Source of the DNA: Salinibacterium sp. SWN167
GTDB lineage: Bacteria; Actinomycetota; Actinomycetes; Actinomycetales; Microbacteriaceae
Direction of reading: 5' to 3'
DNA length: 64,000 nt
NCBI RefSeq assembly: GCF_015864665.1
Contig: NZ_JADYWU010000001.1
Span: 434,001-498,000, forward strand
In this document: positions 1 to 64,000 of the stretch, in pieces
Layout of the letters: each line of letters opens with the position of its first letter
Numbering within the stretch: position 1 is the first letter of the stretch
Program-made: the position numbers and the translations under genes
Notes under the pieces: model-generated
Databases searched by the model: none
Told to the model about the DNA's origin: nothing
What the model saw: the letters and a program-made list of their open reading frames with translations, nothing else

Positions 1-61
1 CAGCGACAAGATCAAGTCCACGCTCGAGCCGCAGTGCGATTCGGCGGTTGCTGCTTCGTAG
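1..61 (+). CDS. 3' end of a CDS cut by the window edge
   Basis: The window opens inside a frame read from base 2 that runs to a TAG at 59-61 and gives 19 residues ending CDSAVAAS. Too little remains to name a product. The next gene is on the other strand and ends at 104, so the two are convergent. That this is a real gene end is inferred from the open frame alone. Confidence 0.4.
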   Translation, partial: SDKIKSTLEPQCDSAVAAS

Positions 62-103
62 CGCCGGGCTCGCAACGAAGCGCGGTCAATGCGGCCGGTT
101 CCG

Positions 104-370
104 CTACTCGAGCGTTTTTTCAGCGGGCTTCTGAGCGTTCATCTGCACGACGCCGGCGAGGGTTACGAACACTGCAATGCCGACGGCGAGCATCGCGACT
201 GTGAGCACCGCGGCGTCGGCGGGCAGCATGGCGCACGCGGACGGGGTGTCGTCATAGTCGCAAGTGCGCCACGGCTGGAGCAGATAAATCACGGATGTGA
301 TCGAGCCGATCACGATGATCGCGATTCCCGTAAGGAAGAGCCTCAGCCCTCGTCGTTTGATCTTCACCAC
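104..370 (-). CDS. Small two-helix membrane protein
   Basis: The 88-residue product starts MVKIKRRG, a positively charged end that predicts a cytoplasmic N-terminus. Two hydrophobic segments follow, at about residues 10-32 and 52-76. The stretch between them contains Cys37 and Cys47, which would lie outside the membrane and could form a disulfide. The C-terminus is short and charged. I do not recognise a family. It lies downstream of another two-helix protein on the same strand, separated by about 70 bases. Function unknown. Confidence 0.6.
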   Translation of the reverse strand: MVKIKRRGLRLFLTGIAIIVIGSITSVIYLLQPWRTCDYDDTPSACAMLPADAAVLTVAMLAVGIAVFVTLAGVVQMNAQKPAEKTLE

Positions 371-440
371 CTCACCCTACGGCGCAATGATGAAAATGTC
401 TCGAAAATTAATGCCCACGCGGCCAGGGTGGCCAGCGCGG

Positions 441-689
441 CTATTCGGGGATCTCGTCGGGCGGTCTCTGGCCAGCGCTAACGGCCAGGGCTATGAGCGC
501 AACCGCTGAAATGGCGAAGACGGCGAATCCCGCAACGGTCGCACCGGCGACCCAGTCCGCAGCCCTGGTCGGGTCCAGTCCTTGCTCTTCGCGAAGCCGA
601 TAGTTCACGCCTTCGATCACGGTGAGCGCGACCGCGGTGATGAGTCCGAGGCCACCCACCACGGAAAACCAGACGATGGCGCGCTTCAC
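441..689 (-). CDS. Small two-helix membrane protein
   Basis: This 82-residue protein has hydrophobic segments at about residues 5-25 and 47-70, joined by a charged loop (YRLREEQGLDPTRAADW). The start codon overlaps the stop of the upstream acetyltransferase by 4 bases (ATGA), so the two are probably co-translated. The domain is not recognised. The layout resembles the next gene (104-370), so this may be a small run of accessory membrane proteins. Function unknown. Confidence 0.65.
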   Translation of the reverse strand: MKRAIVWFSVVGGLGLITAVALTVIEGVNYRLREEQGLDPTRAADWVAGATVAGFAVFAISAVALIALAVSAGQRPPDEIPE

Positions 690-1276
690 TGAGTGACACC
701 CTCAGGAGCTAAAGTCGTCGCGTCGTTCGGTTCCGGATGTTGCTCGGTCGACGCAAGCGTCTTCTCAAGAACCTCGAACCGCAGGTCGTCCCGCTGGGGG
801 ATCCCGAACCGCTCTTCGCCGTAGGGAAAAGGCTTCGTGATGCCGGTGCGCACGTACCCGCGGCGTTCATAGAACGCGATGAGCTCTTCGCGCACATCGA
901 TCACCGTCATCTGCATCACGCTCACTCCCCACTCGCGGGCGGCGAACACTTCGGCCTCCGCGAGTACCAGCTTGCCGACCCCGCCGCCTTGCTGATTCGG
1001 GTCGACGGAGAACATCCCGAAGTACCCCGTGCCGTGGTCGTCGGCAACGTGGGCGCAGGCCACGAGCTGGTCGTCACGCTCGGCGAGCAGGATGCTCGAC
1101 CGCGGCCGAGCGAGGTCGGCTTCCAGCGCTGCGGCATCCAAGCGTGCACCCTCAATCAGGTCAGCTTCGCTCGTCCACCCGGCCCGGCTCTCTTCGCCGC
1201 GGTACGCCGCAGTGACGAGCGTCAGCAGTGCCGGGATGTCGTCGCGGGTAGCCGTGCGAAAGTTCAGGGTACTCAT
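686..1276 (-). CDS. GNAT-family N-acetyltransferase
   Basis: The 196-residue product transfers an acyl group from acetyl-CoA to an amine; the substrate cannot be read from the sequence. The N-terminus FRTATRDDIPAL is the usual GNAT opening. Motif A is at about residues 86-108, with strand FGMFSVDP followed by the CoA pyrophosphate loop QQGGGVGK. A later FYERRGYVRTG matches GNAT motif B. The tail after residue 175 is low-complexity and probably disordered. Its last codons overlap the small membrane gene at 441-689 by 4 bases. Confidence 0.85.
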   Translation of the reverse strand: MSTLNFRTATRDDIPALLTLVTAAYRGEESRAGWTSEADLIEGARLDAAALEADLARPRSSILLAERDDQLVACAHVADDHGTGYFGMFSVDPNQQGGGVGKLVLAEAEVFAAREWGVSVMQMTVIDVREELIAFYERRGYVRTGITKPFPYGEERFGIPQRDDLRFEVLEKTLASTEQHPEPNDATTLAPEGVTQ

Positions 1277-1327
1277 CCCAGCATCCTAGGCGCGGTCATC
1301 GGCGGTGGAGGTTGGCTGACTGCGCCA

Positions 1328-1660
1328 TCATTGCTGGGCGGGTCGCACTTCCATCGTCTCGGTGTCGCCGCTGGGGATGAAGAGTTCTTGATCTGAGCAG
1401 ATGGGGCCAGCAATCGTTTCCGTCGCGCCCGACGCGAACGTGGCGCGCACATCATCCGGAATACAGTCGACGCCGAGAAGGACCGTTTCGCCTTCTGCCG
1501 CGATAACGAGTTCTTCCGTGCCGGTAGTGATGATCACCTCGTTCGAGCTTTCATTGAGGATGGAGATGCCCTCGCTGCCTCCACTACTGCACGCAGTCAA
1601 GACTGCTGTCGTAGCCAGAAGCACTAGCGCGGCCGGGGCCAACCGTGTGCGGTTCCTCAT
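1328..1660 (-). CDS. Small secreted lipoprotein
   Basis: The 110-residue product starts MRNRTRLAPA, then a hydrophobic stretch and the lipobox LTAC at residues 21-24, so the mature protein should be diacylated at Cys24 and held on the outer face of the membrane. The remainder is a small beta-rich domain with a Cys pair (CIPDD and PICSDQ) that could form a disulfide. The start overlaps the upstream gene's stop by 4 bases, so they form a two-gene unit. Function unknown. Confidence 0.7.
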   Translation of the reverse strand: MRNRTRLAPAALVLLATTAVLTACSSGGSEGISILNESSNEVIITTGTEELVIAAEGETVLLGVDCIPDDVRATFASGATETIAGPICSDQELFIPSGDTETMEVRPAQQ

Positions 1661-2355
1661 GAGTCTCGTTTCGGCTGGTCATGCGTTGCGAATTCCGCGG
1701 TGATGAAGGGAAGGTGCTGGCGGGGGAAGACCGCAGTGACAACACCACCGCTCGGGAGGGTGGCCCCCACGGCGTAAATGAGCGGATCGGGCGCGACCTC
1801 AACGCCATCCACTATTCGTCCATCGATAACCACGGTGGTTGGTCGAGTGATTCTTCGTTCTGGCATCGGAGCGCGTCGCTCGCCGTGCTGCTCATCAAGC
1901 CCAAGCTCTTTCTGGAACTGATTCATCAGGATGTAATTGGCGTGTTGGGTGAGGAGGGCGCCGACATCGGTGACCTCCGATTCATCACGGTGCCAATGCG
2001 TTTGCACGGCTTCCCAAAGTGCGGGGTACCGCATACTTTCGACCTGCTCAATCAGCCAGGCGGGTCGTGGCCAGGGTGGAACTTCCTCGATCGCGCGACG
2101 GGTATGTTCGTCGAGGATTTCAAGGTTCACCGGATCGGTTTTGTCCGTAGGGTTGCGCCACAGCGTCGCTGAGACGCTCACGCTCATGGCGGAAAAGCCT
2201 GCGCTGTCGGTGGCCGAGTTCACCGCGAGAGAGGTTGACTGCACGGACGATTGTGCGACTAGGCCGATCACCGGAATTGGCATCTGCTTGACCAGCTCCT
2301 CGTGCTGCATGCGCGGGTCGGGTGCGTCTGCGGGGATGACGCCGGTGAAGTGCAT
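1657..2355 (-). CDS. Hypothetical protein, 232 residues
   Basis: No signal peptide, membrane segment or motif that I can name is visible. The middle is Trp- and Pro-rich (EEVPPWPRPAWLIEQ) and the C-terminal third looks beta-rich. The stop overlaps the start of the lipoprotein at 1328-1660 by 4 bases, which suggests co-translation and perhaps a joint function. An imperfect inverted repeat lies upstream at 2465-2519. Confidence 0.6.
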   Translation of the reverse strand: MHFTGVIPADAPDPRMQHEELVKQMPIPVIGLVAQSSVQSTSLAVNSATDSAGFSAMSVSVSATLWRNPTDKTDPVNLEILDEHTRRAIEEVPPWPRPAWLIEQVESMRYPALWEAVQTHWHRDESEVTDVGALLTQHANYILMNQFQKELGLDEQHGERRAPMPERRITRPTTVVIDGRIVDGVEVAPDPLIYAVGATLPSGGVVTAVFPRQHLPFITAEFATHDQPKRDS

Positions 2356-2464
2356 GGTCTTATCGTGCGCCCCGCGGCAAGAAATGACAACTGCTCGACA
2401 GGGCTATCGAGGTGCGAGGTGCTCCCGCGGTGAGAGCGCTAGCTTTCTAGCGAAGTGTGCCCCA

Positions 2465-2519
2465 CTAATGCCATAGAAGTATCAGTTGGGCGCTCTAACC
2501 GATACTTCCGTGGCATTAG
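2465..2519. repeat. Long imperfect inverted repeat (23-bp arms)
   Basis: Arms at 2465-2487 (begins CTAATGCCA) and 2497-2519 (ends TGGCATTAG) pair at 20 of 23 positions around a 9-base loop. It lies between two same-strand genes, after the stop of 2558-3313 and before the start of 1657-2355. No T-run follows on either strand, so it is not a classic intrinsic terminator. It may be an RNA-level stop or processing hairpin, a regulator site, or a small repeat element. Confidence 0.55.
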
Positions 2520-2557
2520 CGCGATGCCTCGTGACGCGCAGCCGCCACATTTGCTCG

Positions 2558-3313
2558 TTAGTCGGAAGATGTAGCCGAGGGCTGCTTCAGGCCGAGGAAC
2601 GGGCTGAAGGCATCGGCGTACTCATCGCTCTGCCCGGTCCGCACAACCGTGGCACCGTAGCTGAAGCTAATGCTGGCCAACGGCCAATCGAATTCCTCGG
2701 CGTCCTGCGCAGAATCGCCCGTCGGGTCTAACGCAAGATCGTCGATCTTAATGAAAACCCATTGAACGCCGTCGGTCGCAGTTCCGGTCCACCGCCAGCA
2801 CTCGTCACCGGCGTCGGCGCACCATTCGGGCACATCGTCGAGCACGAAGTTGCCGAGCCCCGCATCCTGCGTGACTTGGCTGGCAGCGTCGAGAACCCGC
2901 TGCCACTCGTTCGGCTCAGGGACGCTGTCTGAGGTGAAATCGCAACAGTTGACCGTAATGAGCATCGATTCTCCACCGTAGCCATTGCCCGACTGGGGAT
3001 ACCAGTTCTTGTCGGCGAACCAGTCCTGTTCGGGTTCGCTGGATGTCAGAGCGAGCCCGGACGAGTCGGTGATCACCATGCGCAGCTGCTCGACCAGTTC
3101 ACGAGCGCCGGATTCCAACTCAGCCTGATCCGGATACTCGAGCAGCTTTTCTCCGTCGTTTCCTTCGTGCGCGGGATAGTTGACCCAATCGACCGTGACC
3201 TCAGTGCCCGTCGCGTCGGTGTAGGTGGTCGTGGGGGAAGGCTCGAAGCCAAGAATGCTGCACCCGCTGAGGAGAAGAGAAAGAGCGGCGAGGAGCACGG
3301 CATGGGTTCGCAT
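2558..3313 (-). CDS. Lipoprotein of unknown function
   Basis: The 251-residue protein begins with a charged N-terminus, a hydrophobic core and the lipobox LSGC at residues 15-18, so it should be exported and lipidated at Cys18. The mature part is acidic and Trp-rich. It has adjacent cysteines (TVNCCDF) and another pair (WCADAGDECW), which suggests a disulfide-stabilised extracytoplasmic domain. It is divergent from the AroE-like gene at 3385. I do not recognise the family. Confidence 0.7.
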   Translation of the reverse strand: MRTHAVLLAALSLLLSGCSILGFEPSPTTTYTDATGTEVTVDWVNYPAHEGNDGEKLLEYPDQAELESGARELVEQLRMVITDSSGLALTSSEPEQDWFADKNWYPQSGNGYGGESMLITVNCCDFTSDSVPEPNEWQRVLDAASQVTQDAGLGNFVLDDVPEWCADAGDECWRWTGTATDGVQWVFIKIDDLALDPTGDSAQDAEEFDWPLASISFSYGATVVRTGQSDEYADAFSPFLGLKQPSATSSD

Positions 3314-3384
3314 AGCCTCAGTCTCGCACGACGGTGAGGGGTTGCTGGCTTAATCTCAACTTTCCTCGCGGCCATAATGGGTCA

Positions 3385-4197
3385 ATGCCGATCCTCAACA
3401 AAGACATGACGTTGTGTATCTCGCTCGCCGCACGACCCTCGAACCTCGGCACGCGATTTCACAATTATCTCTACGAAGAGCTCGGCCTGAACTTCATCTA
3501 CAAAGCGTTCACGACGAGCAACATCGAGGATGCTATCGCCGGAGTCCGCGGCCTGGGCATCCGGGGCTGTTCCGTGTCGATGCCGTTCAAAGAGGCAGTG
3601 CTTGAGCTTGTGGATGTTGTCGAGCACTCGGCCGCAGCGATCGAGTCGGTGAACACGATCGTGAACAATGACGGCGTGCTCACGGCATCCAACACGGACT
3701 ATGAGGCCGTGGCCGACCTAATCGCCCGCCACCAGCTCGACCCGAGTGTGTCGGTGCTGGTTCGCGGATCGGGTGGCATGGCCAAAGCGGTCGTCGCAGC
3801 CTTCCACGGTGCCGGCTTTGCTGACGTGACCGTGCTCGCGCGCAACGTCGAGGCGGGCGAAGCGATCGCCGCGAAGTATGGCTACCGCGCCGTGAGCGTC
3901 GACCCGCAGCCGGGCCACGCGGTGATCGTCAACGTGACCCCGCTCGGGATGGCGGGAGACGCCGCCGACGAACTCGTGTTCACGCCTGACCACATTCGCG
4001 CCGCGCAGACGGTGTTCGATGTGGTGGCGTTCCCGGCCGAGACACCGCTCATTCGGGCCGCTCGGGATGCCGGAAAGCTCGTCATCACGGGTGCCGAAGT
4101 CATCGCACTCCAAGCCGCGGCGCAGTTCGTTCGCTACACCGGCGTCACGCTGGCGCCCGAGCAGATCGCGCGTGCTTCGGCGTTCTCGCGGGAGTAG
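3385..4197 (+). CDS. Shikimate-5-dehydrogenase-like oxidoreductase
   Basis: The 270-residue NAD(P)-dependent oxidoreductase belongs to the AroE superfamily. The opening MPILNKDMTLCISLAARPSN and LGTRFHNYLY follows the SDH-like (HI0607-type) branch rather than true AroE. Visible family residues are the catalytic Lys in SMPFKEAV, the Asn in VNTIVN and the Asp in NTDYEAV. The Rossmann glycine loop is VRGSGGMAKA. I start at the ATG at 3385 because homologues begin there; an upstream ATG at 3334 would add 17 atypical residues. No other shikimate gene is adjacent, so the substrate (shikimate, quinate or an amino-shikimate) is open. Confidence 0.8.
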   Translation: MPILNKDMTLCISLAARPSNLGTRFHNYLYEELGLNFIYKAFTTSNIEDAIAGVRGLGIRGCSVSMPFKEAVLELVDVVEHSAAAIESVNTIVNNDGVLTASNTDYEAVADLIARHQLDPSVSVLVRGSGGMAKAVVAAFHGAGFADVTVLARNVEAGEAIAAKYGYRAVSVDPQPGHAVIVNVTPLGMAGDAADELVFTPDHIRAAQTVFDVVAFPAETPLIRAARDAGKLVITGAEVIALQAAAQFVRYTGVTLAPEQIARASAFSRE

Positions 4198-4267
4198 GGC
4201 TCGTTCTGAGGCTGGCCCGCTACACTCTTCCCTCGTCGATGGCCCAATTTCGTAATACATTAAACGT

Positions 4268-4531
4268 ATGAGTACAGGTGAGTCGGTAAACGGAGTTCCC
4301 GTCACGGAGGAGCAGATCGCTGCATGGGCGGCTGGAGCGGAGGCCGGGTATGACGTCGCCAAGCTGAAAGAGCGTGGACGTGGCCGCCCCGGACGAGGTG
4401 CCGAGCCTTCGCAGGTTGTGGCGCTTCGGCTCACTCCAGATGAACTTGCCGCGATCGACGCCCGCGCGGCACTCGAACACAAGACGCGGTCGGAGGCTAT
4501 CCGCGACGCGCTCACCTCGTACGTCGCGTGA
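4268..4531 (+). CDS. Ribbon-helix-helix antitoxin-like protein
   Basis: The 87-residue product ends in a typical ribbon-helix-helix fold: strand QVVALRLTPDE, then helices AAIDARAALE and TRSEAIRDALTSYV. Such proteins dimerise to bind operator DNA and neutralise a partner toxin. The preceding basic linker (ERGRGRPGRG) may touch DNA. The gene overlaps the next ORF by 4 bases (GTGA), the usual antitoxin-toxin layout, and probably regulates itself through the AT-rich, partly palindromic stretch just upstream (about 4249-4266). Confidence 0.75.
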   Translation: MSTGESVNGVPVTEEQIAAWAAGAEAGYDVAKLKERGRGRPGRGAEPSQVVALRLTPDELAAIDARAALEHKTRSEAIRDALTSYVA

Positions 4532-4662
4532 AAGTTCACGATTCGGCGCTCAAGCACGGTGTTCGTCCGGAAGACTCAGTCCACGCCGCGACATGGGCGC
4601 TCTGGATCGAAGACCTTGATGATGATTCGCCTGCGCGCATGTTCCGAAGCGTCGGGGCCTGA
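4528..4662 (+). pseudogene. Truncated toxin of the preceding antitoxin pair
   Basis: A GTG overlapping the antitoxin stop opens a frame starting VKVHDSALKHGV, with AATWALWIEDLDDDSPARMF further on. This matches from memory the N-terminal half of a small toxin family paired with such antitoxins, normally about 75-95 residues. Here the frame ends at 44 residues. The predicted second half, beta-strands after a RLGFD-like motif, is missing. The stop lies 4 bases from the end of the protease gene on the other strand, so the truncation coincides with the edge of the island. An alternative is a frameshift, because another frame stays open past 4662. Confidence 0.55.
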
Positions 4663-4665
4663 CCG

Positions 4666-7161
4666 CTACGCCCGGGTTCGTGTCTGCACACTGGTGCGAA
4701 TGTCGCCGGTTTCGATGTTCTGTCGGACCAATTCCTGCCGCATCTGTTGGAATACGGGCGCCACGCCTGTGGGGTCTGCGATCGTCAGAATCGCGGCGAA
4801 CTGGACACCGGATTCGGGGGGATCCTCATCGAACCGTGGCAGGTAGTCAACTGCAAGCTTCCAATTCGACGAGAAGCCGACACCGGTCATTCGTCTGTGG
4901 AACGACTTGACTACCTGCCATTTAAGGGCTTCGTCTATAAGTTCTTTCTCTGCGTGCGGATCTCCCAAGCCGTCACGAGGAGCGTTCACTGGATACAGGC
5001 GGTTGCGGAAGCCTCCATCTCGTTGCTGCTGCATCAATCGGGCTCCTACGTTCATTCGGACACGCTCGGCGCCGTGCTCATAAGCGAGCAGCGGTCTGGC
5101 GACGACGGTGAGCCGCGCATCCCCACGGCACTTTCCGCCGCGAACGAGGGCCTCGGGCCAGACAAACTCAAGTTCTGCGTCCTCTTTCGGACGCAAAATG
5201 CTATTCACTACGAGGGTGATCTCGGAGTCCGCTCGCTGCAGCATTTCTTCGGCAGAGATGGGCACTCCGAATCCGACAAGATCTCGTGCCACACGCTTAA
5301 AGTCCTTGTGGCCGAAAAGTTCCGGTGTCCGTGCGTAGTGCACGAGGAGGGCGAGGAGCACCTCCCTTGAAACGTCACCGTCGATGAGTGAGTCAAGGTC
5401 GGCAAGCGCGCGCGCGACAAGAGGTGCCGCGTAGCTCGTGCCGGCTTCTGCGATGAGCGTGCCAAATTCGTCCACAGATATTAGTCCAGACCCTTCTGCC
5501 GGGGTAGGAGACCCCGAGCCACCGACGTGTCCAAAATCTGGCTTGATCGCGCCCTTGAGCCCGGGGCCTCGCTTGCTATAACGTGCCAGAGCAAAAGGAA
5601 CTTGATTGTCGAGACCTGGCGGGTTGAGGGCGGACACGGAAACGTTGTAAAGACTCTCACCTGGTTCGGCGAGGACCGCTGAAGTGTCGCTCACTAGGCT
5701 GGCGAGCGCCGTTGTGTGGTCTGACGACCACTCGGTTCGAAACTGCGCTGAGGACAAATTGCCCGCTGAGATCACAACGATCACGTCATAAGTGGCGGAA
5801 ATGTAGTCGAGGCGACGAGCGACGTATCCGTAGCGGTCTCGCTCACCTGGGGCAGTGAAGTTCATGCTGAAGTTAAAAACTCGGACCCCATGGTTTCGGC
5901 GAAAGTCTTCGATGGCAGCTTCGATCTCGTCCATGAAGTCCGGAATACCGCCGGGATAGTAGCCGTCAAACGGCAAGCCGGTTTGCGCGGGATCGTCGGG
6001 CAGCACATCGATGTCGAAGATTCGGCAACCGTGGGGTTGGTTGATGTACCAATTGAGTGTTCCAGCGGCAATGAGCAGTCCGGCGATAAAGCTGCCATGC
6101 TTGAGTTCGCGATCCTGTTCGGCAAGCTGCCCCCAGCGGGCCCCGATCCACGGACCAGCTGTATCGCTGACACCACCGTCGATTATTCCGACGGCCGAAG
6201 CTGGTTCCGACTGGTCGCGTTCGAAAATCGCTACGGGAGCAGAGCGCCCGAGGGGGAATGATGACGAGGCCGATGGTGTGACAATCGGTGGAAGAACAAT
6301 CTGGCGGACCATCGGATTAGCTTCTATGGCTCTCAGCGCTTTGTGGTGAACCATCGGCTCAAAACTGACGACGCTGCCTGCGGTTTGAAAGCGTTCGAGT
6401 CTCCTGTCTGTGTCAGATTGCTCGAACGTTAGCGCTCCGGCATCTCCATCCGCCGTCACTCGCGTGTGCAAAACGAGGGATCCGGCTTTGCCGAGCATCT
6501 CGGCACTCACGCCAACAGCAATGAGGGACGAACGAAGTTCTGATAGCGCGAAGTCTTGGGCTTCGGCGAGAGTCCGATCATGGGTAGCGCTGGAACGACG
6601 AAACAGTTCGACTAAGTAAGCGCCGCCTGTACCGGGCCGGCTTACCCATGCCGCGCCGGTCTCCGCGCTGAAGGCCCGCTTGTTTTCATCGGACCACAAA
6701 GTGATCGACTCGACTGCGGATGTCTCGCATCGGTTTCGGCTGGGGGCCGGTCGCAACCGACCAGTGGTATCTTTCCGCATCTCTACGACTGCCTCAGCCT
6801 CTTCAATCGCGCTCAGGACGAGTCGAAGCGCTGTTGGGGTCGCCGCGAAAATCGGTTCACCTATGTCTGCGGTCGCCACGTGCGGAGTCCAACGGGAGCG
6901 GAAGATTTTCTTCTGGGGCCGATGTGACTTTGCCGTCGCTCGAGGTGCCATCGTGACTATGACGTGCCCGAGGCCGAGTCCTTCAGCATCGAGCGCCGCA
7001 ATTATTTCTCTGATGGACTCCAGTAATGATTCTCGATGTGCAACAAACTCTTTGTCGCGACCAAGGAAAAAATCTCGCCCGTTACCCACCGGAGGCGTGC
7101 GCTCACGGTCAATATTTATCGCCCGTGGGTTTAAGACGATCTGTACGGGTTCATTTGCCAT
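4666..7161 (-). CDS. Subtilisin-like serine protease (S8), IetS-like
   Basis: The 831-residue protein carries a full subtilase triad: Asp328 in GIIDGGVSD, His355 in KHGSFIAG and Ser576 in AGTSYAAP. The oxyanion Asn468 is in SAGNLSS. There is no signal peptide, so it should act in the cytoplasm. About 320 residues precede the catalytic domain and 200 follow it, far larger than secreted subtilisins; this fits proteases paired with an AAA ATPase. I start at the ATG at 7161 because GAGGG sits 8 bases upstream; a GTG at 7176 would add 5 residues. It overlaps the ATPase stop by 11 bases, so the two are translationally coupled. Such pairs are known as IetAS, linked to plasmid incompatibility and phage defence. 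Intact by all visible motifs. Confidence 0.85.
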   Translation of the reverse strand: MANEPVQIVLNPRAINIDRERTPPVGNGRDFFLGRDKEFVAHRESLLESIREIIAALDAEGLGLGHVIVTMAPRATAKSHRPQKKIFRSRWTPHVATADIGEPIFAATPTALRLVLSAIEEAEAVVEMRKDTTGRLRPAPSRNRCETSAVESITLWSDENKRAFSAETGAAWVSRPGTGGAYLVELFRRSSATHDRTLAEAQDFALSELRSSLIAVGVSAEMLGKAGSLVLHTRVTADGDAGALTFEQSDTDRRLERFQTAGSVVSFEPMVHHKALRAIEANPMVRQIVLPPIVTPSASSSFPLGRSAPVAIFERDQSEPASAVGIIDGGVSDTAGPWIGARWGQLAEQDRELKHGSFIAGLLIAAGTLNWYINQPHGCRIFDIDVLPDDPAQTGLPFDGYYPGGIPDFMDEIEAAIEDFRRNHGVRVFNFSMNFTAPGERDRYGYVARRLDYISATYDVIVVISAGNLSSAQFRTEWSSDHTTALASLVSDTSAVLAEPGESLYNVSVSALNPPGLDNQVPFALARYSKRGPGLKGAIKPDFGHVGGSGSPTPAEGSGLISVDEFGTLIAEAGTSYAAPLVARALADLDSLIDGDVSREVLLALLVHYARTPELFGHKDFKRVARDLVGFGVPISAEEMLQRADSEITLVVNSILRPKEDAELEFVWPEALVRGGKCRGDARLTVVARPLLAYEHGAERVRMNVGARLMQQQRDGGFRNRLYPVNAPRDGLGDPHAEKELIDEALKWQVVKSFHRRMTGVGFSSNWKLAVDYLPRFDEDPPESGVQFAAILTIADPTGVAPVFQQMRQELVRQNIETGDIRTSVQTRTRA

Positions 7162-8338
7162 CGCTCGGACCCTCACCTATCGAGTCGCTTAGACGTCGTT
7201 GAATCGTCTTCGTGCTGCACTTGAAAAGCTGCGCCAGCTCGGCGTGACTGAAAAGCCCGTCAGCGGTGGCGAGCTCTACGGTTAGAGGTGCTTCATCGAG
7301 CTGGATCTGGCGCCTACGATCAGACTCGACGCGAATTGAAGTAGATTGCGCTACTTGCAGCGCTGTTTCGATGGGCGCAGATTCAGGATCATCGCGGAGC
7401 AGCCGACGTTTGCGGTACTTCATGGCCATCGTTTGAACTTCGGCTCCGGAAGCACCGTCACAGAGCCAGGCGATGAGTTTAGCCTCAGCGGCAAGTCCGT
7501 CATCGAGTAGCCTGTCTGCGATCACAATCCGTTGCTCAAGGCCTGGTAGCGGGACCGCAAGTTGCACCTCAAATCGACGCCATATCGCGGGGTCGAGAAG
7601 CATTTCGTGGTTTGTGAGGCCGATGGTGATTCCTTTTCCTTCCCTCCCGTCCATGTTCTGGAGAAGCGCGTTCACTACGCGTTTAATTTCTCCGACTTCG
7701 TTTGGGTCGTCGCGGAGTTTGGCGATCGCGTCGAACTCGTCCAGCACGAGTACGCACTCGTACCGGTTCGCAAAGTCAAATAGTGAGCCAAGGTTCCGAG
7801 CGGTGTTGCCGAGGAAAGAACTGATCAATCCATCCAAGCGAGCGACGACTACGGGAAGCTGCAATTGCTGGGCTAGCCACATCGCTACGGTGGTCTTCCC
7901 TGTGCCTGGCGCGCCGTAGATTAGAAGCGATTGCGATGGATTCAAGCCGGCGTTGAGCAACTCGTCGGACTTTGCCCATTCACGCACAAGAGCATCAATA
8001 TTTTCTTGCAACGATGCAGGAAAAAGTGGCAGTCTCGCATCGAGCACCTCCGGCATGTAGACGGTGGCGAGTGGGGCAGCCGAGTCTTTATCGACGGGAA
8101 CGCGGACGCTCGAAGTCATGCGTTCCCCGAGAGAAACGGCGCTTCGCCTAATTCGGCTTGGCGCGAGAGAAGCCGACCGCTCGCGATTGTTTAGCATTTT
8201 CACCAATGCGGCGGCGTCACGCTCATCGCCCGCATCTGACATTGCTGTGGCAAGCCGTTCGATTTGATGGCGCAGCGGGTCGCTATCGTGCGCTAAAGCG
8301 ACACGGAGGAGAGATTTTAGGATAGAAAAGTGCTGCAT
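7151..8338 (-). CDS. AAA-family ATPase with C-terminal HTH, IetA-like
   Basis: The 395-residue AAA ATPase has Walker A GAPGTGKT at 142-149, Walker B VLVLDEFD at 196-203, a sensor-1 region GLTNHEML and an arginine pair in WRRF near 253-256. The first 120 residues are a helical N-terminal domain. The C-terminus holds a helix-turn-helix-like segment (HAELAQLFKCSTKTIQRRL), which could bind DNA or a partner. Gene order and overlap with the S8 protease make it the regulatory half of an IetAS-like pair. By analogy the ATPase would restrain or load the protease. It is divergent from the YaaC-like gene. Confidence 0.85.
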   Translation of the reverse strand: MQHFSILKSLLRVALAHDSDPLRHQIERLATAMSDAGDERDAAALVKMLNNRERSASLAPSRIRRSAVSLGERMTSSVRVPVDKDSAAPLATVYMPEVLDARLPLFPASLQENIDALVREWAKSDELLNAGLNPSQSLLIYGAPGTGKTTVAMWLAQQLQLPVVVARLDGLISSFLGNTARNLGSLFDFANRYECVLVLDEFDAIAKLRDDPNEVGEIKRVVNALLQNMDGREGKGITIGLTNHEMLLDPAIWRRFEVQLAVPLPGLEQRIVIADRLLDDGLAAEAKLIAWLCDGASGAEVQTMAMKYRKRRLLRDDPESAPIETALQVAQSTSIRVESDRRRQIQLDEAPLTVELATADGLFSHAELAQLFKCSTKTIQRRLSDSIGEGPSDGK

Positions 8339-8607
8339 ATGGACATCTTAGCCTCGTGCTCGGACAATTTTGGGCAGATCGCGGACAGTATGAATTGGCG
8401 CAGACGTTCTTGTGACTCATGGCGCTGTTCCGCTCGCCAGCGTCGTGTTCTGAGGGTTCGCCCAAACAGCTGTTAGAAATGTGGTGTGGCTACTGGCCAG
8501 GGGCTCCCTGCCGGTTTTCTGCTGATGGCGGATTCGCCGCCCGGAGCGGTCGTAGGTTTGGCTTGCGCGCACGGCCTGAAAACACGGACAACCCTTACCG
8601 TTGGGGC

Positions 8608-9636
8608 ATGGCAAAAACTTTATACTCCATGGGCACTATGAGCGCAGTTGAGGCATGGAGAGAGATTCGCTCTATTCGTGCGGAACTGACCGGCTCGTTA
8701 GGTACTATATTGCGTGCGGATCGCTCCCGACGGGACGAGTTTCATATGGCGTTGGAACAAGGTCAACAGCAATTCGCCGCTGCGCCACTAATTGGCTATG
8801 AGAGCCGAGCGCTCAACCTTTTCTATGGGCTTTCGCAAGCGGGCCGCGCCATCGCTGCTGGCTCGAAAAGCCTTGGGAGTGCCGCAGGCGAACAATGGCA
8901 GGGAAGTGGTCATGGGATCAAGTTCAGCGTGGGCCTACAAAAGGGCCTGTGGGACGCACCAATAAATTTGCAAACTAATCATCGCGATCTGTTTTCACGC
9001 GTTTCGCTCGCAACGGACTCGCCTCATAAGTTTGACTCCATCACGTTTGGCGCACTAGTCAACCAGCTGGTCGACTATACGATGGCGTTTCGTGAGCCAG
9101 AGGGCTATCCACGGCCTTTGCATGACGTGCGAGTGTACGGCGCCTCGACTTCGTTCCCGGTCGATATCGAGGTGGCAGTCCCCGGTTCAGTGGCCGGAAG
9201 ACGGATGAATGCCGGCGAAGTTGGCGCGTTGTTTGGGAAATATCCCGCACTGGCGCCTTTCAGTGCGAGTCCCGTGGGCGACGAGATCCGGTGGAGCCAC
9301 AATGAAGGGTATTGCCTCGTGACTGTTCCGAGTCGAGAGTCTTTTCTGGAAGAAACCCACGGAACGCTAATTTTGAAAGGTTCAACTGTCTATCGAGGCA
9401 GCAATGTGCTTCTGCCGTGTGCGGCAGCTGGCTGCGGGCCGCTCCGCCCCCTGATGGCGTGGTGGCTCGTATTGTATGCCCTCTCGATGCTCGCAAGGTA
9501 CACCCCGAGTAAATGGATGGAGACGCTGTCGTTGGCGCAAAGCCCAGTTGCGTCGAAGGTCGAGTTCATCTTGGACACGGCCATGGAAGCGGTCCCCGAG
9601 CTCCTTGTCGACGAGATGGAGCGGCTTCGAACCTAA
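8608..9636 (+). CDS. YaaC-like protein
   Basis: The segment ALNLFYGLSQAGRAI near residue 65, and the overall length of 342 residues, match the YaaC-like family named for a Bacillus subtilis protein of unknown biochemical role. A C-terminal segment (PLMAWWLVLYALSMLARY) is hydrophobic but is more likely a buried helix than a membrane anchor. The frame is open from 8419; I start at 8608 (MAKTLY) because upstream codons look like non-coding sequence, and 8638 is also possible. It shares the low-GC character of the AAA/protease pair and is divergent from it, so it may belong to the same defence-type locus. Confidence 0.6.
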   Translation: MAKTLYSMGTMSAVEAWREIRSIRAELTGSLGTILRADRSRRDEFHMALEQGQQQFAAAPLIGYESRALNLFYGLSQAGRAIAAGSKSLGSAAGEQWQGSGHGIKFSVGLQKGLWDAPINLQTNHRDLFSRVSLATDSPHKFDSITFGALVNQLVDYTMAFREPEGYPRPLHDVRVYGASTSFPVDIEVAVPGSVAGRRMNAGEVGALFGKYPALAPFSASPVGDEIRWSHNEGYCLVTVPSRESFLEETHGTLILKGSTVYRGSNVLLPCAAAGCGPLRPLMAWWLVLYALSMLARYTPSKWMETLSLAQSPVASKVEFILDTAMEAVPELLVDEMERLRT

Positions 9637-9662
9637 CCCGCCGCAAGGGGGTTCTGTGGCTT

Positions 9663-9740
9663 ATGTGGAGCATCCGACAAATGGACGCTGAGAACCTGGT
9701 GTCATTGCTGCGAAACCTTTTTGAGAGCGGGAGACCCTAA
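9663..9740 (+). CDS. Candidate 25-residue peptide ORF
   Basis: An ATG at 9663, preceded about 10 bases upstream by AAGGGGG, opens a frame of 25 residues containing the amphipathic stretch NLVSLLRNLFESG and stops at TAA 9738-9740. It follows the YaaC-like gene by 26 bases and is itself followed by the perfect hairpin at 9745-9770. The spacing and placement are suggestive but the coding case rests only on these signals. Confidence 0.3.
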   Translation: MWSIRQMDAENLVSLLRNLFESGRP

Positions 9741-9744
9741 GTGC

Positions 9745-9770
9745 GGGGGCGGGATTTGAAGCCCGCCCCC
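9745..9770. terminator. Perfect 9-bp GC hairpin between convergent ORFs
   Basis: Arms GGGGGCGGG (9745-9753) and CCCGCCCCC (9762-9770) enclose an 8-base loop. It sits 4 bases after the stop of the plus-strand micro-ORF and 4 bases beyond the stop of the minus-strand micro-ORF, so it can end transcripts from both sides. There is no T-run, as is common in high-GC actinobacteria. Confidence 0.6.
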
Positions 9771-9774
9771 AGAG

Positions 9775-9846
9775 CTACAAGGGCTCGATTGTGATGGTGA
9801 TTCCAGTTACAGTGGCGGTGATAGTAACGCGGAAGCCTGCCGTCAT
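9775..9846 (-). CDS. 23-residue Thr/Ile-alternating peptide
   Basis: A minus-strand ATG at 9844-9846 is preceded by AAAGGAG (9853-9859) at an ideal 6-base distance. The frame runs 23 residues to TAG. Residues 7-20 alternate hydrophobic residues with Thr (VTITATVTGITITI), a strongly beta-forming or membrane-active pattern. A perfect GC hairpin follows the stop immediately and a second hairpin lies in the leader. Strong ribosome site, short ORF and terminator together argue for a real gene. It is divergent from the tandem winged-helix gene at 10159. It could be a toxin-type peptide, a modified-peptide precursor or a leader; no function can be assigned. Confidence 0.55.
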   Translation of the reverse strand: MTAGFRVTITATVTGITITIEPL

Positions 9847-9870
9847 CGGGTTCTCCTTTCAATTGGCGTG

Positions 9871-9898
9871 CCCCCTCCTGTCTTCGCGGACGAGGGGG
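9871..9898 (-). promoter_or_regulatory. Leader hairpin upstream of the 23-residue peptide
   Basis: Complementary arms CCCCCTC (9871-9877) and GAGGGGG (9892-9898) form a 7-bp GC stem about 11 bases from the ribosome site of the micro-ORF on the minus strand. It could be a 5' stabilising hairpin or attenuator. On the plus strand it would also be a weak terminator. The rest of the gap up to 10158 is AT-rich, with another 6-bp hairpin (10035-10053, GGAGCC/GGCTCC) just after a T-run. It probably contains the divergent promoters, but I cannot place them firmly. Confidence 0.35.
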
Positions 9899-10158
9899 TA
9901 TTTGCTTGACGGTCATACTCTCCCCGTTCAAGGCCTAATTAGCAAAGAAATCTATGGGCATTATCGGCGGCGTATGGTTACTGTTTGAGCGGTACTAGTT
10001 TACGTTTGGTGCGGCATCTGAATTCTTTTTTGGCGGAGCCTTAACGCGGCTCCTGCGGTAGGTTAAAGGGAAGTAATTCTTATACCCCATGGATACCTGT
10101 TACCCCCGGACCCCATGCTTCTCCGCTGAGGTCGTCAACTACTTCGACGGAGCACTGT

Positions 10159-10884
10159 ATGGACGTACCCTCTGAGGCTATCGAAGCGCTAGATCGTGCC
10201 ACGGCGAAGTCGAGGCGCAAGTCAAGCGTCTACTTCCCGATCGCTTACGTGAAGCTGGGAGATGGAGCTCCGATGGCAGCCCGGCTCTTTCGGTCGGACG
10301 GACTCCGACTGAAGCTTCACATGACGCTTGCGATGCAGGCTACGAAAGCTCCATATACGATGCCGAATCGTCCTACTCGATCTCTTGCTCGGTTAATGAA
10401 CTTGCCCGCCGGCACCGGTCCACGGCGGGTCAAAGAAGCGATCAGGCTGCTTTTTGCAGAAAATCTGATTACAACTTCGCCCTTGGCGGATGGCAAAGAA
10501 GGTCTGCTTCTTCTGCACCCGGATGGTTCAGGTAAAGAATGGGACGGCAATGGCACCCGGTGGATTGGCGTTCCGCTCGCGCTTTGGTCGAATGCTTGGA
10601 TTCTCAAGCTAAGCGGTCGCGCTCTCGTCGTATTGCTCGCGCTGCTCGAACTCAACGGTGGTTCGAAACATCCAGATGGTGAATTAATGGATGGCCACCG
10701 GAAAAAGCAGTATGGGCTCTCGGACGACACTTGGACTCGAGCCACTCAAGAGCTCGAACGTTATGGGCTACTCCGAACTACCAAAGTCCGTTGGGGGGAT
10801 GATGATTATGAGATTCGGCAGCGAAAGCGATATTTCATCATTCGAGAAAAGCTTGAAGTCACCCCTGACTGGAGCGTTGAATGA
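10159..10884 (+). CDS. Tandem winged-helix DNA-binding protein
   Basis: The 241-residue protein seems to contain two winged-helix units. The first spans about residues 52-115, with LKLHMTLAMQ, then SLARLMNL and a recognition-like helix RVKEAIRLLFAENLI. The second spans about 150-225, with LSGRALVVLLALLEL, KQYGLSDDTWTRATQELERYGLL and a wing (KVRWGDDDYEI). Duplicated winged helices are typical of plasmid Rep initiators but also of some repressors. No iterons are visible, so I favour a regulator, perhaps of the divergent micro-ORF. Lower GC than the flanking core genes. Confidence 0.55.
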   Translation: MDVPSEAIEALDRATAKSRRKSSVYFPIAYVKLGDGAPMAARLFRSDGLRLKLHMTLAMQATKAPYTMPNRPTRSLARLMNLPAGTGPRRVKEAIRLLFAENLITTSPLADGKEGLLLLHPDGSGKEWDGNGTRWIGVPLALWSNAWILKLSGRALVVLLALLELNGGSKHPDGELMDGHRKKQYGLSDDTWTRATQELERYGLLRTTKVRWGDDDYEIRQRKRYFIIREKLEVTPDWSVE

Positions 10885-11073
10885 CCTTCGCGCAATTCGA
10901 CTGTAACTTTAAACTCGTTGAATTCTAGAAAATCGGTGCCGTCGGGCCTCTTGTGTGCGCGACGAGAAGCGTGGCTATCCCAGTGAGAGCCGCAACCTGC
11001 CTCAAGAATTTGTGGCTCGTCCTCGGCCCCGCGAGCGTCGCGCTCAGGCGATTTCTTGACCGCGGCCCCACGG

Positions 11074-12210
11074 CTACCCGCGCACCGACACCGTCACCGT
11101 GAACTTGCTGTTGCGTCCCGCTTGGCGGGTGGGGCCGACGGTGCGGTTCAGGTAGTCGCGATACCCGAGGTGGGTGTTGAAGACGACCCACAGTTCGCCG
11201 CCGGGTTTGAGCACGCGGCGGGCGTCAGCCAGCATCCGCAACGCAACGCCCGCATGCACGGTGGCGCCGGTGTGGAAGGGCGGATTGCACACAATCAGAT
11301 CAGCACTGGCCGTCGGCCGTTCGGCGAGGGCGTCTTCGCGCGCGGCCTCAACGTGCGCTCCGACTCCGTTCGCGTCGGCCGTTTCGCGGGTCGATGCCAC
11401 AGCGGCAATGGACTGGTCAACGGCAACCACGTGCAGGTCGGGGCGGGCCAGGGCGAGCGAGACGGCGAGAACTCCGGTGCCGCTGCCGAGGTCGACGGCG
11501 GTGGCAGCATCCGGTTTCATCTCGGGCAGGAACGTCATGAGAAAGCGGGTGCCGATGTCGAGGGTGGCCCCGGCGAAAGCGCCACCGTGGGCGCTGACCG
11601 TGAGCTCATCGACGGGAAGCTCGGGTTCGCGGAGCACCGACGTCGTCGGGTAGCGAGCCTCGGTACCGTCACGTCGCGGGCCGAGCGACGTGAGCGTGCG
11701 TGACTTCTGGCGGGCACGACCGGCGTTCACGTCATCGAAGGAACGGCCGAGTACCTCATTCATCGCCAACGTCATGTGCTTGATGCGGCCGCCCGAAATC
11801 ACGACCACGTCGGGCGACGCGAAGCGGGCAATGGCCTGAGCCCACTCATCCAACTCGGCCAAGCTGCGCGGCAATTGCATCAGCACCAAACGGGCGCCCG
11901 ACAGCAGCTCGGCGCCCAAGGTGTGTGACGTGTAGTGCGGGGCAAGGTCACCCGCGTTCTCGGCTAGGGCCAACTCCGAAACCAACGAATCCTGAAACAC
12001 GCGGATGCCGCGGCAGTCGTGCAACGAAACAGCGCCCAGCGTGAGTGCCCCATAGTTGTCACCCATCACGACGAGCTCACCGGGTTGGATGTCGGCCAAC
12101 TGCGGAGCGGCCTCATCAAGAATCAGACGGTCGCTGGCGTCCACCGCAAAAAGGTTAGGGGCTTCCACGTCGGGCCAACGTCGCAGAGTGGCGAACAAGT
12201 GCTCAGACAT
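11074..12210 (-). CDS. rRNA guanine-N2 methyltransferase, RsmC/RlmG type
   Basis: The 378-residue SAM-dependent methyltransferase has motif I DLGSGTGVL in its C-terminal half and the catalytic signature NPPFHTG near residue 308, which marks the RsmC/RlmG group that forms m2G in 16S or 23S rRNA. The N-terminal half is the degenerate methyltransferase-like domain typical of this family. I start at the ATG at 12210 (MSEHLF); the longer frame to 12321 adds an Arg-rich, unlikely leader. Which rRNA is modified cannot be read from the sequence. Confidence 0.8.
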   Translation of the reverse strand: MSEHLFATLRRWPDVEAPNLFAVDASDRLILDEAAPQLADIQPGELVVMGDNYGALTLGAVSLHDCRGIRVFQDSLVSELALAENAGDLAPHYTSHTLGAELLSGARLVLMQLPRSLAELDEWAQAIARFASPDVVVISGGRIKHMTLAMNEVLGRSFDDVNAGRARQKSRTLTSLGPRRDGTEARYPTTSVLREPELPVDELTVSAHGGAFAGATLDIGTRFLMTFLPEMKPDAATAVDLGSGTGVLAVSLALARPDLHVVAVDQSIAAVASTRETADANGVGAHVEAAREDALAERPTASADLIVCNPPFHTGATVHAGVALRMLADARRVLKPGGELWVVFNTHLGYRDYLNRTVGPTRQAGRNSKFTVTVSVRG

Positions 12211-12348
12211 GGGGACTCTTTCGGTGGCGCGGCACCGCAAACAACGTGTGCGGCGGAGCCTCAAGCGTAGCCGAGCGCCTTGAGCCAGCCCGGCTCGCAG
12301 AAGTGAGCGACCCCAGCGCACCGCAGGCCGAGCCCATTAACCCAGAAA

Positions 12349-12382
12349 GCGAGCAGCCCCGGCACTAGGTGGGGCCACTCGC
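12349..12382 (-). terminator. Terminator after the gab operon
   Basis: On the minus strand, GCGAGTGGCCCC (12382-12371) pairs with GGGGCTGCTCGC (12360-12349) around a 10-base loop, with a two-base mismatch, followed by TTTCT. It lies 10 bases beyond the stop of the small Cys-rich ORF, so that ORF is probably within the gab transcript. Confidence 0.65.
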
Positions 12383-12392
12383 TCACGGGAAT

Positions 12393-12476
12393 CTAGTTGT
12401 AGCCGCGCGTGATGTGGGGCTCGTCAATGCACAGAGGGCATTCCTCGAGATGCGCCGACGGGGTGCAGTTGCACAT
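12393..12476 (-). CDS. 27-residue Cys-rich peptide coupled to gabD
   Basis: The ATG (12476-12474) shares a base with the gabD stop (TAATG), so translation is probably coupled. The 27-residue product begins MCNC, has His9, then CPLC at 13-16, and ends in HITRGYN. A CxC plus CxxC (or His) arrangement is the sort of site that binds zinc or another metal, but a peptide this short would be a single knuckle. The terminator at 12349-12382 follows at once. It is missed by ordinary length cut-offs. Function unknown. Confidence 0.6.
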   Translation of the reverse strand: MCNCTPSAHLEECPLCIDEPHITRGYN

Positions 12477-13942
12477 TAGCTGTTGGGAACGAGCGTGTAC
12501 TTAGTAGAGAGGTACTCGTGGATGCCTTCCGAGCCGCCTTCGCGACCGATGCCGGACTGCTTCACACCACCGAAGGGTGCTGCCGCGTTGGAGAGCACGC
12601 CCACGTTGAGGCCCATCATGCCGGTGTCGAGGGCGTCGATCATCCGGTTTCCGCGAGCAAGGCTTTCGGTGAACACATACGAGACGAGGCCATATTCGGT
12701 GTCGTTCGCGAGGCGCACGCCTTCGGCTTCGTCGGTGAACTCCACGATAGAGACAACCGGTCCGAAGATTTCTTCGCGCAGGATGTCGCTGTCGGCGGGA
12801 ACGTGGGAGACGATCGTGGGCTCGTAGAAGCTTCCATCGCCTTCAACGCGCTTGCCGCCGGAGACGAGAGTCGCGCCGCGCTTCACGGCATCTTGAACCA
12901 GTTCGTCGGCCTTGTCCACGGCCTTGTCGTTGATGAGCGGGCCGATGTTGACGCCGTCTTCGGTGCCGCGACCGATCTTCATGTCGGCAACGCGAGCAGC
13001 AACCTTCTCGGCGAACTCGGCGGCAACCGAGCTGTGCACGATGAAGCGGTTGGCGGCGGTGCAGGCCTGGCCGATGTTGCGGAACTTGGCCGCGATCGCG
13101 CCGTCTACGGCCTTGTCGAGGTCAGCGTCATCAAAGACGACGAACGGGGCGTTGCCGCCGAGTTCCATCGAGGTGCGCAGAACGTTTTCGGAAGCCTGCT
13201 TGATGAGCGCCTTGCCGACGGGGGTGGAGCCGGTGAACGACAGCTTGCGAAGGCGCGAGTCCGCGATGATCGGCTCGGAGACTTCAGAGGAGCTCGAGGT
13301 CGTGACGATGTTGAGCACGCCTGCCGGCAGCCCGGCCTCTTCGAACAGCTTCGCCAAGAACAGAGTGCTGAGCGGAGTGAGCGCGGCGGGCTTCACGACA
13401 ACCGTGCAACCAGCGGCCAGAGCGGGCGCAATCTTGCGGGTCGCCATCGCGAGCGGGAAGTTCCACGGCGTAATAAGGAAGCACGGGCCAACCGGACGCT
13501 GCGACACGATCATGCGACCGGTGCCCTCGGGGGTGTTGCCGAAGCGACCCGAGATGCGCACGGCCTCTTCGCTGAACCAGCGCAAGAACTCGCCGCCGTA
13601 AGTGACCTCACCGTTGGCCTCAGCGAGAGGCTTGCCCATCTCGAGCGTCATGAGCAGAGCGATGTCGTCGCGGTGCTCCTGCACGAGGTCGAAGGTGCGA
13701 CGCAGAATCTCGCCACGCTCGCGAGCGGGAGTCGCAGCCCAGGCGTCCTGCGCAGCAACGGCCGCGTCGAGCGCCCGCATGCCGTCTTCAGCCGAGGCAT
13801 CCGAAATGGTGCGGATGACCTTGCCCGTAGCGGGGTCGGTCACGTCGAGAGTTTTGCTGCCTGTTGCGGCAACCCACTCACCGCCGATGAAGAGCTGGTT
13901 CGGCACGGCTTCGAGAAGCTGGGTTTCGGTGGAGTTCGTCAT
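12476..13942 (-). CDS. gabD: Succinate-semialdehyde dehydrogenase
   Basis: The 488-residue aldehyde dehydrogenase oxidises succinate semialdehyde to succinate, the last step of GABA degradation. The family residues are present: the Asn in TPWNFPLA, the general-base Glu in MELGGNAP and the catalytic Cys in GQACTAANRF. The start has AAAGGTG upstream. It lies downstream of gabT on the same strand with a 118-base gap holding a perfect palindrome (14022-14051), and is followed by the overlapping Cys-rich peptide. Sequence features fit the NADP-type GabD, but cofactor choice is inferred. Confidence 0.9.
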   Translation of the reverse strand: MTNSTETQLLEAVPNQLFIGGEWVAATGSKTLDVTDPATGKVIRTISDASAEDGMRALDAAVAAQDAWAATPARERGEILRRTFDLVQEHRDDIALLMTLEMGKPLAEANGEVTYGGEFLRWFSEEAVRISGRFGNTPEGTGRMIVSQRPVGPCFLITPWNFPLAMATRKIAPALAAGCTVVVKPAALTPLSTLFLAKLFEEAGLPAGVLNIVTTSSSSEVSEPIIADSRLRKLSFTGSTPVGKALIKQASENVLRTSMELGGNAPFVVFDDADLDKAVDGAIAAKFRNIGQACTAANRFIVHSSVAAEFAEKVAARVADMKIGRGTEDGVNIGPLINDKAVDKADELVQDAVKRGATLVSGGKRVEGDGSFYEPTIVSHVPADSDILREEIFGPVVSIVEFTDEAEGVRLANDTEYGLVSYVFTESLARGNRMIDALDTGMMGLNVGVLSNAAAPFGGVKQSGIGREGGSEGIHEYLSTKYTLVPNS

Positions 13943-14021
13943 GCGGTGTGCACCTTTCGTGGTGGGAAATCTGCGAGTCAGTCAAACAGCGCTAGCTGAA
14001 CTTCGGCTTGGCGCCGCATGG

Positions 14022-14051
14022 GCGGGCACTGAGCGCGCGCTCAGTGCCCGC
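14022..14051. promoter_or_regulatory. Perfect 30-bp palindrome between gabT and gabD
   Basis: The 30 bases starting GCGGGCACTGAGCG are their own exact reverse complement. They lie 9 bases past the gabT stop and about 80 before the gabD start. No T-run follows on the minus strand. In RNA it would be a very stable hairpin that could lower or separate gabD expression from gabT, or protect the gabT mRNA end. As DNA it could be a regulator site. Confidence 0.6.
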
Positions 14052-14060
14052 TGCGGTGAA

Positions 14061-15419
14061 TCAGGCGTTGGCGAGAGCGTCGCGCACGACGTCGAGGCCG
14101 TCGGCGATGAGCTCGTCAGAGATCGAGAGCGGTGGGAGGAAGCGGATGACGTTGCCATAGGTTCCGCAGGTCAGCACGACAACGCCGGCGGCGTGCGCTG
14201 CAGCCGCGACCTTCGACGTGAGGGCGGCGTCGGGCTCTTTCGTGGTGGGGTCAACGAGTTCCATGGCGATCATGGCGCCACGGCCACGAACATCTCCGAT
14301 GCGCGGGTCGCCGGCGCGGAGGCCGTTGAGGCGGCCACGGAAGGCGGTTCCGATTTCGCGGGCACGCTCGATGGCGCCCGACTCTTCGAAGGTGCGGATG
14401 GTGGCGAGCGCCGCGGCACAGGCGATGGGGTTTCCACCGTAGGTTCCGCCGAGTCCGCCGACGTGGGCGGCATCCATGACATCGGCCCGGCCGGTGACAG
14501 CCGAAAGCGGGAGGCCGCCGGCGATGCCCTTGGCCGTGACGATGATGTCGGGAACGAGGTTCTCGTGGTTCGAGGCGAAGAGGTCTCCCGTGCGGGCGAA
14601 GCCGGTCTGCACTTCATCAGCGATGAAGATCACGTTGTTGGCGGTGGCCCAGTCGGCGAGTGCCGGGAGGAATCCGGGGGCCGGCTCGATGAAGCCACCT
14701 TCGCCCTGGATGGGCTCGATGATGATCGCGGCGAGGTTGCTGGCGCCGACCTGCTTCTCGATCTGCAGGATGGCGCGGGCTGCGGCATCCTCGCCACTGA
14801 TTCCGCCATCGCGGAACGGGTACGACATCGGTGCACGGTACAGCTCGGGGGCGAAGGGACCGAAGCCGCTCTTGTAGGGCATCGACTTGGCGGTGAGACC
14901 CATCGTGAGGTTGGTGCGGCCGTGGTAGGCGTGGTCGAAGGCAACGACGGCCTGCTTGCCGGTGAAGTAGCGGGCGATCTTGATGGCGTTCTCGACAGCT
15001 TCGGAGCCCGAGTTGAACAGCGCGGTGCGCTTCTCGTGCGTGCCGGGGGTGATCTCGTTGAGCTTCTCAGCGACCTCGATGTAGCCCTCGTAGCCATTGA
15101 TCATGAAGCACGTGTGGGTGAACTGGGCGACCTGAGCGGTCACGGCTTCGACAACGGCAGGGGCCGAGTTGCCGACACCGGTCACCGCGATGCCGGAACC
15201 GAAGTCGATGAGGGTGTTGCCGTCGATGTCGCGAAGCACGCCACCACCGGCAGCTTCGACGAAGACCGGAAGGGTGATGCCGATCGCGGAGGGCACAGCC
15301 TGCTTCTTGCGCTCCAGCATTTCCTGCGAGCGGGGGCCGGGAATGGCGGTGACGAGTTCGCGCTTCTGCGGAAGCGAGGGGCCGCCGAGCGGGGCCGTGG
15401 GGGTGGAAGAAGTAGACAT
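14061..15419 (-). CDS. gabT: 4-aminobutyrate aminotransferase
   Basis: The 452-residue class III aminotransferase moves the amino group of GABA to 2-oxoglutarate to give succinate semialdehyde. PLP-site features are visible: NSGSEAVENAIK, AYHGRTN, DEVQTGFART and the Schiff-base Lys in IVTAKGIAGG. I start at the ATG at 15419 (MSTSST); an upstream in-frame start at 15455 adds 12 atypical residues. It is the first gene of the gab operon and is divergent from the PucR-type regulator, across an intergenic region that holds a paired direct repeat. Confidence 0.92.
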   Translation of the reverse strand: MSTSSTPTAPLGGPSLPQKRELVTAIPGPRSQEMLERKKQAVPSAIGITLPVFVEAAGGGVLRDIDGNTLIDFGSGIAVTGVGNSAPAVVEAVTAQVAQFTHTCFMINGYEGYIEVAEKLNEITPGTHEKRTALFNSGSEAVENAIKIARYFTGKQAVVAFDHAYHGRTNLTMGLTAKSMPYKSGFGPFAPELYRAPMSYPFRDGGISGEDAAARAILQIEKQVGASNLAAIIIEPIQGEGGFIEPAPGFLPALADWATANNVIFIADEVQTGFARTGDLFASNHENLVPDIIVTAKGIAGGLPLSAVTGRADVMDAAHVGGLGGTYGGNPIACAAALATIRTFEESGAIERAREIGTAFRGRLNGLRAGDPRIGDVRGRGAMIAMELVDPTTKEPDAALTSKVAAAAHAAGVVVLTCGTYGNVIRFLPPLSISDELIADGLDVVRDALANA

Positions 15420-15526
15420 GGCCACCGGGATCCAATCTGTGGAGATGACCCGCACGCGTCGAGGGCGCGCGGGTCGTGCGAAAACGTTGGGTTCAACCTA
15501 GTGGCCGGATGCTCGGCGCAACAGTC

Positions 15527-15569
15527 ACAGAGTGGCAGCTTGGGCGGCGATTGCTGACAGAATGGCAGC
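15527..15569. promoter_or_regulatory. Paired direct repeat in the gabT-pucR intergenic region
   Basis: ACAGAGTGGCAGC (15527-15539) and ACAGAATGGCAGC (15557-15569) differ at one base and start exactly 30 bases apart, about three helical turns. The second copy abuts the ribosome site (AGGAGGA) of the regulator gene. This is a plausible binding site for the PucR-type protein, allowing autoregulation and control of gabT. It is inferred from sequence only. Confidence 0.45.
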
Positions 15570-15581
15570 AGGAGGATTGCC

Positions 15582-17117
15582 ATGCCCACACCCCTCAGCG
15601 AGATCATCGCGACCGAGCGTCTCGCGCTGCGCCCGCTCACCGATTCGACGACCTTCGAGCGCTCCGTCACGTGGGTGCACAACTCCGACCTCAACGACCC
15701 GACGCCATTCGTGTCGGAGGGTCAGTTGCTGCTCACGACCGGTCGCCAATTCGTCGATAACGCCGACTCGACAGCCGAGGCCGACTTCGATTCCTACGTC
15801 GCCCGGCTCGTGGCCGCCGGCGTCGCCGCCATCGGTTTCGGCACCGAAGTAATCACCCACGGAGTGCCCGCCGGCCTCGTCGCCGCCTGCGCCACGGCCG
15901 GCTTGCCGCTCTTCGAAGTGCCGTACCGCATCCCGTTCATCGCCATCAGCCGACTCGTCGCCGACAACGAAGCGGAACAAGCGCGCGCCGGCTTCGACCG
16001 CGCGCTCGCCGCCCAAAACGACATCGCTCGCGCCGCCGTCGGCAAAGGCCGCCTTGCCGCCGCTGCCGCCGTCGCCGCTGAACGACTCGGCTGCCGCGTC
16101 TGGATTTTTGACGCCGACGGCGAGCTCGTGAGCGAACCCGGCGACAGCCCCAAGCCGACACGATCGGCGGATGCCGCCCCCGGTATCCACGCGGCCGTCA
16201 CCGATCTGCTGGGTCGGGCTCGTCGCGCGCGCGTCGCCGACGGCGCTGCTGGCGAGTTTCGCGTCGTGCAGACTCTCGGCTCCACCGGGAGGCTGTGTGG
16301 CGCTATCGCGTGGGTTCGCGACACCGAATTTGGGGCGCTCGAGCGTTCGGTCATGACGGTGTTGGCGGCGCTCGCCGAGGTGTCGCTCGAGCAGACCGAG
16401 AATTTGCGGGTGGGGCATCGGGCGATTCTGGAGCAGTTGTTCCAGCTGCTGAAGGATGGCCGGGTCGACAGCGTGCGGCGGGCGGTGCGGGTGGCGGGCA
16501 TCGAGTTGCCGGCTGACCGATTCGCGGTCGCGGCCCTCGATCTCAGCGAGACGAGTGCGAGCGTGCGTGACGTGCTCGAGCGGCGGGCGGCGCGCTCAGA
16601 CAGTCACATTTTCGCGGTGGCGGATGGGCGGCACTTGCTCGTGCTGATCGATGCCAAGCAGCTCGCCGCCGAACGTCGATTCTTTGCCGCGAGCGATCTC
16701 ACCGTCGGTCTCTCGGCCGAGGTTGGCTGGCCCGAGCTCACGGTCGCGATCACCCAGGCCGTGCGCTCGCTCGAAGCATCACCGCCGGCCACGGTCACCG
16801 AGTTCGCGAGTCTCGTCGGCGAGAGTTTCTTCGGCCTGCTGGCGTCGAGCTCGGTCGCCGATATCGCTCACGCCCGGCTCGCGAGCGTCATCGAATCCAC
16901 CGAGGGCCTCGGGCTGCTGCGGTTCGCGCAGGTGTGGCTGCGGCACAACGGTCAGTGGGATCCCGCGGCACGCGAGTTGGGCATCCATCGGCATGGTTTG
17001 AAGACGCGGATGCAGCGGCTCTCGGAGCTCACCAATCTGAGCCTCGACACCTTCCAGGGCCGGGCCGAATTATGGGCGATGTTGGCGGCGATTGACCTCG
17101 GCGAGACCGGCTCCTAA
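15582..17117 (+). CDS. PucR-family transcriptional regulator of the gab genes
   Basis: The 511-residue protein has the N-terminal PucR sensor domain (about residues 5-125, including LLLTTGRQF and GVAAIGFGTE), a central GAF/GGDEF-like region, and a C-terminal PucR-type helix-turn-helix (WLRHNGQWDPAARELGIHRH). PucR members activate or repress nitrogen and amine catabolism genes. It is divergent from gabT and followed by a second aldehyde dehydrogenase, so it most likely controls both sides in response to GABA or succinate semialdehyde. The ribosome site AGGAGGA is strong. Confidence 0.85.
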   Translation: MPTPLSEIIATERLALRPLTDSTTFERSVTWVHNSDLNDPTPFVSEGQLLLTTGRQFVDNADSTAEADFDSYVARLVAAGVAAIGFGTEVITHGVPAGLVAACATAGLPLFEVPYRIPFIAISRLVADNEAEQARAGFDRALAAQNDIARAAVGKGRLAAAAAVAAERLGCRVWIFDADGELVSEPGDSPKPTRSADAAPGIHAAVTDLLGRARRARVADGAAGEFRVVQTLGSTGRLCGAIAWVRDTEFGALERSVMTVLAALAEVSLEQTENLRVGHRAILEQLFQLLKDGRVDSVRRAVRVAGIELPADRFAVAALDLSETSASVRDVLERRAARSDSHIFAVADGRHLLVLIDAKQLAAERRFFAASDLTVGLSAEVGWPELTVAITQAVRSLEASPPATVTEFASLVGESFFGLLASSSVADIAHARLASVIESTEGLGLLRFAQVWLRHNGQWDPAARELGIHRHGLKTRMQRLSELTNLSLDTFQGRAELWAMLAAIDLGETGS

Positions 17118-17281
17118 GCGCGGCCGAGCTGGCTCCCACTCGGCCCCCGATTTGTCCGCCGCGCCAGCACCTCAAATCAACCTCGAAAAACTCTGACTTC
17201 CAATTTTCAGGATTTCGGATGTAGCCTACGAACAATTCACGGCGACGTCGCCGGACCTTTTCGAGCAGCGAGGAACCTCTC

Positions 17282-18646
17282 ATGAAGACTTTTCAACTGA
17301 TCAATCCCTACACCGGCGAAGAGGGCACCGCATACCCCGCCGCGAGTGATGAAGTCATAGAGCAGACCGTCGCGGCAGCGCACTCTGAATACAACGGCGG
17401 AATGAACCGTGATCAGGTAAAAGAGCGTGCCGCAATCGTCACGCGCATCGCCGATTTGCTCGCCGAGCGCTCCGCCGAATTCGGCGAAATTATCGTTCGC
17501 GAAATGGGCAAGCCGCTCGCTCAGGCAGTCGGCGAAGTCGAGTTCTCGGCCGACATTTTCCGGTACTTCGCCGACAACGCCGAAGAGTTCCTCGCCGACG
17601 AGCAAATTCCGTCCGGAGCCGGTACCGCGTGGATTCGTAAGAGCCCGATCGGCCCCGTCCTGGGCATCATGCCGTGGAACTTTCCGATCTACCAGATCGC
17701 TCGCTTTGCGGGCCCCAGCATCATTCTCGGCAACCCCGTTTTGGTCAAGCCGGCGCAGCAGTGCCCCGAGTCCTCGGCGGCGCTTGAAGCCCTCATTCAC
17801 GAAGCCGGATTGCCGGTCGGCGGCTACCAAAATGTACTCGCTGACAACGACCAAATCGCCAAGATGATTGACGACCCGCGCATCCAGGGAATCTCCCTGA
17901 CGGGTTCCGAGCGTGCCGGTGCCATCGTGGGTGCCGCCGCCGGCGCGAACCTCAAGAAGAGCGTGCTCGAATTGGGCGGTTCTGACCCCTTCATCCTCAT
18001 GTCGACCGACGACATGGATGCCACGGTCGAAGCTGCTGTCGCCGCCCGCGTCGACAACAACGGCCAGGCCTGCAACGGTGCCAAGCGCTTCGTCATCATC
18101 GACTCGCTCTACGAAGAGTTCGCCGAGAAATTCAGCGCCGCCATGGGAGCGATCACCGTGGGTGACCCCATGGATGAGAGCACCGAGCTCGGCCCGATGT
18201 GTTCAGTCGCCGCCGCCAAGGGGCTCGAAGAGCAGGTAGCCGAAGCGGTCGCCGCTGGTGCCACATTGCGCGTCGGAACCGGCAAGCGCGACGGCACCAA
18301 GTTCGCTCCCGCCGTGCTCGAAAACATCAGCCCCGAGAACCCCGCCTACATCACGGAGTTCTTCGGACCGGTCGCTCAGCTGCACCGCGTCAGCAGCGAA
18401 GAAGAAGCCATCACGCTCGCCAACGCGACGCCGTTCGGGCTCGGTTCGTACGTCTTCACGACGGATGCCGACCAGGCCGACCGCCTCGCTGACGGTATTG
18501 ACGCGGGCATGGTCTACATCAACGAGGTCGGGGCGGATGCTCCCGAGTTGCCCTTCGGTGGAGTCAAGAACTCCGGCACCGGTCGCGAACTCGGTGCCCA
18601 CGGCATCGACGAGTTCATGAACCGCAAGCTGGTTAAGCGCCCGTAA
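17282..18646 (+). CDS. Second succinate-semialdehyde dehydrogenase
   Basis: The 454-residue aldehyde dehydrogenase has PWNFPIYQ, the Glu in LELGGSDP and the catalytic Cys in NNGQACNGAKRF. It is shorter than the GabD at 12476-13942 because it lacks the N-terminal extension, and belongs to the NAD-type succinate-semialdehyde dehydrogenase branch (Sad-like). It lies 164 bases behind the PucR regulator. A strong terminator follows at 18656. It probably gives redundancy or a different cofactor; other aldehydes are possible substrates. Confidence 0.87.
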   Translation: MKTFQLINPYTGEEGTAYPAASDEVIEQTVAAAHSEYNGGMNRDQVKERAAIVTRIADLLAERSAEFGEIIVREMGKPLAQAVGEVEFSADIFRYFADNAEEFLADEQIPSGAGTAWIRKSPIGPVLGIMPWNFPIYQIARFAGPSIILGNPVLVKPAQQCPESSAALEALIHEAGLPVGGYQNVLADNDQIAKMIDDPRIQGISLTGSERAGAIVGAAAGANLKKSVLELGGSDPFILMSTDDMDATVEAAVAARVDNNGQACNGAKRFVIIDSLYEEFAEKFSAAMGAITVGDPMDESTELGPMCSVAAAKGLEEQVAEAVAAGATLRVGTGKRDGTKFAPAVLENISPENPAYITEFFGPVAQLHRVSSEEEAITLANATPFGLGSYVFTTDADQADRLADGIDAGMVYINEVGADAPELPFGGVKNSGTGRELGAHGIDEFMNRKLVKRP

Positions 18647-18655
18647 TTACTGCGT

Positions 18656-18703
18656 AAAAAGCCCCGGCCGCACTGCATTGAGCAGTCGCGACCGGGGCTT
18701 TTT
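18656..18703. terminator. Bidirectional intrinsic terminator
   Basis: AAAAAGCCCCGG (18656-18667) pairs perfectly with CCGGGGCTTTTT (18692-18703), with additional inner pairing ACTGC/GCAGT. Both flanks provide a T-run, so it serves the plus-strand dehydrogenase and any minus-strand transcript from the membrane gene at 18797. Confidence 0.85.
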
Positions 18704-18723
18704 GCGTGCATTCTTGATCAGGG

Positions 18724-18772
18724 CGTCTCGGCTGAGTACGCTCTGCACCCTCCGCAATTGCACGGGCGCCAG
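18724..18772. repeat. Degenerate copy of the helical-repeat gene's 3' end
   Basis: These 49 bases match 19192-19240 at 38 of 49 positions without a gap. On the minus strand both encode ARAIAEGA; at 19209 a stop follows, whereas here the frame runs on into non-coding sequence. It looks like a decayed duplicate of the end of the gene at 19209-22010, left on the far side of the small membrane gene. Confidence 0.55.
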
Positions 18773-18796
18773 TAACGTGCCGACGCTCAATCCGCC

Positions 18797-19246
18797 CTAA
18801 TCGATCGGGAAAAGAACGACGATAAGAACCGCCATGAGGATAAGAGCGAGGGCCCCGACCGCGGCCATCACCCCGACCCACAGAGGGGCTTTCACTTGAT
18901 CCTTTTCTCGTCGTGCTCGAAGGAAAATGCCCACTATTGCTATTAGGGCTATGAAAAGTACGGCTGCGAAGCCGAGCAGTACCTGAGTTGACATGGCTCC
19001 CGCCGTGAGAATTGTGCCGTTGAGCGCTGAGAAACAGACCCGTTGTGAGCTCCAAGTTACGTGGTCCATCCGCCACAGGAAATACGTGGACGTTACGCCA
19101 AGGCCTATGCCGAGTGCGGCGACAATCGCTCCGGCTGGAAGTCCTACAGCCGTTCCCGAGACGACTAGCCCGGCACTCGCGTAAGACGCGCCGCCTCGGC
19201 TATAGGCGCTATGCGCCCTCCGCAATCGCCCGGGCGGCAGCAGCAT
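18797..19246 (-). CDS. Three-helix membrane protein (start uncertain)
   Basis: The frame encodes hydrophobic segments at about residues 26-50, 76-108 and 121-147, with a basic loop (RARREKDQVK) before the last. The only ATG that keeps the first helix is at 19246, inside the 3' end of the upstream gene, giving a 38-base overlap and a basic N-terminal stretch read from that gene's tail. The natural start may have been lost or may be coupled. The gene lies between two diverged copies of the same 49-bp sequence. Function unknown. Confidence 0.45.
   Translation of the reverse strand: MLLPPGRLRRAHSAYSRGGASYASAGLVVSGTAVGLPAGAIVAALGIGLGVTSTYFLWRMDHVTWSSQRVCFSALNGTILTAGAMSTQVLLGFAAVLFIALIAIVGIFLRARREKDQVKAPLWVGVMAAVGALALILMAVLIVVLFPID
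19192..19240. repeat. Parent copy of the 49-bp repeat
   Basis: This stretch holds the last codons and stop of the helical-repeat protein gene. It is the better-preserved partner of 18724-18772. The pair brackets the membrane gene at 18797-19246. Confidence 0.55.
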
Positions 19247-22010
19247 CCGAAGTTCGCCCCAGTTTTTCGAGACTTTCGGCGAGATCGAACGCGGTGATCT
19301 GACGCAATTGAGCGTGCTCGGCGGCCTGCTCCATCACTGAGTTCAGCACGGCAACGGCTTCATCGTGACGGCCTTCGGCGGCGAGAACACTGGCCACAAA
19401 GCGTTCGCAGTTGGCTCCAGCGATGGGGTCTCCAGCAGCACGGTATTCGTCGGCAGCGGTGAGGGCGAGGCTGACGGCTTTCTTGGGCTTGCCCAGGCTA
19501 GCCAGAGCTCGCGCCTTCGAATCAGTGACGTCGGCGTGCAACCAGTCGGCGCCGTGTTCAGCCGCGAGAGCGAGCACCTCATCGAGCTGCTTGAGGCCTT
19601 CCTTCTTGCCCGCTTCAGCGTGAGCGCGGCCTGATTGGTGAAGCACTCGCACGAGAAGGTTGAGGTTCTCGGGGGTGGCCCGCGCGTGAGTCACCGCCTG
19701 TTCAAGCAGCGCCGCAGCGCTGTCGTGATCACCGTGTTGCGCGTGCAAGCCAGCGTTGTCAGCGAGCGTGCGTGCCGCGCTCTGGGTGTCGTCGGCTTCG
19801 AGGTAGAGCTCAGTTGCGGTCTCCCACGTGCCCACGGCCGAGCCGGGTTCACCGGCATCCGCGAAGCCATGGCCGAGCCAGTAGAGGGTCTCGCCGCGGC
19901 TTCCCGCCGGGGCCTCAGCCGCAGTCTCTTCTTCATACAGCGAGAGCAGCAGGTCAATGCCTTCGGATGACTCGCCGGCGCGAACCAGCGAACGGCCGAG
20001 GGCGTAGCGCGCCCCCACCGTGTCGATCTCGAGACGCTCGGCGTAGCGAACTCCGAGACGGAACCGGCTGGCGGCATCCGAGAACGCTTCTGCCTCGTCG
20101 TAGAGCCGGCCGGCAAGAATGGTCATGTCGTGCAGGGGGCCGACCGCGTCGATTGCGTGAGCACACTCAGCGGCGGCATCAGCGCTCGCGGCCGCCTCAG
20201 CAAACTCACCGCTGCCGCCCAAGATGCGCGCCCGCAGAGCGTGGGCATGCGCCAGAACGCCGCGATTGGATGTCGACTCCACGAGTTCGGCGACGTACGC
20301 GAGTGCGCCATCGGTGTCGCCCGCGCTCGCAGCGAGGTCGGAGAGATACCGCAGCGCGTGGTCGCGCAGCAGAGGCACATCTCCTTCTTTAGCGTGGGTG
20401 AGCGCGGTGGCGGCGAGCTCGGTCGCTGCCTCGAGGTTGGGTTCTTCGCCGCGCAGCAGCACGCTCAGCAGCGATACTTCTAGGTCAGCTTGCTGGGCGG
20501 GAGCGAGGGCGCTTGACGCATCCACAGCGATACGGAGGGCATCGAGGTCGTCCTGTTCGGCACGGCCGAACAGCGAGAGGCCGAGAAGTTCTTCGAGGGA
20601 TGCTTGAGCGTCATCGCCATGCTCGCGCAGCGCGGGCATGCGGGTGGCGAGCAACGCTTCGGCTTCGGCGAGATCGCCCGAGGCGACGAGTCGCGCGATC
20701 AGCGCACTGAGCGCGGCGGTGTGTTCCTGGCCCGTCGTGAGCTCGACTGCAGCGCGCGCGGCGGGCAACGCGGGGGCAAGCCAGCCGATCGCGATCAGTT
20801 CTTCGGCGCGCAGCAACCAGCCGGCGCCATCCGTCGGTTCGTCATCGGCGGGCGTGCCGAGGCCGAGAGTTTCGCTCGTGAGAGGAAGGTCGAACTGCTC
20901 GTTGGCGAGTTCGTGGGCTTTCTGGATGCGGTGGGCGCGGTAGTTGTTGCCGGCACGTTCGTCGAACTGGTCGCCGATCTTTGCCGCGGCAGCCCACAGG
21001 GCAGCGGCGAGTTCTTCGGCCGTCCACGCACCATCGTGTTCTCCGAAGAGCCCGACGAGTTCGCGGTTCTCCGCACCGCGAACGGTCTGGGAACCGAAAC
21101 CGGCGCGGGTCACGGCGTCGAGAAGCACTCCGGCAGCCACGAGGCCCGAGAACTGGTTGTCGGCGTTGAGTTGGTCGTGCACGAACCACGAGAGGTGGCG
21201 TTCGAGCATCGCCAAGCCGCGTGCTTCGTTGCCGGTGACGGCGCAGAAGATGAAGTGGTTGGCGATGATTCCGAGGTTGTCGGCGTTGTCGCGGGCGAGG
21301 GTGTAGCTGCGAAAGTGGGCGGCCTTGGCATCGTCAAAACGGCCGACGCGCAGGTAGGGCAGCAGGGCACGGGAGAGCGCCGCTTCCGGCTCGTCGCCGC
21401 ACTGGTAACCGCCAGCGATGAGTTCATCGAACAGCACGATCGCTTCCGCATCGCGACCGGTTTCGGTGAGGAACCCGCTCGAGTCGCTGCGCACACAGGC
21501 ATCGCAGTGACTGTATTCGTCACGCGGGGTCGCAACCAGTTGGGTGCGAAGGGCTTCGGCGCGCTCGAGCTCGCCGAGGCGCCACGCTGTTGAGAACTGT
21601 GACGTCAGCACGCCGCTCTGGCCGATTCCTGCGGTGCGGTAGTGCGCTTCCATGTCGGCGAGCGCGCCATCGATGTCGGCAGTGTCAAAGATGGGCGAGC
21701 TTGCGAGCGAGCTGGCAATCCATTTGAACTGCCACATGAGGCCGGCACCTTGGTGACCAATGTCATCCGGAAAACGCACCGGATCTTCGTCGTGTTTAGC
21801 CAAGCACCACGCGAACGATGACAGCAGTACTTCGGTGTCGCCGCTCATGTTGGCGGATGCCGTCAGCCGCACCCGGGCGCGGTATTCGAGTTCTTCATCC
21901 CCGATTTCGACCGCCAGCGCGACGGCCTCTTCGACGCGAGCACGTTCCTCGGGGCCATACGCAATGGAATCAATTTCGCGGAACAGTTCGGTGATGCGGT
22001 CGGCGCTCAT
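19209..22010 (-). CDS. TPR-like helical-repeat protein, partner of Hsp90
   Basis: The 933-residue product is almost entirely amphipathic helices, rich in Ala, Leu and Glu with pair signatures such as AAALLEQAVTHARA and RHDEAVAVLNSVMEQA, typical of tetratricopeptide-type solenoids. The early part has scattered Trp and a Cys pair (CDACVRS), suggesting a distinct head. There is no signal peptide or membrane segment, so it is cytoplasmic. The start overlaps the Hsp90 stop by 4 bases. In eukaryotes TPR proteins are Hsp90 co-chaperones; a dedicated partner here is inferred from coupling. Confidence 0.7.
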   Translation of the reverse strand: MSADRITELFREIDSIAYGPEERARVEEAVALAVEIGDEELEYRARVRLTASANMSGDTEVLLSSFAWCLAKHDEDPVRFPDDIGHQGAGLMWQFKWIASSLASSPIFDTADIDGALADMEAHYRTAGIGQSGVLTSQFSTAWRLGELERAEALRTQLVATPRDEYSHCDACVRSDSSGFLTETGRDAEAIVLFDELIAGGYQCGDEPEAALSRALLPYLRVGRFDDAKAAHFRSYTLARDNADNLGIIANHFIFCAVTGNEARGLAMLERHLSWFVHDQLNADNQFSGLVAAGVLLDAVTRAGFGSQTVRGAENRELVGLFGEHDGAWTAEELAAALWAAAAKIGDQFDERAGNNYRAHRIQKAHELANEQFDLPLTSETLGLGTPADDEPTDGAGWLLRAEELIAIGWLAPALPAARAAVELTTGQEHTAALSALIARLVASGDLAEAEALLATRMPALREHGDDAQASLEELLGLSLFGRAEQDDLDALRIAVDASSALAPAQQADLEVSLLSVLLRGEEPNLEAATELAATALTHAKEGDVPLLRDHALRYLSDLAASAGDTDGALAYVAELVESTSNRGVLAHAHALRARILGGSGEFAEAAASADAAAECAHAIDAVGPLHDMTILAGRLYDEAEAFSDAASRFRLGVRYAERLEIDTVGARYALGRSLVRAGESSEGIDLLLSLYEEETAAEAPAGSRGETLYWLGHGFADAGEPGSAVGTWETATELYLEADDTQSAARTLADNAGLHAQHGDHDSAAALLEQAVTHARATPENLNLLVRVLHQSGRAHAEAGKKEGLKQLDEVLALAAEHGADWLHADVTDSKARALASLGKPKKAVSLALTAADEYRAAGDPIAGANCERFVASVLAAEGRHDEAVAVLNSVMEQAAEHAQLRQITAFDLAESLEKLGRTSDAAAARAIAEGA

Positions 22011-23866
22011 AGGGGAGAACTTTCTGGGAGGGAATCACCGAGTGCGACACTCATGGCAATCAGATCGGACATTGAATTGGTCATCATGGCGCGGTCGCGC
22101 ACGCTGAGGGGGCGTTGGCTCGTGAGCAGTGCTTGAACGTAGAGCAGCTCGATGGTGCGGGAGAAGACGGCGTCGTCGCGCAGGGTCGAGAGAGTGACGA
22201 CAACGGGGTTGTTCCAGTTGAGGCAGAGGCGCGCGAGGCTCTTGCTGGTGCCGTCGCTCGCGAGGCGGTCTTCGGCGAAGACATCCATTTTGCCGAGCAC
22301 GTTCTTCCACAGTCCCGGGCGGCTGATCTCGCGGGCGGTGCGGCGGTCGATGGAGCGCAGCACTTCGGGGTCGGCCAAGTAGAGGCCCGTGACGTCGGCG
22401 GCGGGCACTCCGCGCACGATCACGGCGCAGTCAGCATCGGCGAGCACGGCGCTGGCGCGGTCTTCGAGTTTCGCGACGACGCTGCGCACGTCTAGCGGGG
22501 GCACTTCGAGAAAGTCGAGCTCGTCGAGCACGCTCACGCGATCGACGGTGAGGCCGTCAACAATCGTGGGCAGCATCCGCGCTATATCGGTGTCGTAGAT
22601 GTAGCCGCCGTTGATCACGGGGCGGTCGGGGCTCGCGATGCTGGCGATCTGGCGAAACTCGTCGACCGTTTCGGCGTAGCGCAACTGGGTGTGATCGCGA
22701 GTGAGGCTTTCGATGGTCATGCGCCCGAGAGTGGTTTCGACGCTGAGCCAGGGTGTGATGAACTTCGCGAGCTCTTCGTCGTGAATCACCAGCGACTTGA
22801 GGGCGAGCGCGTGAATCTGCACAAAGTCGTTCAGCTGGGCCGGATGCCGGGCCGCCATCTCGAGCACCCACTGTCGCAACACGGTGCCGATGGCGGTGCG
22901 CGTGTGCTCGAGGATGTCGTCGTCGACGAGCGATTCGCGGCTCGCCGTGGGGGTGAGTGCGGTGCTGTTCAGCACGACGCGCACGAAGAATGCCCAGTCG
23001 GGAACGAGCGCATCCACGTTTTCGCTCAGCAACATGCGGCCGAGGTAGACACGGTTTGCTTGCCGGGCGCCGGGCGGCGGCGAGCTCGGCAGCACGTAGG
23101 CGACGCCGGTGGTGTTCGTGCCGGGCACGCTCAGCGGGATCGCGGCAAAGGGCTCCACGCCCAGTAGCTCGCTGCCGTACCGGAGCAGGTCGGATGCTGA
23201 CTCCGTGTGCGCCTCGAGAAACGGAGCCTCGTGCGTCACGGTTTCGGTGCCGCCGCCGGGCAGGTCAACGCGCACACCCACAGGCAAGAACTCGGCAAAA
23301 GTGCGGGCGAGCGCCAACACGGTGGGGGTGCTCAGCAGGTCGTGCTGATCGAAGCGAGGCTTGAGCGACACGGTGGTGCCGATGGGCAGGTCACCCTCCA
23401 ACTCGCGCACGCTGAACGTGCCGTCGCTATTGCCGATCCATTCGACCGGGGCTGAGCCGCGAGCGGAGCGTGACTGAATCACAATCTGATCCGCCACCAT
23501 GAAGCAGCTGAGCAATCCAATACCGAACTGGCCGAGGTAGTCGCTGCGAGGCAGATCAAAAATGTCGCGCTTGGATGATCGGCCCACGGTCGACAACAGC
23601 TCAGTCATCTCGGCGGCAGTGAGCCCGATACCGTCATCCTGAAACTGGAAAGTGTCGTTGTGCTCGCTGAGGGGAGTGATGCGGATGCCGCGGCTCGCGT
23701 CTGCGCCTTCGAGCTCTGCTCGCGCGGCCAGGGCGTCGCGCCCGTTCTGCAGTAGCTCGCGGAGATACACGCGTGGACTGGAGTAAATGTGCTTGCTCAG
23801 AAGGTCGACGACCCCCGTGAGATTCACTTGAAAGGACTGGAGATCGTCTCGGGAATCGGCGTTCAC
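22007..23866 (-). CDS. Hsp90/HtpG-family chaperone
   Basis: The 619-residue protein has the GHKL ATPase motifs of Hsp90: helix RELLQNGRDAL with the Mg-binding Asn41, DDGIGL at 77-82, and the lid glycines GQFGIGL at 112-118. Length matches HtpG (about 620). The C-terminal half is divergent from E. coli HtpG, as in the actinobacterial Hsp90-family branch. It folds client proteins in the cytoplasm. It overlaps the helical-repeat gene downstream and is divergent from clpB over 119 bases, so the HAIR box there may affect both. Confidence 0.85.
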   Translation of the reverse strand: MNADSRDDLQSFQVNLTGVVDLLSKHIYSSPRVYLRELLQNGRDALAARAELEGADASRGIRITPLSEHNDTFQFQDDGIGLTAAEMTELLSTVGRSSKRDIFDLPRSDYLGQFGIGLLSCFMVADQIVIQSRSARGSAPVEWIGNSDGTFSVRELEGDLPIGTTVSLKPRFDQHDLLSTPTVLALARTFAEFLPVGVRVDLPGGGTETVTHEAPFLEAHTESASDLLRYGSELLGVEPFAAIPLSVPGTNTTGVAYVLPSSPPPGARQANRVYLGRMLLSENVDALVPDWAFFVRVVLNSTALTPTASRESLVDDDILEHTRTAIGTVLRQWVLEMAARHPAQLNDFVQIHALALKSLVIHDEELAKFITPWLSVETTLGRMTIESLTRDHTQLRYAETVDEFRQIASIASPDRPVINGGYIYDTDIARMLPTIVDGLTVDRVSVLDELDFLEVPPLDVRSVVAKLEDRASAVLADADCAVIVRGVPAADVTGLYLADPEVLRSIDRRTAREISRPGLWKNVLGKMDVFAEDRLASDGTSKSLARLCLNWNNPVVVTLSTLRDDAVFSRTIELLYVQALLTSQRPLSVRDRAMMTNSMSDLIAMSVALGDSLPESSPL

Positions 23867-23946
23867 TAGAAAAGTCTCTCACTTGATCGCCAATCTCTCG
23901 AAGTCCACAGCATTCACCTAGCCACGGACGGGCGTACGGGTATAAA

Positions 23947-23967
23947 GTTGAGTCATATCAACTCAAG
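23947..23967. promoter_or_regulatory. HAIR element (HspR operator) before clpB
   Basis: GTTGAGT, seven bases, then ACTCAAG (23961-23967) matches the HspR-binding HAIR consensus CTTGAGT-N7-ACTCAAG with one mismatch. It lies 18 bases before the clpB start codon, next to a TATAAA (23941-23946). HspR is the known repressor of dnaK and clpB operons in actinobacteria, so heat or unfolded protein should raise clpB. No hspR gene is in the window. Confidence 0.8.
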
Positions 23968-23985
23968 TTTGCGGAGGGTTTGTAA

Positions 23986-26148
23986 ATGGCGAACATGCAG
24001 GGTGCCCCAAGTACCGATGAAGAGCAAAAGAGTGCTCTTGAGCAGTACGGCGTCAATCTCACCGAGATTGCTCGCAGCGGCAAGCTCGACCCCGTTATCG
24101 GGCGCGACGCTGAAATTCGCCGCGTGAGCCAAGTGCTGACGCGCCGCACTAAGAACAACCCTGTGCTCATTGGTGAGCCCGGCGTCGGAAAGACGGCTGT
24201 TGTCGAAGGCCTCGCTCAGCGCATCATCGCCGGCGACGTTGCCGACTCCCTCAAAGACAAGCAACTCATCTCCCTCGACCTCGCTGCCCTCGTCGCCGGT
24301 GCCAAGTACCGCGGAGAGTTCGAAGAGCGCCTCAAGGCTGTGCTCAAGGAGATCAAAGACTCTGACGGCCAAGTCATCACCTTCATCGACGAACTCCACA
24401 CCCTCATGGGTGCTGGCGGCGGCGACGGCTCGGTTGCGGCATCCAACATGCTCAAGCCCATGCTGGCCCGTGGCGAACTGCGACTCATTGGTGCCACCAC
24501 GCTCGACGAATACCGCCAGTACATTGAGAAGGATGCCGCGCTTGAGCGCCGCTTCCAGCAAGTATTCGTCGGCGAGCCTTCGGTCGAAGACACCGTCGCT
24601 ATTTTGCGTGGGCTCAAGGAGCGTTACGAAGCCCATCACAAGGTGGCCATTGCCGATTCCGCTCTGGTAGCTGCCGCAACGCTGAGCAACCGCTACATTT
24701 CGGGCCGCAAGCTGCCCGACAAGGCCATCGACCTGATCGATGAGGCCGCGAGCCGTCTCAAGATGGAGATCGACTCCTCGCCCGTCGAAATCGACCAGCT
24801 CAAGCGTGCCGTCGATCGACTTCGCATTGAAGAGCTCGCTCTCAAGAAGGAGAAAGACGACGCGTCGAAGGCCCGTCTGACGAAGCTGCGCGAAGACCTC
24901 GCGGTTCAGAGCAAAGAGCTCCACGAGCTCGAAGCCCGCTGGAAGATCGAGAAGTCGAGCCTCACCGGTGTTGGTGACCTCAAGACGCGCCTTAACGATG
25001 CGCGCATCAAGCTTGACCGTGCCATGCGTGACGGCGAATACCAAAAGGCGTCCAAGCTCAACTACGAGACGATCCCTGAAATTGAACAGGCGATTGCTAC
25101 CGCCGAAAGCAATGAACCAACCGGCCCTCGCATGGTCAATGACCAGGTGACCGAAGAAGACATCGCTGCCGTTGTTGCCGCCTGGACGGGCATCCCCGTC
25201 GACCGTCTCACCGAGGGCGAGACCGAGAAGCTGCTTCACCTCGAAGCTGAACTCGGCAAGCGCCTCATCGGGCAGAAGGAAGCCGTGCAAGCGGTCTCCG
25301 AAGCGGTGCGCCGCACGCGGGCCGGAATCTCCGACCCCGATCGCCCCACCGGCTCGTTCCTCTTCCTCGGGCCCACCGGTGTCGGAAAGACCGAGCTTGC
25401 TAAGGCGCTCGCTCAGTACCTCTTCAACGACGAGAAAGCTCTCGTGCGCATCGACATGAGTGAGTACGGCGAGAAGTTCTCCGTCTCGCGCCTCGTCGGT
25501 GCCCCTCCCGGCTACATCGGGTTCGAACAGGGCGGTCAGCTGACTGAGGCTGTGCGCCGTCGTCCCTACTCGGTGATCCTGCTCGACGAGGTCGAAAAGG
25601 CGCACCCTGAGGTCTTCGACATTCTGCTGCAGGTGCTCGATGATGGCCGTCTCACCGATGGCCAGGGTCGCACTGTCGACTTCCGCAACGTCATCCTGAT
25701 TCTCACCAGCAACTTGGGTAGCCAGTTCATTACCGACCAAGAGCTGCCGTGGGATGCCCGCAAGGCCGCCGTTGACGACCTCGTACGCAAGTCGTTCAAG
25801 CCGGAGTTCATCAACCGTCTCGACGACATCGTGGTGTTCCAGCCGCTCTCGACCGATGACCTCAGCCAGATCGTTGAGCTCGACATCGATCGTTTGGGCA
25901 AGCGTCTCACCGATCGTCGCCTGCAGCTTGCTGTGACCCCGGATGCTCGCACCTGGCTTTCGGAGCGTGGCTACGACCCCATCTACGGCGCGCGACCGCT
26001 TCGCCGACTCATGCAGCGCGAGATCGACGACAAGCTCGCGAAAGCGTTGCTTGCTGGCGACATTCGCGACGGGGACACCGTGCTCGTGGGGCTCGCCGAG
26101 AACGGCGAAGGCCTCAAGGTGTCGCGTTCGGAGCCTGACGAGGGCTAA
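23986..26148 (+). CDS. clpB: ClpB-type disaggregase without N-domain
   Basis: The 720-residue AAA+ chaperone has two ATPase domains: Walker A GEPGVGKT at 63-70 and GPTGVGKT near 463, with Walker B segments VITFIDELH and VILLDEVE. Between them a coiled-coil middle domain (about residues 270-385) marks ClpB rather than ClpC or ClpA. The protein begins close to the first ATPase domain ([10 protein letters not shown] at 35), so the usual 140-residue N-terminal substrate domain is absent, as in short ClpB isoforms. The ribosome site GGAGGG is 8 bases before the ATG. With DnaK it dissolves aggregates. Confidence 0.9.
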
Positions 26149-26154
26149 CGCGCG

Positions 26155-26238
26155 CGCTTGGGCGAACTGCCTAGGCGAACCGCTTGGGCGAACTGCCTAG
26201 GCGAACCGCTTGGGCGAACTGCCTAGGCGAACCGCTTA
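26155..26238. repeat. 26-bp tandem repeat, three perfect copies
   Basis: The unit CGCTTGGGCGAACTGCCTAG plus GCGAAC occurs at 26155, 26181 and 26207 without mismatch, then a partial fourth copy (CGCTTA) that contains the xthA stop codon. The unit includes the palindrome GCCTAGGC. It fills the 87-base gap between the convergent clpB and xthA ends. It could act as a shared terminator or be a variable-number tandem locus. Confidence 0.85.
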
Positions 26239-27072
26239 GAGAAACATTGGCCGATCGTCGTCGTTCTCGGTATCGATCGCGAGTTCGACGACGACCGGAA
26301 CGTGGTCGCTAGGGCCATCGCCTTTGCGCTCGTCGCGGTCAATCGATGCGCCCGTAACGAGTTCGTCGAATGCGGGTGAACCGAGCACGAAGTCGATGCG
26401 CATGCCCTCGTTTCTGGGGAACCGTAGGCGCTGGTAATCCCAGTAGGTGTAGCCCTCAATGTTGCGGCTGCGGAGAGTGTCGATCATCCCGGCCTCTTCA
26501 AAGGCCCGGAACGCTGCGCGTTCAGCGTCGCTCACGTGGGTCTTGCCTTCGAACGCGGCGATATCCCACACGTCATGGTCGAAGGGCGCAATGTTGAAGT
26601 CGCCCATCAGGGCGAGAGGCTGTTCCGGGTTCTCCCGCATCCACTTGGTGGCCTGAGTGGCAAGGTTGGCGAGCCACTCCAGCTTGTAGCTGTAGTGAGG
26701 GTTGTCGAGCTCACGACCATTCGGCACATACAGACTCCAGAGGCGGGCGCCTTCGACAGTGACGCCGAGAGCTCGTGCCTCGATCGGCACTGTGCCGTCA
26801 TCGAGCGGTTTGCCGAACCCCGGCTGGGTATTGAAACCGACCGTGACATCGTCCATCGGGAGGCGGCTAGCGAAAGCCACACCGTTCCACTGGTTGAGGC
26901 CGTGAAGTTCGACCTCGTAGCCCGCTTCGGTGAACGCTTCGAGAGGAAATTGCTCAGGCTTGCACTTGATTTCTTGCATCGCCAGAACATCAATATCTTC
27001 GCGGAGCAGCCAGTCGACGACTCGGCTGACTCGGGTTCGGATGGAGTTCACGTTCCAGGTGGCAATGAGCAT
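26236..27072 (-). CDS. xthA: Exodeoxyribonuclease III
   Basis: The 278-residue protein is an AP endonuclease and 3'-5' exonuclease of the ExoIII/APE family used in base excision repair. Characteristic stretches are ATWNVNSIR at the N-terminus, the metal-binding Glu in MQEIKC, GDFNIAP and the C-terminal catalytic pair in SDHVPVV. Length is normal. The last codon is formed by the partial fourth copy of the 26-bp tandem repeat. Divergent from the small membrane ORF at 27144. Confidence 0.92.
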   Translation of the reverse strand: MLIATWNVNSIRTRVSRVVDWLLREDIDVLAMQEIKCKPEQFPLEAFTEAGYEVELHGLNQWNGVAFASRLPMDDVTVGFNTQPGFGKPLDDGTVPIEARALGVTVEGARLWSLYVPNGRELDNPHYSYKLEWLANLATQATKWMRENPEQPLALMGDFNIAPFDHDVWDIAAFEGKTHVSDAERAAFRAFEEAGMIDTLRSRNIEGYTYWDYQRLRFPRNEGMRIDFVLGSPAFDELVTGASIDRDERKGDGPSDHVPVVVELAIDTENDDDRPMFL

Positions 27073-27143
27073 GCTTCAACGGTAATAGGTCTACCCCCGC
27101 ATTGGGCGACGACAGAGGCCGCTCTGCCCCGTAAAGTCTTCGT

Positions 27144-27287
27144 ATGCAGCAAGATATCCTTCTCGACGAAGCTGCGGAAAAGGCTGACCGTCTCGACCGC
27201 CGTAACGCGACAATCGTCGCCATCTTGGGCTTCGTGGGCGTCACCATCTCGGGTGCTTTGCTGGTTTTCGGCGAGACCATCCTCTAG
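27144..27287 (+). CDS. 47-residue single-helix membrane protein
   Basis: ATG at 27144 opens a 47-residue frame with a charged N-terminus (EKADRLDRRNA), followed by one hydrophobic helix (IVAILGFVGVTISGALLVF). It ends at TAG 27285-27287, 30 bases before pyrE. The charge pattern suggests the N-terminus stays inside. Codon use looks coding and the frame fills the gap between xthA and pyrE. Function unknown. Confidence 0.6.
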   Translation: MQQDILLDEAAEKADRLDRRNATIVAILGFVGVTISGALLVFGETIL

Positions 27288-27317
27288 GGGACTCCCCAGA
27301 ATGGGTATTCTGTACTC

Positions 27318-27869
27318 GTGACCGACGCCAAGCAACAGCTCATTGAGTACATTTCCGCCGATGCCGTGTTCCACGGTGATTTCACTCTGACGAGCGGAAA
27401 GAAGGCTACGTACTACGTTGACATGCGTCGCGTTAGCCTTGACCACCGGGTCGCTCCGCTCATCGGTCAGGTCATGATCGACCTCATTGCCGAGGTTCCC
27501 GACATTGTTGCTGTGGGTGGGATGACGATGGGGGCCGATCCGATCGCCGCGGCAATTCTTCACCAGGGTGCCGCTCGCGGCCTCACCTATGACGCTTTTG
27601 TCGTGCGCAAGGAACCCAAGGATCACGGCCGTGGTCGTCAGGTCGAAGGGCCTGAGCTCGAAGGCAAGCGCGTCATCGTTCTCGAAGACACGTCAACGAC
27701 CGGCGGTTCACCGCTTGCCGCAATCGAGGCGCTCGAGAAGGTCGGCGCGATCATTGCCGGTGTTGCTGTTGTTGTCGACCGTGACACCGGAGCCAAAGAG
27801 CGCATCGAAGCTGCCGGCTATCCCTACTACTCAGCGATCGGGCTTGGTGACTTGGGGCTCACTCCGTGA
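27318..27869 (+). CDS. pyrE: Orotate phosphoribosyltransferase
   Basis: The 183-residue enzyme joins orotate to PRPP to make OMP in pyrimidine synthesis. The PRPP loop VIVLEDTSTTGGSPL lies near residue 118, and the catalytic-loop region RKEPKDHGRG around residue 97 fits the family. The GTG start is at 27318, and the stop overlaps the next gene by 4 bases (GTGA), so the septum-formation-like protein is co-translated. Other pyrimidine genes are not adjacent. Confidence 0.9.
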   Translation: MTDAKQQLIEYISADAVFHGDFTLTSGKKATYYVDMRRVSLDHRVAPLIGQVMIDLIAEVPDIVAVGGMTMGADPIAAAILHQGAARGLTYDAFVVRKEPKDHGRGRQVEGPELEGKRVIVLEDTSTTGGSPLAAIEALEKVGAIIAGVAVVVDRDTGAKERIEAAGYPYYSAIGLGDLGLTP

Positions 27870-29242
27870 CCTCTGGCGACAACGGTTCGGGCGTTGGCGA
27901 CGACCAGCAGCCTCGCGAGTCCTCGTTCAACTGGGGACTCACACCTACCGAGCCCGAACAGCCCGAATCTCCTGAGGTTCCTGCGAACTCGCCTGCTCCG
28001 GAACGCCCCCACCCCTTCGTTGCACCCACGGTTCCTCAGCCAACCGCGCTTGAGGTTCCGCTTCCCCCGCTGACGCCGCCACCCGGCACTCCGCCAGCGC
28101 CTCCGGCAACTCCCGAGATTCCGGGGCTCCTTACGCTTCCGCCGCTACCAGGCGAAACCCCTGCGGTCCAGCCGCCGGCATCACCGGCGGCAGCCCAGCC
28201 AGCCGAACCGGCTCAGCCTGCCGAACCGGCGGTGCCGCCGCGCGAGCCGCTCGTTGAGCCACCACCGACAGAAGCCATCAATGTCGCCGATCTGCCCACT
28301 GGCGCTTTCGACATTTCTGACCTGCCCACGGGAGCTCTCGACATCTCCGACCTCCCGACCGGTGCAATGGACATTTCGGACCTGCCGACGGCCGCGATCA
28401 ATTCCGCTGACCTGCCGACAGCTGCGATGGATGTCGCGACTCGGCGACAGGCTCAGCTGCCGGCTTCGGTCGACGATTCGCTTGAGGGCGCGACCGAACT
28501 GTTGGGCGCACAGTCGCTCGGGGGCATCTCGGCAGAGTCGGAATCCGTCGAGCACGATGCCGTCAGCGACCTCTTCGGCGAAGACAAATTCGTGGAGTAC
28601 GAAGATCAGGCGCTCGTCGCGCAGGTGCCAGCGGTCATTTCGCGGCCTCGGGTGCCTCAGCCGCCTCGGCCGCCGATTCCGCGCGGTCAACTCATCGGGT
28701 TGGCAATTGCCGGAGGCCTTGTCGCTGCACTCGCCTTGGTCGCTTTGTTCTTGGCGGGTACTCGCCTCGGTCCCTCGATGATGCCCGCTGCCGTTGCCTC
28801 CCCGACGCCGTCGGCAACAGCGACCGCTGCGGTTCCCATCGTGGGGCCGGTTGCCGTGGGCACGTATCAATGGAATGAGCTCGCCGGTGGTGAGTGCCTC
28901 GATCCGTTCGCCTCCGCGTGGGAGCAGGAATACACCGTGGTCGAGTGCGAGCAGCCACATGCGGCCCAACTTCTTACTATCGGCCAGTTCGATGACGCGG
29001 CATCCGATCCGTATCCCGAAGCCGACGCGCTCGCATCGCGCACAGCGGCAGCCTGCTCGACGGATGCGGTCATTGACTTCGCCGCGGCACAATCATTCGC
29101 CGACCTCGAAATCGTGGCGAGCTTCGCTGCAAACGCGAGCGACTGGGACGCCGGAAACCGCGACTACTACTGCTTCGCGACGCGGACCGGCGACGATGCC
29201 CTCACGGCATCCGTCGCCCAACCACAAACACCAGCCGAGTAG
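27866..29242 (+). CDS. Membrane-anchored protein with septum-formation-like domain
   Basis: The 458-residue protein has a long Pro-rich cytoplasmic region (about residues 25-135), a five-copy decapeptide repeat (138-190), one membrane helix (LIGLAIAGGLVAALALVALF, about 276-295) and an outer domain. That domain carries a Cys pair pattern (GECLDPF, VVECEQPHAAQL, AACSTD, DYYCFATR), the signature of the actinobacterial septum-formation domain family. The topology suggests signalling or scaffolding at the cell envelope. It has a GTG start overlapping pyrE. Confidence 0.75.
   Translation: MTSGDNGSGVGDDQQPRESSFNWGLTPTEPEQPESPEVPANSPAPERPHPFVAPTVPQPTALEVPLPPLTPPPGTPPAPPATPEIPGLLTLPPLPGETPAVQPPASPAAAQPAEPAQPAEPAVPPREPLVEPPPTEAINVADLPTGAFDISDLPTGALDISDLPTGAMDISDLPTAAINSADLPTAAMDVATRRQAQLPASVDDSLEGATELLGAQSLGGISAESESVEHDAVSDLFGEDKFVEYEDQALVAQVPAVISRPRVPQPPRPPIPRGQLIGLAIAGGLVAALALVALFLAGTRLGPSMMPAAVASPTPSATATAAVPIVGPVAVGTYQWNELAGGECLDPFASAWEQEYTVVECEQPHAAQLLTIGQFDDAASDPYPEADALASRTAAACSTDAVIDFAAAQSFADLEIVASFAANASDWDAGNRDYYCFATRTGDDALTASVAQPQTPAE
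28277..28438 (+). repeat. 30-bp coding repeat (DLPT decapeptides)
   Basis: Five consecutive ten-residue units built around DLPTGA or DLPTAA (for example FDISDLPTGA, LDISDLPTGA, MDISDLPTAA). The base sequence varies mostly at third positions, so the repeat is kept at the protein level. It lies on the cytoplasmic side of the membrane helix and may be a multivalent binding segment. Confidence 0.75.
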
Positions 29243-29249
29243 CGCGCCC

Positions 29250-30023
29250 CTAGCGGAGCAGGTCGGCGACGCTATCGAGAACTTCGGTGGGGCGGAACGG
29301 GTAGCGGTCGATTTCTTTTTGATCGCTGATTCCGGTGAGCACCAAAACGGTGTGCAGCCCGGCTTCAATGCCGGCGACGATATCGGTGTCCATGCGGTCA
29401 CCGATCATGCCTGTGGTCTCGCTGTGGGCACCGATTCTGTTGAGTGCCGAGCGGAACATCATGGGATTGGGCTTGCCGACGATGTACGGCTCCCGGCCGG
29501 TGGCCTTGGTGATGAGAGCGGCGACCGCGCCCGTCGCGGGCAGGGGGCCGTCAGCGCTCGGGCCCGTGGCATCCGGGTTGGTCACAATGAAACGGCTGCC
29601 GTTGCCGATAAGGCGGATGGCCTTGGTGATGGCTTCGAACGAGTAGTTGCGGGTCTCGCCAATCACGACATAGTCGGGGTTGGTTTCGGTCATGATGAAC
29701 CCGGCCTCGTGGAGGGCGGTCGTGATGCCGGCCTCGCCGATCACGAAGGCGCTGCCGCCCGGAATCTGCTGCTTCAAGAAGTCGGCGGTGGCGAGAGCCG
29801 AAGTCCAGATGGCGGATTCGGGAACGTCAAGGCCTGATGCCCGGAGGCGGGCGCTGAGATCACGCGGGGTAAAGATTGAGTTGTTGGTGAGAACAAGATA
29901 GGGCTTCTTCTCGTCGCGCCACTGCTGGAGGAGTTCGGCGGCGCCGGGCACCGGGTGGTTCTCGTGTACCAGCACACCATCCATGTCGGTGAGCCAGCAT
30001 TCGATTTCGTCACGATTCCTCAT
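29250..30023 (-). CDS. HAD-IIA sugar phosphatase, NagD-like
   Basis: The 257-residue HAD hydrolase shows motif I LTDMDGVLVHEN (nucleophile Asp12 and acid Asp14), motif II LTNNS, Lys in VGKPNPMMF and motif IV MIGDRMDTDI. The cap position and VGKPNP are typical of the NagD/AraL group, which cleaves small phosphorylated sugars or nucleotides. The start overlaps the upstream methyltransferase stop by 4 bases. Substrate unknown. Confidence 0.85.
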   Translation of the reverse strand: MRNRDEIECWLTDMDGVLVHENHPVPGAAELLQQWRDEKKPYLVLTNNSIFTPRDLSARLRASGLDVPESAIWTSALATADFLKQQIPGGSAFVIGEAGITTALHEAGFIMTETNPDYVVIGETRNYSFEAITKAIRLIGNGSRFIVTNPDATGPSADGPLPATGAVAALITKATGREPYIVGKPNPMMFRSALNRIGAHSETTGMIGDRMDTDIVAGIEAGLHTVLVLTGISDQKEIDRYPFRPTEVLDSVADLLR

Positions 30024-30883
30024 GCGCTCATGTTAGCGAACACAGTGTCATCTGACAGCCGTTTGGTGATGATGGCGATCGCGTCGGGATTTTGTTCCAC
30101 CAGCACCACGCGACGTCCTAGAGCTTGCGCGACGGCACCGGTGGTTCCGCTGCCGGCGAAGAAATCCAGGACCCAATCACCCGGTTGGCTGGATGCTTGA
30201 ATAATGCGCCGCAGAATGCCTTCGGGTTTCTGGGTGGCGTAGCCCGTCTTCTCTTTACCGGTAGGGGAGACGATGGTGTGCCACCACACATCGGTCGGTA
30301 GTTTTCCGCGGGCGGCTTTCTCAGGCGTCACGAGCCCGGGAGCCATATAGGGCTCGCGGTCGACTTCTTCGTTGTTGAAGTAATAGTTCTTAGGGTTTTT
30401 GACGTAGACGAGAATCGTGTCGTGTTTCGAAGGCCACTTCTTGGTAGCACGGGCGCCGTAGTCGTAGGCCCAGATGATCTCGTTGAGGAAGCTGTCTCGG
30501 CCAAAGAGGGCGTCGAGAGCAACCTTGGCGTAGTGCACTTCGCGATAGTCAAGGTGCAGGTAAAGGGTGCCGCGATCGTCGAGCAGCCGCCAGGCTTCCT
30601 GCAATCGGGGCTCGAGAAACTCCCAATAGTCGGCGAAGGTGTCGTCGTAGGAGTAGAGCACTCCCTTGATGGTGTCGTAGCTGTTGCCGCCGAAGCCCGT
30701 GCGACTGCCTTCAGCCGAGCGCTGAGTGCTAATTGCTTGGCGGCGTTGTGTGCGCCCCGTATTGAACGGGGGATCGATATAGATCAGCCGGAAGCTCTCG
30801 TCGGGAAGGGCGCTGATGGCCGGGAGGTTGTCGCCGTGCACAACGAGGTCAGGGCCGTCGGGGGTCCATGGTGGCTGCATCAT
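30020..30883 (-). CDS. Solitary beta-class DNA methyltransferase
   Basis: The 287-residue enzyme has the catalytic motif IV DPPFNTG near residue 37 and the SAM motif FAGSGTTG near residue 244. This order (IV before I) is the beta class of N6-adenine or N4-cytosine methyltransferases. It recalls CcrM-like enzymes, but the target specificity region is not readable. No restriction endonuclease is adjacent; the next gene is a phosphatase that overlaps by 4 bases. It may be a housekeeping epigenetic enzyme. Confidence 0.82.
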   Translation of the reverse strand: MMQPPWTPDGPDLVVHGDNLPAISALPDESFRLIYIDPPFNTGRTQRRQAISTQRSAEGSRTGFGGNSYDTIKGVLYSYDDTFADYWEFLEPRLQEAWRLLDDRGTLYLHLDYREVHYAKVALDALFGRDSFLNEIIWAYDYGARATKKWPSKHDTILVYVKNPKNYYFNNEEVDREPYMAPGLVTPEKAARGKLPTDVWWHTIVSPTGKEKTGYATQKPEGILRRIIQASSQPGDWVLDFFAGSGTTGAVAQALGRRVVLVEQNPDAIAIITKRLSDDTVFANMSA

Positions 30884-31031
30884 CTGAGATTAACAGTCGC
30901 TGGCTCAGATTAATAGCAGGGTTGGGTGGGGTGCCCGAGGAGCGGAATCAGTCACAGTTGCACTACGAAAGCACCTCCGAAGCCTGATTTTTTCGTGTGA
31001 ATCCTCAATCAGTGGTTTATGGTTAGAGGAG

Positions 31032-34000
31032 ATGCGCTCACCCGAAGGGCAAATCATTGACGATGCGATGACCCGCAAAGTCAGGGATTTAAACCCGGGG
31101 GAGAGAGAATTGCGGCACACCAGCATCGACGTGGAGCGCACTCGGCGTAGCGCTCGAAGCGCGTTAATGCGGGGCGTGGCGTCTATCGTCGCCTTCGGTC
31201 TTCTCGTTACCGGGCTCACCGTCATGCCGACCACTTCGGCCGAAGCTGCTGTTGTGCAGTGGGGTACCAACGCCGGTACGTCTCCCAGCTACCAGACCAC
31301 CGTCAACGGTGACTTCCTCATGGCCGGTAATGGCGTTCTCGCCTGCAACCGGCCCCTCTACACGGCTGCCCAAATCGGTAGTTGTACTGATCTGCACTCC
31401 GCCTCCGGCGGAAACGGCAATACCGCTAACGACAACTTCTACCTCGAAAACTCGAACACAGTAGCGGGATTCACCACCAACTCCAGCTCGGCGAACATCA
31501 CGATTCCCGCGGGGGCATCCGTAAAGAAGGCCTTCCTGAGCTGGAGCGCCAACACTGGCGTTTTCACCGGAACTGCGGCTAATGCGTGCACCACTGTCAA
31601 TGCCACACGCGGAACCGCTCTGATGCCCGCTGGCTCGGCTACCGGATACCGCACCGCTGCAGCGAAGCTCAAGGTGGGAATCGGCCCGGTCACGACCGTC
31701 GCACCGGCAACAGTCCTAGAAGATCCTGTTGGTACCACGTCGGCGATCTACTACAGCGCGAGCGCCGACGTCACAAACGCTTTTGCTGGTGCCGCCACAG
31801 GAACCCCGCTCACGGTCTCCGCTGGTGACATTTGGGCTCCTCAGGGTGCCGGTTGCTACGCCGGCTGGACCCTGACCGTTGTCTACGACTACGGCGTCTA
31901 CATCCCGAGCAACCTCAACTCGGCTCCGCACCGCATCATCTTCTACGAAGGTCACGTTCGCATGACCGCCGCTGAGGCTCCCCTCACGGTAGCTTTCAAC
32001 GGTTTCAGCGCCGTTGACACCGGAACCCGCGCCGGTTTCTCGCTCTATGAGGGCGACCGCATCATTCAGGGCGACATTGCTGAGTACTCTCGTGGCAACG
32101 GCGGCTTCACCCAATTGCCCAACAGCGCGGGCAATACCGGCAATATCGGTATCGGTCGAGGCGAGGGCTCCGTTCGCTACACCGCCCTTACCGACACTGG
32201 GCCGTTCACTAACCAGAGTGTGGATGTCGCCACCGTCGATTTGCCCAATGTGCAGACCGGCGACACCTCGGTGAACCTGCGGATGAGCACCAGCGGTGAC
32301 TCCTATTTGCTGCAGAACGCTATTCTTTCGGTGCCGAGCGCGGGTATCAACGTCTCTAAGACCTACGATGGCACGCTCGACCAGCAATCTCGCACGTCAA
32401 CGGAACCGGCTACGTTCACGGTCACGGTGACGAACTCCGGTGTCGGCGTTCTTCAAAACATTGTTGTCGCAGATGACCAGACCGACTGTGCCCGCACCCT
32501 CACTGGAGTCACGCTCGCGCCGCTTCAGTCGTATACCTACACGTGTGTCGCCAACGGGCCCACCACTGCCAGTTACGACTCCACCGCCACTGCGACAGCA
32601 AGCACTGTCGTGGGAAACAACTCCGCGACGGGGACCGACTCCACGCGCGTGCTGCTCTCCTCGATCGCTCTCTCCAAGACGAGCGCGCTCGCCGGTGGAG
32701 CAACGGGCCGCGCTGGCGACACCCTGAACTACACATTCACCATCAAGAACAACGGTGACTCGCCCCTCACAGGAGTCGCGGTTACCGATCCGATGACCGG
32801 GCTGTCGGCTATCACTTACACGTGGCCGACGGCCACCGCGGGTGCGCTCGCGGCTGGTGCCTCCGCCACCGGTACGGCGACCTACACGCTCACCCAGGCC
32901 GATGTGGATGCCGGTTCGATCGCGAACACCGCGACCGCCACCGGAACGGATGCTGACGGCGGCATCAAGCCGGTCGCGACAGCAAACCGCACCACCCCCA
33001 TCCCGGTGAATGCTGTTCTCGAAACCAAGAAGACGGCCGCCTATGCCGGTGCCGGAGTCGGCAATGTCGGCGACGTCGTGAACTATTCGTTCTCCGTAAA
33101 AAACACGGGTAACGTCACGCTCACCTCGGTCACCCTGACCGACCCTCTCACCGGGCTGTCCGCGATCGCGGTCACCTGGCCGGGAACCGCGGGTCGTCTC
33201 GCACCGGGTCAGACCGCCACGGGAACGGCGACGTATACGGTGAAGCAGGCCGACGTTAACGCCGGCAAGATCGTGAACCAAGCGACGTCGGCTGGCCGCA
33301 CCCCCAAGAACGTCGCTGTCACGGGCCTGAGCAACGAGGTCACGCTGGCTACCGCGCCTGCAGCTCCCGGGCTCACCACCACGAAGTCGGGAACAGTAGC
33401 CAACCCCAAGGGCGTTGGCAGCGTCGTCACCTATACCTTCAGCGCCAAGAACACCGGAAACGTGACGCTCACCGGTGTCGCCATTGCCGACCCGCTCGTC
33501 GGGCTCTCCGCCCTGACCTACTCGTGGCCGGGAACCGCCGGAACTCTGGCTCCGGGCCAGACCGTGACCGCCACCGCGACGTACACCGTAAAACAGTCCG
33601 ATGTGGATGCCGGTCTCGTGCGCAACACCGCCACCAGCTCGGGAACCTCACCCAGCGGCACCGCCGTTGCTGCGGCATCCCCTCGCGTAGATGTGGCGCT
33701 GCAAACTCGCACTCCCGCTGTTTCGCTGACGAAGACGGGTGCGCTCGCGGGCGGTTCCACCGCTGGCAGCACCGTGAACTACTCTTTCGTTCTCACTAAC
33801 TCGGGCAACGTGACGCTCACGAACGCGGGAATCACTGACCCGCTCTCCGGTCTCTCGGCCATCACCTACGGCACATGGCCCGGAACCGTCGGCACCCTTG
33901 CTCCCGGCCAGTCCGTCACCGCAACCGCCACCTACACGGTGAAGCAGTCGGACGTCGATGCTGGCGCGATCGCCAACAGCGCGACCGCAAAGGGCACGCC

Positions 34001-37000
34001 TCCGACCGGTGCTGACGTCACGCGTACGACTCCCGCCACCGTGCCGATCACCGCCGACGCCAAGATGATCGTCACCAAGTCGGGCGCGTACACGACAGGC
34101 TCCGGCGCAGTCGGCTCGGTCGTCACCTACACGTTCAGCGTGAAGAACGACGGAAACGTTACTCTCAGCCAGGTCGTTCTCGCCGACCCACTCTCGGGCC
34201 TCAGCCCGATCTCGGTAACGTGGCCCGGTGCATCCGGAGTGCTCACACCAGGGCAGACGGCCACCGGAACCGCGACCTACACGGTGAAGCAGTCCGACGT
34301 GGATGCCGGCTCGGTCAAGAACACGGCAACCGCCACGGCTAAGACTCCCACCGGCGCTACCGTAACCCAGCCCTCAGCCGAGTCTGTGGTGCCTACGGTC
34401 ACGCCGACCCGAGCGATCACCACCACGAAGTCTGCCGTTATCGCCGGTGGCGCGACCGGCAAGGTCGGCGACGTCATCACCTACTCGTTCAGCGCGAAGA
34501 ACGACGGAAACGTCACGCTCTCGGGTGTGACCATCGCTGACCCGCTGACGGGACTCTCAGCGCTCACCTACACGTGGCCGGGCGCCACCGGAGTGCTCGC
34601 GCCAGGCCAGACCGTCACCGCGGTAGCGAACTACACGATCAAGCAGTCTGATGTGAATGCCGGCTCGGTCAAGAACACGGCAACCGGTAGCGGAACCCAC
34701 GGCGGCACAGCCGTGACTGACCCCTCGGACGAGGTCACCGTTCCGACAGTGGCCGCGAGCCCCGTCATCACCACGCTCAAGTCGGGGGCGCTCGCCGCCG
34801 GCTCTACCGGCCGCGCTGGCGACACCGTGAACTTCTCGATCAAGCTCACCAACTCGGGCAACGTAACCCTGACCTCGGTGTCGGCAACCGACACACTCCC
34901 CGGTCTCTCGGCGCTCACTTACGGCACGTGGCCGTCGGGCACCGCCGGTACGCTCGCGCCGGGCCAGTCGGTTACGGCAACAGCGACCTACACGCTGAAG
35001 CAGTCTGATGTGGATGCCGGCTCGGTCTCGAATACCGCGACTGGTTCGGGAACACCGCCGACCGGTGCCGCAGTGACCAGCACGAGCCCCGCCACGGTTC
35101 CGATCACCGCTGGCCCCGCACTGACCGTCTCCAAGTCGGGTGCGGTCACCACGGGCAACGGTTCCGTTGGCGACATCATCACCTTCTCGTTCGTCGTTCG
35201 CAACACCGGCAACGTCACCGCCACCGGCGTCGGTATTACCGACACCCTCGCCGGTCTCTCGGCCGTTACCTTTGGCACCTGGCCGAGTGGCACAGCCGGC
35301 ACGCTCGCTCCGAACACTCAGGTAACTGCTACCGCGACTTACGAAATTGAACAGCTCGACGTCAACTTTGGCTCTGTCCGGAACACCGCTACGGCATCCG
35401 GCAGCACGCCGTCGGGCGGTACCGTGTCAGCAACGTCGCCACAGGCAGTCGTTCCGACGGTGGCATCGTCGCCGGCCATTACGACCACGAAGACGGCAAG
35501 CGTTTCTGGCACGGGTGCGGTTGGCGATGTCATCACGTACACCTTCACCGCCAAGAACACGGGTAACGTCACGCTGAAGGACGTGACGATCGCTGACCCG
35601 CTCACTGGTCTCTCGGCACTGACCTACGGTACGTGGCCGGGTTCCACGATCGGAACGTTGCAGCCCAACTGGGAGGTCACCGCCACGGCGACCTACACAA
35701 TCGTGCAGTCCGATGTTGATGCTGGCTCGGTCAAGAACATCGCAACCTCGACGGGCAAATTTGGCACCACTGCCGTGAGCGGTCCTTCGCCTCAGGTGAC
35801 GACTCCGACGATCGCCTCCGTTCGCACTATCTCTCTCGCGAAGACCGGCGTTCTCGCTGCCGGCGCTACGGGCGTCGCGGGCGACACTGTCAACTACACC
35901 TTCGTCGTTCGCAACACGGGCAACGTCACGCTCACGAGCGTGGGGCTGACCGACCCACTGCCCGGCCTCTCCGCTGTCACCTTCGGTACGTGGCCGAGCG
36001 GAACCGCGGGTCGCCTGCTGCCCAATACGCAGGTCACCGCCACGGCGAGCTACGTTCTCAAGCAAACGGATGTCGATGCCGGTTCGGTAGCGAACACGGC
36101 AACGACGCGTGGTACTCCTCCGACCGGCGCAGCTGTGTCGGCTACGACTCCGGCCACCGTTCCTGTTGCAGCGAACGGCGCTCTCGCTGTGGCGAAGACG
36201 GGTGCCGTCACGTCGGGCACCGGCGGAGTCGGCAGCACGATGACCTTCTCGTTCACGATCACGAACCCCGGAAACGTCACGATGACGGGGGTCGCCATTG
36301 CGGACTCGCTCGTGGGGCTCTCGGCACCCGTCTACACCTGGCCCACCGCGACTGCCGGGCGCATTGCTCCGGGCGAGACGGCGACAGCAACGGCCACCTA
36401 TACGGTGAAGCAGGCTGACGTCAACGCTGGTTCGGTAGCGAACACGGCTACTGTCTCGGGCACGACTCCGACCAACGCAACGGTGACTTCTGCGTCGTCA
36501 ACTGCCACCGTTCCCACGATCACCGGTGCGCCTCAGCTCACCACCACGAAGTCAGCGAATGTGACGTCGGGTGCCAAGGTCGGCGACTCGATCACGTACT
36601 CCATCGCGATTTCTAATACGGGCAACCAGACCGTCACCGGCGTCACTCTGACTGACTCGCTCGCGGGTCTCTCTACTCCGGTGGTGACGTGGCCTGGGGT
36701 TGCGGGAACCCTCGCTCCCGGCCAGACCGCTACAGCTCTCGCGACCTACACCGTCAAGCAGTCGGATGTCGACTCCGGTTCGATCACGAACACGGCCTCG
36801 GCTGCTGGAACTGCGCCCGGCGCGACCCCGGTAACCTCAGCGTCCAGCCCCGTAGTCACGACCACCGTCACAGCAGCGCCTACGATTTCGCTCGCGAAGT
36901 CGGGCACACTTCCGGCTGGTTCCACGTCGGTTGCTGGCGAGGTCGTCACGTACAGCTTCGTCATCCGTAACACCGGCAATGTCACGATCACGGATGCTGC

Positions 37001-40000
37001 GGTAACCGACCCGCTTTCGGGTCTCTCCGCCATCACCTACGGAACGTGGCCGTCGGGCACCACAGAAACGCTCGCGCCGAACACTCAAGTCACTGCCACC
37101 GCGACGTACACGGTGAAGCAATCGGATGTCGATGCGGGTTCGATCGCGAACACCGCGACGGCAACGGGCACGGGAGTCATCGGCGGCGCCGCTGCTCCGA
37201 AGACGAGCAGCGCCACAGTGCCTCTCGCGACGACCGCCAAGCTCACCGTCTCCAAGACCGGTGCCACGGCTGCGGGAGCGAACAAGGTGGGCGATACCGT
37301 CACCTTCTCGTTCGTTGTGAAGAACACCGGTAACGTCACGCTCTCGAGCGTGGGCATCACCGACTCTCTCGCGGACCTCTCGGCTGTCACCTTCGGCACG
37401 TGGCCGGGCGGCACCACCGGAGTTCTCGCTCCCAATGCGCAGGTAACCGCGACCGCGACGTACACAATCAAGCAGTCTGACGTGAACGCGGGCTCCGTGA
37501 AGAACACGGCTACGGCATCCGGAACACCGCCGTCGGGCCCTGTTGCGACGGCAACCTCGACGCAGGCTGTTGTGCCGACGGTTGCAGCATCCCCCGCACT
37601 CGTCACCACCAAGAGTGCTGTCGTGGGCGGCACCGGAACCGGCGTGATCGGCGACACGATTACGTACACGTTCACCGCGAAGAACACCGGTAACGTGACG
37701 CTCACGGGCGTCACTCTGACCGACCCGCTCTCCGGACTCTCCACGCCGACCTACGTATGGTCGGGTGGCGTCAGCGGCCAGCTCAACCCCAACGGCACCG
37801 TCACCGGTACCGCCACCTACACAATCACCCAGGCGGATGTCGACGCCGGTTCGGTCAAGAACACTGCGACGGCAACCGGTACACCTCCGACCGGCGCTGC
37901 TGTGACGGCTCCGTCGCCGGAACTCGTGACGCCGACAATCGCGTCTGCTCCGACGATCGCTGTGACTAAGTCGGGCGCTCTCGCGCCGGGCGCGCAGGGT
38001 GTTGCGGGTGACGTTGTCACGTGGAGCCTCTCGCTCACGAACTCCGGCAATGTGACGCTCACCTCGGTAGCGGTTACTGACTCGCTTCCCGGCGTCTCCG
38101 CCGTGACCTACGGCACCTGGCCCTCGACGGCAGGAACCTTGGCTCCGGGCCAGAGCGTCTCAGCGACGGCAACCTACGTTCTTAAGCAGGCCGACATCGA
38201 CGCCGGCGCTGTCTCGAACACCGCTAATGGTTCGGGTACTCCGCCGCGGGGTTCACCGGCAACGGCGACTGCTCCGGCAACCCTTCCCCTCGCGTCGAAC
38301 TCTACGATGACGCTTGCCAAGACCGCGGCCATCGTTTCTCCCGGCACGGGCGTTGTGGGCGACACCATCCGCTACACCTTCACCGCGGAGAACACCGGTA
38401 ACGTCACGCTGACCAACGTGATCATCGCGGACCCTCGCCCCGGTCTCAGCGCACTTACCTACGGCACCTGGACCAGCGGCACTGTTGGCCGCCTCGCTCC
38501 CGGCCAGACGGTGACCGCGACGGCTGACTATGTGATTCGCCAGGCCGACCAGGACGCTGGCGTCGTAAACAACACGGCCTCCGTTTCGGGCAAGCCGCCC
38601 GTGGGGCCGAACACCACCGCGTCGGCGGCCGCAGTCGCAACTCCCACCGCCACGCGCGTTCCCGGCATCCTCACCACTAAGACCTCGAGCGTTGCCGGAA
38701 CCGGTGCCGTCGGCGACGTCATCACCTACACGATCACCGTGCGCAACACGGGAAACACGACGCTCACGTCGGTGTCGGCGAGTGACCCACTCTCTGGCCT
38801 CAGCACGCTCACCTACGGCGCGTGGCCAGGCGGAGTGACGGGAACGCTGCAGCCGAACACGCAGGTTGTCGCCACCGCGAAATACACGATCAAGCAGTCC
38901 GATGTGAACGCCGGCGCGGTCACAAACACGGCAACGGGTCAGGGCACGTCGCCCTCCGCCGGCGTCATCACGGATCCCTCCGATGAGGTCACCACTGCGA
39001 CGGTTGCCGCCAACCCGGTAGCCACGTTCTCCAAAACAGGGGCTCTTGCGGCCGGTGCTGTCGGCGTTGCCGGCGACGTGATCACCTACACCTTCACGAC
39101 AAAGAACACCGGAAATGTGACGCTCACGGGCGTTGCCGTCAGCGATCCGCTGACTGATCTCGGCACGATTTCGTACACCTGGCCGGGTACCGCTGGCGTG
39201 CTCGCCCCGGGTCAAACCGTCATGGCAACCGCCAACTACACGGTGAAGCAGTCCGATGTGGATGCTGGCTCTGTCAGCAACACCGCAACGCTCACCGCGA
39301 CCCCGCCGTCGGGTACTCCCTTCACGGAGACCGACTCGGAGACGGTGTCGATTGCTGCTGCCCCCGGCATCACGGTGAGCAAGCTCGCTTCGGTCGGTGG
39401 AACCGGTGAAGAGGGCGACGTCATCACGTACACGATGACGATTCGCAACACGGGTAACCAGACGCTCACCGTGGTGACGCTCGTCGATAACTTGCCCGGG
39501 CTGAGCGCTCCGACCTTCGTCTGGCCGGGGACTCCGAACGAGCTTGCGCCGGGTCAAACGGCGACCGCTAGCGCGACGTACACCATTGACCTCGATGACC
39601 TCAACGATGGTGAAGTAACGAACACCGCGAATGTCACTGCTCAGACTCCCGGTGGTGGCCCCGAGGTCTCCGCGAGCTCTGGCGCCGTGGTCGTAGCGAC
39701 GGGTGACCAGCGGCCCGAGCTGACCACCACGAAGACTGCCAGCGTTGTGCCGAGCCCCGCCGCCGAAGGCACCACGATCACGTACTCCTTCGTCGTGGAA
39801 AACACCGGAAACGTGACCATCGAGAACATCGTTCTCAATGACCCCTTGCTGGGTGGAGCAACGCCGACGCTCTCGGCAACATCGCTTGATCCTGGTGAGT
39901 CCGCGACAGCAACTGCGAACTACACGATCACCCAAGCGGATGTCGATGCTGGCTCGGTGACGAACACCGCGAAGGCCGTCGGTGGCACGACGGCAGACCC

Positions 40001-43000
40001 CGCAGTTCCCGTTGAAAGTCCGGTCTCCTCGGTGACCACTCCGACTGAGCCTGCTGCCCCCGGTATTTCCGTCACGAAGTCGGGCACCGCAGCGCAAGAC
40101 GCCGGTGACCTGATCGACTGGAGCTTCACTGTTACCAACACCGGTAACGTCACCCTCAGCGGCGTGACCCTCAACGATGCTTTGGCGGGGGTCACTCCCG
40201 TCTTCGGTACCTTCCCCAGCGGAGTCGCTGGCCAGCTCGATCCCGGCGACAGCGTGTTGGCAACCGCCGATGACTACGTTGTGACGCAGGCGGATGTCGA
40301 CTCGGGTTCCGTCGTGAACACCGTGACCGCATCCGGTACTCCGTCGCGCGGTGCCGTCGCGAACGCGACCACCGCGGCAACCGTGCCGCTGGCTCCCGAC
40401 GCCGGAATCACGATCGTCAAGGCGGAGGACGCAACTCCTGCTGGCCGTGCGCTCGGCGACGAGGTTTCCTTCACGTTCACCGTGACCAACACCGGTAACG
40501 TCACGCTGAGCTCCATCAGCATCATCGACCAGCTCGATGGTGTCTCGGCGATTAGCTATGACGACTGGGACGGCAACCCTGCCGGTACGCTCGGCCCGAA
40601 CGACGTTCTGACTGCCACTGCGACCTACGAACTCACTCAGGACGACATCGATAACGGTTCCGTCGACAACGACTCGAGCGTGCTCGCCTCGACACCTGCT
40701 GGCGTCATCCTCGATGAGGACTCCAACACCGTCACGGTCACGACCGATGCTGCCGCTCCCGTTCTTGTCACCACGAAGGCCGCCGTGCTCAACGGCACCG
40801 GCGTTGTGGGCGACACCATCAGCTACACGATCACGCTGCTCAACGACGGAAACGTCACACTCACGGATGCGGCGATCACTGACTCGCTCGCGGGGCTCAG
40901 CGCGCTCGTGTACGGCGAATGGGTCTCCGGCGTCGATGGCGAACTTGCTCCTGGCGAGTCCGTATCGGCCACGGCGAACTACACAATCACTCAGGCGGAT
41001 GTCGATGCTGGCTCGGTCAGCAACGTAGCGACCGGTGACGCCGAGTCCGCTCGCGACGATGCTGCCGTCACTGACGACTCGCCCGCCGCGGTCACACCGC
41101 TCGTCACCCAGTCCGCTCTTATCTCAGCAACGAAGACCGGTGTTCTCGAGTCCGGTGCTGAGGGTGAAGCGGGAGACCTGATCGAGTGGTCCTTCACGAT
41201 CACGAACGATGGAAACGTCACGTTGACCGGTGTCATTTTCACAGACACCCTCACCGATCTTTCGGCCATCACCTACACCTGGCCGACCGCCACCGACGGC
41301 GTCTTGGCTCCGGGCGAGACCGCCACAGCGGTAGCAACGTACGAGCTCAAGCAAAGTGACGTGGACTCCGGCTCCGTCGTGAACCTCGCTACGCCATCCG
41401 GGGTCGACCCCAACACCGATGATGTCGATGGCACCGAGGTCGCTGCGACCGTTGTTGTTGAACCGGCTGCAAGCCTCAGCGCGATCAAGACCGGCGAACT
41501 GCGTGCCGGCGGAATCGGTCAAGTCGGCGACGTGATCGACTACTCCGTTACCGCCACCAACACCGGTAACGTCACGCTGCACGCAGGTCAGTTGCTCGAC
41601 CCGCTTCCCGGCATTAGCGACCCCAACATCGTCTGGCCAGACCCGGCACAGCCCGGCGTTCTCGGCGTGGGCGAATCGGTAACCGGTACCGCGGAGTACA
41701 CCCTCACTCAGGCCGATGTTGATCTCGGGTACATCGAAAACACGGCAGACGTTCAGGCCCTCACCCCGAACGATGCGATTGTTCCGGCAACCACCAACAC
41801 TGTTGTGATCCCGACGGTTCGCCCTGCTCCGATCCTGACCGTCGATAAGTCGGCCGTTGTCGCCGACGATGGCGAGCTCGGTGACGAGATCGCGTACTCA
41901 TTCACGATCACGAACGACGGAAATGTCACGATCGACGGCATCACCCTGGCTGACCCGCTGCCCGGCCTCACCGGTCTCACGGTCAACTGGCCCGTCGCGA
42001 ACACCACGCAGACGCTTGCGCCCGGTGAGAACGTCACCGCCACAGCGACCTACACAATCATTCAGGACGACGTGAACGCGGGAGAGGTTCGCAACACGGC
42101 AACCGCGAGCGGAACCGGGGCGCAAAGTACTCCGGTCACCGGCTCGTCGCCCGAGGTTGTTGCCGAACTCGTCGAGGCTGACCCCTCGCTGAGCGCGACG
42201 AAGAGCGCGGCACTTGCTGCCGGCGCTACGGGCGTCGCGGGCGACACCGTGGAATTCAGCTTCACCGTCACCAACGACGGAAACGTTTCGCTGACATCCG
42301 TCGACCTGATTGACCAGCTGCCGGGTCTCACGGGCGTCACGTTCGGCGCGTGGCCGACGGCGACCGACGGGCTTCTCAACCCCGGCGACGACGTCACGGC
42401 TACAGCGACGTACACGCTCCTGCAGAGCGATATCGATGCTGGTTCTCTCGCGAACAGCGTCAACGCCATGGGTGTTCCGCCCACGGGTTCCGCTGTAACG
42501 CAGCCGGCTTCCGCAACCCTTCCTCTCACGGCAACCCCGAACTTCACCGTCACGAAGACGGGTGACTTGGGAACCCAGCTGGGTGAAGTGGGCGATATTG
42601 TCGACTACTCCTTCATCATCACCAACTCCGGAAACGTGACCCTGAACGGTGTCGTGCTCATCGACTCGATGCCTGGAGTCAGCACTCCGGTGATCGTCTG
42701 GCCCGGAGCCGACCGCGTGCTCGCTCCCGGTGAGATTGCAACGGCTACCGCTGAGTACACGATCACTCAAGACGACGTCGATGCGGGCTCCGTGACGAAC
42801 ACGGCCGAAGCGCTCGGCACAACGCCCGAGGGGACCGAATACTTCGAGTTCTCTGACCCGGCCGTGAACCCCACGGTTGATCGCACGGCATCCGTCACGA
42901 TTGACAAGGTCGGCAGCGCTCCGGATGGCGCGGCTCTCGGCGACCTCGTGCACTACGACTTCACACTGCAGAACACCGGTAACACGACACTCACGGGCGT

Positions 43001-46000
43001 AGCGATTGACGACCCGCTCGTCGGACTCTCGACCATCGTGTACTCGTGGCCGGGTGCTGACGGTGAGCTCGCTCCCGGCGAGACGGCGACCGCCACCGCG
43101 ACCTACGCGATTACTCAGGCTGATATTGACCGCGGCTACGTTCGCAACTCAGCGGATGTCGATGCCACGTCACCGCTCGGTGCAGTCGAGGATTCGGTTG
43201 GCCCCATTGATGTGCCGACGGATGCCGCTGCTCCAGCGATCGAGACCACCAAGAACGGTGCGCTCGAGGCAGGCGCAACCGGGTTCGCCGGGGACACCGT
43301 GGAGTACTCCTTCACTGTGCGCAACAGCGGAAACGTGACGCTCACCGGTGTCACACTGACCGACCCGCTCACGGGCCTCAGCGCGCTGACCTATACGTGG
43401 CCGACTGCCACAGACGGCACCCTCGCTCCGGGCCAAAGCGCAACTGCTGTGGCGACCTACGAGCTCACGCAGGCCGACGTTGATGCCGGCAAGGTCGACA
43501 ACCAAGTCAAGGCTGAGGGAACCACTCCTGCCGCAGGCACCGTTGAGCAGACTGCCGACGAGACCGTGACCATCACCCCAGCACCAGTGCTGACGCCCTT
43601 CAAGTCGGGAACCATCCTGAACGGTGGCGTCGGAGAAGTTGGCGACACCGTGGAGTACCGCCTTACTGTGACGAACAACGGAAACGTCACGCTCTACGAC
43701 GGACAGTTGCTTGACCCGTTGCCAGGCCTCTCGGTTCCGGTCATCACGTGGCCAGACGCGGCGAAGCCCGGCGAGATTCCCGTGGGCGAATCAGTGCTCG
43801 GTGTAGCGACGTATCAACTCACGCAGGAAGACGTCGACCGCGGCTTCATTTCGAATATTGCCGATATGTCTGCAGAGACCCCGGCCGGTGTTCTCGTCAT
43901 TGAGACCTCCAACGAGGTCATTGTTCCGACCGTTCTTCCTGCCCCCAACATCACCGTCACGAAGTCGGGCGCACCTCAGGGCACGGCTGACCTCGGCGAC
44001 ACGATCGACTACTCGTTCGAGATTCTCAACTCGGGTAACGTCACGCTGGATTCCGTCACGCTGACCGATCCGTTGCCGAACCTCTCGGCGATCACGATTA
44101 CGTGGCCGACTCCGACGAGCCCCGGCGTGCTCGCTCCCGGTGAGATCGCAACCGCTACGGCAAACTACGAAATCACTCAGGATGACGTGGATGCTGGCGC
44201 TGTTCTGAACATCGCCACCGCCGATGGCGTTGACCCCAACGGCACCGACGTCACGGATGACTCGGAAGCGAACACCGTTCCGACGGAAACCATTCGCGCT
44301 CTCGTGGAGCTCACCAAGAGCGGCGTTCTCGCTGACCCGGCTCGAGCCGACGAGGGCGACACCGTCAACTGGTCGTTCGAGTTGACCAACTCAGGCAACG
44401 TGACCCTCACGGGCGTCGAGATTGTGGACACCTTGCCGGGCCTTTCGGCTCTGACCTACACGTGGCCGGACACCGCTGGCACGCTCGAAGTGGGGGAATC
44501 GGTTACCGCGACCGCGACATCCACTCTTACTCAAGAGCAGATCGACGCGGGAACAGTTGCTAACGACGCGACTGGTTCTGGAACCCCTCCGCGCGGCGAT
44601 GCTGTCAGCGATCCGGCAACCGCTTCGGTGGTTTTGGCTCCGCAGGCGGGCATGGCCGTCACGAAGGATGGAACTGTTGATGGCGCCGGTAACGCTGGCG
44701 ACACGATCGACTACGACTTCAGCATCACTAATACGGGAAACGTCACGTTGACGTTGGTCGACCTCGTTGATGCCCTCGTCGGTGTCAGCAGCCCGGTCTT
44801 CACCTGGCCCGGAACGACCGGAGAGTTGCAACCCGGTGAGACGGTTACGGCTACTGCCGACTACACGATCACTCAGGATGACGTCGACCGCGGCAGCGTC
44901 TCCAACGTCGCTACTGCGAGTGGTAAGCCGCCCATCGGCGACACGATCACGGTGAGCACGACAGTCACCGAAACGACGGTCGCTCCGGCCGCTGCGGCAC
45001 TGTCGCTGACGAAGTCGTCGAGCACCGGCGCCAGCGCCGGTGTCGGGGACATCATCACCTACACGTTCGAGGTGGAGAACACCGGAAACGTCACGGTCGA
45101 CGAGATCGTGATCACCGACCCGCTACCCGGCCTCAGCACTCCCGTGGTCGACTGGCCCGGAGCCAACGGTGTTCTCGCCCCCGGCGAGACTGCAACGGCA
45201 ACCGCGACCTACGCGATCACTCAGGCTGATGTTGATGCCGGCACGGTCGATAACACCGCAGTCGCCAACGGCACCTCGCCGACCGACGTAGCCGTGCCGA
45301 GCAACACGGCCTCGGTGCAGACGCCGACGGATGCGGGTGCCCCCGACATCCTCGTCACGAAGAGTGGAGCCCTCGCTCCTGGTTCCACCGGTTTCGCCGG
45401 TGACCTCGTGGAATACGAGTTCTCGCTGACGAACAACGGTAACCAGACGCTCACCGCAGTCTCGCTGACTGATCCGCTTCCGGGTCTGTCTGCTCTCGTG
45501 TACTCCTGGCCGACCGCTACCGCGGGCACGCTCGCGCCGGGCGCCATCGTGACGGCCACGGCTACCCACGAACTGACTCAGGCTGATATCGACTCGGGCT
45601 CGGTGGCCAACGTCGTGACCGGTAGCGCAACGCCGCCAGCCGGTGTCGCCTTCACCGAGCAGGCTCCGGCCGCCGTGGCGATCGCAGCGAACGGCGAGCT
45701 TGAAGCTACAAAGTGGGGCGTACTGCGCGCCGGCGGTATCGGACAGGTCGGCGACTGGGTCGACTACCGCCTCGAAGCCACCAACACCGGCAACGTGACC
45801 CTGACTGACGGCGAACTGCGCGATCCGCTTCCCGGATTGAGCGTTCCCGTGATCACATGGCCGAACCCCGCGCAGCCTGGCGTTCTCTTGCCCGGCGAGA
45901 CCGTGATCGGTGAAGCATCGGTTCAGCTCACTCAAGAAGACATCGACCGTGGCTACATCTCGAACATCGCGGATGTCGGCGCTACCGACCCGAACGATGA

Positions 46001-49000
46001 CGACGTTCCGGCTACCACCAACGAAGTCATCGTCACGACTGTTCAGCCGCAACCGAGCATGACGGTCGTGAAGTCGGGCGCGATCGCTCTGACGGGTGAG
46101 AACGGCGTTGGCGACACCGTGGACTTCGAATTCGAGGTTCGCAACACCGGTAACGTCACGATCGGTTCGATCGTCGTCACCGACCCGCTCCCTGGAATGA
46201 CCACCCCTGACGTGCAGTGGCCGACCGCGATAGAAACTCTCGCACCGAACGAGACGGTAACCGCAACGGCGAGCTACGACATCCGTCAGTCGGATGTTGA
46301 CCGCGGCTTCGTAGAAAACACGGCGAGCGCTACGGCAGTTCCGGTGCGCGGCGATCCGATCGCGGCCACCTCGAACACGGTCGAGGTTCCCACGGAGGCT
46401 CCGAGCGTTGTGGTTTCTGTCACCAACACCGGTGCGCTGACGAACCCGGGCCCGGCTGTGGAAGGCGACACTGTCACCTGGAACTACAGCTTCACGAGTA
46501 CGAGCAACGTGACGCTCTCGGGCGTTGAGCTGAGCGACTTCACCGGCTCGTTGCCCGCGGGCGATTACACCTGGCCCGGTGTCGTGGGCGTTCTTACTCC
46601 CGGCGACACGGTCACGGCAGTTCGCGTGCAAACGCTGACGCAGGCCGATATCGACTCGGGGGCTGTCTCAAGCGTCGTCACCGGTGAGGGAACTCCTCCC
46701 GTTGGTGCCGCGGCTAGCGCCACGGCTCCGGCAACCGTCGCTCTCGCGGCGGATGGTCTGCTGCAGGTAACGAAGTCGAGCGAGTTGGCTGTTGCGGGCG
46801 AGAACGGTCCGGGCGACACAATCAACTACACGATCGTGGTTACCAACATCGGAAACGTCACGCTGCGCACGGTGACCATCACCGACAGCATCGACAACGT
46901 CTCGATCAACTCGATCGTCTGGCCCGCCAACAGTGGCGTACTGGCTCCGGGGGAATCGGCGACGGCCAGTGCGACCTACGTTCTCGAACAGGATGACGTC
47001 GACCGCGGTTACGTCGACAACACGGCATCCGTCCGAGGCGTCACGCCGGGCGACGACCCGGTCACGGCGACCTCGAACGTCGACCGCGAGCTCACTGCGG
47101 TAGCTGACCCCAGCATCACGGCCGAGAAGTCGGGCGTCATGACCTCGGGTTCGGGCGAAGTCGGTTCTGAAATCACGTACAGCTTCATCGTGAAGAACAC
47201 CGGAAACGTCACGCTGCGCCTCGTTGGCGTTCTCGATCCGCTGATTGAAGTTGTTCCCTCCGATCTCACCTTCCCCTCGGCCACCGGTATTCTCGGCCCA
47301 GGCCAGCAGGCTGTTGGTTCCGTCGTCTACACCGTCACTCAGGCGGACGTCGATAACGGCACCGTCGAGAACACGGCGACCGCGGTCGGCACTGCGCCCG
47401 ATGGCAGTGAAGTGACTGGCGTCTCGAACACCGTGCTCAATCCGACCGACGAGGCTGCACCCTCCATCGTCACTTCCCACACCGCAGCGCTCGCGGCCGG
47501 GGCAACCGGCGTGCTCGGCGATGGCATGGACTACACCTTCACCATCACGAATGACGGAAACGTCACGCTCGATGGCGTGACACTCTCGAACACGATCCCG
47601 GGCCTCACCGGCTTCGTCTACACGTGGCCAGACCCGGCCGCTCCGGGCGTTCTCGCGCCGGGCGAAAGCGTCACCGTCACGGCGACCCGTCTTGTTGATC
47701 AGGCGGATGTCGACGCTGGCGAAGTACGCAACGTCGCGACCGGTGAGGGCAACTCTCCGGCCGCAACCGCCGTTGATGCTGACTCTGCGGTGACCATCGT
47801 TCCGCTCATCGAGGCGCTGTCGAGCGTTGACATTGCCAAGGCTGGCGAACCGCGTGCCGCGGGCGACCCCGTCGTGGTCGGTTCGTGGATCGACTACACC
47901 TTCACCGTCGAAAACACGGGCGAAACCACTCTGAGTGGTGTCACCGTCGCTGACCCGAAGGTTGGAACGACCGCGGTCGTTTACGGCGCTTGGCCCGCAG
48001 CGACCGGAGTTCTCGCTCCGGGCGAGTCGGTCACGGCAACCGCGAGCTACCAGGTCACGCAGGCTGAGTTCGATGCCGGTTCGGCGTCGAACACCGCAAA
48101 CGTGACCTCGACGAATCCGGCGGGCGACGACGTGATCGACACGTCGAACACGGTTGTGGTGCCGACCGCTTCTGGCACTCCAGACATCGGCATCACGAAG
48201 ACGCAGGTGCTCGAAGCGGGCGCCACCGGCATGGCCGGCGACACCGTGGAGTACAGCTTCGAGGTCACCAACACCGGTGATGTCACGCTGAACGGTGTCA
48301 CGATCGCCGACGACCAGATCGATCTCAGCACGCTGACGATCACCTGGCCAGGCACTCCGGGCGTGCTCGCTCCGGGCCAGTCGGCAACGGCAACGGCGAC
48401 CTACGTGCTCACTCAGGATGACGTGGATGCTGGCTCGATCAGTTCCGACGCTTCCACGGCGGGTACGCCGCCAGTGGGCGCTGTGGTGACGGCTACGGCC
48501 ACCGGCTCAACGCCGATTGTCGAAGACCCGTCGATGACCATCACGAAGACGAGCTCGTTCGCGACCTTTGCCCAGCAGGGTGCCACCGTGAACTACGTCA
48601 TCGAGGTCGTCAACACCGGTAACGTCACGCTCACCGCCGTCGTAATCAGCGATCCCAAGCCGGGTGTCTCCGCGCTCACCTACAACTGGCCGGGTACTCC
48701 TGGCGAGTTGGCTCCCGGTGAGTCGGTTACCGCCACGGCGACGTACGTGATTACTCAGGGTGACGTCGACGTTGAGCAGACCACTAACGTCGCAACGGTG
48801 AACGCTGATGCCCCGTCGGGCGCCATCGCGCCGGAAGAGGCGACCGACGTTCTCGCGATCCCGAATGTGCCGAACATTGCACTGACGATCTCGGGTGTGC
48901 TCGGGGCGGGCCAGCAGGGCTTCCCCGGCGACATCGTGATCTTCACGTACGTGGCAACCAACACGGGAACGCTGCCGCTGACGAACGTCTCGATTGCAGA

Positions 49001-49340
49001 TCCGCGCTCCGGTCTCTCGGCCATGAACTACGGCGCGTGGCCGGGCGCGGTTGGGCAACTCGCTCCTGGTGAGTCGATTACGGCAACGGCGACCTACGTC
49101 ATCCGTGAAAGCGATGCCGGAACGACGCTGTACGAAACGGCAACGGTCACCAGCACCGAGCTCAACTCGGGTGACCCGGTCGTCGCCACCGCACAGACAA
49201 GTTTGCAGCTACCTACCAAGGCGCTCTCTTACACTGGGTCAGACCCCCGAGGAACCCTCGCAACTGGCGTGGGCACCCTGCTCCTGGGCCTCGCACTGAT
49301 CCTGCTCGCCCGCAGAAGACAACGACAGGAAAATTCATGA
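31032..49340 (+). CDS. Giant secreted DUF11-repeat surface protein
   Basis: The frame encodes 6102 residues. A signal sequence (hydrophobic VAFGLLVTGLTVMP, cleavage after SAEA near residue 75) leads to an N-terminal beta-rich domain up to about residue 438. About 48 repeats of 110-120 residues follow, then the tail LSYTG, a hydrophobic helix (LLLGLALILLA) and a basic end. Repeats carry signatures such as NTGNVTL, GLSALTY, WPGTAG, LAPGQ and DVDAGSV, typical of DUF11/TIGR01451-type immunoglobulin-like domains. It should be an exported, wall- or membrane-anchored filament or adhesin. A TTG at 31110 with GGGGGAGAG upstream is a strong alternative start. The next gene overlaps by 4 bases. Confidence 0.85.
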   Translation: MRSPEGQIIDDAMTRKVRDLNPGERELRHTSIDVERTRRSARSALMRGVASIVAFGLLVTGLTVMPTTSAEAAVVQWGTNAGTSPSYQTTVNGDFLMAGNGVLACNRPLYTAAQIGSCTDLHSASGGNGNTANDNFYLENSNTVAGFTTNSSSANITIPAGASVKKAFLSWSANTGVFTGTAANACTTVNATRGTALMPAGSATGYRTAAAKLKVGIGPVTTVAPATVLEDPVGTTSAIYYSASADVTNAFAGAATGTPLTVSAGDIWAPQGAGCYAGWTLTVVYDYGVYIPSNLNSAPHRIIFYEGHVRMTAAEAPLTVAFNGFSAVDTGTRAGFSLYEGDRIIQGDIAEYSRGNGGFTQLPNSAGNTGNIGIGRGEGSVRYTALTDTGPFTNQSVDVATVDLPNVQTGDTSVNLRMSTSGDSYLLQNAILSVPSAGINVSKTYDGTLDQQSRTSTEPATFTVTVTNSGVGVLQNIVVADDQTDCARTLTGVTLAPLQSYTYTCVANGPTTASYDSTATATASTVVGNNSATGTDSTRVLLSSIALSKTSALAGGATGRAGDTLNYTFTIKNNGDSPLTGVAVTDPMTGLSAITYTWPTATAGALAAGASATGTATYTLTQADVDAGSIANTATATGTDADGGIKPVATANRTTPIPVNAVLETKKTAAYAGAGVGNVGDVVNYSFSVKNTGNVTLTSVTLTDPLTGLSAIAVTWPGTAGRLAPGQTATGTATYTVKQADVNAGKIVNQATSAGRTPKNVAVTGLSNEVTLATAPAAPGLTTTKSGTVANPKGVGSVVTYTFSAKNTGNVTLTGVAIADPLVGLSALTYSWPGTAGTLAPGQTVTATATYTVKQSDVDAGLVRNTATSSGTSPSGTAVAAASPRVDVALQTRTPAVSLTKTGALAGGSTAGSTVNYSFVLTNSGNVTLTNAGITDPLSGLSAITYGTWPGTVGTLAPGQSVTATATYTVKQSDVDAGAIANSATAKGTPPTGADVTRTTPATVPITADAKMIVTKSGAYTTGSGAVGSVVTYTFSVKNDGNVTLSQVVLADPLSGLSPISVTWPGASGVLTPGQTATGTATYTVKQSDVDAGSVKNTATATAKTPTGATVTQPSAESVVPTVTPTRAITTTKSAVIAGGATGKVGDVITYSFSAKNDGNVTLSGVTIADPLTGLSALTYTWPGATGVLAPGQTVTAVANYTIKQSDVNAGSVKNTATGSGTHGGTAVTDPSDEVTVPTVAASPVITTLKSGALAAGSTGRAGDTVNFSIKLTNSGNVTLTSVSATDTLPGLSALTYGTWPSGTAGTLAPGQSVTATATYTLKQSDVDAGSVSNTATGSGTPPTGAAVTSTSPATVPITAGPALTVSKSGAVTTGNGSVGDIITFSFVVRNTGNVTATGVGITDTLAGLSAVTFGTWPSGTAGTLAPNTQVTATATYEIEQLDVNFGSVRNTATASGSTPSGGTVSATSPQAVVPTVASSPAITTTKTASVSGTGAVGDVITYTFTAKNTGNVTLKDVTIADPLTGLSALTYGTWPGSTIGTLQPNWEVTATATYTIVQSDVDAGSVKNIATSTGKFGTTAVSGPSPQVTTPTIASVRTISLAKTGVLAAGATGVAGDTVNYTFVVRNTGNVTLTSVGLTDPLPGLSAVTFGTWPSGTAGRLLPNTQVTATASYVLKQTDVDAGSVANTATTRGTPPTGAAVSATTPATVPVAANGALAVAKTGAVTSGTGGVGSTMTFSFTITNPGNVTMTGVAIADSLVGLSAPVYTWPTATAGRIAPGETATATATYTVKQADVNAGSVANTATVSGTTPTNATVTSASSTATVPTITGAPQLTTTKSANVTSGAKVGDSITYSIAISNTGNQTVTGVTLTDSLAGLSTPVVTWPGVAGTLAPGQTATALATYTVKQSDVDSGSITNTASAAGTAPGATPVTSASSPVVTTTVTAAPTISLAKSGTLPAGSTSVAGEVVTYSFVIRNTGNVTITDAAVTDPLSGLSAITYGTWPSGTTETLAPNTQVTATATYTVKQSDVDAGSIANTATATGTGVIGGAAAPKTSSATVPLATTAKLTVSKTGATAAGANKVGDTVTFSFVVKNTGNVTLSSVGITDSLADLSAVTFGTWPGGTTGVLAPNAQVTATATYTIKQSDVNAGSVKNTATASGTPPSGPVATATSTQAVVPTVAASPALVTTKSAVVGGTGTGVIGDTITYTFTAKNTGNVTLTGVTLTDPLSGLSTPTYVWSGGVSGQLNPNGTVTGTATYTITQADVDAGSVKNTATATGTPPTGAAVTAPSPELVTPTIASAPTIAVTKSGALAPGAQGVAGDVVTWSLSLTNSGNVTLTSVAVTDSLPGVSAVTYGTWPSTAGTLAPGQSVSATATYVLKQADIDAGAVSNTANGSGTPPRGSPATATAPATLPLASNSTMTLAKTAAIVSPGTGVVGDTIRYTFTAENTGNVTLTNVIIADPRPGLSALTYGTWTSGTVGRLAPGQTVTATADYVIRQADQDAGVVNNTASVSGKPPVGPNTTASAAAVATPTATRVPGILTTKTSSVAGTGAVGDVITYTITVRNTGNTTLTSVSASDPLSGLSTLTYGAWPGGVTGTLQPNTQVVATAKYTIKQSDVNAGAVTNTATGQGTSPSAGVITDPSDEVTTATVAANPVATFSKTGALAAGAVGVAGDVITYTFTTKNTGNVTLTGVAVSDPLTDLGTISYTWPGTAGVLAPGQTVMATANYTVKQSDVDAGSVSNTATLTATPPSGTPFTETDSETVSIAAAPGITVSKLASVGGTGEEGDVITYTMTIRNTGNQTLTVVTLVDNLPGLSAPTFVWPGTPNELAPGQTATASATYTIDLDDLNDGEVTNTANVTAQTPGGGPEVSASSGAVVVATGDQRPELTTTKTASVVPSPAAEGTTITYSFVVENTGNVTIENIVLNDPLLGGATPTLSATSLDPGESATATANYTITQADVDAGSVTNTAKAVGGTTADPAVPVESPVSSVTTPTEPAAPGISVTKSGTAAQDAGDLIDWSFTVTNTGNVTLSGVTLNDALAGVTPVFGTFPSGVAGQLDPGDSVLATADDYVVTQADVDSGSVVNTVTASGTPSRGAVANATTAATVPLAPDAGITIVKAEDATPAGRALGDEVSFTFTVTNTGNVTLSSISIIDQLDGVSAISYDDWDGNPAGTLGPNDVLTATATYELTQDDIDNGSVDNDSSVLASTPAGVILDEDSNTVTVTTDAAAPVLVTTKAAVLNGTGVVGDTISYTITLLNDGNVTLTDAAITDSLAGLSALVYGEWVSGVDGELAPGESVSATANYTITQADVDAGSVSNVATGDAESARDDAAVTDDSPAAVTPLVTQSALISATKTGVLESGAEGEAGDLIEWSFTITNDGNVTLTGVIFTDTLTDLSAITYTWPTATDGVLAPGETATAVATYELKQSDVDSGSVVNLATPSGVDPNTDDVDGTEVAATVVVEPAASLSAIKTGELRAGGIGQVGDVIDYSVTATNTGNVTLHAGQLLDPLPGISDPNIVWPDPAQPGVLGVGESVTGTAEYTLTQADVDLGYIENTADVQALTPNDAIVPATTNTVVIPTVRPAPILTVDKSAVVADDGELGDEIAYSFTITNDGNVTIDGITLADPLPGLTGLTVNWPVANTTQTLAPGENVTATATYTIIQDDVNAGEVRNTATASGTGAQSTPVTGSSPEVVAELVEADPSLSATKSAALAAGATGVAGDTVEFSFTVTNDGNVSLTSVDLIDQLPGLTGVTFGAWPTATDGLLNPGDDVTATATYTLLQSDIDAGSLANSVNAMGVPPTGSAVTQPASATLPLTATPNFTVTKTGDLGTQLGEVGDIVDYSFIITNSGNVTLNGVVLIDSMPGVSTPVIVWPGADRVLAPGEIATATAEYTITQDDVDAGSVTNTAEALGTTPEGTEYFEFSDPAVNPTVDRTASVTIDKVGSAPDGAALGDLVHYDFTLQNTGNTTLTGVAIDDPLVGLSTIVYSWPGADGELAPGETATATATYAITQADIDRGYVRNSADVDATSPLGAVEDSVGPIDVPTDAAAPAIETTKNGALEAGATGFAGDTVEYSFTVRNSGNVTLTGVTLTDPLTGLSALTYTWPTATDGTLAPGQSATAVATYELTQADVDAGKVDNQVKAEGTTPAAGTVEQTADETVTITPAPVLTPFKSGTILNGGVGEVGDTVEYRLTVTNNGNVTLYDGQLLDPLPGLSVPVITWPDAAKPGEIPVGESVLGVATYQLTQEDVDRGFISNIADMSAETPAGVLVIETSNEVIVPTVLPAPNITVTKSGAPQGTADLGDTIDYSFEILNSGNVTLDSVTLTDPLPNLSAITITWPTPTSPGVLAPGEIATATANYEITQDDVDAGAVLNIATADGVDPNGTDVTDDSEANTVPTETIRALVELTKSGVLADPARADEGDTVNWSFELTNSGNVTLTGVEIVDTLPGLSALTYTWPDTAGTLEVGESVTATATSTLTQEQIDAGTVANDATGSGTPPRGDAVSDPATASVVLAPQAGMAVTKDGTVDGAGNAGDTIDYDFSITNTGNVTLTLVDLVDALVGVSSPVFTWPGTTGELQPGETVTATADYTITQDDVDRGSVSNVATASGKPPIGDTITVSTTVTETTVAPAAAALSLTKSSSTGASAGVGDIITYTFEVENTGNVTVDEIVITDPLPGLSTPVVDWPGANGVLAPGETATATATYAITQADVDAGTVDNTAVANGTSPTDVAVPSNTASVQTPTDAGAPDILVTKSGALAPGSTGFAGDLVEYEFSLTNNGNQTLTAVSLTDPLPGLSALVYSWPTATAGTLAPGAIVTATATHELTQADIDSGSVANVVTGSATPPAGVAFTEQAPAAVAIAANGELEATKWGVLRAGGIGQVGDWVDYRLEATNTGNVTLTDGELRDPLPGLSVPVITWPNPAQPGVLLPGETVIGEASVQLTQEDIDRGYISNIADVGATDPNDDDVPATTNEVIVTTVQPQPSMTVVKSGAIALTGENGVGDTVDFEFEVRNTGNVTIGSIVVTDPLPGMTTPDVQWPTAIETLAPNETVTATASYDIRQSDVDRGFVENTASATAVPVRGDPIAATSNTVEVPTEAPSVVVSVTNTGALTNPGPAVEGDTVTWNYSFTSTSNVTLSGVELSDFTGSLPAGDYTWPGVVGVLTPGDTVTAVRVQTLTQADIDSGAVSSVVTGEGTPPVGAAASATAPATVALAADGLLQVTKSSELAVAGENGPGDTINYTIVVTNIGNVTLRTVTITDSIDNVSINSIVWPANSGVLAPGESATASATYVLEQDDVDRGYVDNTASVRGVTPGDDPVTATSNVDRELTAVADPSITAEKSGVMTSGSGEVGSEITYSFIVKNTGNVTLRLVGVLDPLIEVVPSDLTFPSATGILGPGQQAVGSVVYTVTQADVDNGTVENTATAVGTAPDGSEVTGVSNTVLNPTDEAAPSIVTSHTAALAAGATGVLGDGMDYTFTITNDGNVTLDGVTLSNTIPGLTGFVYTWPDPAAPGVLAPGESVTVTATRLVDQADVDAGEVRNVATGEGNSPAATAVDADSAVTIVPLIEALSSVDIAKAGEPRAAGDPVVVGSWIDYTFTVENTGETTLSGVTVADPKVGTTAVVYGAWPAATGVLAPGESVTATASYQVTQAEFDAGSASNTANVTSTNPAGDDVIDTSNTVVVPTASGTPDIGITKTQVLEAGATGMAGDTVEYSFEVTNTGDVTLNGVTIADDQIDLSTLTITWPGTPGVLAPGQSATATATYVLTQDDVDAGSISSDASTAGTPPVGAVVTATATGSTPIVEDPSMTITKTSSFATFAQQGATVNYVIEVVNTGNVTLTAVVISDPKPGVSALTYNWPGTPGELAPGESVTATATYVITQGDVDVEQTTNVATVNADAPSGAIAPEEATDVLAIPNVPNIALTISGVLGAGQQGFPGDIVIFTYVATNTGTLPLTNVSIADPRSGLSAMNYGAWPGAVGQLAPGESITATATYVIRESDAGTTLYETATVTSTELNSGDPVVATAQTSLQLPTKALSYTGSDPRGTLATGVGTLLLGLALILLARRRQRQENS
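32346..49205 (+). repeat. Array of about 48 DUF11-type repeat units
   Basis: Units average about 351 bases. Counting the TK(S/T)-G starts and the NTGNVTL-type strand gives one divergent first unit and 47 canonical ones. From unit 5 on, every third unit resembles the next member of its class: for example units 5, 8, 11, 14, 17, 20, 23 begin TK-GALAAG, and their ends read ATVPI or ATVPL. From about unit 27 a period of six appears (27, 33 and 39 share DPLPG with VITWP or IVWP and a P-GVL segment). Confidence 0.75.
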
Positions 49341-49786
49341 AGCTCCGCACACGACTGACCGCTACCGCTGTTCCTCTTGCGATTCTCGCGCTCACGCTGG
49401 CGGGATGCACCAACGGCACTGAGGAACAGCCCGACGCAGCCGAAAGCTCGGCAGCGGCAGAGCAGACCCCCGGGGTAACTGACATCACGGATGCTCCTGG
49501 CACTGGCGAAAACCTCGAAGGTGCTCTTGCTGATTCCACGGTTGAACAGTGCGAGCGCGACGGCGACGAGTGGATTGTGAACGGGTCGGTAACGAACTCG
49601 ACTGATGCGAGCGCCACCTACCGCATCTATGTCTCACTCCTCAACGGCGCCAATGACACTCGTGCTCTCACCCAGGTGGATGTCGACGCAACGGAGCCCG
49701 GCGCGACCACCGACTGGGAGACTGTCATTCCTGTCGCCGAAGACGAGCTCACCTGCGTGCTGCGCGTCGAGCGCTACGAAGGCTAG
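49337..49786 (+). CDS. Lipoprotein co-translated with the giant surface protein
   Basis: The 149-residue product has a signal peptide ending in lipobox LAGC at residues 20-23, an acidic Ser/Ala linker and a small beta-domain with two Cys (EQCERD and LTCVLR), resembling FxLYD-type extracellular domains. Its start overlaps the stop of the 6102-residue gene by 4 bases (ATGA). Co-translation suggests it helps export, fold or anchor the giant protein. Confidence 0.75.
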   Translation: MKLRTRLTATAVPLAILALTLAGCTNGTEEQPDAAESSAAAEQTPGVTDITDAPGTGENLEGALADSTVEQCERDGDEWIVNGSVTNSTDASATYRIYVSLLNGANDTRALTQVDVDATEPGATTDWETVIPVAEDELTCVLRVERYEG

Positions 49787-49879
49787 TCGCGCGGGGTCGC
49801 CTGACGCCGCAGTGCCGGAGCGTGCGTTGCCGCTGCGAGGCGGTACTCACGCTGGGCCGCCGACGACTATCGTGGAATC

Positions 49880-50515
49880 GTGACTGAACCGAACCCCAGC
49901 GTCGAGCTGTCGACCTACGGCGTCGGGCCTTGGCAGGGCGAATTGCCCACCGAACCCCACTACGACCCTGTGCTGCTCGAACGCGGCGATAGCCGCAACG
50001 TTATCGACCGGTATCGCTACTGGAACATGGAAGCGATCGTCGCCGATCTCGACGTGACACGTCATCCGTTCCACGTTGCCATCGAGAACTGGCAGCACGA
50101 CATGAACATTGGGTCCATCGTGCGCAGCGCCAACGCGTTCGGCGCCGACACCGTGCACATCATTGGGCGGCGGCGCTGGAACAAACGCGGCGCCATGGTC
50201 ACCGACCGCTACCAGCACGTGCTGCATCATCCGGATGTCGCAGCCTTTGTGGAGTGGACTCAAGCCAACGACCTGCCGATCATTGCGATCGACAACGTGC
50301 CCGGCAGTGTCATCATCGAAACGTACGACATGCCGAAGCGCTGCGTATTGCTCTTCGGCCAGGAGGGCCCCGGGCTCTCTCCCGAAGCGATCGATGCCGC
50401 CACGGATATCGTGGAGATCAGCCAGTTCGGTTCGACCCGTTCGATCAATGCTTCCGCCGCGGCCGCCGTAGCGATGCACAACTGGATCACTCAGCACGTC
50501 AGCTTCACGAAGTAG
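49880..50515 (+). CDS. SpoU/TrmH-family RNA 2'-O-methyltransferase
   Basis: The 211-residue SPOUT methyltransferase has the three family motifs: NIGSIVRSANAFGA, LLFGQEGPGLS and the knotted C-terminal SRS-type loop in GSTRSINASAAAAVAMHN. It methylates a ribose in tRNA or rRNA. The GTG start is at 49880. The last 26 bases, including the stop, recur at 62476-62501, on the far side of the sugar catabolism island. Confidence 0.88.
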   Translation: MTEPNPSVELSTYGVGPWQGELPTEPHYDPVLLERGDSRNVIDRYRYWNMEAIVADLDVTRHPFHVAIENWQHDMNIGSIVRSANAFGADTVHIIGRRRWNKRGAMVTDRYQHVLHHPDVAAFVEWTQANDLPIIAIDNVPGSVIIETYDMPKRCVLLFGQEGPGLSPEAIDAATDIVEISQFGSTRSINASAAAAVAMHNWITQHVSFTK

Positions 50516-50516
50516 G
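50491..50516. repeat. 26-bp direct repeat, left copy (spoU 3' end)
   Basis: The sequence beginning TCAGCACGTCAGC covers the last eight sense codons (QHVSFTK and part of the one before), the TAG stop and two more bases. An identical copy lies at 62476-62501. Similarity extends upstream of both (GCGATGCACAA in each) with small indels. Confidence 0.85.
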
Positions 50517-50552
50517 CCCGCGCGACTCGATCGGGCCCACTTCGCTTTGCCG

Positions 50553-52889
50553 TTAGTCCCTTACGACTACCGCGACGGGCGCGATGATCATTCGGTGGTG
50601 TCCGGCAACTCGTGATTCACCGGTCACCGTGAGCGATAGCCCGTCCGTTGCGGTGTCGCTTGACGTTCCGACGCTGAAGATCAGCTCGCCCGGCTCGACA
50701 ATGCGCTTCATCTCGATGCCGGTGTAGGCGCTGAGCTCAGGGCTGATCGTGAACGAGACGTGCGCCGTTTCGCCCGGTTCGAGGGAAACGCGCGCGAAAC
50801 CGACGAGCTTCTGAACCGGTCGAGCCACGGTAGCAACGGGGTCGGAAAGGTAGACCTGAACGGTCTCGGAGCCGGCGGACGCGCCCGTGTTCTTCACGTC
50901 GACGGACACTGTGGTCGCGCCGTCGATGTCGACCGTCTCATCGGCGAGCACAGCCGGGGAGAGCGAAAACGTGGTGTAGCTGAGCCCGTGACCGAACGCG
51001 AATGCCGGTGAGGTGGACTGGTTGGAGATCTTGTCGATAGTGCGGGTGAGTGGCGCTCCCAGGTAGAGGTGTTGTCCGCCGCCCGTCGTGAGGGGAATCT
51101 GAACGGGGAGCTTTCCCCCGGGGTTCACGCGACCGCTGAGCACGCCAACAATTGCGCCGGCACCTTCTTCGCCCGGGATGAAGGATTGAACCGCAGTGCG
51201 CACGCGATCACCGTACGTGAAGGCGTAGGGGCGCCCGCTGTTGGTGACTAGAATTACTGAAGCTCCGGTGTCGAGCACCGCATTCACGAGTGCTGCCTGC
51301 GTGCCGGGGAGCGCGAGATCGACGGCGTCGCATCCCTCACCAGAGGTTCCGCGCCCAAACATTCCGGGCAGGTCGCCCACCGTCAGAATGACCACGTCTG
51401 CGTCCCGTGCCAGTTCAACGGCTCGCTCGAGGTTGCCCGTCTCCGGGCCGAGAATGCTGGCGCCAGCCTCGTGGGTGACGGTCGAGTGGGGGAACTCGGC
51501 GCTCAGGGCGTCAAGGAACGACGGCACCTCGATGCCCAGTCCGAACTGCGGGTAGCGCGGCAGTACGTGCACGGGATAGGAGTAACACCCGAGCAGTGTT
51601 CGAGGATCGGCAGCCATGGGGCCAAGCACGGCAATGCGCCCGGAGAACTCGGGGGCGAGGGGGAGCAGGTTGTCATCGTTGCGCAGCAGCACGATGGATG
51701 CTTCGGCCACAGTGCGCGCAAGGGCTCGGTTGTCAGCGGAGTCGAGGTCGATGACCCGACCGCCCGTTTCGGGGTTTTCGTCAAGGAGACCCAGCTGTGC
51801 TTTCTGCAGCAGCACGCGATGAACCGCGCGATCGACAAGAGCTTCGTCCATCTCTCCGGAGCGCACCGCTTCGACGAGGGGAGGGAAGCACATACCGTTG
51901 GGGAGCTCGACATCCATGCCGGCCGCGAGCGACAGCGCGCCAGCAGAAGCGGCGTCAGCGGCAACCCCGTGAGCGCTGGCGAGGAAAGCGATGGCCCAGT
52001 AGTCAGAGATGACCGTTCCGGTGAAACCCCACTCGTCGCGAAGGAGTTCGGTGAGTAACGCTCGATCAGCGGCAATGGGAACGCCGTCAATATCGCTGTA
52101 CGAGTTCATGACCGAGCGCACGCCGCTGTCACGCACCGCAACCTCGAACGGCACCAGCATGACATCCGCGATCTCACGCGGACCCGCCGAGACGGGGGCG
52201 TGATTGCGCCCCGAGGCTGACGCCGAGTAGGCCACGAAGTGCTTCAACGTGGCGATGAGGCCACTGGCCTCCAAACCGCTGGTGTACGCGGAACCGACGG
52301 CGGCCACGAGTACCGGGTCTTCGCCGATCGTTTCCTCAACGCGACCCCAGCGGTAGTCGCGCACGACATCCAATACCGGTGAGAGGCCCTGATGTATCCC
52401 GAGAGCCCGAAGGTCGGCGCCGATCGTTTCGCCCACCTTCCTGGCAAGAGCGGGATCGAAGGTTGCTCCCCAGGCGAGCGGAGCCGGGTAGACCGTCGCC
52501 CCCAATGAGTTGACGCCAGTGAGGCACTCTTCGTGGGCAATAACGGGGATGCCGAGCCGCGAAGCATCCACGACCAGTTGTTGCTTTTCTTTCAGCCGTT
52601 GAGTGACCTCGGAAACCGTTCCCGGCTCAGTGCCAATGACGCGGGTGAAGTGGCCGAGCCCAAGCGGGGCAACCTGATCGAACGGCGGGCGGGTGGCACC
52701 GAGAGTGTCTTGCATCGGGGCAACGACTTCGCCGGCACCACGCTTGTCAAACCAATAGCCGACGAGTTGTGCGACCTTTTCTTCGAGCGTCATTTCCTCC
52801 AGTGCCGCGGTTGCGCGCTGCTCATCAGAGAGCGAGGTGTCATGCCAAGCCGCGGAGCGTGTGGGGGAAGAAACGGAGGAGGTCGTCAA
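50553..52889 (-). CDS. Glycoside hydrolase family 3 (beta-glucosidase or xylosidase)
   Basis: The 778-residue enzyme has the GH3 N-terminal barrel with KHFVAYSAS and the nucleophile Asp in TGTVISDYWAI, the second alpha/beta domain with the GSV-like segments (RIAVLGPMA), and a C-terminal fibronectin-III-like domain (VSVDVKNTGASAGSETVQVYL). There is no signal peptide, so it hydrolyses imported glycosides in the cytoplasm. The start overlaps the LacI-type regulator stop by 4 bases. Exact sugar unknown. Confidence 0.87.
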   Translation of the reverse strand: MTTSSVSSPTRSAAWHDTSLSDEQRATAALEEMTLEEKVAQLVGYWFDKRGAGEVVAPMQDTLGATRPPFDQVAPLGLGHFTRVIGTEPGTVSEVTQRLKEKQQLVVDASRLGIPVIAHEECLTGVNSLGATVYPAPLAWGATFDPALARKVGETIGADLRALGIHQGLSPVLDVVRDYRWGRVEETIGEDPVLVAAVGSAYTSGLEASGLIATLKHFVAYSASASGRNHAPVSAGPREIADVMLVPFEVAVRDSGVRSVMNSYSDIDGVPIAADRALLTELLRDEWGFTGTVISDYWAIAFLASAHGVAADAASAGALSLAAGMDVELPNGMCFPPLVEAVRSGEMDEALVDRAVHRVLLQKAQLGLLDENPETGGRVIDLDSADNRALARTVAEASIVLLRNDDNLLPLAPEFSGRIAVLGPMAADPRTLLGCYSYPVHVLPRYPQFGLGIEVPSFLDALSAEFPHSTVTHEAGASILGPETGNLERAVELARDADVVILTVGDLPGMFGRGTSGEGCDAVDLALPGTQAALVNAVLDTGASVILVTNSGRPYAFTYGDRVRTAVQSFIPGEEGAGAIVGVLSGRVNPGGKLPVQIPLTTGGGQHLYLGAPLTRTIDKISNQSTSPAFAFGHGLSYTTFSLSPAVLADETVDIDGATTVSVDVKNTGASAGSETVQVYLSDPVATVARPVQKLVGFARVSLEPGETAHVSFTISPELSAYTGIEMKRIVEPGELIFSVGTSSDTATDGLSLTVTGESRVAGHHRMIIAPVAVVVRD

Positions 52890-53920
52890 GAGTTGTTCCT
52901 GTCTAAAGGCGGTGCCGTTGATTCACGGACGACGAGGCGGGTAGCGAGTTCGATGTGGTGGGAGTCAAGATGCTCACCGGCGGCGAGCTGCTGCACGGTG
53001 CGAAGAGCCACCCTGCCGATGTCCTGCAACGGCTGATAAACGCAGGTCAGCGGGGGATTCGCCCACGACGCCACATAAGTGTCGTCATAGCCGACAAGGC
53101 TCAGGTGCTCGGGAACGCGGATGTCTAGCTGGCGCGCCGCTTCTAGTACGCCCATCGCTTGCGCATCACTCGAGGCGACAATGGCGGTGGGGCGATCGGT
53201 GCGACTGAGCAACTCGTGAGCAACGCGTTCAGCGGCATCGTGATCGAAGCTCGTGTGGGTGATGAAATCATCCGGGACGGCTATTCCGGCGGCATCCGCT
53301 GCGGACCGAAAGCCATCGACGCGGGCGCGGGCGCTGAGCGATTCAGCCGGGCCGCCAATGATCGCAATGTTTCGGTGGCCGAGGCCAATGAGGTGCTCCG
53401 TCGCGCTGCGGCCCCCGATCCAGTTGGTGGAGCCTACCGAAGCGACCGACGACTCATCCATGCGAAGGGGGTCGATGAGTACGATCGGGAAAGCTGATCG
53501 AGAGATCGCTTGATGGGTTGGCTCTGACATATCGACCGTGAGGATGATGGCGCCCACCCGCCCCGATCGATTGAGTCGGCGAATCACCTCCTGATCGGAT
53601 TTGTGGGGACTAGGGCGAAATCGGCCAACGACTACATCAATTCCAGCCTCTTCGGCAGCGAGGGTGACGCCGCGCAAAATTTCCATGGCGTACGGACTGG
53701 TGAGTTTGTCGACGAGAAATTCGATCGTCGGGGCTGCGGCCGCGCCGCGCGGGCGACCGGCACCGTACCCGGTCGCTTCGATGGCGACTTCGATTCGGGC
53801 GCGCGTGGATGCCGCGACGTCGCTACGGCCGTTGAGCGCTTTTGAGGCGGTAGCGATAGAAACGCCGGCATGCTGCGCGACGTCATTCAGCGTTGGCCGC
53901 TGTGCTTTCGTGCTTTCCAT
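52886..53920 (-). CDS. LacI-family transcriptional regulator
   Basis: The 344-residue repressor has a N-terminal LacI helix-turn-helix (TLNDVAQHAGVSIATASKAL with hinge) and a periplasmic-binding-protein-like sugar domain. It is the first gene of a unit with the GH3 enzyme and is divergent from the ABC transporter operon, so it most likely represses both until its sugar is present. Palindromes CGAAA-N2/3-TTTC at 53961 and 54070 lie in the shared promoter region. Confidence 0.88.
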   Translation of the reverse strand: MESTKAQRPTLNDVAQHAGVSIATASKALNGRSDVAASTRARIEVAIEATGYGAGRPRGAAAAPTIEFLVDKLTSPYAMEILRGVTLAAEEAGIDVVVGRFRPSPHKSDQEVIRRLNRSGRVGAIILTVDMSEPTHQAISRSAFPIVLIDPLRMDESSVASVGSTNWIGGRSATEHLIGLGHRNIAIIGGPAESLSARARVDGFRSAADAAGIAVPDDFITHTSFDHDAAERVAHELLSRTDRPTAIVASSDAQAMGVLEAARQLDIRVPEHLSLVGYDDTYVASWANPPLTCVYQPLQDIGRVALRTVQQLAAGEHLDSHHIELATRLVVRESTAPPLDRNNS

Positions 53921-53960
53921 GGTGCTCCTAGTCCCGAGATCGAAAGACTATCCAAGAACT

Positions 53961-53971
53961 CGAAAACTTTC
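53961..53971. promoter_or_regulatory. Candidate LacI-type operator, regulator side
   Basis: CGAAAACTTTC has arms GAAA/TTTC and is related to the palindrome at 54070-54082, 109 bases away. It lies about 40 bases upstream of the regulator gene start. Confidence 0.35.
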
Positions 53972-54014
53972 AATAATTCGCTCACATAATTTTGCTGCAC
54001 TCGGCAACAAATAT

Positions 54015-54044
54015 TTGACAGTACCCGCTTTCTCGCCATAGTGT
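54015..54044 (+). promoter_or_regulatory. Candidate promoter of the sugar ABC operon
   Basis: A perfect -35 TTGACA at 54015-54020 is followed after 18 bases by TAGTGT at 54039-54044, a weak -10. It points at the transporter operon, which starts at 54116. A candidate operator lies just downstream at 54070-54082, a position suited to repression. Confidence 0.45.
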
Positions 54045-54069
54045 GACTCTCGAGACACCGAAAGTGCTT

Positions 54070-54082
54070 CGAAACATTTTCG
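54070..54082. promoter_or_regulatory. Candidate LacI-type operator, transporter side
   Basis: CGAAACATTTTCG has perfect 5-base arms around CAT. It is 26 bases after the candidate -10 of the transporter promoter and resembles 53961-53971. Confidence 0.4.
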
Positions 54083-54115
54083 ACAAACAACTCAACGAAG
54101 AGAATTGGGACACAT

Positions 54116-55411
54116 ATGTTGCGGGCCAAAAAACAAAGATTTATGACTGGCGTTGCGGTGCTAACAGCGGGAGTTCTCGCGCTCACCGGATGCAGCGGCT
54201 CCGGTAGCGACGGCGGCTCTTCGACGGCAGTCGTCTGGGGCGTAGAGGGCGGGCAGTCAGCCTCCTACGAAGCAGCGGTTGATCGTTGGAACGAAACCAA
54301 CCCCGACAGGCCTATCGAACTTCAGATGTTCGGAAACGACGGCTACTCCGACAAGCTCCGCATCGCTCTCGGAGCAGGTCAAGGGCCCGACTTGATGTTC
54401 GGCTGGGGCGGCGGAGTGCTCGAGGGCTACGTCGACGCCGGCTACATCGATCCCATCGAAGATCCCGAGATCACCGACCGTTATCTCGATGCCGTGAACG
54501 ACAACGCCACCTTCGATGGCGCGGTCTATGGTGCTGCCATCAACAACATCCAGCCCGTTGTCATCCTGTACAACAAGGCTGTATTCGAAGAAGTGGGAGC
54601 TACTCCTCCCGAATCATGGGACGACCTGATGGATCTCGTTCCGGTCTTCAACGACGCCGGCGTCGCGCCGATCGCGCTGGCTGGAGCGAGCAAATGGCCG
54701 CAGCTGCCGTACATCTCGTACCTGGTCGATCGAATCGGTGGCCCTGAGGTCTTCGACGCGATTGTCGCTAATGAGCCCGACGCCTGGTCAGATCCCGCTA
54801 TCGCGGAATCGATCGACATGATTCAGGACCTCGTCAAGGCTGATGGCTTCAACTCAGACTTTGCCGCACTCGACTACGGAAGTGGAGCTGCGGATGCACT
54901 GCTCTACACCGGCAAGGCCGCAATGATGGTCGCTCTTTCTCAGGCCTACTCAAACATTCAGACCAAGGCCCCTGATTTCGTCGACAGCGGCGATCTGGGC
55001 TACGTCACCTTCCCCACTGTCGGCTCAGGTTCGGGAGACACCACAGACCTCGTCGGAAACCCGTCGAACTACTGGTCGGTAGCGTCAGCGGCGACAGACG
55101 CTAATAAAGCGACTGTCACTGACTTCCTGGCGACCGAAGTGATGAACGACGCCTACATTGGTGAGGTCCTTGAGCGCTCTGCCGTTCCCGGGGTAAGCGA
55201 CGCGAAAGACCTGATTGACCAGCGCGACGACGCCGACTTCCAGTCGTTCGTCTTCGATCTGTCGGATGACGCTGCGAACTTCCAGCTCTCCTGGGACCAA
55301 GCACTATCACCCGCTCAGGGCGCCGAACTCACGGTTCAGCTCGACCGAGTGTTCCTGCAGGAAATCGACGCCGACGAGTTCATGCAGCTCATGAACGCGA
55401 CAATCAAGTGA
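54116..55411 (+). CDS. Sugar ABC transporter substrate-binding lipoprotein
   Basis: The 431-residue protein has a signal peptide with lipobox LTGC at residues 23-26 and the CUT1-type binding-protein fold, including GDG-type DLMFGWGGG, NKAVFEEVGA and the WDQALSPA segment near the C-terminus. It captures an oligosaccharide or sugar outside the membrane and delivers it to the two permeases behind it, whose first gene overlaps its stop by 4 bases. It heads the island's plus-strand operon. Confidence 0.88.
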   Translation: MLRAKKQRFMTGVAVLTAGVLALTGCSGSGSDGGSSTAVVWGVEGGQSASYEAAVDRWNETNPDRPIELQMFGNDGYSDKLRIALGAGQGPDLMFGWGGGVLEGYVDAGYIDPIEDPEITDRYLDAVNDNATFDGAVYGAAINNIQPVVILYNKAVFEEVGATPPESWDDLMDLVPVFNDAGVAPIALAGASKWPQLPYISYLVDRIGGPEVFDAIVANEPDAWSDPAIAESIDMIQDLVKADGFNSDFAALDYGSGAADALLYTGKAAMMVALSQAYSNIQTKAPDFVDSGDLGYVTFPTVGSGSGDTTDLVGNPSNYWSVASAATDANKATVTDFLATEVMNDAYIGEVLERSAVPGVSDAKDLIDQRDDADFQSFVFDLSDDAANFQLSWDQALSPAQGAELTVQLDRVFLQEIDADEFMQLMNATIK

Positions 55412-56349
55412 CGACCGTAACAACGACGACGGGGGGCATCCGTGCTCCCCGTCGTGGGTCGGCGCTCGCGGCTAGACAACGGTCGGGCGGGCCGTCACTC
55501 TGGTTCCTTCTTCCCGCAGCGCTCCTGTTCGGTGGCTTCGCCATCCTGCCGTTGCTGGGAGCAGTAGTTCTGTCGTTCACGCAGTGGAGCGGGCTCGGCA
55601 CGCCGCAGTGGCTGGGAGCCGACAACTGGCTCTGGTTCGTCACAGACCCAGTGACCTACACGACGCTCGGCATCACGTTCGCCGTGATGTTCGGCAGCCT
55701 GCTTGTTCAGGGCCCGATCAGCATGCTTCTTGGCGTCTGGATCGCGCGCTCGGGAGGGTTCCGATCCTTCGCCGGACTCATCTTCTTTGTCCCGCTTCTG
55801 CTCTCGTCTGCGGCGGTAGCGCTCGCCTACAAGAACCTGCTTGACCCTAACTTCGGACTCTCCACGCAAGACGGCTTCGGATGGCTCGCGCATAACTGGC
55901 TCGGAGATAAAAACACGGTGCTCATCATGGTGATTCTGGTGATCGCGTGGCACTTCGTTCCCCTTCACACGCTGCTGTACCAGGGCGGTGTGCGTCAGAT
56001 CCCCGCTTCGCTTTATGAGGCGGCATCGATCGACGGCGCCGGCAAAATCATGCAGTTCTTCACGATCACCGTTCCGCAGTTGAAGTACACCATCGTGACG
56101 TCATCCACGCTGATCGTGGTGGGATCGTTGACCTACTTCGACCTCATCTTCGTGATGACAGCCGGTGGGCCGGGATACGCGACACGCGTGCTGCCGCTGC
56201 ACATGTACCTCACCGGGTTCCGCTCGGCAGAGATGGGCAAGGCAAGCGTGATTGCCACGGTTCTCGTGCTGATTGGGCTTGTGCTTTCGCTTGCGCTGAC
56301 GCGCTGGAGCGGGTTCTCGAAAATGAAGAGTCAACAGGAGGGAATGTAA
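55408..56349 (+). CDS. Sugar ABC transporter permease, MalF-like
   Basis: The 313-residue protein has six membrane helices and the EAA loop YEAASIDGAGKIMQFFTITVP that contacts the ATPase. It pairs with the permease at 56349 to form the channel. Start and stop overlap both neighbours. No ATP-binding subunit is encoded nearby, so a shared MsiK-type ATPase elsewhere is expected, as is usual for CUT1 systems in actinobacteria. Confidence 0.88.
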   Translation: MTTVTTTTGGIRAPRRGSALAARQRSGGPSLWFLLPAALLFGGFAILPLLGAVVLSFTQWSGLGTPQWLGADNWLWFVTDPVTYTTLGITFAVMFGSLLVQGPISMLLGVWIARSGGFRSFAGLIFFVPLLLSSAAVALAYKNLLDPNFGLSTQDGFGWLAHNWLGDKNTVLIMVILVIAWHFVPLHTLLYQGGVRQIPASLYEAASIDGAGKIMQFFTITVPQLKYTIVTSSTLIVVGSLTYFDLIFVMTAGGPGYATRVLPLHMYLTGFRSAEMGKASVIATVLVLIGLVLSLALTRWSGFSKMKSQQEGM

Positions 56350-57266
56350 TGAGTACCACCACTTCAGTGGATCCCGTGCGGGTCACTGCACCTCCCGTTA
56401 CTGCACCGCCGACTAAGTCTGCGCCCGTGCGCCGGCGGCCATCGTTGTTCAGTAAGCACACCAACATTCCTGGCGGTCTGGGTGGCGCGCTCTGGCTGAT
56501 TATCGTTGTCATCCCTCTCTATTGGGTTCTGACCACTAGTTTCCGCAGCAGCACTACCTTCTTCTCCGACGCACCGTTGTCGCTTCCCTCCGAGCCGACG
56601 CTCGCCAACTATGTCAAGGTCTTCGACTCGGGATTCTTCGGGTACTTTACGAACTCGGTCATCGTGACGATTGCAGCCGTCATTATCGCCGTGTTCGTCT
56701 CGCTCCTGGCGGCGTACACAATTGCGCGAAATACCCACGTCGTGTCACGGACTGCATTTTCGCTGGTATTGCTCGGCCTCGCCGTTCCGCTCCAAGCGGC
56801 AATCATCCCTATCTTCTACATGCTTTCTCAGATGGGGCTTTACGACACTTTGCTGGCCCTGATCATTCCGTCAGCCGCCTTCGCAATTCCGATCACCGTG
56901 GTCATCCTGGTGAACTTTCTCCGGGATATCCCCGGTGAGCTGTTCGAGTCGATGCGTCTCGATGGCGCCACCGACTGGACGATGCTGTGGAAGCTTGTGC
57001 TTCCGCTGTCGCGTCCGGCCTTGATTACGGTCGGCATCTATAACGCTCTGGGTGTCTGGAACGGATTTCTCTTTCCGCTCGTGCTCACTCAAAGCCCATC
57101 CGTGCGGGTTCTTCCGCTTGCGCTCTGGAGCTTTCAGAGCGAACTCACGGTGGACGTTCCCGGGATTATGGCCGCAGTGGTCATGTCGATGATCCCGATC
57201 TTGACCTTGTACATCTTCGGGCGTCGACAGCTCGTTGCAGGCTTGACGGCGGGATTCGGAAAATGA
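56349..57266 (+). CDS. Sugar ABC transporter permease, MalG-like
   Basis: The 305-residue permease has a cytoplasmic Pro/Thr-rich N-terminus, about six membrane helices and the EAA loop FESMRLDGATDWTMLWKLVLP. It is the second channel subunit. Its first base is the last base of the preceding stop, and the next gene overlaps by 4 bases, so the operon is tightly coupled. Confidence 0.88.
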   Translation: MSTTTSVDPVRVTAPPVTAPPTKSAPVRRRPSLFSKHTNIPGGLGGALWLIIVVIPLYWVLTTSFRSSTTFFSDAPLSLPSEPTLANYVKVFDSGFFGYFTNSVIVTIAAVIIAVFVSLLAAYTIARNTHVVSRTAFSLVLLGLAVPLQAAIIPIFYMLSQMGLYDTLLALIIPSAAFAIPITVVILVNFLRDIPGELFESMRLDGATDWTMLWKLVLPLSRPALITVGIYNALGVWNGFLFPLVLTQSPSVRVLPLALWSFQSELTVDVPGIMAAVVMSMIPILTLYIFGRRQLVAGLTAGFGK

Positions 57267-58231
57267 GCGACAATTCATCAACAGATTCAACGTACGCCTC
57301 GAGCGCATCGTGGCCCATTGCCGCTGCGATGCTCCCCTTCGCAGCGAGTCAGGATGCTAGCCCCGAGGCGTGGTTCGATCAGCTCGCCCAGGTGGCATTC
57401 GAAGGTATCGATAGCGTCGACGTCACCGACAACTGGGTGCAGGCGGGCGATCTTTCGTCGGCACGACTCGAGGAACTGTCGGCCGTTATTGCAGAAGCTC
57501 ACCTTCGACCGATTGCAATCTCAGCAATACGACGAAGCGTGATCGACCCGGTGGCTGGCGACGACAACCTCGCCTACAGCCATCGCACCCTCGACGCTGC
57601 TGCCAAGCTTGGCATCCCGCTGGTGAGTTTCGGGCTGCACCGACCACTCTTGCCAGGACAAAAGACTTCGCAGTGGTTCTGGACCGAACCCGGGCCGGTT
57701 GACGATCAAGACGACGCGACCTGGGATCTCGCGACCACGCGCATCCGCGAACTCGGCACGCACGCCGCCGACCTCGGAATCGCAGTCTCGCTGGAGATGT
57801 ATGAAGACACGCTGATCGGCACTGTCGATGGCGGCCTTCGACTCGTCGAGTCGGTAGGCCTCTCCAACGTCGGCCTTAACCCCGACCTTGGCAACATGTA
57901 CCGACTGCATCGCGATATCGAGGACTTTCTCGAAGCAAGCGCGCGCTGCGCCCCGGTGTCTAACTACTGGCACGTCAAGAACTATTTTCGAGACGAAGAT
58001 CGCGAGCGTGGCTTCGTCACCACGGTGCCCGCGCCCATGGAGTTCGGCTCGATGAACTACCGGGCCGCCATCGCTGCGGCGATCGCTGCGGGTTTCGCGG
58101 CACCGTTCTGTGTCGAGCACTACGGCGGTGATGGCCTGTCTGTCGCGGCCCGCAACGCAGACTACGTGCGCCGCATGATTGCGGTCGCACTCGGAGAAGC
58201 ACGCACCGCCGTGCGCGGATTGGAGAGCTGA
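57263..58231 (+). CDS. TIM-barrel sugar isomerase/epimerase
   Basis: The 322-residue product belongs to the xylose-isomerase-like TIM-barrel family. Metal-binding residues are suggested by SLEMYEDT (Glu), LNPDLGNMYR (Asp), YWHVKNY (His) and FCVEHYGGDG (Glu/His). Such enzymes isomerise or epimerise sugars or sugar acids. It overlaps the permease gene by 4 bases and precedes the dehydrogenase by 2, so it acts early in the imported sugar's pathway. Substrate unknown. Confidence 0.8.
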   Translation: MSDNSSTDSTYASSASWPIAAAMLPFAASQDASPEAWFDQLAQVAFEGIDSVDVTDNWVQAGDLSSARLEELSAVIAEAHLRPIAISAIRRSVIDPVAGDDNLAYSHRTLDAAAKLGIPLVSFGLHRPLLPGQKTSQWFWTEPGPVDDQDDATWDLATTRIRELGTHAADLGIAVSLEMYEDTLIGTVDGGLRLVESVGLSNVGLNPDLGNMYRLHRDIEDFLEASARCAPVSNYWHVKNYFRDEDRERGFVTTVPAPMEFGSMNYRAAIAAAIAAGFAAPFCVEHYGGDGLSVAARNADYVRRMIAVALGEARTAVRGLES

Positions 58232-58233
58232 CA

Positions 58234-59118
58234 ATGACAAACGTGACGGTAATCGGACTCGGCGCGATGGGGCTGCCGATGGCAACCCACTTGACTAAAT
58301 CCTTCGACGTGAAGGTGTACGACATCAACCCTGTTGCGCTCAACAAAGCCGCAGCGGCCGGGGCTACACCGGCGTCGTCACTCGAACAGGCAGCGGATGG
58401 TGCCGACGTCGTCGTACTGATCGTTCGCGATGCAGCACAGCTTCAGTCCGCATTGTTTGGAACCGGCGGAGTTGTGGACGGGCTAGCGCCCGGATCAGTC
58501 GTAGTCATCACATCGACTGTCGGCGAAACCGCCCTAGTGCGCGCTGCCGACCTTCTGCACGCACGGGGCATCCTCTGCGTAGACGCCGCCCTTTCCGGTG
58601 GCCCGGTTCGGGCAGAAACCGGCGACCTCCTGATCATGGTCGGTGGCTCGCCTGAGGCACGGTCGGTAACCCAGCCGGTACTCGATGCGCTCGGTTCGAC
58701 CGTGTGCGTCGTGGGCGACAAAGTTGGCCAAGGCCAGCAGCTTAAGGCCGTCAATCAGCTTTTGTGCGGCATCCACACTGCCGCTGCGGCAGAAGCCCTT
58801 GCCCTGGCGCATCAGCTCGGTCTTGACCTCGACATGGTTATTGACGTTCTTGGCGCGGGCGCTGCCGCCTCGTTCATGTTCGCCGACCGTGGTCCGCGTA
58901 TTGCGCAGCAGCTACGCGGGGAAACCCCGCCGTTGCGTTCGCGACTCGACGTGATCGGCAAAGACATGGGTATTGTCGGCGACGTTGCCCGCGAGCGGAA
59001 AGTCAGCGTTCCGTTGGCGAGCGCGGCGGAGCAGCTGTATCGCATGGGCGAAGCAGCGGGACTTGCTGCAGAAGACGACTCGATCATCAGCACTCTTTTT
59101 GCTGCGAGCGACAAATGA
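58234..59118 (+). CDS. 3-hydroxyisobutyrate-dehydrogenase-like oxidoreductase
   Basis: The 294-residue enzyme starts with a Rossmann fold GLGAMGLPMA and has the beta-hydroxyacid dehydrogenase substrate signature DAALSGGPVRAETG and the catalytic Lys in QLKAVNQLLC. Family members oxidise hydroxy acids such as L-threonate, tartronate or hydroxyisobutyrate with NAD(P). Between an isomerase and a kinase, a C4 sugar-acid substrate (LtnD-like) is plausible but not shown. Confidence 0.82.
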   Translation: MTNVTVIGLGAMGLPMATHLTKSFDVKVYDINPVALNKAAAAGATPASSLEQAADGADVVVLIVRDAAQLQSALFGTGGVVDGLAPGSVVVITSTVGETALVRAADLLHARGILCVDAALSGGPVRAETGDLLIMVGGSPEARSVTQPVLDALGSTVCVVGDKVGQGQQLKAVNQLLCGIHTAAAAEALALAHQLGLDLDMVIDVLGAGAAASFMFADRGPRIAQQLRGETPPLRSRLDVIGKDMGIVGDVARERKVSVPLASAAEQLYRMGEAAGLAAEDDSIISTLFAASDK

Positions 59119-60830
59119 CCGTTCTTTTCAACGACCCTTCAGACTTTGCCGAGGATGCTCTCGACGGCTTTGTAGAGCTCTATGCCGATCGCCTGTCAGG
59201 AGTACCCGGTGGTGTGGTCGCGCATCGCCGCGGTGAGCCCAAGGTTGCTGTTGTTATCGGTGGCGGATCGGGCCACTACCCGGCATTCGCCGGTCTTGTT
59301 GGCCCCGGCTTTGCGACCGGTGCCGTTGTCGGCAACATCTTCACCTCCCCGTCGGCCGCACAGGTGTATTCGGTAGCGAAGGCTGCGAATGAGGGCCGTG
59401 GTGTGGTTTTGAGCTTCGGCAACTACGCCGGAGACGTGATGAACTTTGGAATCGCGGCTGAGCGTCTGCGCAGCGAAGGAATCGATACGCGGGTTGTGCT
59501 CGTGACGGATGACGTGGGCTCATCGCCCGACGCGGATCAACGCCGTGGAATTGCCGGCGACTTTACGGTCTTCAAAGTGATGGGTGCTGCCGCAGCGGAA
59601 GGACTCTCACTCGACGAGGTTGAGCGTCTTGGCCGGGCTGCGAACGACTCCACTCGCTCACTCGGTGTTGCATTCTCTGGATGCACGATGCCGGGTTCAG
59701 CCGAGCCGCTGTTCTCCATCCCGTCCGGCTCGATGAGCGTTGGGCTCGGAATCCATGGCGAACCAGGGGTGCGCGACGTTCCGCGGCTCACCGCCGATGA
59801 ACTTGCTCGATTGCTTCTCGATGGTGTTCTGAGCGAACGGCCTGTCGGAGACTCGACCCGCGTCGCTGTCATCCTCAACGGGTTGGGAACGACGAAGTAT
59901 GAAGAACTCTTCGTCGTGTGGAAGGCGCTTTCGCGATTGCTGAAGGATGCTGGTTTAGCGGCAGTAGGAGTTGAGGTCGGAGAACTCGTAACGAGCCTCG
60001 ACATGGGCGGCTGTTCGCTCACCCTGATGTGGCTCGATGAAGAACTCGAGCGCACCTGGACTGCTGACGCTTACACTCCGGCGTACCGAAAGATCAGCGC
60101 GGGCCTCGACAAGCTGACCCCGGTCGAGCCGGGAGCAGCATCGATCGCTCAGGCCTCCGCCCCAGAATCTACGGAAGCATCGCGGGCGCTGATGCCCCTG
60201 CTGGTGGCTGCAGTCTCGACCGTTCGCGCTGTCCTGCACGACAACGCTGTCGAGTTGGGCGACATCGATGCGGTCGCAGGTGACGGGGATCACGGCCGCG
60301 GAATGGTCAAGGGTATTGACGCCGCTGCAGGAATCGTCGACAACTCAACGTCGGGAGGCGTTGCCGGGAACCTCCGCCAAGCCGGGCGCGAGTGGGCCAC
60401 ACGCGCCGGCGGAACCTCCGGAGTTCTCTGGGGTGCCGGCCTTGAAGCCGCAGCGGAAGCGATTCGCGATGACCGTCTTGAGTACGACGCCACTGTCGTA
60501 ACGGACGCTGCCGAGGCATTCCTCGAGGCTATTCAGCAATTAGGCGGAGCTGAGGTGGGCGACAAGACATTCGTCGACGCGCTCGTGCCGTTCATCCACA
60601 CTCTCAAGCGCGACGTAGACCGCGGTGAGGAGCTCAGCGCTGCCTGGAGTAACGCGGCCGATGCTGCAGCACTAGCAGCAGCAGCCACAGAGAGCCTGAC
60701 GCCCAAGAAGGGCCGGGCTCGACCACTCGCCGAGCGCAGCATCGGAACACCCGACGCTGGCGCAACCTCATTCGCGTTGATCGTTGGAGCACTCGCTCAA
60801 CCCCGCACAGCCTGGAAGGCAGATTCATGA
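59115..60830 (+). CDS. Dihydroxyacetone/erythrulose kinase (DhaK-DhaL fusion)
   Basis: The 571-residue ATP-dependent kinase joins a DhaK domain ([22 protein letters not shown], the substrate-binding His in GLGIHGEPG) to a DhaL domain (about residue 370 on, with [12 protein letters not shown] for ADP/Mg binding). It phosphorylates short ketoses. The sequence style resembles tetrulose kinases of actinobacteria (DerK-like) more than glycerone kinase of glycerol metabolism, by recollection of family sequences. It is followed directly by an RpiB-type isomerase that would take a ketose phosphate. Confidence 0.85.
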
Positions 60831-61306
60831 GCACTACGACCCCGCTGATCCGCGTCGTTATCGGTAGCGACGACGCCGGATTCGAGTACAAAGAGATATT
60901 GAAGGCGGATCTCGAAGCCGATCCGCGTGTAGCCTCCGTCGTCGACGTCGGAGTCTCCGAAAGCGAATCCACGGCGTATCCGCACATTGCAGTGGATGCC
61001 GCTCGCCTAGTTGCCGCTGGCGAAGCCGATCGCGCTCTCCTCGTGTGCGGCACTGGTCTTGGCGTCGCGATCGCCGCCAACAAAGTGGAAGGGATCCGTG
61101 CGGTGACTGCCCACGATTCTTTCTCTGTGGAGCGAAGCGTTTTGTCGAATAATGCCCAAGTGCTGTGCTTCGGTCAGCGCGTTGTCGGGCTTGAACTCGC
61201 ACGACGCCTGGCGCGGGAATGGCTCGGCTACACCTTCGACTCGTCGAGTGCCTCCGCCGAAAAGGTCGCAGAGATCGAACGCTACGAACTGCGTCCCTCT
61301 GTCTGA
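60827..61306 (+). CDS. RpiB/LacAB-family sugar-phosphate isomerase
   Basis: The 159-residue protein has the RpiB fold, with [14 protein letters not shown] (catalytic Cys loop) and [12 protein letters not shown]. The usual His of the GSDHAGF motif is replaced: here it reads [10 protein letters not shown]. The variation and the DhaK-type neighbour suggest the branch acting on four-carbon ketose phosphates (DerI/EryI-like), giving an aldose phosphate for the pentose phosphate pathway. It overlaps the kinase stop by 4 bases. Confidence 0.82.
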
Positions 61307-61375
61307 TTAGCGGTTTCCCGCACATCCGCCACTCGCCTCCCGGGCTCGGCGGCACAACTAAAGGAGTCGGTTCGA

Positions 61376-62434
61376 GTGGGAATCGCAGCAACGAGATTAA
61401 CGGTCGGGGTGGCCACGCCCCTCAGCGAAGAACTGTGTGCGCTGATCGAATCGTTGGAACCGCGCGTGCAACTGATTCGCGACCAGTCGTTGTTGCCTCC
61501 GATGCGATTTACGGCGGACTACGCGGGCGATCCTGACTTTCGTCGCACAGCGCAGCAGCAGTCGCAGTTTATGCAACTGCTCAACTCTGCCGACGCCCTC
61601 TACGGAATCCCCGATCTGTCGACGCCTCTGCTGAAAGAGGTCGTGCAGCAGAATGACCGTCTTCGCTGGGTTCAGACGATGGCGGCGGGCGGTGGAGCTC
61701 AGATTCGAGAAGCGGGCTTCACGCGGCACGAGCTCGATCGGGTGGCGTTCACCACCTCCGCGGGAGTGCATGGCGGGCCGCTCGCGGAATTTGCGTTATT
61801 CGGGTTGCTGGCCGCGAGCAAGTCGCTCCCTCGGCTGCTTCGGCAGAGCCAGGCACACGAGTGGAGCGAGCGGTGGCCGATGGCGCAGCTCAGCGACCAC
61901 ACGATACTGCTGCTCGGACTCGGCGGGATCGGATCGGCGCTCGCCGAAAAGTTGAGTGCGCTCGGCGTCCATGTCATCGGGATGAGCCGCCGCGGCGAGA
62001 TGGTTCCCGGAGTCGCCGAGATCATCGAACCGCACAACCTGCCCGCGGCGATCCAACGCGCCGACGGAATCGTGGTGTCGTTGCCAGGCACGCCCCACAC
62101 CGAAAAGCTCGTCGACGCCGAATTTTTCACAATGGTTAAGCCCGGTGTCACTGTGGTCAACGTGGGGCGCGGCAGCGTGATCGACGAACAGGCTCTCATC
62201 GCTGCGCTCGAAGACGGTCGTGTCGGCTTTGCGGCGCTCGACGTCGTAGAAACAGAACCTCTGGTGAAGTCGAGCCCGCTCTGGGAGATGGACAACGTGC
62301 TGCTGAGCCCGCACACTGCAGCGCTGAGCTACGCGCAGGAAGAGCAGATTGCGCGACTCTTCGCTCGAAATGCCAGCGCTTTCCTGGATGGTCGTCCCCT
62401 GCGCAACGTCGTCGACACGGTGCATTTCTACTAA
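61376..62434 (+). CDS. D-2-hydroxyacid dehydrogenase
   Basis: The 352-residue NAD(P)-dependent enzyme has the Rossmann glycine loop LGLGGIGSALAEKL, the catalytic Arg region VNVGRGSVID, the Glu of DVVETEPL and the His in LSPHTAAL. It is the last gene of the island. The start is a GTG at 61376 with AAAGGAG about 10 bases upstream. The N-terminal 130 residues are more divergent than in PGDH. It would reduce or oxidise a 2-keto or 2-hydroxy acid; target unknown. Confidence 0.85.
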   Translation: MGIAATRLTVGVATPLSEELCALIESLEPRVQLIRDQSLLPPMRFTADYAGDPDFRRTAQQQSQFMQLLNSADALYGIPDLSTPLLKEVVQQNDRLRWVQTMAAGGGAQIREAGFTRHELDRVAFTTSAGVHGGPLAEFALFGLLAASKSLPRLLRQSQAHEWSERWPMAQLSDHTILLLGLGGIGSALAEKLSALGVHVIGMSRRGEMVPGVAEIIEPHNLPAAIQRADGIVVSLPGTPHTEKLVDAEFFTMVKPGVTVVNVGRGSVIDEQALIAALEDGRVGFAALDVVETEPLVKSSPLWEMDNVLLSPHTAALSYAQEEQIARLFARNASAFLDGRPLRNVVDTVHFY

Positions 62435-62475
62435 CGCTGCTCTCTCGGCGGCCGTCGCGATGCACAATGGAGTAA

Positions 62476-62501
62476 TCAGCACGTCAGCTTCACGAAGTAG
62501 G
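62476..62501. repeat. 26-bp direct repeat, right copy
   Basis: Identical to 50491-50516. The bases before it are a degraded copy of the SpoU gene's last codons (the frame still reads QHVSFTK and a stop). It lies between the last island gene and the FAD oxidoreductase at 62507. Confidence 0.85.
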
Positions 62502-62506
62502 GAACT

Positions 62507-63754
62507 ATGACACAGCCCGCGAAAGTCACCATTATTGGCGCCGGAATCGTAGGGCTGTCAACGGCCTGGTTCTTGCAGGAGCGTGGCGTGGAGGTCACCG
62601 TGCTCGACCGCACGGGCGTTGCCGCTGGTGCTTCGCTCGGTAACGCCGGCTGGGTTGCTCCCGCACTGACACTTCCGCTGCCGGAGCCCTCGATCTTCAA
62701 GGTCGGCATCAAAGCGGTTATCGACCCCACCTCGCCCGTGTACGTTCCGGTCGCCGCCAACTCGACGCTGCTGCGCTTCCTCGCCGGCTTTGCGCGTCAC
62801 TCGACGCCCAAGATGTGGCGCCGCAACATGGTCACGTTCGCCGAGATCAACAAGTGGAGTCTCGAATCCTTCGACCGGATGGAAGACGGCGGAGTCTCTG
62901 CAGCCCTCAAGCACGCCGACCCCTTCCTTGCTGCTTTCACTAATGAATCCGACCGCCGTGTCATCACCCACGAATTCGATGAGGTCGCGGCCGGCGGCGG
63001 TCACGTGAGCTTTGAGAAGATCACCGGCGACGAGCTGCGCGAGTTTGAGCCGAGCGTCTCGAAGCTCGTGACCCATGGGCTGCGCGTGGATGGCCAGCGT
63101 TTCATCAACCCTCCCTCGTTCATGGAGGTGCTGGCGGCATCAGTGCGCGCTCGCGGAGCCACGATCGTGGAAGGCGCGAAAGCGACCGGCATCCGCGACC
63201 TCGGTGCTGCCGGAGTTGCCGTTGATGTCGAGGGCCAGAACGCGGTACTCAGCAACGAAGTCGTCATCGCGACCGGAACCTGGCTTGGTGACCTCGCCCG
63301 CCAGTTCGGCGTGCGCCAAGTTGTGCAGTCGGGCCGCGGCTACAGCTTCAGCGTGAAGCCGCCTGTGATTCCGACACACCCGATCTACCTGCCCGCCCAA
63401 CGCGTAGCCTGCACGCCCCTCGGGGATCGGCTGCGCGTGGGAGGCATGATGGAGTTCCGGTCGGTCGATGCGCCTGCCGATTCTCGTCGCATCCAAACCA
63501 TCGTCAACGCGGCCAGCCCGATGTTCGACGGCGTCGACTGGGATGCCCGCGAAGAAGAGTGGGTCGGCTCGCGCCCCTGCACTCCCGACGGCCTACCGCT
63601 TGTCGGAGGCACGCGCTCGCCGCGCGTTCACGTCGCCGGCGGTCACGGCATGTGGGGCGTCACCCTCGGCCCGCTCACGGGCCGGATTCTCGCCGACTCG
63701 ATCACGGGTGGCGACAAGCACCCGCTACTCGACGCTTTCGACCCACTGCGCTAG
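62507..63754 (+). CDS. DadA-like FAD-dependent D-amino-acid oxidoreductase
   Basis: The 415-residue protein has the FAD dinucleotide loop GAGIVGLSTAW, the second motif ASLGNAGWVAP and the C-terminal GGHGMWGVTLGPLTG, typical of DadA-type D-amino-acid dehydrogenases and related sarcosine or glycine oxidases. It would oxidatively deaminate an amine. It follows the right-hand copy of the spoU repeat by 5 bases, so it is probably the original neighbour of the methyltransferase gene. It converges on the partial gene at 63751, their stops overlapping. Confidence 0.82.
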   Translation: MTQPAKVTIIGAGIVGLSTAWFLQERGVEVTVLDRTGVAAGASLGNAGWVAPALTLPLPEPSIFKVGIKAVIDPTSPVYVPVAANSTLLRFLAGFARHSTPKMWRRNMVTFAEINKWSLESFDRMEDGGVSAALKHADPFLAAFTNESDRRVITHEFDEVAAGGGHVSFEKITGDELREFEPSVSKLVTHGLRVDGQRFINPPSFMEVLAASVRARGATIVEGAKATGIRDLGAAGVAVDVEGQNAVLSNEVVIATGTWLGDLARQFGVRQVVQSGRGYSFSVKPPVIPTHPIYLPAQRVACTPLGDRLRVGGMMEFRSVDAPADSRRIQTIVNAASPMFDGVDWDAREEEWVGSRPCTPDGLPLVGGTRSPRVHVAGGHGMWGVTLGPLTGRILADSITGGDKHPLLDAFDPLR

Positions 63755-64000
63755 CGTTCGCCGTCGAGCTCGTCGAGCTCGTCGGGACTGCGCTGCTCCT
63801 CAGTACCGTGCACGGTGTCAGGTCCCCGTTCGGTCTCTGCCGAGGGTGAAGCTTCAGCGTCGCACTCGGGCACGGGCTGTGACTCGGGCTGTGGACGTCG
63901 CGGGCTGGCGTCGGCTTCACGCACCCGATCGACCAGCTCTCGCCAGGGGCCCACGAGCTGCTGCTCGGGGATGACGGCTTCGTGCGGTTCGCAGTGGATT
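63751..64000 (-). CDS. C-terminal part of a CDS cut by the window edge
   Basis: On the minus strand the frame is open to the edge and reads HCEPHEAVIPEQQ, then GPWRELVDRVREAD, followed by an acidic Glu/Pro-rich tail ending DELDELDGER and TAG. The Cys/His cluster near the edge could belong to a metal-binding domain. The start lies outside. Product unknown; the tail is low complexity. Confidence 0.55.
   Translation of the reverse strand, partial: IHCEPHEAVIPEQQLVGPWRELVDRVREADASPRRPQPESQPVPECDAEASPSAETERGPDTVHGTEEQRSPDELDELDGER

Follow-up and report, generated by a model that had tools for sequence, protein, structure and literature searches.

How can a metabolic gene cluster settle between two conserved genes, flanked by two identical copies of the end of one of them, when it carries no integrase? 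This question is raised by an island in Salinibacterium sp. SWN167 (genome G000), located in the 64,000-nucleotide stretch of DNA that we analysed (the window, to which coordinates refer unless stated otherwise). A first-pass annotation had interpreted the repeat as the footprint of an insertion at the 3′ end of spoU, or of a duplication. Our results point to an integrase-free cassette of ten genes for sugar catabolism at a variable, recombination-prone site between spoU and a gene for a FAD-dependent oxidoreductase (hereafter FAD). Probably, this cassette entered together with a copied spoU tail. Its transfer involving strain G005 was clearly homologous.

Gene content of the island

The left conserved neighbour, spoU, encodes a TrmH/SpoU-family RNA methyltransferase (PF00588; 49880–50515, forward strand), for which a match was found in all 60 genomes searched, its own included. 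A gap at 50517–50552, similar among the carriers of the island, separates it from the convergent gene of a GH3 glycoside hydrolase (50553–52889, reverse strand), which is beta-xylosidase/arabinosidase-like with a score below the curated cut-off. Next to it is a LacI-family regulator (52886–53920, reverse strand), which remained below the cut-offs of all specific models. The other island genes are on the forward strand. They encode the substrate-binding protein (54116–55411) and two permeases (55408–56349 and 56349–57266) of a sugar ABC transporter, all below cut-off; a sugar-phosphate isomerase/epimerase-like TIM barrel (AP_endonuc_2, PF01261; 57263–58231); an NAD-binding dehydrogenase of the 3-hydroxyisobutyrate/L-threonate dehydrogenase type (58234–59118; NCBIfam match below cut-off); a dihydroxyacetone-kinase family protein with fused Dak1-Dak2 (59115–60830; above cut-off); an RpiB-type isomerase (60827–61306; above cut-off); and, as last gene, a D-2-hydroxyacid dehydrogenase (61376–62434; PF02826, NCBIfam match below cut-off). 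FAD, a member of the DAO family (PF01266; 62507–63754, forward strand), is the right conserved neighbour.

Profile scans were run with NCBIfam on all ten island genes and with Pfam on six of the ten, and the NCBIfam cut-offs were passed only by some of the matches of the kinase and the RpiB-type isomerase. The NCBIfam model for D-erythrulose-4-phosphate isomerase was matched below its cut-off. The joint presence of a DAK-type kinase and an RpiB-type isomerase suggests breakdown of a four-carbon sugar. Scans for promoters (3 found versus 2.3 expected) and terminators (7 found versus 8.9 expected) yielded nothing above chance. Just left of the island region lies a single reading frame of 6102 amino acids (31032–49340), in which we recognised by eye many similar surface-protein-like repeats and a hydrophobic, basic C-terminus.

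Among the ten genes of the cargo there is neither an integrase nor a transposase. Ten genes with family matches occupy the island and the largest intergenic gap is about 195 bp, so there is no space for an integrase. This agrees with the first-pass annotation, which had reported that an integrase was absent, and the four matches to PF00589 in the genome are all elsewhere: those that share the contig of the island are over 190 kb distant, and the rest are on a different contig. The genome-wide recombinase search covered tyrosine integrases of this family. No tRNA genes were found across the window. The G+C content of the island is 61.5%, versus 62.6% for the window, and composition therefore gives the island no foreign mark.

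The 26-bp repeat and the spoU tail

The 26-mer TCAGCACGTCAGCTTCACGAAGTAGG is present in two copies, which sequence identity places at 50491–50516 and 62476–62501 on the forward strand. The left copy is the real 3′ end of spoU with its stop codon, and the right copy is also the sequence that precedes the start codon of FAD. The first-pass annotation had described these identical copies as flanking a catabolic cluster. Our results support this description: all ten island genes lie between them, and a 25-base query (50492–50516) with up to three mismatches found these two sites only in the 3.0-Mb genome, leaving no third place. A chance similarity, or a repeat family unconnected with the island ends, is virtually discounted. 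We found no point that would support it, the two genomic copies lie exactly at the island ends and match the empty sites of relatives, and the alignment scores far exceed those of shuffled sequences. The shuffle tests and the empty sites both led us to reject a chance repeat.

The degraded similarity that had been seen 5′ of the right copy was borne out. A local alignment with the spoU tail scored 99, versus at most 48 in 60 shuffles, and the score of the 40 bp 5′ of the right 26-mer, taken alone, was reached by none of 1000 shuffles. A gap of 72 bp, with GGAACT as its final six bases, separates the last island gene's stop codon from the ATG of FAD. Of this gap, 66 bp align with the spoU tail of another carrier, G025 (score 84, null maximum 37 in 500 shuffles), and the last 55 of these with the spoU tail of G000 itself (score 86, null maximum 43 in 500 shuffles). 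Because the gap aligns with the spoU tail and its upstream 40 bp surpass 1000 out of 1000 shuffles, the right copy is the intact end of a longer, decayed and 5′-truncated spoU tail (62435–62500, forward strand) that fills the space between the last island gene and FAD. It translates as QHVSFTK followed by a stop, as reported before, but only locally, since a 1-base deletion upstream destroys the frame.

A perfect 26-bp repeat at the 3′ end of a gene, with the stop restored, might also be explained by site-specific integration. An element with an attachment site equal to the spoU 3′ end would then have regenerated the stop upon insertion, using an integrase that either worked in trans or has since disappeared. 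A search of 80 related spoU loci, with up to 10 kb of flank and less at contig ends, does not favour this explanation. No spoU-tail repeat in the available flanks exceeded 18 bp: 76 of the 80 loci had none of at least 16 bp, and the other four had one of 16–18 bp. For the island carriers in this set, the 10 kb of flank does not extend as far as the right copy. Likewise, a collection of viral contigs contained no exact match to the 22-base core of the repeat. As the spoU loci and the viral contigs gave no support, we rejected the repeat as a widely used attachment site.

States of the site among relatives

The comparison set consisted of 27 Salinibacterium genomes, G000 included, among them Salinibacterium sp. 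SWN248 (G005), sp. NG253 (G010), sp. PAMC 21357 (G015), S. amurskyense DSM 16400 (G026) and marine actinobacterium PHSC20C1 (G017). At E 0.001, FAD had matches in 26 of the 27, and one genome had none. A close orthologue, with at least 82% identity, was present in 11 of the 27, and 15 others had weak matches only. In all 11 genomes the orthologue adjoins spoU, directly or across an insert. This spoU-FAD site exists filled, empty, or with other content: four genomes carry the island (G000, G005, G015 and G025), six are empty, and one holds different cargo. In eight of the 16 genus genomes lacking the FAD orthologue, we inspected the region 3′ of spoU and found no island genes and no FAD there.

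The first-pass annotation had suggested looking for strains in which FAD directly follows spoU. Such strains exist. The distance from the spoU stop to the FAD start is 6 bp in three of them (G010, G020 and G026), and 59, 68 and 119 bp in G017, G011 and G004, respectively. Hence, the island is truly present in some genomes and missing from others, and the concern that all relatives might carry it does not apply, with six of the 11 spoU-FAD sites being empty.

Precise empty sites would be in line with site-specific integration, as would the occupation of the site by another cluster in G009. This 8-kb cluster (about 2209–10206 of L034) contains, as judged by eye from the translations, an ABC transporter and SIS-domain, ROK-kinase, phosphofructokinase-like, aldolase and DeoR-like genes, and FAD overlaps the end of its last gene. 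However, the G009 insert has no second spoU tail, the score of 32 being reached by 93 of 100 shuffles. The three other carriers of the island, with inserts of 12.0–12.1 kb, have these ten genes, equally spaced, and this uniform set of ten genes without an integrase also argues against site-specific integration.

The right side of FAD is variable as well, because the roughly 2 kb immediately following FAD in G005 (about 1500–3500 of L056) matched nothing in the stretches compared from G000, G010 and G026, but gave matches of 73–81% in G020, G025 and G015.

Junction sequences

At the three 6-bp empty sites, the junction reads spoU-TAGGGAAC(C/T)ATG-FAD. At the right end of the island, the junction sequence of G000, G005 and G025 is TAGGGAACTATG, and that of G015 is TAGGGATCTATG. 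Single-base changes aside, the 6-bp empty sites thus resemble the right junction of the island. The long-gap empty sites have a different gap, with a GAGGAG stretch that by eye looks like a ribosome site. The three long gaps match one another (0 of 1000 shuffles reached the scores), and no homology with them was detectable in the left gap of the island, whose score was attained by 166 or more of 1000 shuffles in each of nine comparisons. The simplest version of the history, with the island displacing the ancestral gap leftwards, is therefore removed.

The repeat is less perfect in other carriers. The right and left 26-mers differ at no position in G000, at the first base only in G005, at three positions in G025 and at two in G015; over the last 25 bases, the numbers of mismatches are 0, 0, 3 and 1, respectively. 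The part 5′ of the right 26-mer is spoU-like in G000 and G025 (0 of 1000 shuffles each), and in G015 we detected no likeness to spoU (148 of 1000 shuffles reached the score).

Recent transfer between two strains

The comparison between G000 and G005 shows where an exchange took place. Differences between the two strains run through spoU up to 50491. From there, only 28 differences occur across 13.2 kb (50492–63669), spanning the island and most of FAD, and the sequences diverge again after 63669, within FAD. In their core genes, 17% of the fourfold-degenerate (4-fold) sites differ. The spoU gene of G005 is of the empty type, with 95.9% identity to G010, 96.2% to G026 and 91.6% to G000; over the last 200 columns these values are 98, 100 and 89%. 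These patterns clearly indicate that homologous recombination transferred this segment recently. On the left, the crossover fell in the 26-mer or at its edge; on the right, it fell inside FAD. Most likely, a G000-like island entered an empty-type chromosome together with about 1.16 kb of FAD; the reverse direction would be less simple.

The right boundary, at 63669, lies inside FAD and about 1.17 kb past the repeat, so the repeat was not the right boundary of this transfer. The left boundary falls within the last 25 bases of shared sequence, which is compatible with use of the repeat there. Yet, this was seen only once, and further to the left the strains had longer stretches of identity available. 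A crossover in the last 25 bp of homology could also be chance.

Within the isomerase-like gene, 21 of the 28 differences between the G000 and G005 islands are clustered at 57278–57718. This cluster suggests gene conversion at a later time, with another allele as the source.

The boundary in FAD, away from the repeat, is a further argument against site-specific integration, and so are the differences between the two copies over 25 bases (50492–50516) in two of the three other carriers, G025 and G015, even though they match in G005. Overall, we consider site-specific integration quite improbable. From the first-pass annotation, then, the insertion footprint stands insofar as the right copy derives from the spoU 3′ end and empty sites exist, whereas the reading of the 26-mer as a site-specific attachment site finds no support, given the transfer that ends in FAD, the differences between the copies and the viral contigs without an exact match.

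spoU alleles and age of the island

To place spoU against the species background, we used a core set of five genes from the rpoB region plus gyrB (12,471 bases), with divergence calculated at 4-fold sites. According to the core genes, G010 is the sister of G000, followed by G005 and then G020, while G025 groups with G026 and G015 with G009. The spoU tree differs. It joins G000 with G025 (support 0.993) and the empty sites with G005 (0.983), and leaves the placement of G015 without resolution. For instance, G000 and G010 differ at 12% of the 4-fold sites in the core genes versus 24% in spoU. As the transfer case, G005 was left out of the groups of filled and empty sites. Among the three empty pairs (G010, G020, G026), spoU diverges by 8–17% versus 20–30% for the core, and among the three filled pairs (G000, G025, G015) by 18–20% versus 28–33%. 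Of the nine filled-empty pairs, spoU exceeds the core in three and is below it in six; in the three pairs that include G015 it is clearly lower (20–24% versus 31–35%). The spoU genes of G009 and G026, too, diverge unusually little (15% versus 36% in the core). It follows from the pairs with G015 and from G009 and G026 that spoU also recombines apart from the island. Judged from these divergences, spoU alleles largely track the state of the site rather than the species, a link that is strong for G000, G025, G010, G020 and G026, and weak for G015.

Divergence of the island genes themselves amounts to 12.5–29% of the 4-fold sites between G000 and G025 (core 28%), and to 17–32% between G000 and G015 (core 32%). 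Some genes are at the level of the core, and others are lower, down to about half of it. The genus has thus carried the island for a long time, and parts of the island were exchanged later. Protein identities of 90–100% had raised the possibility of a recent horizontal spread to all four carriers; this was rejected, as the 4-fold sites leave only G005 clearly recent.

The isomerase-like gene is present with at least 98% identity in four of the 27 genus genomes, always at the spoU-FAD site. Used as a probe, it passed E 1e-60 in 95 of 398 genomes of the family. With this one-gene probe no intact cluster was found outside the genus; the best match is 69% identical, at a locus with four of the ten island genes. 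In G085, from another genus, a four-gene block (L233, 8742–12743) consists of the isomerase-like protein, the dehydrogenase, the DAK kinase and RpiB at 64–70% identity, and lacks the glycosidase, transporter and regulator of the island at the threshold used. Among plasmid records, the kinase probe retrieved 367 at E<=1e-60, all below 60% identity and hence distant relatives only. Neither a donor nor a circular form of the island was found.

Order of events

Two orders of events might explain the 6-bp empty sites. Either the 6-bp gap is older and the island was inserted there along with a copied spoU tail, or the island was inserted first and its later loss created the 6-bp gap. In the latter case, the 6-bp empty sites would be scars, left when an ancestral island was lost through RecA recombination between the spoU end and the right-hand copy. 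This is supported by the 6-bp gap, which reproduces the right junction save for single-base changes while the long-gap empty sites have another gap, by the age of the island (its genes in G000, G025 and G015 show between half and the whole of the core divergence), and by the nesting of the 6-bp empty sites among carriers in the core tree. Conversely, the spoU genes of the 6-bp empty sites form a group of their own, outside the spoU of the carriers, and the left gap of the island is unlike the long gaps; therefore, the 6-bp empty site could equally represent the state before insertion. We regard scars as quite possible, although short of probable. Because the spoU of the 6-bp empty sites does not fall inside the carriers' spoU, we lean slightly towards the 6-bp gap first and insertion after.

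As for the entry itself, we infer that an ancestor took up the cassette plus a copy of the spoU tail. Possibly, a circle was joined to the chromosome through one crossover in spoU, or a duplication took place. After either event, spoU would have been intact at the left end, with a truncated copy of its tail ahead of FAD. The truncated part would then have decayed, while the portion adjoining the FAD start codon persisted, perhaps as a translation leader for FAD. Retention of the right 26-mer is weak evidence of such a leader role, given the changes in G015 and G025. Once present, the repeat would allow ordinary recombination to insert or remove the cassette with both neighbours unharmed. A bolder version, which we think rather unlikely, is that the duplicated spoU tail works as a recombination adapter. 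Next to spoU it would supply the C-terminus and stop codon of that gene, and next to FAD it would serve as the translation leader, such that RecA alone could plug the cassette in and out without scars and the population would toggle between filled and empty sites.

Comparison with other systems

Gene 3′ ends are common targets of integrative islands. As in such islands, a direct repeat of the gene 3′ end is found at both ends of the Salinibacterium island, and the gene is kept intact. In contrast, the present island has no integrase or excisionase, its repeat is imperfect in two other carriers, and the boundary of the one transfer that we saw is off the repeat.

Erythritol and threitol catabolic gene sets include a DAK-type kinase and an RpiB-type isomerase. 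The island similarly combines a kinase, an RpiB isomerase and threonate-dehydrogenase-like enzymes, but differs from these sets in having a GH3 glycosidase and an ABC transporter with a binding protein in addition.

Hotspots without mobile elements have been described by Oliveira et al. 2017 (PMC5635113). They resemble the spoU-FAD site in their variable content between two conserved genes with different cargo per genome, in cargo without an integrase, and in recombination in the flanking genes, here spoU. Our site differs in that the tail of one flanking gene has been duplicated at the other flank, creating a short perfect repeat at the ends of the cargo. Several features that mark such hotspots were found at our site, namely empty sites, cargo free of integrases and transposases, and homologous recombination in the flanking genes. 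From its sequence, the spoU-FAD island would belong with the hotspots lacking mobile elements, with the repeat as an unusual trait, as it has neither the integrase nor, in the one transfer seen, the boundaries of an integrative island. Judging by titles and abstract openings, the literature matches listed for Salinibacterium islands and genomes, spoU integration, island transfer and the pathway included none on this locus.

The spoU-FAD site offers a clean natural case of a metabolic cassette that moves between species within one actinobacterial genus without a mobility gene of its own, with crossovers that can be read almost to the base. It suggests that a perfect 3′-end repeat at the ends of an island, usually regarded as the mark of an integrase, can arise or persist without one.
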